DNA of 33,393 nt from a virus. Numbering within the stretch: the stretch's first letter is position 1; each line of letters starts with the position of its first letter. A model generated the notes under the pieces. That model did no database searches and was not told where the DNA came from. It saw nothing but the letters and a program-made list of their open reading frames with translations. Shown here one piece after another: positions 1-33,393 of this stretch. The DNA is taken from the IMG/VR virus record IMGVR_UViG_3300017818_000057, positions 1-33,393 of that record, one strand, 5' to 3'. The position numbers and the translations under genes were made by a program.

Positions 1-787
1 TTTCAGCTTTTAGTAATATTTCTAGATTTGGTCCAACTTTTAAACCTTCAATGTTGGTAACTTGCAATCTTGCTGAAACTTCTTGAGTACTAGTTGATGC
101 TTTTATTAAAAAATCATTAGGGACAAAAGTAGTAGTACCGTCGCTCAACTTTGTTGTGCTATCTGCGTTTCCATAAAAAGAAAAATCACTAAGTGCAGTT
201 GCAATCGTGATACCCGATTTAATAGCCGTTGTAAATCCTGTGAGTTTTGTAAGATTGTCAGTTGTTGAAGCAGCAGTAAATGCTTCTCTACTGATCAACA
301 TTGCAGGTTGGTTTCCAATCTTGTAAATCGTTACAGTTTTTCTTTGTCCAAATCTGTCAACTAATGTTACTGGTTCAACTCCTGTGTAGCCCTGTGTGCT
401 TGTATACGTAGGTCCTGCAAGTATTACATCTACACCATCACTAAAATACATTTGTTGATTTGCACTATCAATCCAAATATCGCCTGCAAGCATTGTAGGT
501 TGACTTGCTCCAAGAACTGTAGTGTCTGTATTTCTAAATCTTGTGCCGTCAAATACTTTTAAACGTCCATCGCTTGTATCGTACCATATTTGTCCACGTA
601 GTGGATTATCAGGTTCGGCTGCATTGGCAAAGTTCTCCAATATCTTGACAAAGTTTTCATTCATAACTTCGCCATAACTTGTGGTATTTCTACCTATAAG
701 TGTTACATCTATGGAATCTGAATCTATTTTACCATCTACAAGATCTACAAGTAATGTACCGTCTGTTTTGTTTATTTTATAACTCAT
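1..787 (-). CDS. Tail fibre-like structural protein, paralogue of the next gene (3' end cut by window edge)
   Basis: An open frame starts with ATG at 787-785 and runs without a stop to base 1, giving 262 codons. An AGGAG ribosome site lies 7 bases upstream, in the 12-base gap after the 688-residue fibre gene. The N-terminus reads MSYKINKTDGTLLVDL and then VTLIGRN, ENFVKILENFANAAEP, GQIWYDTSDGRLKVFDG and GDIWIDSANQQMYF. The same blocks occur in the same order in the upstream fibre (LIGRN, LENFANASSP, GQLWYD, LKVYDG, GDIWVDTANSQVYV), so the two genes are paralogues over about their first 220-240 residues. The shared domain probably attaches the fibre to the baseplate or to a partner; that is inference. 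The C-terminal part, where receptor binding or a collar domain would be expected, lies outside the window. Fibre or fibre-adaptor is the best reading; the exact T4 counterpart is unknown. Confidence 0.75.
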   Translation of the reverse strand, partial: MSYKINKTDGTLLVDLVDGKIDSDSIDVTLIGRNTTSYGEVMNENFVKILENFANAAEPDNPLRGQIWYDTSDGRLKVFDGTRFRNTDTTVLGASQPTMLAGDIWIDSANQQMYFSDGVDVILAGPTYTSTQGYTGVEPVTLVDRFGQRKTVTIYKIGNQPAMLISREAFTAASTTDNLTKLTGFTTAIKSGITIATALSDFSFYGNADSTTKLSDGTTTFVPNDFLIKASTSTQEVSARLQVTNIEGLKVGPNLEILLKAE

Positions 788-799
788 ATTTACTCCTGC

Positions 800-2866
800 T
801 TATGTAGATGGTCCAATGTACATGATATAGTTCATTACAACACTAGGACTAGTAACCTTAAACTTGGTACCAACCTCTTGATTGACATTGTCAATATTTT
901 CTGTTGTGAATGTTACATCTTCAACACCGCCTGTCCTGTCTATTCCGTACCCTGCTGTATTTCCTAACAAGTTGTTAGCTGCGGCACCAGTGTCTGATCC
1001 ATCGCCTGCATTTGTCATTGCTAGGTATTGATTTGCTGCATCACCTTCTAAACTGTGTTCGTGATTTGGAAGCTGATCCTTTGTAATCCAATCACTTTCT
1101 TGACCTGCTGTTGTGCCCATCACACTTGAAGCACCAAACGAATCACTTTCGCTTGCTTTATCATATACACGGTTTGTATCGATATAAGATACATCGTCAG
1201 GAACATGACCTAAAACATATCTACCTCTTAAATCTGGAACTTTAAAATAGAGTGCACTCGAGGGTGCTCCATATGTATCTCCAATCAAATCATAAAGTGA
1301 TTGATAGTTTGCTTTTACAAGTTCCTGTCCGTGACATAACACCCAAAGAACTTCTGATGCTGGAAGTTCCTCTGCTGCATATGGCATAATCATGCCTAGT
1401 GTAAAAGTTGGAACTGTGCTTACTAAAGTTGATTGCTTGACTCTTTTAATGTCTGTGCCTCTGGCAATCAATATATCGTCTGTGCCTTCGATAGTAGTTG
1501 ATAACGATTGTCCAGTGATAAATGCCTCACTAACAGTTGTTACAAACTCTTTTGTGCTAGTTCCGCTGCCGTCAAATGTAAACTCTGGTGCAGTAACATG
1601 ACCCGACATTCTAAATGTAGTAGGACTAGCTAGTTTTCCTGCAGAGGCACTTGTACCACTTATGTTACCGTTAACTGTACCAGTAAGATTACCAACAAAG
1701 TTATTTGCATACACATTATTATATTTTAAAGTAGTTGTACCTAAGTTATAAGAAAGATTATCTTTTGGGGTAATGTTTTTTGCTACAAGATTTTCTGCAA
1801 CATCTAAACTTCCGCCTAGATACATGTTTTGACTTACTCCAAGTCCTCCTGACACAACTAGTGCACCAGTGCTAAAACTTGTGCTACCGTTACCACTATT
1901 AACTTTCAAAGTACCACTTACTTGAGCATTGCCTGTAACATCTAATGCCTCTTGAGGTGCTTCGTTTGCAATACCTACTTTTCTGTCTGGTGTGATACGT
2001 ATTGCAGTGCGCACAGTTCCTGAATCATTAGTTTTAAAATCTAATGCACCATCCGTTGCTGTGTGTCTAATTTGTGCTGTGCTACCTGTGATACTTAATC
2101 TTAGTAGACCATTTTCTCCAATAGACAAACCAGTATTATCAATTATGTTTTGTGATTTTGTAAAGTTATTTGTAATGTCTTTTCTTGCAAAAGTAGCTGC
2201 TGAAATATTGCTATTTGAAATAACTAGATTTTCTGCTGCTGTTGCAACACCATAAAGTTTTGCATCGTTTGCAAGATTTATACCTTTTTTAAGAACATTT
2301 GAAACAGGAAATCCTGTTTCGGCCTTTTTTAAACTAAACTCAGTTTGTGCAGTGATTGCAACTGGAACATTGTTTACTCTGTCAATAACTACATTTTCAG
2401 TAATATTTGTAGAGTTTATAACTTCTTCAAACCTTGCACCAGTACTAGCACCTTCGCTATAGTCTGGACCAACTAAAATATAACCACTGCCTGTATAAAC
2501 ATAAACTTGACTATTTGCAGTATCAACCCAAATATCTCCAATAGTGCTAGAACTTGCTTCTGGTTCACTAGTTGCTTTTTTGATGCCTCCGGCACTTACC
2601 CACACTGCACCATCATATACTTTTAGTTGATCAACACCTGTTGTATTATCATACCATAGTTGCCCTTCAACAGGATTGCTAGGGCTTGATGCGTTAGCAA
2701 AGTTCTCTAGCATTTGAAGAAGATTTGTATTTAACAGTTCGCCAAAGTCGCTAAAGTTTCTACCTATTAATGTAATAGATGTTTCATCACTGTTTGTGGA
2801 GTTGTCATCGACAGTTATTGCTCCTTTGTTGGTGAAATCTGTAAATCTTACTTCATAGCCTGCCAT
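800..2866 (-). CDS. Tail fibre protein with phage tail-collar domain (gp12-like)
   Basis: This 688-residue virion protein is probably a short tail fibre or similar adhesin. Residues 1-240 form the LIGRN/GQLWYD domain shared with the downstream paralogue. Residues about 290-480 look like a fibre shaft, with the VGIANEAPQEALDVTGN motif common in trimeric fibres and Gly/Ser/Thr/Asn-rich beta repeats (VSGTLKVNSGN, VVSGGLGVSQNMYLGG, FVGNLTGTVNGNISGT). Residues about 487-555 match the phage tail-collar family: GMIMPYAA, WVLCHGQEL, YQSLYDLIGDTYG and FKVPDLRGRYVLGH. Downstream, QLPNHEHSL near residue 598 has the HxH arrangement that binds metal in the T4 gp12/gp37 tips. The protein ends in SPSVVMNYIMYIGPST, a typical collar-protein ending. 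A GAGGGG ribosome site lies inside the last codons of the upstream gene. Collar family membership is secure; the exact T4 equivalent is inferred. Confidence 0.88.
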   Translation of the reverse strand: MAGYEVRFTDFTNKGAITVDDNSTNSDETSITLIGRNFSDFGELLNTNLLQMLENFANASSPSNPVEGQLWYDNTTGVDQLKVYDGAVWVSAGGIKKATSEPEASSSTIGDIWVDTANSQVYVYTGSGYILVGPDYSEGASTGARFEEVINSTNITENVVIDRVNNVPVAITAQTEFSLKKAETGFPVSNVLKKGINLANDAKLYGVATAAENLVISNSNISAATFARKDITNNFTKSQNIIDNTGLSIGENGLLRLSITGSTAQIRHTATDGALDFKTNDSGTVRTAIRITPDRKVGIANEAPQEALDVTGNAQVSGTLKVNSGNGSTSFSTGALVVSGGLGVSQNMYLGGSLDVAENLVAKNITPKDNLSYNLGTTTLKYNNVYANNFVGNLTGTVNGNISGTSASAGKLASPTTFRMSGHVTAPEFTFDGSGTSTKEFVTTVSEAFITGQSLSTTIEGTDDILIARGTDIKRVKQSTLVSTVPTFTLGMIMPYAAEELPASEVLWVLCHGQELVKANYQSLYDLIGDTYGAPSSALYFKVPDLRGRYVLGHVPDDVSYIDTNRVYDKASESDSFGASSVMGTTAGQESDWITKDQLPNHEHSLEGDAANQYLAMTNAGDGSDTGAAANNLLGNTAGYGIDRTGGVEDVTFTTENIDNVNQEVGTKFKVTSPSVVMNYIMYIGPST

Positions 2867-2869
2867 TTT

Positions 2870-3481
2870 TTACCCCTCGTTAAATCCACTCAAACTTTGT
2901 ACACGCACAGTATAATCGATTTGTATCAGTCTGTTTAAACTTTTTTGTACTGGGTGGAAGATGACATGAGTAATCAATCTGCCTGTGCCACTAGAGCTAT
3001 AACTTTTTAATCCTAACTCGTCAAACACATATATACCATCTTGATTTGCTGATGTATCAAATGCGTCCTGACCTTCTGGCTCACCATAATCTAAAAGACA
3101 TGTGACTAAAATATCAGTATAGTTGGTTCCGCTAACATGTCTTATTTCGGTTTTGTTTCTAGTTGGATCAACATTGTTTACACTTCTATCATCAACAACT
3201 TTGTCAAATGTTTGATTATATAAAGTTGCATTTGTTCCGGTGCTATTAGGAGTTAGATATGTAATAATACCTGTTGGATCAACACTAGTACCGCCATTGC
3301 CAAAACTCATACTATTGATAAAGCCTTGTCCTTGATTGGCTAGACTTTCTGCTAAGGCTATACTCATGTTTTCGTAGTGAATAGCATTTCTTTTATTCAC
3401 ATATACATCGCCTGATTCTGGATCATGTATTTTTATGTGTCCTTCAACATGTATGCCGTTAATATCTTTTAAATCATTCAT
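2870..3481 (-). CDS. Putative virion structural protein, 203 residues, function unknown
   Basis: The frame lies between the giant structural gene (22-base gap) and the collar fibre (3-base gap), all in one direction, so it is almost certainly co-expressed with them. It starts MNDLKDINGIHVEGHIKIHDPESGD, followed by VYVNKRNAIHYENMSIALAESLA and then GFINSMSFGNGGTSVDPTG. The C-terminal half is predicted beta-rich, ending in LIQIDYTVRVQSLSGFNEG. There is no signal peptide, membrane segment or enzyme motif. The FGNGGT block recalls small structural proteins of marine T4-like phages; this is from memory and gives no function. An AAGG ribosome site (3494-3491) lies 9 bases before the ATG, with a late-like box further upstream overlapping the stop of the giant gene. 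It could be a fibre-attachment or baseplate-periphery protein. Confidence 0.7.
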   Translation of the reverse strand: MNDLKDINGIHVEGHIKIHDPESGDVYVNKRNAIHYENMSIALAESLANQGQGFINSMSFGNGGTSVDPTGIITYLTPNSTGTNATLYNQTFDKVVDDRSVNNVDPTRNKTEIRHVSGTNYTDILVTCLLDYGEPEGQDAFDTSANQDGIYVFDELGLKSYSSSGTGRLITHVIFHPVQKSLNRLIQIDYTVRVQSLSGFNEG

Positions 3482-3500
3482 CTGTTTGTACCTTATACTG

Positions 3501-3508
3501 TATTTATT
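3501..3508 (-). promoter_or_regulatory. Late-type promoter box AATAAATA before the 203-residue gene
   Basis: Read on the minus strand the box is AATAAATA followed by CAGTATAAGG, one mismatch from the T4 late box TATAAATA. It overlaps the TAA stop of the giant gene. The expected start about 6 bases downstream (near 3495) would leave the AAGG ribosome site just inside the transcript. In AT-rich DNA the box alone is weak evidence; the position in one of the few gaps supports it. Confidence 0.4.
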
Positions 3509-6500
3509 TAGGTAAGCTAATAGTTGCTCTACGCAAGAATTTAGATATTGGATTGTCCGAATCTCCTAAACTCTTTCCTGTATCGTTCCAAACTTTTCCG
3601 GTTTGACTTACGATTTTTATTTCTGTTCCTTCTACTGGTTCGTCTCTTAATAGTAGCACAGTTTCTTGTGTACTTCCATCACTGCTTATTCTAGTTTCTA
3701 AACTAAACTCAGCTTCAACTGTTGTATCACCTTCACTACTATCTAGTGCTAATGTTGGATTAAACACTGATATCTGGTTTTTTATAAGTTTTCTGCCTGC
3801 TACATAAACATCTATTTCATTAATATTTGAAACTATTCGATTTAACACAAACTGAGTGCTATCTACTGCCACTGCTTTTATAGTTTGTATTGTTGTTGTA
3901 TCTTGATAATCGATAGTTTCATTTGATGCTTGTCCATACAACTTGGTGCCTTCTTCGTACACATCTTTCACACCAGTGCCTAGTGTTCCTCTACGCAGTT
4001 GTGTAACAGTGTTATTTTTTATTTCAAAGTATTCAATGCGTTCACCTTGTATAAACAACACACCAGGTAAGTTTTTAGTTCTGTTTGGTTTATAAAGTCC
4101 TTCAACACTTTCTAGATATATTGTGTTATCATAATAGTTTAAAGGACTTTGTAGAATGTAACTATTGCCTTCATTCAAACGTTTATAATGAGTTCTACCC
4201 AACATGTCTCTAAATATTCTAAATCCAAACTTCGGATGAACAGGCTGTGCACCAAACTGTAAAATGTCAATGACATCGTCTTCGTTAGGTATATCTTTTA
4301 ATCTTACTGCTTTATAATCGTCATTAACAATATAGTCAACACCAGGTGTTAACAACGTTCCATTTTTGATTACCCATGCATAAGGTGTACCAATAATAGG
4401 ATCTGTTAACTGAACAACTCCTGCACTTAGCAAGTTTCTTCTTATGTATGTGTCGCTTGCTGCATTCACAGTAGTTGAGGTCACATTGTATGTATATCTA
4501 TTAAAGTTATTGACATCGTGATTACTAAACTGATATATTTCTATTTCTTCACCGCTACTTGGTGGTGTAGCAAATGACAAGTTATCACTTAGTATGTATT
4601 CAACACCTGAAACCATTACTTGAGTACTGTCTTCTCCAGCTACACTTACAATAAACTCGTTATCGGTTTGGAATGCATCTTTAATATCTTTTTGTATCGA
4701 TCTTAAAGTAATACAGTTATCAACTATCTTTTCAACAAGTCCAGTGTATTCAGTGCTGTCTGCTGCAAGCAGAGTTAATGTATCGCCTGTCTCTACAAAC
4801 TCGGTCATGTCTAAAACACTACTGTCTATGCTTTCAAACTGTACTTCAGTATCTACAAAGAAATATTCTGCTTCTTTAATAACAAATACACTGATTGTCG
4901 ATCCTTCTAGTGCAACGTCAGTTCTTAACAAATCAATCTTACAGTTTACTGGATCATAACTCCATGCATCATCAGCAAGTTGAGTCATTCCTTCAAAAAC
5001 CAATACGTCTTGTTGCTCAATAGCAGTGGTGTCTGCAAAGTTCCAAGCATCTAAGCTATACGAACGTGCATCAGTGATTTTAATATTAACACTATAACCT
5101 GGGTTTAAAATTTTGTTATTTGATTTTACAAGTAATCTATGAGAGAATGGCTGTGCATTAAATGGTACAGGAATATCTCCTGTAAACTTGTGATAATCAT
5201 TTTCTCCATCAGATTCAAAAGTATTATCAATAACAATCTGACTATAGGTTTGAGATTTACTGTTGTAAATTGTGTACTGAATATGATCGCCTTCTGTTAA
5301 CACTTCTGGTTCAAACTGTATTTTTACACGATTATCACTTTCAATAAGATTGTACGCATCGTTTTCAACTTGAACTACACCATTTACTGTAACTAGTGCA
5401 CCGCGATCATTATCCCACGATACAGAAGTAACAATACCTGTTGTACTACCATCAAATATTGTAGTTGCTGTATCTATTAATCCTGTACCATTCGTTCCGT
5501 AAGTGATGATTGCAAGCGTCTCTCCTACGTTGCTCGTACTATCATCAAATAATAAAACATTATTGTTCCAATCAATCGAATACCTTTCACTTGGTAATAT
5601 TACATCATCTAGTTTAACAATAACACCATCATTTGATTGCGGCAATCCAGGTAGTTTGTATTCGTCAGTGCTGTCGTTTTGTATTTTATATGTAGCGACA
5701 GCAATATTTGCAACACCATCACTGGCTCTAGTGTATACCTGTATGTCAAGTGTGTCAAGAACTTTTCCAGGCACCATTTCTTCAGGACCTTTTGCAGTAT
5801 TTTGTGTATAGAACCCGTCGCCGTCGACTGTAATATCGCCTGCTTCGATTCCAGTTGCAGTAGTATACGACAAATCTCCGCCGCTAAGTGCAGTATCATA
5901 TGTTGTAGCAACAGGTGTAAAGCTGCCATCACTTGTGCTTTTGCTGACAATAACTTTATCACCTGGTGCAGTGCTAATATCTGTTAAGTCAACTGTTACA
6001 CTTGCTGTGCTATCGTCACCTTCCAATGTCAACATTTGAGCATATTCGTTGTCTGCAACAGTACTGCCATCATATGCTGGATCATCTAGTCTATATATCT
6101 TCCAATCATCCGACTGTGTTTCACCTGCTACTTTTACAAAAACATTGTACTGATAACCAGTCTCCAAAGGCTTAGATAACACAAAGGTTTCTTCAAAAGT
6201 ACTGTCAGATGTTATTTCAAATATTTCATCTTCAAATGTGTTTACAAATGTGTCAAATCCTGTGCCTGCAAATCCACCAATATCAAAACCAGCATCGGTA
6301 CCAAAGTCAATGCTGTCATATATTGCACCATCATATTCAACACCAGTCATTAACTGTGCTAAGTCTTTTCCTAGCATACCTGTTGTTGGTGAATAATATT
6401 GTGTAATTCTATCTGCCGCACTTAACATAGAAATATCTTTTTTGTATTTGATTACAACTGCTGCATCTATACTAGGAGCGTTTAGAATATTGATATATCC

Positions 6501-9500
6501 TTGTTTTCTTTTATAACTTTTATCACTGTTTACATCATTTCCATATGTAAATTCACTTGATAATAGTTTTTTATCATCAACAAATACTTCAAATGTTTCA
6601 TTGTTAACATTCATAGGCCATTCTAGAGTAAACTTGTTTTTTGCACCTGTACCTGTAAATGTTTCAGTGGTGTCTATATCAGCAATATAAGTTTTTCCAG
6701 ATACCCTATCAAACTTCATAACCATATGAGTACTACGTACATTAGGATTGCCTAATATAGCACTTGCTGTTGCTGCAACGCCGTCATCTGCTAGATTACC
6801 TTCTATAGTAACTGTTGGTGCAGTATAATATTTTCCGCCTTTGTTTGTAATCTGTATTTCTTTTACACTTCCTCTTGACAAGAAGGCTTCGGCTGTTGTA
6901 CCATTATCTCCACTAACTATAACTTTTGGTGTTGACAAATAACCACTACCGCCATTTGCAACTTCAATACTAATCACATCATATTGATTATTATCAATCC
7001 AACTCTTGTAAGGATATGATTGGTACTTGTTATCAATATTTTCAATGCTATTATTTCGCATTACAGCATCACTGGTTTGTATTTCTTTTGTTACTTCGTT
7101 GTGATTTGGTGGTAAATCAAAGTCAGTTACTAGTGAACCAGTTGGATCAACCTTTTCATATGCACTAACATACTCTCTTATTTTTGTTTTGTATGGTTTT
7201 ACTTCGTTAACATAATCTTGATAACTTTCAAGGTTATCATTTTGATAACTTAGTTTTTGATCTAACCCTGACACATTGTGCTTGGCTTTTACAAAACTTG
7301 TTTTAAATGCCCAATCAACATTCGACTGTTCTGCAAATACATATCTCAATGATGCAAAGAAACATTTATTGTATTCATTATATAAGTTTGCAACAAAAAT
7401 ATCTTCTTTTAAAGCAGACAGAATGTTACGTAGTTCTTGTACAGGTTCTCTATCATAGAAACCACTATCGTAAATATTTGCATCATATCCACTGGTTTTG
7501 AAACTATAATCATATAATCTTGTGCTCAAAAGTATTGTTCCGTTTTCACGTCCGATAGTTTCATAGTTTACAGTGTAGTCTTCTACTAACTGGTCATCTA
7601 TTTTTTTCAATAATAACCAGCCTCCAGAACCTACATTTTCTATTTTAACAATATCACCAATATTTGTTGATAAGCCAAACAAGTTATATGTATAACTTGC
7701 AATATGGTTTATAGCTGTATTCGAATCGTACCCGGATGCATACCAATCTGCATAATCCCAGTATTTTGTAGTATCAAAGTTTTGGTTATTTGTTCTAATC
7801 CACTCTTTGTTTTGATAGCTGTAAATAGCCCATCTTCCGCCGATTGTTTCATCATTTTCTATCAATACAGAAAAATCTCTAACCACAAAATTTGTATCTG
7901 CTCCGTAATCAAACCCTTGGGCTAAAATAGTAACATCTACAACTTTACCAACACTATCAATAACTGTTTTAATACTTGCATTATATCCTGTGTCGCTGTT
8001 TATTTTTATAACAGGTGCATTTTTATATCCTCTGCCAGGATTAATAATGTTTGCTCCAGTTATTCTACCGTTGTCAATAACAGGCTCAATCTCTGCACTT
8101 ACAACTTTAGCAACTTCAACAAATCTTAATAAACTTGTAGAATCAGCAGTTGTATCAAACTGCCCTGAACTTGCAAGTGGTACTTCGTCTTTTTCTAAAA
8201 GTTTATCGATCACAAAGTTATCAACAATAGGATTTTGAATAAACACGCTGTTCACTCTTTCAACAAACTGTTTTACAGCTTCAAGTCTATTAATAAACAT
8301 GCTTTGTCTAGGGAAGTTTAAAACTCCTATTTGTTGTACACTAGGAACACTTGGATCTGGTACAGGTCTAACATTTTCGTCATATCCTACTAAACTATCA
8401 ACCCACTTTCGTTCTATTTCCGAATCTAGTTTAGTTGTAGCAAATCCTTCGCTTAACAACTGATATTCGTAATGAATATTATTTTTATTATCTTGATCTT
8501 TAGTAAAGCTAATATGCAAAATTGAATCTTTGCCATTTACAAAAGATGCAACGTTGTACAGTGCAAAACTAGAAGTGCTCAGTGGTGTAATAAATCTATA
8601 ACCATAGTCCTGTGGCGCACTAATAACTTTTGCAACATCGTCTGCACTTAGTTTTCTTATTCCATTTTCCGGAACAGTCAAAGTATTTTTTACCCAGTAG
8701 TAATAGTAGTTTGTAAATGATTGTTTAACTTCATCAAAAACAGGCTTACTGCTAAATGTGTTGTCATCATAAAGTGTAGTCCCAGTTATACCTTTTGCAA
8801 ACCCTTGAGCAGTGTTGGCAATCTCGTTCCATTCACTTGGTGTTAATGTTGTTCCTACCCATTCACAAACTTCTACTTCAGAGCTTGGTAATAACTTATT
8901 GAAATAAGCAGTCCTGTATGTGTTCGAATCTTGGTAAGGATTATACCACGATGCTTTACTTACATTCCACCATAATCTACCTACCTGTTCATCTGTCCAG
9001 TTAATACCACTGTCAACGATTGTGCTGACATTATCACTAGTTGTGTAGACTGCTGGGTCATAGAAAGTTTTATAATAAATTTCTTGCTCTGCAGGTCCAG
9101 GTATTTTTCCTAAACGAGGATCCACAAAATCTAAGTTAGTTATAATATCTTTGGTTTTCTTATCGTATATAAACACACGATTAATATTTGAAATATCAAT
9201 CTTTTCACTTTGCTGTACTAGTGTATTCCATGTGTTTGTGTTTTTTGCGATTCTAAAATCAGCGATAACACCTTTGTTTACATTTGTACTATCTAAGTAT
9301 TCGGGATATGTATCTGTATCAATTCTTTCGCCTTCTAGTGCAGGAACCATATTTTCAAATGCAACGTAAATATGATTATCTACAAAGTCAAAATAATCAA
9401 AGTTAAAGTTGCTAGTTTCTCTTAAATATTCAAGAGTTTCAGAATACACAAACTTGTTTGCTATTTCTTCAAATACAACTATGCCTCCGGTGCTGTCTTC

Positions 9501-12500
9501 TAAATATCCAAAAGCAGTATTTCCTGCATCAAAAATAGTTGTGTCATTATCAAAAATAGTTTGATATCTGTTGTCAATATTTTTACCAGAAACAGCTAGT
9601 TTGTTTCCGCTAAATTTCATGTTTTGACCAAATAGCTTGTCTTTACCCGAATACGGATTTTCTACAAGTTGATCGAGTGCAAATGCCTGCAAACCAGTGC
9701 CTGTTTTTTTGAAAACATAGACAGCACCGGTATCAGTCGTAGAACCATCATATTGCATTGCACTAACAGCAACTTTATCACCGTTATCATTAATAGCAAT
9801 ATTTTTTCCAAAACTTGTACTGTCTTCTATTTCTATTGTTTGAATATATTGCCAACGTCGATTAGGTGCTGCATATATTCCTACTTTTCTTTCAGGTGTA
9901 TTATCAGTGTTTACAGCAGCAAATACTAATACATCACCATGTTTGTTAACATCAAACTTTTCGCCTATACGAGAACCTGCATTAAATATACCTTGACTTG
10001 CTGCATTTAAACTTTCTGCATAGTTAGGTACATACCCGGTATGCTCTGTATAAGTTGCATTTTCACTTAGCTCTTCCCACTTGGTTGCATCCGTTGGATC
10101 TGCTTGTCCAGGTGTCAAGTTATCTAATGCTTTATAAAACTTGTAATCATATAATGCTATATCATCTTTGTTGTATGCATACGTTGCACTATACTCGCCT
10201 TTGTAGTCTCTGTTAGTTGTATACTGCCAACCATTTATATCATCATATCCTACAAAGTAAATCTTTCCTGCGTCTGCACCTGGTGCACCAATAAACAGTT
10301 TTAATCCTGTATCTGGATTGTTTCTAAACTGCACACTGTATCCAAACTCTTCTTCAGAAACTGGGTTTGGACTTGTGATTATTTGATCTAAAACATAGTA
10401 TTGTAAATCGCTTCTTTTAAAAATATAAACACAACCTTGACTATTTAATCCACTTGCTAATCCGTCTGCGTCTGCAGGTATCATGTAAGCAGGTTCAAAG
10501 TCTTGACTTAAACTGTTAATAGTACTTCCATCTTGTCCAACTTTGTAGTCAATATCGTTAATGTTTTTTTTGGCTTTCCACAGCACCCCTCTGTCTGCAA
10601 CAATGTCATTAAAGAAAATATTTGCACTGTCTAAACTATAAAGGTCGCCTACAAACTTTGTTTTAACATTTGAGGCTGTTGGTGCACCAACTGCAATATA
10701 CTTTGCATCATCACTTATTGCAATACTAGAACCAAATCCACTATTGTCATCATGATAATCTACATCTGGTGTTAAATCATAAATGTCTGTTTTTGTAAAT
10801 GATTCATTTGTTCTATTCCAAATCTTTACAGCACCAAGACTGCTTGGATTTTGATATAGTGAAGTTCCTACTGCAAGATGTGTATTTGTTGCATTACTTG
10901 CAAAAGATGTTAAAAAGTTTACATCAGTTTCATATTCATTGTTTGTTTCTTCTTGTAAACTCCAAGATTTGTTATGCTGATAAACAGACCAATCACCGTT
11001 GCCGTCTGCATCTAACCAAACTTTATCCTGCCAATAAGTTTTTTTGTTTTTTGCCTCTGTATTCCAGGTATCAACATCTGCATATCTTTTTGCAATAAAT
11101 CTCGAAATACCAGGAATACTACTATCGTTGAACTGTTCTACATCAACATCTTTTTCCGTTTGAACTGTAAACGATTTGCCTTCAACATTTATTACTTTAA
11201 AGAAGCCTCTGCCTTCTTGTACACTTGCATATACACCAATCACATCGTCTTTTTTGATGTTATGGTTATATGTATCTACAGTTATTGTATATCCAGGAAC
11301 GCCTTGTAACTTATCGTTATCAACTTCTAATCTTGTCACTTTTAAATCAGTGTCAACATTTTGTAAAACTGTCCAAGATTGTTTTATTTTTTGCACCCAG
11401 ATATTATCGCCTATTTTTACGCTTTCAATATCTAGTTTTGCTAAATCGTCATAAGATGCAACACTATAGTCTACATCTTTGTCTCTAACATAACCAGCAT
11501 CTCTTGTGTATATTTCATTATCATTTCTAACAGTAAATGGTTTATGGTTATAACCTAAAGGTTTTGCATATACTTCAAAATCTGCTATTTCAAATGTAAG
11601 ATCAGTTCTTGCTGGTGTTTTATTTTGAACTAGTTCAACTATTTGTGGTTCTGTCTTAAACTTTTTATCGTCTAAAACATACTCAACTTCTTCTATATTA
11701 TCTATTGCACCGTATTGTCCTAGACGTAATGCCCATTCTTCAAAAAACTCAATACTATCTGCATTTGCACTACTCAATGGATCAAATAGTTTTGTAAGTG
11801 CATTTTTTGTTCCTTTATCTTGGATAAATCCTTGATAAAACTTGTACTGACTTGTTGCATCTGTAATAATATTATTTAGATAATCTCTTTTTTGGTAACC
11901 TATTAAGTGCTGACCTAATCTTTGTTGCTCCGCATCAAAGTTATCAGTGTCTAAATCGTAGAAATCAGCAAACTGTTTTGCTTTATAATCCCAGTTAGGA
12001 AATAGTTGGTCTTGTGGTCTACTGCTTAATAGTGTCCATTGGCTACTGTCAAAAGTTTCTCCGCTTGTATGACCAGTTACATTAGAATAGTAAAACTGTT
12101 TAAACTTTACTAGATCGCCAACAGTATAATCAGTGTTTGGTGTCCATTCTACTACTTTTGCTTCGTCATAGAAGAATCCTGGAACATTAAGTGTACCATC
12201 CCAAAAATCTGTCCTATACCCTACAACTTTTATTCTTTCTTGTTTGTATCCAGGTATTGTGTCGTATATAACATCATTGAATACTGTTTCGTTGTCTATT
12301 AGAATAACATGTTCGGTTTGTATTAAAGGTAGTTTAGCAAGGTAAACACCTTCGCCTAATGACTGAACATTAAAGTCTGTGTTGTCTCTAAACAGGTTTA
12401 CAAATGCTGGTTCAATTTTTTGTCCGTTTCCACCTAACAAGTTATAGTTGTAAAACGGTTCGTAAATATCATCAACACCAAAATAATCTCTAAAGAATGT

Positions 12501-15500
12501 AAGTTTATTTGCAACAGGACTTGTGCTGATTACTGCACCTTGATCCCAGTTTTGTGTGTTGAAAAACAAAAACTCTTTAATACAAAGTGTCATATCTTCA
12601 AGAACACCTGCATCGCTTACGTTATTAAAAATAAATCCTTGTTGTTTTAAGTATGCTTCATAGCCACACATAAAATCTACTACTTCTTGAACGCTAGAAA
12701 AATATGCTCCATAATATATTTTTTGTGGATTTGAATAATCAAATACTTTTCTTATCTGTGCTCCAATGCCGCCAACTTCAGGCAACTTGGATAGTCCAAC
12801 AAAGTTTTCGTTATCAAAACTATTACCGCTGGTATGTGTAATAGATGCTCTATAGTATCTACCTGAATAAAATACAACTGTGCCTTTAGTGTACAGTTGA
12901 TCTGTACCCCAGTTTACATAACTTTCACTAATACCGCCAACTGTTATTCCAGGATCGTTAAACTGCGGAATATGAGGATAATAGTTAAACACAGGATTTT
13001 CAATATCGTAACCTCTAATAGTAAAACCAGTTGATTCGCCATCTGCATTTTTTAGTTGTTCAATGATCATTCCCGAAATAGAAGGTATATCTTGTACTGA
13101 ACTTTTGTTTAAGAATATTTTGTAGTTTTCATCTGGTACAAACACACTTGTTTTATTTAAAGGACTTCTGCTATCGAGTACCAGTTTGATTTTATCTTTA
13201 TCTGCAAAACCACCTAATCTTATGCTTAGTTGGTTTTTAATCTTTGCAAGTTCATCTTTATAATCAGAAAGTTTTGTATCAATACGAGTGCTAATATTTG
13301 CAGTTACATAGTTTATAATGCCTGCTGTCAAATATTGCATATCACTTTTTATCATAGGCACAACAATGTCTTGCAGCTTTACACGCTTTTGTGTATCACT
13401 CCACACAATATTTCCAACAATATCTTTTGTGATTCTACTTCTGTCAAATCCTAAACCAAAAACTTTTGCAGGACTTAATAGCATCCAAGCTCGTAATAAA
13501 CTAAATCTAAAATCGCTGCTTCTTCTCCAAGCTGTTTCTGCAGGACTTTGATCTCCATAAACAAAAGGATTTTTTACAGTTTTTAATAGTGTTCCTTTTG
13601 CCAAACCACTAGCAGTTGGATCTAAAAGTCTGCCATATTGATCAGTAGGAATATGTTTTGTTAAGTTGGTTCTTTTAAATTTGTCTTTTACAACAATAGG
13701 TTTGTTTGGCTCTCTAACAATACCTTTTTCTAAATCCTGCCATAAAACAAAGTTATCTCCTGTATAAGGTGCTGGACCATAAACTTCATTCCACCAAGTT
13801 GGCTTTACAGTAAATCCTAACATTTCCCAAGGATGTGTATGCGGTCTGTCTGTATCGTAGTATGTTTTATAAACATTTCTCCACGAACCTTTTAGAGTTT
13901 TATCAGCAAAGTCGTTGGTACTACTATAGTTATAAGTAAATCCATTACCTTCGATTGTATTATTTTTTGTATAATCAAAATTGTTTGCAAAAGATAACCA
14001 CTCGCTAAAACCTCCAAGCATTAATGCATCAATGTCATTTTTACTAAAGTTAGTTGTTCTATCGTATCCTGGTATAAAATCATATACATTAAGTATGTCA
14101 GCATCATATTTTACTTTTATATTATTGTATATTCTTTTTTCAAGTTCTAATAAAAGATCGTCTCTATAATCGTCATATCCAACTGTAATACTACCATCGT
14201 GTCCTTGAATAACAGTTTTTGATTCTAAATAGGTGTTATCAATATATTTCTCTGGTTCGTATGCAGGTAATAATCCCAACTTCACAGGAGTAGGTGCAAC
14301 AAAACTTCCATTTGTGTTTTCATACTCAAATATTTTAATAACATCATTCTGTACTAAATCTATACTAATATACACAAACCCGTCACTGAAAGTATAATCT
14401 TTATTGTGTACTAACTGCACATCATTTCTGTAAACAAGTACTGCTTTATTACTTAGAGAATCTAATGTAAATGTTTTCTTTAACGCAATATATGTCGGTC
14501 CATTAAAATCTATATCATGTTGTTCAACTGTATATCCTCCAAAAGGAACCATATCAGATGTATAAAAATTTTGTGTAGGACTTTTATCTTTGTTTATTTC
14601 TTGTAAAATAAAATCAACATGTTCTTTTACACTACCAGAAAAAGCATTTTTTTCTGCTTCTCTTAAGAAGCTTCTTATAAATGTATTATAACTTTTCCTC
14701 GCAACATCTAAGCCTTTAACAGCATTGTATTGTTTTGAAACAAGATGGAATAATGGAAGATTTAGAGGACCTTCGTGTTGCATTAATAATCTGCCATACG
14801 GACTTAGTGGGCCTAGATCTCTCAAGTTATTAACACCAAGTGCATCGCCTGCAAACTCTGGATGGAAATCAGTTATAGTTTTAACATGATCATTTACTTC
14901 TCCTAAAGTAAATGTTGTTATATTTTCATTTAATGGATTTCTTTCATAGTTAAGAGGTATCTCATACACACCATTATTATTTTTTGGCGCATTACTATAA
15001 CATTTTACAACAACAAGTTCTGCTGATTCAAGATCAGTGTCAAGTGTGACAAATGCTAATCCATTTCTTTTTGTAATAGTGTAATCATTTCTTTTTGTTC
15101 CATTGACAAAAAGTTTGATAAACAAATCGTCTAAATTACCTGCATTATTAAAACAATCAATAGGAAAGTTGTTTAACATATTATTGTATTGTAATATAAC
15201 CGGCTGGATAGTTTGAGCACTACTTTTTGTCCAGGCATTTTTATATTCGAAAGTATCGCCAGTGTAGTTGTATTTTTTTAAAAATAATACGTCACTGTTA
15301 ACAGTAAAATCGTTTTGTAGTTCGTCTTGATAGGAAATAGTTTCAGATAAAAGATTAAAATCAAAAACAATATCGCCGATATTATTAATGTTTCTATATT
15401 TTAATGGAAAACCTAGAATACTATCATTAGCACCGGTGCCCTGAGCATAACTGAATACTTTATTTCCTCTAAAACTACTTGTAGGATAATAAACAGTATC

Positions 15501-17279
15501 ATTTAAGTTTGTTTCATTTTTATCAAATAAATCAAATAATGGTGCTTGATTAACTTTTGTTTTTTCTTGACTTAGATTCCATTTATCTCCGTCATAGAAA
15601 AACATTTTTCCTTTGTATTCTGTTCCACCAGTAACTAGTACTGTGTCGCCTTCTGCAGGATCTGAATCAGTTGATGGAACAAGACTAATCTGAGTTCTAC
15701 CATTATGTTCTATAAAGTTTACAATATATATTTTTCCATTTACAAAACTATCAGGATCTGCTGTAAACATTACACGCATACCGTTAGTTACTTCGACACC
15801 ATCAATACTGTAACCCAAGCTACCTTCTATTGTACTAAAAACATCAGTTGTGAATGTATCAACAAGATTGATATTTTGTTTTGTTTTATTTCCGTGATTC
15901 CAAAGTTTCAGTCCTGCATCAAACTCAATAATAGGACGTTTGCCTCTTGAAACTTCGTCTAACTCAGGATCTGCATTGTTCGCTTCAGCTGATGCAATAA
16001 TCACATCTCTGTGGAACCAACGATTATATCTACTCCAAGGATTTCTGTCAGCACTGCCTCTATTAATCACAATATAATCTTGTACAGCTGGATAACTATC
16101 AGCATTTTCAAATGGCACATCGTCAAAGTTGAACGTGTCAAAAGGAACTTCAATTTCGTCAGTAAATACAGCAGGAACTTCAAGATCTTGCTGATTGATT
16201 ATTCTGATGCTATCTCCTACACCTTCAATAAACCATTCACCATCTGCATACTGTTCGGGTGTAACACTGCCGGCAAATCTAACTTTCATACCATTTGACA
16301 ACTTAATACCGTTGCTTGTTGTGTATGTTTTTTTACCTAGTATTTCTTCTTCAACATTGATTTCGCTGTTTTCTGTGATATCTTTACTTAACACAATACC
16401 ACTTGTATTAATATCTGTTTCGCTTATGTAATATAAATCTTCAGGTACATCTACAGGTACAGTCCATTCAATAACACCATTTTCAATGTAATCTAAATCA
16501 GTTTCTGCTAGTTTTCCTTCGCTATCATAGACAAACTTTTTAATACCTTTTGTGTATATCCTTGAAAGATTATTTTGTTCTATTTCATTTGTAGGATTTA
16601 AATCTTCAACATTTCTATTATAAGTAAATGCAAACCCGTGCCCAGGTGCATTGATTTCAAAACGATATGTTTGTTCTTTGTAAAGGGTGATCGTTGGATT
16701 ATTAGTAAATCCATTAGGTGTAAACACATAAGTTGTGTTGTCATCTTGATTACTAGTAGTAATCTTATATGTACTTTGTACGCTTTTACTTTGTCCAACT
16801 ACTGTTATACGTTTTGGCCCTAGTGGTAACCAATAATATTCTCTAAAGTTTGTAAACTTATCCCAATCAATATGGCTATCTAAACTATAACTTTGTTGCT
16901 TATTCAAAATATTATGATTTGTTGTATCCACACCATAGTACTTTAAGGCTCCTAAATAATCAATATAATCACCAAAAAACGTCACATTATCTAAAGTATC
17001 TTTAATAACAGTGCTTGTTTCAAACTGATAATTTTCTCTTGTTTCTGTTACATCTGGATAAAATGCATCGTCAACTTTTGTTGCTCTTGCATATCTTCTA
17101 CCTGCAAAACTATTCAGTTTTTCAAGTGTTCCAGAACTAATCATCTGATCTATACTAGATTGTAGAAACTTTTTGTTTGTATCAGTTCTAAAATACTTAG
17201 GAAGAAACTCACTAGCTGTTCTTGTAAAGTTTTCGTCTGTAGGAATAGGTGATTCGTTTTGATTTTTTTCGTATGCCAT
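3504..17279 (-). CDS. Giant mosaic virion (baseplate/tail-fibre) structural protein, 4591 residues
   Basis: One uninterrupted frame of 13.8 kb directly follows gene 6, with a 1-base TAATG overlap and a GGAGG ribosome site 6 bases before the ATG. Visible parts in order: an N-terminal segment (FLPKYFRTDTNKKFLQ; FREYYWLPLGP); a cupredoxin-like segment about 188-295 lacking most metal ligands; two NGMKVRF/NGMRVMF modules near 328 and 500; three aromatic carbohydrate-binding-like modules near 1453-1483, 1708-1743 and 2361-2390; FG-GAP-like propeller blades about 2110-2720; GGSGY/GGKYY beta repeats near 3075, 3435 and 3476; a helical block about 3290-3371 (WAFKTSFVKAKH, VNEVKPYKTKIREYV); a series of beta repeats about 3560-4510; and a block near 4407-4441 (GERIEYFEIKNN, LRRGTLGTG). 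No signal peptide or membrane segment is seen. In T4 genes 7 and 8 follow gene 6, so it may take a gp7/gp8/gp10-like wedge or fibre role. That is inference; I find no clear gp7 homology. Virion location is very likely, detailed function unknown. Confidence 0.85.
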   Translation of the reverse strand: MAYEKNQNESPIPTDENFTRTASEFLPKYFRTDTNKKFLQSSIDQMISSGTLEKLNSFAGRRYARATKVDDAFYPDVTETRENYQFETSTVIKDTLDNVTFFGDYIDYLGALKYYGVDTTNHNILNKQQSYSLDSHIDWDKFTNFREYYWLPLGPKRITVVGQSKSVQSTYKITTSNQDDNTTYVFTPNGFTNNPTITLYKEQTYRFEINAPGHGFAFTYNRNVEDLNPTNEIEQNNLSRIYTKGIKKFVYDSEGKLAETDLDYIENGVIEWTVPVDVPEDLYYISETDINTSGIVLSKDITENSEINVEEEILGKKTYTTSNGIKLSNGMKVRFAGSVTPEQYADGEWFIEGVGDSIRIINQQDLEVPAVFTDEIEVPFDTFNFDDVPFENADSYPAVQDYIVINRGSADRNPWSRYNRWFHRDVIIASAEANNADPELDEVSRGKRPIIEFDAGLKLWNHGNKTKQNINLVDTFTTDVFSTIEGSLGYSIDGVEVTNGMRVMFTADPDSFVNGKIYIVNFIEHNGRTQISLVPSTDSDPAEGDTVLVTGGTEYKGKMFFYDGDKWNLSQEKTKVNQAPLFDLFDKNETNLNDTVYYPTSSFRGNKVFSYAQGTGANDSILGFPLKYRNINNIGDIVFDFNLLSETISYQDELQNDFTVNSDVLFLKKYNYTGDTFEYKNAWTKSSAQTIQPVILQYNNMLNNFPIDCFNNAGNLDDLFIKLFVNGTKRNDYTITKRNGLAFVTLDTDLESAELVVVKCYSNAPKNNNGVYEIPLNYERNPLNENITTFTLGEVNDHVKTITDFHPEFAGDALGVNNLRDLGPLSPYGRLLMQHEGPLNLPLFHLVSKQYNAVKGLDVARKSYNTFIRSFLREAEKNAFSGSVKEHVDFILQEINKDKSPTQNFYTSDMVPFGGYTVEQHDIDFNGPTYIALKKTFTLDSLSNKAVLVYRNDVQLVHNKDYTFSDGFVYISIDLVQNDVIKIFEYENTNGSFVAPTPVKLGLLPAYEPEKYIDNTYLESKTVIQGHDGSITVGYDDYRDDLLLELEKRIYNNIKVKYDADILNVYDFIPGYDRTTNFSKNDIDALMLGGFSEWLSFANNFDYTKNNTIEGNGFTYNYSSTNDFADKTLKGSWRNVYKTYYDTDRPHTHPWEMLGFTVKPTWWNEVYGPAPYTGDNFVLWQDLEKGIVREPNKPIVVKDKFKRTNLTKHIPTDQYGRLLDPTASGLAKGTLLKTVKNPFVYGDQSPAETAWRRSSDFRFSLLRAWMLLSPAKVFGLGFDRSRITKDIVGNIVWSDTQKRVKLQDIVVPMIKSDMQYLTAGIINYVTANISTRIDTKLSDYKDELAKIKNQLSIRLGGFADKDKIKLVLDSRSPLNKTSVFVPDENYKIFLNKSSVQDIPSISGMIIEQLKNADGESTGFTIRGYDIENPVFNYYPHIPQFNDPGITVGGISESYVNWGTDQLYTKGTVVFYSGRYYRASITHTSGNSFDNENFVGLSKLPEVGGIGAQIRKVFDYSNPQKIYYGAYFSSVQEVVDFMCGYEAYLKQQGFIFNNVSDAGVLEDMTLCIKEFLFFNTQNWDQGAVISTSPVANKLTFFRDYFGVDDIYEPFYNYNLLGGNGQKIEPAFVNLFRDNTDFNVQSLGEGVYLAKLPLIQTEHVILIDNETVFNDVIYDTIPGYKQERIKVVGYRTDFWDGTLNVPGFFYDEAKVVEWTPNTDYTVGDLVKFKQFYYSNVTGHTSGETFDSSQWTLLSSRPQDQLFPNWDYKAKQFADFYDLDTDNFDAEQQRLGQHLIGYQKRDYLNNIITDATSQYKFYQGFIQDKGTKNALTKLFDPLSSANADSIEFFEEWALRLGQYGAIDNIEEVEYVLDDKKFKTEPQIVELVQNKTPARTDLTFEIADFEVYAKPLGYNHKPFTVRNDNEIYTRDAGYVRDKDVDYSVASYDDLAKLDIESVKIGDNIWVQKIKQSWTVLQNVDTDLKVTRLEVDNDKLQGVPGYTITVDTYNHNIKKDDVIGVYASVQEGRGFFKVINVEGKSFTVQTEKDVDVEQFNDSSIPGISRFIAKRYADVDTWNTEAKNKKTYWQDKVWLDADGNGDWSVYQHNKSWSLQEETNNEYETDVNFLTSFASNATNTHLAVGTSLYQNPSSLGAVKIWNRTNESFTKTDIYDLTPDVDYHDDNSGFGSSIAISDDAKYIAVGAPTASNVKTKFVGDLYSLDSANIFFNDIVADRGVLWKAKKNINDIDYKVGQDGSTINSLSQDFEPAYMIPADADGLASGLNSQGCVYIFKRSDLQYYVLDQIITSPNPVSEEEFGYSVQFRNNPDTGLKLFIGAPGADAGKIYFVGYDDINGWQYTTNRDYKGEYSATYAYNKDDIALYDYKFYKALDNLTPGQADPTDATKWEELSENATYTEHTGYVPNYAESLNAASQGIFNAGSRIGEKFDVNKHGDVLVFAAVNTDNTPERKVGIYAAPNRRWQYIQTIEIEDSTSFGKNIAINDNGDKVAVSAMQYDGSTTDTGAVYVFKKTGTGLQAFALDQLVENPYSGKDKLFGQNMKFSGNKLAVSGKNIDNRYQTIFDNDTTIFDAGNTAFGYLEDSTGGIVVFEEIANKFVYSETLEYLRETSNFNFDYFDFVDNHIYVAFENMVPALEGERIDTDTYPEYLDSTNVNKGVIADFRIAKNTNTWNTLVQQSEKIDISNINRVFIYDKKTKDIITNLDFVDPRLGKIPGPAEQEIYYKTFYDPAVYTTSDNVSTIVDSGINWTDEQVGRLWWNVSKASWYNPYQDSNTYRTAYFNKLLPSSEVEVCEWVGTTLTPSEWNEIANTAQGFAKGITGTTLYDDNTFSSKPVFDEVKQSFTNYYYYWVKNTLTVPENGIRKLSADDVAKVISAPQDYGYRFITPLSTSSFALYNVASFVNGKDSILHISFTKDQDNKNNIHYEYQLLSEGFATTKLDSEIERKWVDSLVGYDENVRPVPDPSVPSVQQIGVLNFPRQSMFINRLEAVKQFVERVNSVFIQNPIVDNFVIDKLLEKDEVPLASSGQFDTTADSTSLLRFVEVAKVVSAEIEPVIDNGRITGANIINPGRGYKNAPVIKINSDTGYNASIKTVIDSVGKVVDVTILAQGFDYGADTNFVVRDFSVLIENDETIGGRWAIYSYQNKEWIRTNNQNFDTTKYWDYADWYASGYDSNTAINHIASYTYNLFGLSTNIGDIVKIENVGSGGWLLLKKIDDQLVEDYTVNYETIGRENGTILLSTRLYDYSFKTSGYDANIYDSGFYDREPVQELRNILSALKEDIFVANLYNEYNKCFFASLRYVFAEQSNVDWAFKTSFVKAKHNVSGLDQKLSYQNDNLESYQDYVNEVKPYKTKIREYVSAYEKVDPTGSLVTDFDLPPNHNEVTKEIQTSDAVMRNNSIENIDNKYQSYPYKSWIDNNQYDVISIEVANGGSGYLSTPKVIVSGDNGTTAEAFLSRGSVKEIQITNKGGKYYTAPTVTIEGNLADDGVAATASAILGNPNVRSTHMVMKFDRVSGKTYIADIDTTETFTGTGAKNKFTLEWPMNVNNETFEVFVDDKKLLSSEFTYGNDVNSDKSYKRKQGYINILNAPSIDAAVVIKYKKDISMLSAADRITQYYSPTTGMLGKDLAQLMTGVEYDGAIYDSIDFGTDAGFDIGGFAGTGFDTFVNTFEDEIFEITSDSTFEETFVLSKPLETGYQYNVFVKVAGETQSDDWKIYRLDDPAYDGSTVADNEYAQMLTLEGDDSTASVTVDLTDISTAPGDKVIVSKSTSDGSFTPVATTYDTALSGGDLSYTTATGIEAGDITVDGDGFYTQNTAKGPEEMVPGKVLDTLDIQVYTRASDGVANIAVATYKIQNDSTDEYKLPGLPQSNDGVIVKLDDVILPSERYSIDWNNNVLLFDDSTSNVGETLAIITYGTNGTGLIDTATTIFDGSTTGIVTSVSWDNDRGALVTVNGVVQVENDAYNLIESDNRVKIQFEPEVLTEGDHIQYTIYNSKSQTYSQIVIDNTFESDGENDYHKFTGDIPVPFNAQPFSHRLLVKSNNKILNPGYSVNIKITDARSYSLDAWNFADTTAIEQQDVLVFEGMTQLADDAWSYDPVNCKIDLLRTDVALEGSTISVFVIKEAEYFFVDTEVQFESIDSSVLDMTEFVETGDTLTLLAADSTEYTGLVEKIVDNCITLRSIQKDIKDAFQTDNEFIVSVAGEDSTQVMVSGVEYILSDNLSFATPPSSGEEIEIYQFSNHDVNNFNRYTYNVTSTTVNAASDTYIRRNLLSAGVVQLTDPIIGTPYAWVIKNGTLLTPGVDYIVNDDYKAVRLKDIPNEDDVIDILQFGAQPVHPKFGFRIFRDMLGRTHYKRLNEGNSYILQSPLNYYDNTIYLESVEGLYKPNRTKNLPGVLFIQGERIEYFEIKNNTVTQLRRGTLGTGVKDVYEEGTKLYGQASNETIDYQDTTTIQTIKAVAVDSTQFVLNRIVSNINEIDVYVAGRKLIKNQISVFNPTLALDSSEGDTTVEAEFSLETRISSDGSTQETVLLLRDEPVEGTEIKIVSQTGKVWNDTGKSLGDSDNPISKFLRRATISLPK
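3765..6590 (-). repeat. Degenerate protein-level beta repeats in the C-terminal part of the giant protein
   Basis: The encoded residues (about 3560-4505) contain seven copies of a 35-45-residue unit with the pattern V-x-V-x-G/D-x-x-x-L, then a Y/F strand, an I/V-x-L/F strand, and G-x-x-I-x-I-x-x-Y/F. Copies begin FEVFVDDKKLL, VIVKLDDVILP, ALVTVNGVVQV, DVLVFEGMTQL, TQVMVSGVEYI, AWVIKNGTLLT and IDVYVAGRKLI. Two more copies lie far upstream in the gene (KLFVNGTKRND near residue 720, VLVYRNDVQLV near 943). The copies are diverged at the DNA level, so this is old protein duplication, not a recent DNA repeat. Confidence 0.6.
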
Positions 17280-20200
17280 TAATATCCTCCACCTACTATT
17301 ATATTAGTGGTGCTTTGTATTCCAGCTGTTGTGTTTGAAGTATCTGTTACTAGATTTCCTTGAGATTTGAGTTTTTCTGCTGTATTTGCTGTAATGATTT
17401 CAACGTCTGCCACAGTTGCGCCGCTAATAAACAACTCATCGCTTTCACTGTTTACTTCAAATAAACTACCAAATGCACTAGTGCTATCATTAGGAACAAT
17501 AACAATACTGGTAATATCAGGTGACAAACTGTTCATTATATATGCAGAAAGTTCACTCCAGTAAAATGTTTCTCCAAAGTCCCAGTTTTCTAAAGCAAAA
17601 TATTGATTTACTGCTTCAATAACTCTTGACTTAATATCATTATCATTTGTAACACGCTCTTTTGATTTTACTATTTTAAATGTTGCTTTCAATGCATTTT
17701 CTGCCTTATCGCCAAACAGTACTTTGTACTTTACAGGATGGTATATTACTTCATCGCTGATACTTTTGATTGCATTGATTGATTCGCCGTAATCTCTGTA
17801 AAGACTATCGCTGCTTTGTGGCAATGGCATTGATGCCACATTACCAATCAAATATTGTCTAAATAATGTATCATATGTTTTTGTTAATACAAAAAGATCT
17901 ATAATATTACTGCTGCTAGGATCTATACGTGCATTTTCATCACTGGCATGTACATATTGGAACTTTAGATTATCACGTCCTCTGAACGCTTTATATCCAG
18001 TGAGTTCTGTAACTTTTCTTGTACTGCTATTTGTAGAATAAAAAGTATCATTATTTGCATCGTACCAAACACCGTCGACTGTTGCATCTGGAGTACCAAC
18101 AGTAATAACATCATCGCAATATTGGTAAAACTCGCTATCTGCATAGGCAACTTTTTTCAAAAAGATATAATCTGTATCTCCAAATGTAACAATCTTTTCA
18201 AATATTTCTGGATTGTCTACAACACCGTCGTCGTCATTATCAAAGAAAATAACTTCAACTTTTTTACTATCTACATAACCGTTTAAGTCTCTAAACTCGC
18301 TGCTAATAGCCCAATCATAGTCAACTGTAAAAGGAGATGTTGTTCCTTCACTGTACAAATCTCTGTTGATATTTAAAACAGAAACTTTGTCTCTTATGAT
18401 CTTTCCTGTTTTACTATCATAGATTTTTTTGTTATTATCAAAATAGAATCTTGTTTGACTTTTGCTTTCAAAAATATATCTTATTGTACGATAGGTTATA
18501 TTGTAGGTGTCTCCGTTAGTTTCAAATAAGACAACCCAACTAGAATCTAGTTTTTGCCCAGTAACGTCACCTGCCAGACCTAGACTAAAATCTCCTAAAA
18601 CATTTAAATCTTCTTGTAAGATTACTTTCCATTGCCTGTCAACAAGATCGTAACGCAATCCAAATGTTTTATAAGAAAATACTTGATCAATCATTTGATT
18701 TTTTACATCATCAATAATATCTCTAACATATTTAATTTTTAAACTATTTAAAACAGCATCAGTTGGCACAAAATCATCTAAAAGTATACCTCCAAGTCCT
18801 GCATCTGTTACACTTGTTCCTGTATCGTAAACATTTATAACTTTAGTCCATATTTCTGTTTTGTCTCCTAAGTTAGCAGGAGTGCCAAACACTATTTTAT
18901 TATCTTTGTCAAAATAATATCCTTCAGGCGGAGTAAACTTAACCAATGCACCAGGCTCTACGTATTTTAATGGCCCTGATGTTGCGGTTGAAACTGCAAA
19001 GTTTATATCTCCATCAGTGATGTAACCAGAGCTAGACGAAGAATCGTATGTTTCTTGATTCCATTTTAGATTTAATTCAGTGTAGTTTTGCTCAGTAAAC
19101 TCGCTTAAATAAAAGTTTCTAATATTATTATCAGCTAATATGCTTGTTATTTTGTTGTTAATAATAGCTTCGATATCTGTTCGTGTTAAAAAATCAAATG
19201 CATCAACTTTGTTAATAGTTTCTTTATAAAGAATACCATCATCAGCAAATAGATTTGTTGTGCTATATTTTCCTGTAGCATCAGTCAAATCATAATATCT
19301 ATTAATACCGCTGCTGGTTCTATTAATAGATTTAATTTTTATAATCTCTTGACTTACACCTAAAGGTCCTACATTATAATCTTCACCTGTAATAAGTCTG
19401 TTTTGTGTATAATATGTACTTGGTGCGTTTGTTTTAATACTGTCTGTTGATTCTGTGCTTGTAGCTGTGTATACAGGAGAAGCAAGATCTGCAACAATGA
19501 TCATTGTTTCAACTCTGCCTTTTGAACTTGTATAAGGAATACGCAAAGTAACATTTTTTATATCAGCAGGTAAAATGTCAAAATCTCTATTTGCACTTCT
19601 ACGATAATAAGATCTAAATGTGCCTTTTGGAAGTTCTCCAAATGTTCCATCACTGAATATTAGACTTATTCTGTCTTCGCTACGTGTCAATACACTGAAT
19701 ATGTTTCTAATACCTTTAGAAACACTGTTATAGATTATATTGTTGCCTTCTACTGCTTCAACTTTTGTCCATAAATCTTGTTCTACATTGCTTTCATTTA
19801 GTCCATATAACCAGACATCATTATTGTTTACATTTGTAATATTAATATCAATAGTTTGATTTGGTGTTGGCAAGTTTACTGTAAAATCTCCTTTTTGTAA
19901 ACTACCTTGAACAAAGTTTACAAAGAATCCACTTTGTGTACTTCCTGGTCCTTGTCCGTTATCTTTGTATAGAATACCAAAAGTATTTCCTGGTAATGGC
20001 GGTTCTTCTACAATAGAGCCATCTTGTATGTCTGCACTTACAACTTCAAACTCTAAGTCTGCACCATTCACACTTGAGTTAAATGTGAATATTGGTAAAA
20101 TACCATTTGCAACATTTACTTTGTATTTTTCTGTGGGTATGCCGGCAACATTATCAAGTTTGTTTGGTGTACCAAATCTATTGATTGTATTCAATGATGC

Positions 20201-20683
20201 ATTTACAACTTTTATAAACTGTTCGTACCAGTTAGTGTTAACCGTGTCATTCCATTTTACTGTTTTACCGCTTAGATTTGTACCGTTGCTATCTGTTATA
20301 TTTTCAGTGGTGCTGACACTTGAAATCTTTAAAAGACCCTTTGCTGCTTGATTTCTAGTTACATTGTAACTTAAAAGTCTTGCCATACGTAAAACGCTTT
20401 CTCTGCGTTCAGCAAGCTCTATAAAGTTTTCTCTAGCATTAAGGTCTACTCTAAAACTAATATTTTGCCCAAGAAATGCAATCATATCAATCAATGCAAG
20501 ATACTCACTTGATTCAATATAATCGTTAAAATCTTCTGGATAGTTTTGTCTAATGTAGTTGATCATAGTTCTACGAAGATTTTCAAAGTCGTAACTTTTG
20601 AAATCTGCGTACTTGAAACTCTGATATATTTTTTGCCAATCTTCGGCAAGTAATAATCTATTTTGTCTATCAGTTGATGACAT
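17279..20683 (-). CDS. gp6: Baseplate wedge protein gp6
   Basis: In T4, gp6 dimers form the inner ring of the baseplate and clamp the wedges around the hub. The N-terminus has the conserved gp6 block: FENLRRTMINYIRQNYPEDF, IESSEYLALIDMIAFLGQN, ISFRVDLNARENFIELAERR and VLRMARLLSYNVTRNQAAKG (residues about 28-117). The C-terminal part has RIDPSSSNIIDLFVLTKTYD, YHPVKYKVLFGDKAEN, VIEAVNQYFALENWDFGETF and SELSAYIMNSLSPDI, the region related to phage Mu/P2 gpJ-type baseplate proteins. At 1134 residues it is much longer than T4 gp6 (about 660); the extra length is a beta-rich middle section (about 200-900). A GAGG ribosome site at 20695-20692 lies 8 bases before the ATG. Its stop overlaps the ATG of the giant gene by one base, so the two are translationally coupled. 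Confidence 0.95.
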   Translation of the reverse strand: MSSTDRQNRLLLAEDWQKIYQSFKYADFKSYDFENLRRTMINYIRQNYPEDFNDYIESSEYLALIDMIAFLGQNISFRVDLNARENFIELAERRESVLRMARLLSYNVTRNQAAKGLLKISSVSTTENITDSNGTNLSGKTVKWNDTVNTNWYEQFIKVVNASLNTINRFGTPNKLDNVAGIPTEKYKVNVANGILPIFTFNSSVNGADLEFEVVSADIQDGSIVEEPPLPGNTFGILYKDNGQGPGSTQSGFFVNFVQGSLQKGDFTVNLPTPNQTIDINITNVNNNDVWLYGLNESNVEQDLWTKVEAVEGNNIIYNSVSKGIRNIFSVLTRSEDRISLIFSDGTFGELPKGTFRSYYRRSANRDFDILPADIKNVTLRIPYTSSKGRVETMIIVADLASPVYTATSTESTDSIKTNAPSTYYTQNRLITGEDYNVGPLGVSQEIIKIKSINRTSSGINRYYDLTDATGKYSTTNLFADDGILYKETINKVDAFDFLTRTDIEAIINNKITSILADNNIRNFYLSEFTEQNYTELNLKWNQETYDSSSSSGYITDGDINFAVSTATSGPLKYVEPGALVKFTPPEGYYFDKDNKIVFGTPANLGDKTEIWTKVINVYDTGTSVTDAGLGGILLDDFVPTDAVLNSLKIKYVRDIIDDVKNQMIDQVFSYKTFGLRYDLVDRQWKVILQEDLNVLGDFSLGLAGDVTGQKLDSSWVVLFETNGDTYNITYRTIRYIFESKSQTRFYFDNNKKIYDSKTGKIIRDKVSVLNINRDLYSEGTTSPFTVDYDWAISSEFRDLNGYVDSKKVEVIFFDNDDDGVVDNPEIFEKIVTFGDTDYIFLKKVAYADSEFYQYCDDVITVGTPDATVDGVWYDANNDTFYSTNSSTRKVTELTGYKAFRGRDNLKFQYVHASDENARIDPSSSNIIDLFVLTKTYDTLFRQYLIGNVASMPLPQSSDSLYRDYGESINAIKSISDEVIYHPVKYKVLFGDKAENALKATFKIVKSKERVTNDNDIKSRVIEAVNQYFALENWDFGETFYWSELSAYIMNSLSPDITSIVIVPNDSTSAFGSLFEVNSESDELFISGATVADVEIITANTAEKLKSQGNLVTDTSNTTAGIQSTTNIIVGGGY
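17286..17290 (-). promoter_or_regulatory. Strong ribosome-binding site of the giant gene, inside the gp6 gene
   Basis: The minus strand reads GGAGG, 6 bases before the ATG at 17279, within the last codons of gene 6. With the TAATG stop/start overlap it fixes the start of the 4591-residue protein and suggests it is made in step with gp6. Confidence 0.8.
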
Positions 20684-20706
20684 TTTGCAATCCTCGGCTA
20701 ATACAA

Positions 20707-20714
20707 TATTTATG
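20707..20714 (-). promoter_or_regulatory. gp6: Late-type promoter box CATAAATA before gene 6
   Basis: The 51-base gap between genes 25 and 6 contains CATAAATA on the minus strand, seven of eight bases of the T4 late box. Transcription would begin near 20701, leaving the GAGG ribosome site (20695-20692) and the ATG (20683) correctly placed downstream. This is the best placed late box inside the minus-strand cluster and could give genes 6, giant, 203 and fibres their own late transcript. Confidence 0.5.
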
Positions 20715-20734
20715 CATTTTATAATATGCGTACA

Positions 20735-21178
20735 TTAAAAGATGTTGTTTCTTGAATCAAAAGTAAAGCGAAGTTTTTCGCTAATATTATAGTCAACAAA
20801 TGTTAGTTCTGCATAAATCTGTATACCGTATTCAAAGCTATCAACTGTTATGTTGTTTGCTGATACACGAGGATCGTAGTTTATAATATTGGTTACATTT
20901 TTAACAATAGCACTTTTTAAAGCATCTGTCAACGGTTCAAATATAACATCCCAAATAATAGTTCCAAACTCCGGCTGTTCTAACTTTTCTCCTAAACGTA
21001 TATGAAAATGATTAACAATATCTTGTTTGATTAATGCAATATCATTTAAAACAAAATCTTTTGAGTTTGGATCAACTGTACTCAAGCCTCTATAGCTCCT
21101 ATTTACAATAGGATTATTTTTGTATCTAGGATTGTTAATCTGTAGATTTTTATAAAGATTTTTTTCTAAAGTGCTCAT
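20735..21178 (-). CDS. gp25: Baseplate wedge protein gp25 (GPW/gp25 family)
   Basis: The 147 residues are close to T4 gp25 (132). The family core is clear: KDFVLNDIALIKQDIVNHF, IRLGEKLEQPEFGTIIWDVI, FEPLTDALKSAIVKNVTNII and NYDPRVSANNITVD, the last matching the E-P-R-V/I motif of GPW/gp25 proteins with Asp in place of Glu, then a beta C-terminus (IYAELTFVDYNISEKLRFTF). gp25 joins the sheath to the inner baseplate wedge with gp6 and gp53 and is one of the most conserved parts of contractile machines. The only ribosome site I see is AGGA at 21195-21192, 13 bases from the ATG, so initiation may be weak or coupled to the preceding gene. Gene 6 follows after 51 bases. Confidence 0.95.
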   Translation of the reverse strand: MSTLEKNLYKNLQINNPRYKNNPIVNRSYRGLSTVDPNSKDFVLNDIALIKQDIVNHFHIRLGEKLEQPEFGTIIWDVIFEPLTDALKSAIVKNVTNIINYDPRVSANNITVDSFEYGIQIYAELTFVDYNISEKLRFTFDSRNNIF

Positions 21179-21193
21179 AACGTATTTATTTTC

Positions 21194-22264
21194 CTATTGT
21201 AGTGAACTTAACTTGTTTCTCAAACTATTACTTACTGCTGTTACATCACTTGCTATTTGACTATTATTCAACTGTTTTGTTGCTTGCTCTACCGCAGATA
21301 CAACGCCAGGTGCAAGTGTGTTTACTGTTTCGGTTAAGTTTCTTACTGTTTCTACTCCAAAATCTAAAGGTATAGGAAGATCTTTTGCTACATCTGCTAA
21401 AGATTGTAATCCTGCAGAAAACTGATCTTGCGCATTATTTGGATTATTAGGACTTTTAAAGTTGTACAAAGGTTTGTCAAATGCTTCAGGTATATCCCAG
21501 TTTCTCCTAATCGTTACTAGTTTTAGTTTAGGATTGGTTGCAGAAACTGGAATATTTCTAACAAGTTTTACATCTCTGTTTGCGTTACCTACAATAGCAC
21601 TGCATGTTTTTGTAGCAGGATCATATGACTGAACAAAACCTAAAACTTGTTTATAATCAACACTTTTAAACACCAAAATATCATTTTTTCTAACTTTGTC
21701 AAACTTAGTAAATGGTATAGATCTACCATAGTTTTCATACGGTGTAACTTGACAGGTTTTTAAATAACGAAAGCCACTCCTGCTTAATATATAATTTATA
21801 AATGCAACATTCCAGTTGTATTCTGCTTTATATCCATCTTTGCTGTAATCATAACCACTTAACACAAATGCATCTAAAATGTTCTTATTTTTTCCATTTA
21901 CCCTCCAGTTTGATGCAAGAGCTTTTTGTAGATTTTTTTCTAAGATTTCAAATCCACTTATGTTTTCATCAAAATCACTAGCAGTAGGAAGTCCTTCTTT
22001 GATTCTTGGTCCTTCTATTCTATCAAATACATTGATACAGTTTTCAAAAGCAGATACAGGAGAATCTGGTAATGCAGCAGCTCTTAGATTTTCTACTACT
22101 TGTGATAATCCAAGTTCTATTCCGATATTTTCTGCAAAAGTATTAAAAACTGTATCTGCGTTTTGTATAGCATTTCTTGCTCTCACCGTAAAGTCATTAG
22201 TTGTTTGACCAACATCATCTACTGCATTAGCAACAACAGTTATCAATGAATCGTCTTGTGCCAT
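21194..22264 (-). CDS. Baseplate-cluster protein with a degenerate CHAP-like (TIGR02594-type) domain
   Basis: The 356 residues have a helical N-terminus (about 1-75), a CHAP-like middle part and a helical C-terminus (about 285-356). The middle part (about 140-250) follows the order of TIGR02594/CHAP peptidoglycan hydrolases: WNVAFINYILSRSGF (151-165), where active members have W-C-x-A-F; then KNDILVFKS for the G-D-I-V-V-F strand; QVLGFVQSYD where active members have G-H-V-G-F; and VGNANRDVKLV for the G-G-N-Q strand. The catalytic Cys position holds N152 and the His position holds V207. The fold is therefore probably kept without hydrolase activity, as a structural or wall-binding part of the hub region. 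It lies between the spike gene 5 (10-base gap) and gene 25, and an AAGGAAG ribosome site precedes it. The family match is by motif recognition and moderately sure. Confidence 0.65.
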   Translation of the reverse strand: MAQDDSLITVVANAVDDVGQTTNDFTVRARNAIQNADTVFNTFAENIGIELGLSQVVENLRAAALPDSPVSAFENCINVFDRIEGPRIKEGLPTASDFDENISGFEILEKNLQKALASNWRVNGKNKNILDAFVLSGYDYSKDGYKAEYNWNVAFINYILSRSGFRYLKTCQVTPYENYGRSIPFTKFDKVRKNDILVFKSVDYKQVLGFVQSYDPATKTCSAIVGNANRDVKLVRNIPVSATNPKLKLVTIRRNWDIPEAFDKPLYNFKSPNNPNNAQDQFSAGLQSLADVAKDLPIPLDFGVETVRNLTETVNTLAPGVVSAVEQATKQLNNSQIASDVTAVSNSLRNKLSSLQ

Positions 22265-22274
22265 GTATTCTTCC

Positions 22275-25200
22275 TTAACTTAAAACTGCTCTTGGGAACC
22301 AATCATATCTTTGACTGATTATGTTTCCATTTCTTACCCATCTGCAGGCAGTAGGTGCAGTCCTCATATTATCTCCCCATACTGCAATAGGGCCTTCACT
22401 TACTCTGCCTGAAGGATTTGCTCTTCCTCTAGATGTGCTCCACGGTCCAGGACAATATGACAAAAATCCATAAAGATCAACATGGAATCTACACGGACCC
22501 ATATAATATCTAGATTGCCCACGAGATCCAGAATCCCAACCAAACCCTTTTACACCTTGTTGAACACATACTTGTAAAAATCTTCTTAGTATAGCTTGGT
22601 GGCTAGAGTTTCTACCATCTAATATAGTATTACCCTGATACAAATCAATATCTGCTGCATGAGCATATCCGCTTTCTCCATTAAATGTAATACAGTCGTG
22701 TCTTGTACTATTTCTCACTCTATTTCCGTTTGGATATCTTCCTTGCACTGCATTAGGGTGTCCTTTTGGTGCTTGACCTGCACTTGAAATATAGATTTTT
22801 GTAATACCTGCGGCAGCGGCGGCACGTCTAAGTATTCTTTCTAACTGCGGAGAAATATCAAATCGTCTACTACATGCACGGTTTTGTTGTATAACTATAT
22901 CTCCAGCATCTCCTGAAAGACTTCTACTTTCTGCGTTTGGATTTGTTTCTACATCGGATTCGCCTTCTGGCACAACTTCACCTCTTTCGATACGTACATC
23001 TGGATGAGGCGGTGAGCCAGGTTCTGTTCTTTCAACAAGTTCAAATGCATCTTGTGCTGCAAGATAGACTTCTTCAGCATAACGAACTCTAGTAGTTAGA
23101 TTATGTCCGCCCGATCTTTCAAATGTAGCTTCAAAACTTCTAGCTGCTTCTGCAGGTGTTCTTGTTTCTCTTAATCTTTCCAAAGTTTTTGCCCATGCTT
23201 CAGGAGATGTAGGATCTGTGATTTCCCAAATAAGGTAATCTAACTGCTCTTGTAAACTTGCTTCTAGAATATCTTTATTGTAACGTTCTCTAAACTTGCG
23301 TATTCTATCTCCTCGCCATTGCACAATACCTCTAGCACCTAAACCTCCGCCAGTGCCATTGTATGCTTGTGGTCTGATTTCTGGATACGATTCAACTCGT
23401 ATATTTCCTACAATACCTGCGGCTTGAGCATCTGTAAGATTTAGTTGTTGTTTTAGATAGTTAAACGCAAACTCAACATTATCGCTTAATCCAACTAGGT
23501 CTAAATCTACATCGTCTCCAATATCGCCTCCCTCGTCTAAAGGCTCAATAGCTCTGTTAGTTGTGGTGCTAACAGTTGTGTCTGCTGTGCCTCTATCTTT
23601 TCCAATATTGATAAATGTATCAGCAATAGGAGTTTTAAAACTATCTTCCGATGGTTGTCCAGCTTCGGTTCTTTCTGGTGTGTAAAGTAACGGATTTAAA
23701 TTTTCATGTTGTGCCCATGGCTCATGCATTGGCTTACGAGCCAGCAAATCTGCTTCAAAAGGATTTACCGGAGGAAGTGTAGCACACTGTGTTGCTTCTG
23801 ATGCAAAATATGCTTCTGGTGCGAACACAGTTACTTCTTCTGCTTGTCTTGCTGTATCAGCAGTATTTGCTGCTGTACTACCGCCTTCGTTTATACGTAC
23901 ATCAGTTGTGCCATCAATATAAACCGTATTATTACCTGAGTATAAACTTAATGCACCAGTAGGATTTATTCGAATAGCTTGCGATGATTTAACATTTATA
24001 TCATTAGTACTTTGTAAATTTATGTAGTTATTAGATTTGATGTATGTATTACCATTACTATAGCTAAGAATGTCACCGTCGACTTTTAGGTTCATATTGC
24101 CTTCGGCCCAAACATTATATGCAATAGGAGTAAAAAACTCAAATCCAAGATCTGCTGTGCTTTTATGCTTTCCATCAACTTGTGTATTCATGTTACTTTT
24201 TGTATGCAGATTCATTGTGCTTTCTGATCTAAGGTTCATTACAGCATTTGTGTTAATATTCATACGCTGTTGGCTAAACAAATGTAAATCAGCTTCAGTT
24301 GATGTTAAGAAAATACCTCCAGTACTCTTTAGATTAAAGTTCAATCCTGTGGTAAGATTAAAATTGTCTGCACTGTTTACATTAATATTTCTATCACTAT
24401 CAATGCATATTTCGCCGCTTTCTGTAATGCCAATGCTTCCTGAATTTGCACTATGCGAAATGCCTGATTGAGCAGTATCTGAAATAAATGTACCTGCATC
24501 GTGTGTTATACTGTCACCGGCTTTGACTGCAAAAAACTCTCCTGATGTAGTGCTATGAGATTTTGATGTGCTATTTTTATATGTGCCGCCAATAACCATA
24601 TTCATATTTCTACACTCAAAGTTGATATCTCTATCCGCACTGAAGTTTAAGTCGTTTTCGGAGTGCACACTTATACTGTCATTTGCATAAATGTCAATTT
24701 TACCATTGCTGGTCATTTCAATCCAACTTGTTCCCCTGGCATTACCTATATAAATCAAATCTTCACTATTGTGTAATAATATTTGATGTCCTGTACGAGT
24801 ACGCATCCTTATCAATTCATTAGCAGGTATTGTTACATCGCCTTCAGTTGTTGAACCATATTCTCTATCAATATATTCAGATGGAGTGCTGTCGGCAGGA
24901 CCTACTCTTACAAACTTGTCGTCGCCGTCGTCCATAACAATGCTACTGCCACCTAATCTACTACTTGGGACATTTATTTCATTTTGCACAGTGCCAATAT
25001 TAGTAGTAGGAGCGTTTGGTCTTTTGTCCATAGGACCAGGTGTGCTTACACCAAAAACCATGCTAGGAACTTCTCTTCTAGCACTTGTGCTTGTAGTTCC
25101 TCTAATATCATCAGCTAATAAACCTTGTTCGGTTAATCTTTCAATAAACAAATCATTTCTAGGTTTAGGGTAGTTAGTAGGCTGTGTTTCTCCGGCTGGA

Positions 25201-25712
25201 TCTATAGTAGCTCTGTTGTATTCTCCTACAGGAACTTTCAGTCCTTCTGCTGCTGCAACCATTTCAGGTATTTCACTTTGCAGATCGGCATTAGCAGTAG
25301 TATTCAAAGTACTTGCTCTACCGTCAGGAATCATAAAGTTCATAAACTCTTCAGGCACACACGCAAACCAATAACCAAAATCTCTTCTACCTTCTATGAG
25401 CATTACTAAAACTTTTGAACCCACATCAGGAGGAACAAACCACATGCCATAACTTTGTGTACTTTCTGCATAAGTTGTGCCACCTTGCAATCCAGTACTA
25501 GGTGTTGCTCCATAAAATGGAGGTGCATAAAAACAAGTGATTACTTCATTACTTGCTTGATAATCATCTCCTGTGTCATTGTAATTTAATATTTGTACTT
25601 GTAACGCACCCATAAACTTTTGGTCAAGGTGAGATACAATCCTACCTATAAAAGGTCCTGTGTTGTAAGATCTATCTGAAGATCTTGCACTTCTACGCTC
25701 TTGTGATCTCAT
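22275..25712 (-). CDS. gp5: Baseplate spike gp5 with lysozyme-like and M15-type peptidase domains
   Basis: This is the central needle of the tail, which pierces and digests the envelope. Residues about 19-135 form the gp5/VgrG OB-fold (GPFIGRIVSHLDQKFMGALQ, YGMWFVPPDVGSKVLVMLIE). SSIVMDDGDDKFVRV near 264 and GHQILLHNSEDLIYIGN near 307 start a long beta-helix of short repeats running to about 611. Residues about 740-890 are a tail-lysozyme-like domain (AAGIVGNIRVESY, GGLGARGIVQWRGDR, GGHNLTTRVRYAEEV) with E774 the likely catalytic acid. Residues about 944-1085 look like an M15-family peptidase (IYISSAGQAP, STRHD, GYAHAADIDL, CRFHVDLYG), with likely zinc ligands H1005 or H1018, D1021 or D1023, and H1077. 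T4 gp5 has 575 residues and carries its lysozyme between OB-fold and helix; here the enzymes follow the helix. The ATG overlaps the stop of the upstream hub gene (ATGA). Confidence 0.93.
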   Translation of the reverse strand: MRSQERRSARSSDRSYNTGPFIGRIVSHLDQKFMGALQVQILNYNDTGDDYQASNEVITCFYAPPFYGATPSTGLQGGTTYAESTQSYGMWFVPPDVGSKVLVMLIEGRRDFGYWFACVPEEFMNFMIPDGRASTLNTTANADLQSEIPEMVAAAEGLKVPVGEYNRATIDPAGETQPTNYPKPRNDLFIERLTEQGLLADDIRGTTSTSARREVPSMVFGVSTPGPMDKRPNAPTTNIGTVQNEINVPSSRLGGSSIVMDDGDDKFVRVGPADSTPSEYIDREYGSTTEGDVTIPANELIRMRTRTGHQILLHNSEDLIYIGNARGTSWIEMTSNGKIDIYANDSISVHSENDLNFSADRDINFECRNMNMVIGGTYKNSTSKSHSTTSGEFFAVKAGDSITHDAGTFISDTAQSGISHSANSGSIGITESGEICIDSDRNINVNSADNFNLTTGLNFNLKSTGGIFLTSTEADLHLFSQQRMNINTNAVMNLRSESTMNLHTKSNMNTQVDGKHKSTADLGFEFFTPIAYNVWAEGNMNLKVDGDILSYSNGNTYIKSNNYINLQSTNDINVKSSQAIRINPTGALSLYSGNNTVYIDGTTDVRINEGGSTAANTADTARQAEEVTVFAPEAYFASEATQCATLPPVNPFEADLLARKPMHEPWAQHENLNPLLYTPERTEAGQPSEDSFKTPIADTFINIGKDRGTADTTVSTTTNRAIEPLDEGGDIGDDVDLDLVGLSDNVEFAFNYLKQQLNLTDAQAAGIVGNIRVESYPEIRPQAYNGTGGGLGARGIVQWRGDRIRKFRERYNKDILEASLQEQLDYLIWEITDPTSPEAWAKTLERLRETRTPAEAARSFEATFERSGGHNLTTRVRYAEEVYLAAQDAFELVERTEPGSPPHPDVRIERGEVVPEGESDVETNPNAESRSLSGDAGDIVIQQNRACSRRFDISPQLERILRRAAAAAGITKIYISSAGQAPKGHPNAVQGRYPNGNRVRNSTRHDCITFNGESGYAHAADIDLYQGNTILDGRNSSHQAILRRFLQVCVQQGVKGFGWDSGSRGQSRYYMGPCRFHVDLYGFLSYCPGPWSTSRGRANPSGRVSEGPIAVWGDNMRTAPTACRWVRNGNIISQRYDWFPRAVLS

Positions 25713-28066
25713 CGTAATCCTTTAAATATGTTATCTAGTTGTGATTTAAAATCTCTAGCAAAGTCATTGATACCTGCAAGTGGATCTTGTATAAAGTCTA
25801 AAGTTTTTTGTATATTTTGTTCTATCTGTCTTGCTTCTGATACTAGGTTATCAAACTGGTTAAGAACCTGTCCGAGATTTCCTGGTGCAAGTTTTGCTAA
25901 ATTTTCAATATCTAGATTTTGAAAATGTGTGTATGCTTGCTGAAACTGTTGTGCTCTTTGTAACAACGGCTTAAACTCGTTGTTTGCAACACTTGATAAC
26001 TCGTCTATGAGTGCGTTGTTATTCTGAGGCAAATCGTTGAGTAGGTTTCGTAATCTTAGAATACTATTCGAAGGCTGGTTTGCCATTCTTAGTAGTGTTA
26101 AAGTATTATTGTACATTCCGTCAGAAAAGCTACTTGTGAAAGTTACAAGTTTGTATACACCACTAAACTGATTAATAGGATCTATTTGTAATAAGTTACC
26201 GTTATAATCTACTGCACTTTTAAAATCAATCAAAACAAAAACTTCTGATCGTAAAAAATCAACTGTACCATCTGCATTTAATCCTTCTGGTCCCGCAGAT
26301 ACAGATCTGTTACCAAAATCACTATCATGCAGATAAAAAGGATCGCCCCATATTTTAAGTTCTAGTTCGATGTTATCAACATCGCTATTTAAAATATTTG
26401 CATTAAATATTCTAGCTGCTCTGAGAGCATTTTCTTCCATTCCGGCGCCGCCACTTGCATCAATAGGAATAAAGTTCACTCTATTATGTCTTGTAATCGT
26501 GCTTGTTGCATTAGCTGAAGCACTGGCTGATGCAGAATACTGTGCATTATTTTCTAAACCTGTGATATTACCACCTTCGTGAACATTTGCAGGAGTGTTT
26601 GCAGTAGTTGCAAGTTCTTTATAAAAGCTGTTATCAATATTAAATGTAAACTCTAGTATATCACTATTATCGCCGGTGTAGCTATATCTATATGCTTTAT
26701 GTGCATTATCTATAGCATAGGAGTAACTAAAGTCTGCTGTAACTTGACTTATAGCACTCATATGCATTCTAAATGGAGTAACTACATAAACTATTTCATA
26801 AGCTGGTCTACCTGATACTTGATCTTCTTGTGCATCTGCTACAAAAACTCTACTTGTTATCTTAAACCAGTTTACCATTTCATCAACTGGTGTTTGAGAC
26901 AATAACGACTGCCCATAATCACTGGTTAATATTACTTCTTCTATTATTCTTTCTATTTTTGTTCCTGGCGCAAACTGAAATCTTCTATCGGTTTCACTAA
27001 TAGACATTGATCCTCTTTGCCATACTCTTCTTTCAGCATTCCAAATGATAGTGTTATCACCAAAATCGTTTATACCAAAATCAGAAAAGTTGTTGACTAT
27101 AGGAGCATTTCCTATTATGTTTACAGACGGATCAAATGCTGCTTGCGCTGCTTCACTTCGAACAACATTTAAACTTTGTTCTTGTTCAAATCTTAGGTTT
27201 GGATCTAGGTTAAATGCATTTTCAATGCTTCTTTGTCTTATAAAATCTTGTGCCTCTACAAAATCATTTGCACCACTTAAAGCTGCATCTAAACCACGTT
27301 GTGCATCTTCGCCAGTTTGAACAGTTTGAGTATATGTATTTGTTCCACCTGTAACAGATGAAATATCATTCGGAAACTCTATTCTATATGCATCAGGTTG
27401 TGCAACTAAACCTTGTTGCGATTTTTGAAATTCTTGTCTGTTTATTTCAGTGATAAAATCTTGTAAAACTTCTGATACTGTTGCACCAGAAAAAGTAGTA
27501 TTTGTTCTAGTTGTGTTAAATGTATCAGCAAATGCAACATGGTTGTATGGTATTGCGTTAAGCTGATATACACTTCCAGACGCTTCTACACTAAACTGCA
27601 TGTCTACTAGTTTTATGCACAGTAATGCACCAGGCACAACACTGCTTGCACCTGAATCATCAAACCCAACAAATTCACATGCTAACAAAAATGGTGTATT
27701 GAGATAGTTAGTGTGACCAACTTCTGCTGCACCTATTGCAAGTGCTTGGAAAAATAATCCAACACTGTACGGTTCTGTTACAGTAAACGATAACTGAGTT
27801 GCGTTAGCATATCCTGTACCTGGATTGAAACTGTGCAAATATTCGATATTTACATCATCTATGAAATATTCAACATTAATGCCTAATGCTCTTTCAACTG
27901 CTGTTTGTACAACAGCATTGTTTCCTAGCCCGCCAGTTTCAATAAGAGTTACACCGCTATTGTAGGTGATATTACCCGTATTAAACTCGGTTTGAGATAA
28001 ACAAGCAAATCTCCAACGATAGTTATAAGATACAAACTTGTGCAGTTCATTTCTAAGCGTAGCCAT
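25709..28066 (-). CDS. Putative baseplate hub protein, gp27-like position
   Basis: The 785 residues lie directly before gene 5 with an ATGA overlap, and start right after the gene 53 stop with a GGAGG ribosome site in the last gene 53 codons. The N-terminus (MATLRNELHKFVSYNYRWRF, then beta-rich to about 220) and the later blocks LELKIWGDPFYLHDSDFGN (near 574) and FSGVYKLVTFTSSFSDGMYN (near 634) have the G-D-P-x-Y and F-S-G-x-Y-x-V motifs of hub proteins (gp27, gpD and VgrG base). The last 100 residues are helical and Gln/Asn/Leu-rich, probably a coiled coil. By position it should be the trimeric hub that carries the gp5 spike and starts the tail tube. Direct T4 gp27 homology is not clear by eye, and a gp26- or gp29-like role is possible. 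Hub membership is likely, exact identity uncertain. Confidence 0.65.
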   Translation of the reverse strand: MATLRNELHKFVSYNYRWRFACLSQTEFNTGNITYNSGVTLIETGGLGNNAVVQTAVERALGINVEYFIDDVNIEYLHSFNPGTGYANATQLSFTVTEPYSVGLFFQALAIGAAEVGHTNYLNTPFLLACEFVGFDDSGASSVVPGALLCIKLVDMQFSVEASGSVYQLNAIPYNHVAFADTFNTTRTNTTFSGATVSEVLQDFITEINRQEFQKSQQGLVAQPDAYRIEFPNDISSVTGGTNTYTQTVQTGEDAQRGLDAALSGANDFVEAQDFIRQRSIENAFNLDPNLRFEQEQSLNVVRSEAAQAAFDPSVNIIGNAPIVNNFSDFGINDFGDNTIIWNAERRVWQRGSMSISETDRRFQFAPGTKIERIIEEVILTSDYGQSLLSQTPVDEMVNWFKITSRVFVADAQEDQVSGRPAYEIVYVVTPFRMHMSAISQVTADFSYSYAIDNAHKAYRYSYTGDNSDILEFTFNIDNSFYKELATTANTPANVHEGGNITGLENNAQYSASASASANATSTITRHNRVNFIPIDASGGAGMEENALRAARIFNANILNSDVDNIELELKIWGDPFYLHDSDFGNRSVSAGPEGLNADGTVDFLRSEVFVLIDFKSAVDYNGNLLQIDPINQFSGVYKLVTFTSSFSDGMYNNTLTLLRMANQPSNSILRLRNLLNDLPQNNNALIDELSSVANNEFKPLLQRAQQFQQAYTHFQNLDIENLAKLAPGNLGQVLNQFDNLVSEARQIEQNIQKTLDFIQDPLAGINDFARDFKSQLDNIFKGLR

Positions 28067-28366
28067 TTAACCTCCAAGTATTCTACTGAGATAACTTTGT
28101 TTAGGTAGCTTTATTTCAACACCAGCTCTAAAGTCAAATATAGGATCTTTTAATATTTCCATATTACGATTTGTAAATACCCACCAAAGTTTTGCATCTT
28201 TGTATAAATCATATGCTAATAAATCAGGTCTAAAGTTATATTGCGGTTGTATAGTATAGTTTATGTCATCGTCTTCGCCAATAATAGGAACGTGAACATA
28301 ATAACCTAGATTGTTTTTTTCTAGTTTAGTAAACTGATAAGGACTTTTCTGTGAATATTGTGCCAT
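28067..28366 (-). CDS. gp53: Baseplate wedge protein gp53
   Basis: The diagnostic gp53 block is present: YNFRPDLLAYDLYKDAKLWW, VFTNRNMEILKDPIFDFRAG, then VEIKLPKQSYLSRILGG. gp53 joins neighbouring wedges in the T4 baseplate. This protein has 99 residues against about 196 in T4, so only the conserved core is kept, and marine T4-like phages often have such short forms. The ATG overlaps the stop of the upstream gene by one base (TAATG), with a GGAGG site at 28380-28376, 9 bases before the start. The stop is followed at once by the ATG of the hub gene. The coupling suggests matched synthesis of wedge and hub parts. Confidence 0.9.
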   Translation of the reverse strand: MAQYSQKSPYQFTKLEKNNLGYYVHVPIIGEDDDINYTIQPQYNFRPDLLAYDLYKDAKLWWVFTNRNMEILKDPIFDFRAGVEIKLPKQSYLSRILGG

Positions 28367-29238
28367 TAAATAAATCCTCCTTTATTAGGATCAGTAATAT
28401 AGGCACCACTTGCAAAGTCTGTAAGATTAAACTGTCTAGTGATATCTCTACTGTATACTGGTTGTACTGTAATGTTTAGTGTGCTTAATGTAGGAACATA
28501 TGTGTATGTTCCTGCTGCACTTGCATCGCCTATGTCGCTTTGTGCAATAGGTACTTTGATATAGTCTACATCTCTTGGTAAGTCAACACTAAACATTTTA
28601 ACTATTACAGGAGTACGCTGAAAAATAAAATCTCCGTAACCGCTTAATGCTACTCTAGGTGGTGGGGCACCTTTTGCATCTCCGTTTCCGTAAAACATTT
28701 TTGTAATCGTTCTTAAAAAATGCACACTTGAAATCCAATATCTACCATCTGCTTCGTTTTCAACCGGAAACTCTCCTGTAATGGTAATATCCTCAACTTG
28801 ACTGTTTTGATAAACAGGATATGGATAGTTAGTATGTATTGGAGAAAGCATACTATAGTTTGCACTATGTGTAACCAAAATCTGTGGAGTTGTTGGAAAT
28901 ACCATACTGTTGTTGCTATTCCTTAAAGGAGTAAAAATATCTGCTCCAAACATGTTTTGTGGACTTGCCGGAATGTGTATTCTAACTCTCCAATCTTCGC
29001 CACTACCATTGTCTGCTAAAAAACTAGCATTTTGTATAATAGGAGTTAATGGTTCTGCTCCTGGAGGTATTGTTCCTCGACGAATAGTTGAAATTAATCC
29101 AAACGGATCGTCAATAAAATCGTCAAAAGTGTTTTTAATATTTTTTACTGTGTTAATACCCGATTGAACTGTATTAACAACACCTCCAACAGTGTTAGTA
29201 ATATCTTCAATAGTATCTAAAAAGTTCCAAAAAGCCAT
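28366..29238 (-). CDS. Putative baseplate/tail-tube junction protein (gp48/gp54-like candidate)
   Basis: This is the first gene of the minus-strand cluster. Its 290 residues start with a helical stretch rich in Thr/Val/Asn (FLDTIEDITNTVGGVVNTVQ, about 1-45). A beta-rich body follows: WRVRIHIPASPQNMFG, YPVYQNSQVEDITITGEFPV, EADGRYWISSVHFLRTITKM and GYGDFIFQRTPVIVKMFSVD, ending in LSTLNITVQPVYSRD. Strand pairs followed by a FLRTITKMFYG helix and another strand pair resemble the tail-tube fold used by gp48/gp54 to start the tube on the hub. The position before 53, hub and 5 fits such a role. I cannot see sequence identity with T4 gp48 or gp54, so this is inference; a wedge or hub cap protein is the alternative. 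An AGGAG site at 29250-29246 precedes the ATG. Confidence 0.55.
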   Translation of the reverse strand: MAFWNFLDTIEDITNTVGGVVNTVQSGINTVKNIKNTFDDFIDDPFGLISTIRRGTIPPGAEPLTPIIQNASFLADNGSGEDWRVRIHIPASPQNMFGADIFTPLRNSNNSMVFPTTPQILVTHSANYSMLSPIHTNYPYPVYQNSQVEDITITGEFPVENEADGRYWISSVHFLRTITKMFYGNGDAKGAPPPRVALSGYGDFIFQRTPVIVKMFSVDLPRDVDYIKVPIAQSDIGDASAAGTYTYVPTLSTLNITVQPVYSRDITRQFNLTDFASGAYITDPNKGGFI

Positions 29239-29249
29239 GCTGAGTCTCC

Positions 29250-29262
29250 TATAGTATTTAGT
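29250..29262 (-). promoter_or_regulatory. Late-type promoter for the baseplate cluster
   Basis: The minus strand reads ACTAAATACTATA, matching 10 of 13 bases of the extended T4 late consensus TATAAATACTATT. It is the only late-like box on this strand in the divergent region. A start about 6 bases downstream would fall at or inside the AGGAG site (29250-29246), giving a very short leader, so the true start may differ or another promoter may be used. Confidence 0.45.
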
Positions 29263-29290
29263 TGACTTTTTTAAGTACGTAGTTTATTAT
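29262..29290 (+). promoter_or_regulatory. gp55: Sigma70-like (early/middle) promoter of gene 55
   Basis: TTGACT at 29262-29267 and TATTAT at 29285-29290 are separated by 17 bases, each one mismatch from the bacterial consensus. This would let host RNA polymerase make gp55 before any late sigma exists. The start would be near 29297, upstream of the AGGAG site (29303-29307). Confidence 0.65.
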
Positions 29291-29295
29291 AAATA
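29288..29295 (+). promoter_or_regulatory. gp55: Exact T4 late promoter box TATAAATA in front of gene 55
   Basis: All eight bases match the T4 late box, and three overlap the sigma70-like -10. Transcription would begin near 29301, just before AGGAG (29303-29307) and the ATG at 29313. It suggests late self-activation of gene 55 by its own product; function is inferred. Confidence 0.6.
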
Positions 29296-29312
29296 CAATC
29301 TTAGGAGCACAT

Positions 29313-30137
29313 ATGGCTAGAAAAGTAAATTATTTAAACAATAAAGACATGCTTGCTGAAATACACAAGTCAAAAAACACATTCTGTAGTTTTGTCGATC
29401 CCGAATATGCAAGTTATGATATTATATTACCATCAGTTGATAAAATCAATATTAGAACAATCAGTGAAGCAAAGAAAAATCGTGCTAAACTACTTACAAA
29501 TCAAAAATACGAATATGAAAAATCAATAGGTAACAAGGTTAAACTTGCAGAATGCGAGTATGATTACAAAAAAATACAAAAAGAAGATTTAGTTTTCCGT
29601 ATTATGACGTTTGATCACATTCCAGACGAACCTGGTAGAAAAAAGAACCCAAAAACTGTTGCAGATAAAAAAACAAAACTAAACTTTCCACCATTTCAGC
29701 ATTGGAAGTTTGACGAAAACGACAATTTAATATGTGTAGGAAAGAGTCATTGGGTCGGTGGCATGGAAAACGGCTATTTTGAAAAAGCAAATGGTCGTGC
29801 TACAAACAAACTTGCAATGATGTGGTTAAAACTAGTTGATAGATATGCCACAAGAGGCAATGTGCGTGGATATACTTACAACGACGAAATGAAAGGACAA
29901 GCTATTTTGCAACTTTCGCAGATTGGGTTACAGTTTGACGAATCAAAGTCGCAAAATCCTTTTGCATATTACACAGCAGCAGTCACAAACAGTTTTGTTC
30001 GAGTTATAAACCTCGAAAAACGCAATCAAAACATACGAGATGACATTCTTGAAATAAATAACCTCAATCCAAGTCATACAAGACAACACGCAGGCGAGTG
30101 GGAAGCTGCTCTCCGCAGAGAATCAGAGAAAAAATAA
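29313..30137 (+). CDS. gp55: Late-transcription sigma factor gp55
   Basis: gp55 replaces the host sigma factor on RNA polymerase and recognises the TATAAATA boxes of late genes. Residues about 179-250 hold the sigma-like core: YATRGNVRGYTYNDEMKGQA, ILQLSQIGLQFDESKSQNPF, AYYTAAVTNSFVRVINLEKR, then NIRDDILE. The protein has 274 residues against 185 in T4: about 100 extra N-terminal residues (CSFVDPEYASYDIILPSVDK, and a Lys-rich helix about 50-85) precede the core. T4 gp55 contacts the sliding clamp through a hydrophobic C-terminus; here the last residues are charged (ALRRESEKK), so any clamp contact must differ. AGGAG lies 5 bases before the ATG. The gene is transcribed away from the late structural genes it should control. 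Confidence 0.88.
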   Translation: MARKVNYLNNKDMLAEIHKSKNTFCSFVDPEYASYDIILPSVDKINIRTISEAKKNRAKLLTNQKYEYEKSIGNKVKLAECEYDYKKIQKEDLVFRIMTFDHIPDEPGRKKNPKTVADKKTKLNFPPFQHWKFDENDNLICVGKSHWVGGMENGYFEKANGRATNKLAMMWLKLVDRYATRGNVRGYTYNDEMKGQAILQLSQIGLQFDESKSQNPFAYYTAAVTNSFVRVINLEKRNQNIRDDILEINNLNPSHTRQHAGEWEAALRRESEKK

Positions 30138-30141
30138 CCGG

Positions 30142-30170
30142 TTGACTTAGATTTATTAGTGTTTTACAAT
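30142..30170 (+). promoter_or_regulatory. gp47: Sigma70-like promoter of the gp47-gp46 operon
   Basis: TTGACT (30142-30147), a 17-base spacer and TACAAT (30165-30170) form a near-consensus sigma70 promoter in the 56-base gap after gene 55. It would start near 30177, upstream of the GGAG site at 30183-30186, and allows early expression of the recombination genes independent of gene 55. Confidence 0.68.
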
Positions 30171-30193
30171 AGTATTAAACACGGAGTATAAGT

Positions 30194-31207
30194 TTGTTTA
30201 AAAAAGCAGCAGTATTTACTGACATTCACTTTGGTATGAAAGGCAATAGTCGTGTTCATAACAAAGATTGCGAAGATTTTGTCGATTGGTACATCGAAAC
30301 AGCAAAAGAACATGGTTGCGAGACTGGTATTTTTTGTGGAGATTGGAATCACAATAGAAATAGTCTTAACTTAACCACTATGGATGCTGGTATTCGCAGT
30401 TTAGAAAAACTAGGTGCAGCATTTGATCAGTTTTATATGTTTGCTGGTAACCACGATTTGTATTTCAAAGATAAACGTGATATTAAAAGCACAGAGTGGG
30501 CAAAACACATTCCTGGCATTACAGTCGTTGATGATATTATGCAAATCGAAGATGTTGCCCTGGTTCCGTGGATGGTAAGTGACGAATGGAAAAAAGTTGC
30601 AGCACTAGATTGCAAATATATGTTTGGACACTTTGAACTTCCTAACTTTTTAATGAACGCTATGGTAAGAATGCCAGATCACGGCGAACTTAAAGCAGAA
30701 AACTTAACAAAACCTGAATATGTGTTTACAGGACACTTCCACAAACGTCAAAGTCAGAAGAATGTACACTATATTGGTAACGCATTTCCGCATAACTATG
30801 CAGATGCTTGGGATGATGACCGTGGTATGATGGTGTTGGATAGAGAAAATGCAGCAGAACCATTATATATTAACTGGTTAGATTGTCCTAAATACCGTAC
30901 AGTAAAGTTATCACAGTTGATTGACGAAAAAGACTCACTGATTAAGCCTAACATGTACTTGAGAGTTACATTAGACTTGCCGATTAGCTTTGAAGAAGCT
31001 ACCTTTATCAAAGAAACTTTTATTAAAGACTATCAGTGCAGAGAAATTACTCTTATTCCACAAAAAAGCATCGAAGACATTAGTTCAGAGCTAGATATCG
31101 AGCACTTTGAAAGTGTTGACCAGATTGTTAGTAACGAAATACTAGCAATAGATAGTGAAAACTTTAATAAATCGTTACTTTTAGAAATATACAATGAGCT
31201 AGAATGA
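30194..31207 (+). CDS. gp47: Recombination endonuclease subunit gp47 (Mre11/SbcD family)
   Basis: gp47 is the nuclease of the gp46/gp47 complex, which resects DNA ends for recombination and recombination-dependent replication. All metallophosphatase motifs are visible: D10-x-H12 (FTDIHFG), G-D50-W-x-H53, the G-N86-H87-D88 motif (FAGNHDLYF), H146 in FGHFELPN, and H181-x-H183 in TGHFHKRQ. Its 337 residues match T4 gp47 (339). The start is TTG at 30194, giving MFKKAAVFTDIHFG, with GGAG 7 bases upstream; the next ATG lies well inside the first motif region, so TTG is preferred. Its end overlaps the ATG of gene 46 (ATGA), so the two subunits are coupled. It has its own sigma70-like promoter. Confidence 0.95.
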   Translation: MFKKAAVFTDIHFGMKGNSRVHNKDCEDFVDWYIETAKEHGCETGIFCGDWNHNRNSLNLTTMDAGIRSLEKLGAAFDQFYMFAGNHDLYFKDKRDIKSTEWAKHIPGITVVDDIMQIEDVALVPWMVSDEWKKVAALDCKYMFGHFELPNFLMNAMVRMPDHGELKAENLTKPEYVFTGHFHKRQSQKNVHYIGNAFPHNYADAWDDDRGMMVLDRENAAEPLYINWLDCPKYRTVKLSQLIDEKDSLIKPNMYLRVTLDLPISFEEATFIKETFIKDYQCREITLIPQKSIEDISSELDIEHFESVDQIVSNEILAIDSENFNKSLLLEIYNELE

Positions 31208-32982
31208 TAAAACTTAAAGACCTTACAGTAAAAAACTTTATGAGTGTGGGAAATGTAACCCAAGCCGTAGACTTTGACGAAGAACAACTTACACTTGTAT
31301 TAGGTGAAAACCTAGATCAAGGCGGAGATGACACAGGATCAAGAAACGGCACTGGTAAAACCACTATTATCAATGCTCTTTCCTATGCTTTGTACGGTAC
31401 AGCACTTACAAACATCAAAAGAAACAACTTGATTAACAAAACAAACAGCAAAGGCATGCTAGTTACGCTTAACTTTGAGAAAGGCGCTAACAAATATCGA
31501 ATCGAACGTGGTAGATCGCCTAATGTACTCAAGTTTTATGTAAACGAACAGGAACAAGTTGACGATTTACAAGATGCAAGTCAAGGTGATAGTAGAAAAA
31601 CACAAGAAAGTATCAGTGATTTATTGAATATGAGTCACGATATGTTCAAACATATTGTTGCATTAAACACATATACCGAACCGTTCTTAAGTATGCGTAC
31701 AAACGATCAGAGAGCTATTATTGAACAGTTATTAGGTATAACTATCCTCAGTGATAAAGCAAATACGTTAAAAGATCGCATAAAAGAAACAAAAGATGCT
31801 ATTACAGAAGAAACTTTACGTATTGATGCTATTAACTCTGCCAACGAAAAGATACAAACCAGTATCGATTCGCTGTTTAATAGACAAAAAGCATGGAAAA
31901 GCAAGCAAAAAAGTGATATTCAGCGTTTAGACAATGCTATTAACGAGTTAGAACAACTAGATATTGAAAAAGAGCTAGATAGTCACGAAAAACTTAGCGA
32001 TTGGACCGAATTAAACAATCGTTTAACCAGTTTAAACAAAGAAAAGTCTACATTAGAGAGTGCTTTGATGCGAGCAACCAAGAGTGTTGACAAAGCACAG
32101 AAGGATATCACTGATTTAGACGATGCAACCTGCTATACTTGCGGTCAAGCACTGCATGAAGACAAAAAAGCAGAGATTCTTGCAACAAAAACTAAAGATC
32201 TACAAGATTCAATAGCATATCAGACAGAAGTTGCTGATAAACTAGAGTCAACCATGAGATTTCTTGATGATATTGGTAATATAAACGGCAAACCCACTAC
32301 ATTTTACGAAACTGCACGTGAAGCATATGAACATAGAAACAACGTAGATAACTTAAAGCAAACTAAGCTAAGTAAACAGCAAGAAGAAGATCCTTATCAG
32401 GCACAAATTGAAGATTTACAAACAACAGCATTGCAAGAAGTTGATTGGACATCGGTGAATGAGTTAAACAACCTCAAAGACCACCAAGAGTTCTTGTTAA
32501 AACTGCTTACAAACAAAGATTCTTTCATTAGAAAGAAGATTATCGACCAAAACTTGGCATATTTAAACGCAAGGCTCACATATTACCTAGATAAAATAGG
32601 CTTACCGCATCAAGTGGTGTTCCAAAACGACCTAGCAGTAGAGATTACACAACTAGGACAGGACTTAGACTTCGATAACTTGTCACGTGGAGAACGTAAC
32701 AGGCTAATACTTGGTCTTTCCTTTGCATTTCGAGATGTTTGGGAAAGTTTATACCAAAGTATTAACTTAATGTTTATTGACGAGTTGATTGACAGTGGTA
32801 TGGATACTGCTGGAGTAGAAAATAGTATAGGCATTCTTAAAAAGATGACAAGAGAACGAAATAAAAATGTTTTTCTTATCTCACACAAAGACGAACTAGT
32901 TGGTAGAGTTAACAATGTACTAAAAGTTGTTAAAGAAAATGGCTTTACCAGCTATGCAACCGATATTGACATTGTAGAATGA
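31204..32982 (+). CDS. gp46: Recombination endonuclease subunit gp46 (Rad50/SbcC family ATPase)
   Basis: This is the SMC-like ATPase partner of gp47. Walker A lies near residues 45-54 (GSRNGTGKTTIINAL). Coiled-coil arms of about 130-440 flank the zinc hook C310-Y-T-C313 (ATCYTCGQALHED). The ABC signature begins at L493 (LSRGERNRLILGLSFAF), Walker B is LMFIDELIDSG with D526/E527, and the switch His is H561 (VFLISHKDEL). The 592 residues are close to T4 gp46 (560). All ATPase and hook residues are intact, so it should be active. The ATGA overlap with gene 47 and another with the next small gene show one operon 47-46-81aa. Confidence 0.96.
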   Translation: MIKLKDLTVKNFMSVGNVTQAVDFDEEQLTLVLGENLDQGGDDTGSRNGTGKTTIINALSYALYGTALTNIKRNNLINKTNSKGMLVTLNFEKGANKYRIERGRSPNVLKFYVNEQEQVDDLQDASQGDSRKTQESISDLLNMSHDMFKHIVALNTYTEPFLSMRTNDQRAIIEQLLGITILSDKANTLKDRIKETKDAITEETLRIDAINSANEKIQTSIDSLFNRQKAWKSKQKSDIQRLDNAINELEQLDIEKELDSHEKLSDWTELNNRLTSLNKEKSTLESALMRATKSVDKAQKDITDLDDATCYTCGQALHEDKKAEILATKTKDLQDSIAYQTEVADKLESTMRFLDDIGNINGKPTTFYETAREAYEHRNNVDNLKQTKLSKQQEEDPYQAQIEDLQTTALQEVDWTSVNELNNLKDHQEFLLKLLTNKDSFIRKKIIDQNLAYLNARLTYYLDKIGLPHQVVFQNDLAVEITQLGQDLDFDNLSRGERNRLILGLSFAFRDVWESLYQSINLMFIDELIDSGMDTAGVENSIGILKKMTRERNKNVFLISHKDELVGRVNNVLKVVKENGFTSYATDIDIVE

Positions 32983-33224
32983 GCGAAGAAGACACACATG
33001 ACAAGATAATCAAGGCAGTATTGGACTATTTCGCATTGAATGAAATATTCCAACAGCGTCCTGCAGAGTTAAAACGTAGAAAGGTGCGCAAAAAGCTAGG
33101 CGAACTACGTGATCTCTGCAAAGTAAGACGTGATGAGATAATGGAAGAACACATTAGACATGTACAAGACGGCAGAAAAAACAATAATCCAAAAAAGGCA
33201 AGAGAAGCACAAGGCAAAAAATAA
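32979..33224 (+). CDS. Small basic hypothetical protein, 81 residues, end of the 47-46 operon
   Basis: The frame starts with an ATGA overlap on the gene 46 stop, so it is translated from the same message. It is highly charged and mostly helical: MSEEDTHDKIIKAVLDYFAL, IFQQRPAELKRRKVRKKLGE, LRDLCKVRRDEIMEEHIRHV, with a Lys/Asn-rich tail (NNNPKKAREAQGKK). There is no known domain, Cys cluster or membrane segment. The acidic N-terminus, Arg/Lys-rich centre and basic tail would fit a nucleic-acid- or nuclease-binding accessory of gp46/47; that is inference from context only. Confidence 0.65.
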   Translation: MSEEDTHDKIIKAVLDYFALNEIFQQRPAELKRRKVRKKLGELRDLCKVRRDEIMEEHIRHVQDGRKNNNPKKAREAQGKK

Positions 33225-33231
33225 CTAATAT

Positions 33232-33393
33232 ATGAGTTGGACATATAAAGGCAAAAAAGTTGAAACAATTCCAGATGAATACGAAGGCTTTGTATATCTG
33301 ATTACAAATAAAAAAACAAAACAAAAATACGTAGGCAAAAAACTAGCAAAGTTTAAAACAACCAAGCCACCACTAAAAGGCAAAAAGAACAAA
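33232..33393 (+). CDS. SegE-like GIY-YIG endonuclease-family protein (3' end cut by window edge)
   Basis: An ATG at 33232, 7 bases after the previous stop, opens a frame of 54 codons to the window end. The start reads MSWTYKGKKVETIPDEYEGF followed by VYLITNKKTKQKYVGKKLAK and a Lys-rich stretch. FVYLITN-x5-KYVGKK has the spacing of the GIY and YIG strands (here FVY and YVG) in SegE-like phage GIY-YIG proteins, which often keep a Lys-rich loop after YVGKK. The catalytic Arg and Glu would lie beyond the edge, so activity cannot be judged. No clear ribosome site precedes it; reinitiation after the 81-residue gene is possible. It could be a homing endonuclease or a fixed repair or processing nuclease. 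Confidence 0.65.
   Translation, partial: MSWTYKGKKVETIPDEYEGFVYLITNKKTKQKYVGKKLAKFKTTKPPLKGKKNK

Follow-up and report, generated by a model that had tools for sequence, protein, structure and literature searches.

In contractile tails the wedge around gp6 acts as the switch, and the locus studied here raises the question of what a single chain of several thousand residues, encoded directly after gp6, is doing at that place. The DNA analyzed (the window) is a 33,393-base virus record from IMG/VR. The giant gene is one open reading frame (3504..17279, minus strand) that encodes 4591 amino acids (~518 kDa), with an ATG start and without an internal stop. As stated in the sequence-only reading of this DNA, it takes up more than 40% of the window (13.8 of 33.4 kb), the window itself covering just part of a larger phage genome. 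That reading also described a single intact 13.8-kb frame coupled to gp6 by TAATG, which could be read directly: on the coding strand the junction is ...GGATATTAATGGCA..., where the gp6 stop codon TAA overlaps the ATG of the giant. The minus strand of the window carries a baseplate gene cluster, which extends from a gp53-like protein to a tail-collar protein and includes the giant:

28067-28366, minus strand: gp53-like protein
Listed between the gp53-like and hub/lysozyme genes, minus strand: 785-aa virion protein
22275-25712, minus strand: hub/lysozyme protein
Listed between the hub/lysozyme and gp25-like genes, minus strand: 356-aa protein
20735..21178, minus strand: gp25-like wedge protein (phrog_261 / phrog_43)
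17279..20683, minus strand: gp6-like baseplate wedge protein, 1134 aa (phrog_10646, 1.4e-296; phrog_219, 8e-18)
3504..17279, minus strand: giant virion protein, phrog_10938 family, proposed gp7-position baseplate wedge scaffold
2870..3481, minus strand: conserved small protein after the giant (phrog_11259)
800..2866, minus strand: separate tail-collar protein downstream of the giant (Collar PF07484, 6e-14; weak Gp10_C PF21939, 0.036)

In the hub protein, VgrG-like (DUF2345) repeats occur alongside a Phage_lysozyme2 domain and an extra C-terminal part. At 29239-29312 the coding strand switches between the baseplate operon (minus) and genes for a late sigma factor and SbcD/SbcC-like proteins (plus), an arrangement that is the same in RaK2 and GAP32.

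The giant gene is real, intact and under selective constraint. A complete frame that was 100% identical was found in an independent contig (L003), and two further contigs carried the frame at 78% identity over residues 1-4591. Compared with the 78% relative, dN/dS was 0.05-0.15 in every 300-residue bin, these values being rough since dS was high. Distinct complete relatives of similar length were also present in the retained IMG/VR loci (n = 52; 2833-5207 aa, median 4597). The shortest complete frames (from 2833 aa) came mostly from loci with frame changes. At three loci (L121, L138 and L141) the giant frame was broken by frame changes between neighbouring matching pieces, which may be assembly errors or real disruptions.

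The giant matched PHROG 10938, annotated as a virion structural protein, with 1050.9 bits in four stretches covering most of the chain. A tblastn search with residues 720-1723 gave hits in at least 59 records of phages, almost exclusively jumbo phages, and RaK2, PBECO4, GAP32, PA5oct, Atu_ph07 and their kin were among the family members; a megablast search of the phage records with the giant gene gave no match. Two profile scans of IMG/VR each yielded more than 520 confirmed relatives, with more than 590 related stretches in total. Judged by these matches and by its length, the giant is an ordinary-length member of a common, already catalogued family of giant proteins of very large phages. At 4591 aa it is nevertheless longer than the members from isolated phages (3138-4555 aa). 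The closest predicted model in BFVD, the uncultured Caudovirales 'YHYH domain-containing protein' A0A6J5L0K2, covered residues 1-1190 at 45% identity (E 0); it is a model only, of an uncultured-phage protein whose function is undescribed. No functional description of the family was found in the literature on RaK2, its adsorption complex, Atu_ph07 and MIJ3.

At all 140 IMG/VR loci where this could be checked gp6 lay immediately upstream of the giant, and TAATG was present in 93 of the 106 distinct gp6/giant junctions. The phrog_11259 gene followed at the 3' side in 27 of 29 loci. Among annotated phages, the order gp25-gp6-giant was found in RaK2 (giant of 3326 aa), GAP32 (3341), PBECO4 (3333), Kaldavass (3339), RAS14 (3138), XacN1 (3313), Vibrio phage 2.275.O (3771), PA5oct (3857), Atu_ph07 (4449) and Phosso (4555). 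The phrog_10938 members RaK2 gp465, PBECO4 gp538, GAP32_230, PA5oct gp355 and Atu_ph07 gp180 are homologous to the giant over most of the chain and likewise come directly after gp6. An exception was Salicola phage SCTP-2 (L007, L016), in which the giant gene is ~92 kb from gp6. There, unlike in the other relatives, it adjoins another very long ORF of 9,291 bases.

Evidence that such proteins are part of the particle comes from two relatives. Mass spectrometry of phAPEC6 virions identified gp245 (381.88 kDa) with 17 unique peptides and 7.6% coverage, and its gene adjoins that of gp244, a 'baseplate wedge' protein (PMC7247149). From its size and its position beside the wedge protein, gp245 is inferred to be a member of the phrog_10938 family. 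PA5oct gp355 is marked ESI-MS/MS in its annotation. On these data from phAPEC6 and PA5oct, the relatives are regarded as virion proteins. An established family, virion proteomics in relatives and the giants that also follow gp6 in cyanophages (see below) all speak against the idea that the giant is peculiar to this phage.

The chain could be divided into conserved blocks, a variable region and a series of beta modules:

16788..17279, minus strand: conserved N-terminal block, residues 1-164 (alignment A2), in which AlphaFold2 placed helices 22-25 and 33-47 as a short helical hairpin
16377..16787, minus strand: cupredoxin-like beta-sandwich without copper ligands, residues 165-301 (AlphaFold2, Foldseek, VIA)
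14991..15185, minus strand: jellyroll, residues 699-763 (profile family of 920-988; iterative HMM E 2.3e-12)
14316..14537, minus strand: jellyroll like the CBA120 TSP4 XD2 docking domain, residues 915-988 (VIA)
13410..14327, minus strand: family-wide conserved block, residues 985-1290, with 33 invariant columns (alignment A1; >590 IMG/VR relatives)
12822..12914, minus strand: CBM5/12-like module, residues 1456-1486 (Pfam, slightly below cut-off)
11610..12782, minus strand: highly conserved block, residues 1500-1890 (alignment A3), which holds YKFYQGFIQDKGTKNALTKLF
12024..12146, minus strand: second CBM5/12-like motif, residues ~1712-1752 (motif search)
9210..10736, minus strand: FG-GAP beta-propeller, residues ~2182-2690, in the most variable region
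7080..9212, minus strand: second conserved core region, residues 2690-3400, including a helical segment near 3280-3317
6747..6974, minus strand: GxGY module like domain I of the T4 sheath protein gp18, residues 3436-3511 (VIA), common to a cyanophage giant
6432..6686, minus strand: XD2-type jellyroll, residues 3532-3616, resembling TSP4 XD2 and T4 gp10 171-275
4254..5081, minus strand: further jellyroll-profile copies, residues 4067-4134 and 4296-4342 (iterated profile, E 1.9e-3 and 1.8e-10)

Among complete relatives, conservation was high in residues 1-1900 and 2700-3400 and low in 1900-2690. Insertions near residue 2245 averaged ~150 residues, and the length of the variable region was bimodal (~590-830 or 1,180-1,480 aa). 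AlphaFold2 modelled residues 1-1190 from 70 sequences with a pLDDT of 82 and a pTM of 0.75; for residues 2690-3880 (pLDDT 72, pTM 0.39) single domains were used and the domain arrangement was disregarded. Searches of PDB sequences by phmmer and profiles, with the whole chain and blocks A1-A3, gave nothing relevant. Matches of sialic-acid lyases to block A2 (E 0.02, PDB sequences) were taken as chance.

Several folds named by the sequence-only reading were recovered. The cupredoxin-like segment at residues 165-301 resembled rusticyanin (Foldseek E 1.6e-4; VIA Z 9.6, rmsd 2.1, 96 aligned), and its description as degenerate was confirmed because the type 1 copper ligands of the Cys-His-Met loop were absent in the window giant and in all 147 sequences. 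Copper binding by this segment was rejected on the same ground. One relative (L087) has an additional cupredoxin-type segment at giant residue 3598 in which, unlike the degenerate N-terminal one, the ligand motif is intact (YYYCINHSGMGG). A propeller-like block had also been recognized correctly: FG-GAP_2 scored 27.5 bits in the window giant (cut-off 23), and FG-GAP repeats occurred in seven of eight relatives tested, reaching 63 bits and E 2.8e-17. The propeller region is missing in RaK2-type members of the family. Carbohydrate-binding-like modules fared less well in the window, where CBM5/12 remained weak at 24.7 bits and did not reach the Pfam cut-off of 26.2, but the cut-off was exceeded in two relatives (L118 and L148). 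The gp6 homologue of Vibrio phage 2.275.O (L012:18903-22766) is annotated as a CBM5/12 protein, and such modules may thus occur in gp6 itself.

The many beta repeats noted earlier turned out to include one jellyroll module that recurs at least four to six times. By VIA, residues 915-988 were similar to TSP4 XD2 (7rfv 187-250; Z 8.7, rmsd 1.9, 64 aligned), as were residues 3532-3616 (Z 8.3, rmsd 1.5, 64 aligned), which also resembled T4 gp10 (Z 6.3). XD2-type domains in TSP4 and gp10 serve to dock other trimeric tail proteins (PMC8825819). The likeness is structural only; sequence profiles searched against PDB sequences gave no match to TSP4 or gp10. The giant shares a fold with T4 gp10 and with XD2-XD3 of CBA120 TSP4 in at least two modules, without a sequence-profile match and without the gp9/10 N-terminal domain (T4_gp9_10_N, PF07880), for which there was no Pfam hit in the giant and none in eight complete relatives. 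The GxGY module at residues 3436-3511 matched 3foa_C (VIA Z 5.9, 24% identity) and, by BLAST, the giant of cyanophage S-SM1 (1.4e-9).

Position alone would make the giant a counterpart of T4 gp7 (1032 aa), which it exceeds more than fourfold in length. The earlier remark that clear gp7 homology is lacking was borne out: T4 gp7 profiles (phrog_964, Gp7 domains) had no match in the giant, hhalign of 400-residue pieces along it against a 26-sequence gp7 profile gave none above 1% probability, and the N-terminal block compared by hhalign with T4 gp7 and with the N-termini of the cyanophage proteins stayed below 1% probability. In eight complete giant-bearing genomes the profiles of T4 gp7, gp8, gp9/10-N and gp11 were silent, while the gp6 profile was positive in all eight. 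To judge from these profiles, gp7, gp8, gp9/10-N and gp11 are thus lost, replaced or changed beyond recognition in giant-bearing phages, unlike gp6.

Within the block of residues 1500-1890, YKFYQGFIQDKGTKNALTKLF resembles the gp7 motif FYxxKGxxxSxxFLFKxL, so that an FYxxKGxxxS motif may be shared in addition to the position after gp6. The piece containing it ranked first of ~70 against the gp7-core profile, and none of 200 column-shuffled profiles attained its score on that piece; hhalign gave only 4% probability, and two of 16 shuffled profiles reached the score at some place in the chain. The motif is suggestive of descent from gp7, but is not proof.

Giants are also encoded directly after gp6 in cyanophages S-SM1 (SSM1_102, 6180 aa, L018:7822-26364) and P-SSM2 (PCMG_00114, 5195 aa, L019:9013-24600). 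Since the T4 gp7 profile found the FYxxKGxxxS region inside both (E 1.4e-5 and 8e-5), they look like enlarged gp7 proteins. Like the window giant they are single giant frames at the gp7 position, with GxGY/gp18-domain-I-like and jellyroll modules, but these cyanophages keep a separate gp8 (S-SM1 also gp9), unlike the giant-bearing relatives. Overall homology between the window giant and the two cyanophage proteins was rejected, only repeat modules being common. Pelagi- and cyanomyophages have been described as lacking T4 gp7, with a VrlC protein appearing as substitute (PMC7029224).

We therefore propose that the giant is probably the gp7-position subunit of the tail baseplate wedge in a jumbo T4-related phage, enlarged to ~4,600 residues. 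The wedge core of a contractile tail consists of two gp6 chains and a single gp7-type chain, joined via N-terminal helical hairpins (PMC10457771). Residues 1-164 of the giant are a candidate for the gp6-binding element of this core bundle, the two modelled helices being of low confidence (pLDDT 53-67 in residues 1-60). The N-terminal block and the conserved block of residues 1500-1890 would bind the two gp6 chains in the manner of gp7. The remaining chain would run outwards as an arm of jellyrolls and sandwiches to which fibres, spikes or collar proteins attach, and would make up a part of the periphery for which T4 uses gp7, gp8, gp9, gp10 and gp11. The fast-changing propeller would be exposed and may contact the host surface or other components of the virion.

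It had been suggested that one polypeptide replaces several wedge and fibre parts. That several roles of the wedge periphery are taken over by one chain is plausible because the giant carries docking modules of the gp10/TSP4 type, and the position at the gp7 site and the silent T4 profiles in eight relatives agree with this. Replacement of all fibre parts is disfavoured, since a separate collar/Gp10_C-like protein is encoded downstream (800-2866); parts of the gp10/gp12 type have probably not all been absorbed, and the collar protein may be one docked partner of the giant. A stronger form, in which one chain has absorbed the roles of gp7, gp8, gp9, the N-terminal part of gp10 and gp11, so that the entire wedge arm would consist of six 0.5-MDa copies that include docking jellyrolls for several fibre types and an exchangeable propeller for host contact, seems rather unlikely.

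According to another interpretation the giant is a peripheral appendage on the baseplate, an adhesin or fibre scaffold, and another, unrecognized protein performs the gp7 role. The undetected gp7 homology, the presence of a propeller, CBM-like modules and jellyrolls, as is usual in surface or docking proteins, and the separation of the giant gene from gp6 in SCTP-2 are consistent with this. However, the best-conserved parts are residues 1-1900 and 2700-3400 and not the surface-type modules, translational coupling to gp6 is nearly universal, and there was no other gp7 candidate among the assigned proteins of the baseplate operon in the window. This interpretation is therefore considered unlikely. 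Taken as a pure host-contact structure, the long appendage put forward in the sequence-only reading fits only the variable propeller region, and not the conserved two thirds of the chain.

The chain might also be a polyprotein that is synthesized in one piece and later cleaved into a number of wedge and fibre proteins, as its length, its modular build and the lack of separate gp7, gp8, gp9 and gp11 would allow. This is considered improbable: phAPEC6 gp245 appears as a single product of 381.88 kDa with 17 peptides, which does not itself prove integrity, and neither a protease site nor a fused protease was noticed. An assembly or annotation artefact fusing separate genes, to which the frame changes in a few related loci could point, has a negligible chance of being correct and was ruled out by the independent genomes, namely the 52 distinct complete frames and the 3138-4555 aa versions in isolated phages, and by a dN/dS of ~0.1 along the whole giant.

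If the giant is a wedge subunit as proposed, aquatic and jumbo phages of a very widespread clade appear to assemble their gp6 wedge around a giant chain. Deciding between an enlarged gp7 and a scaffold distinct from it would reveal how complexity builds up in baseplates and at which points modules for host range are inserted. The alignment, the domain map and the calibrated absence of gp7, gp8, gp9, gp10 and gp11 make that question directly testable in relatives that are grown in the laboratory.
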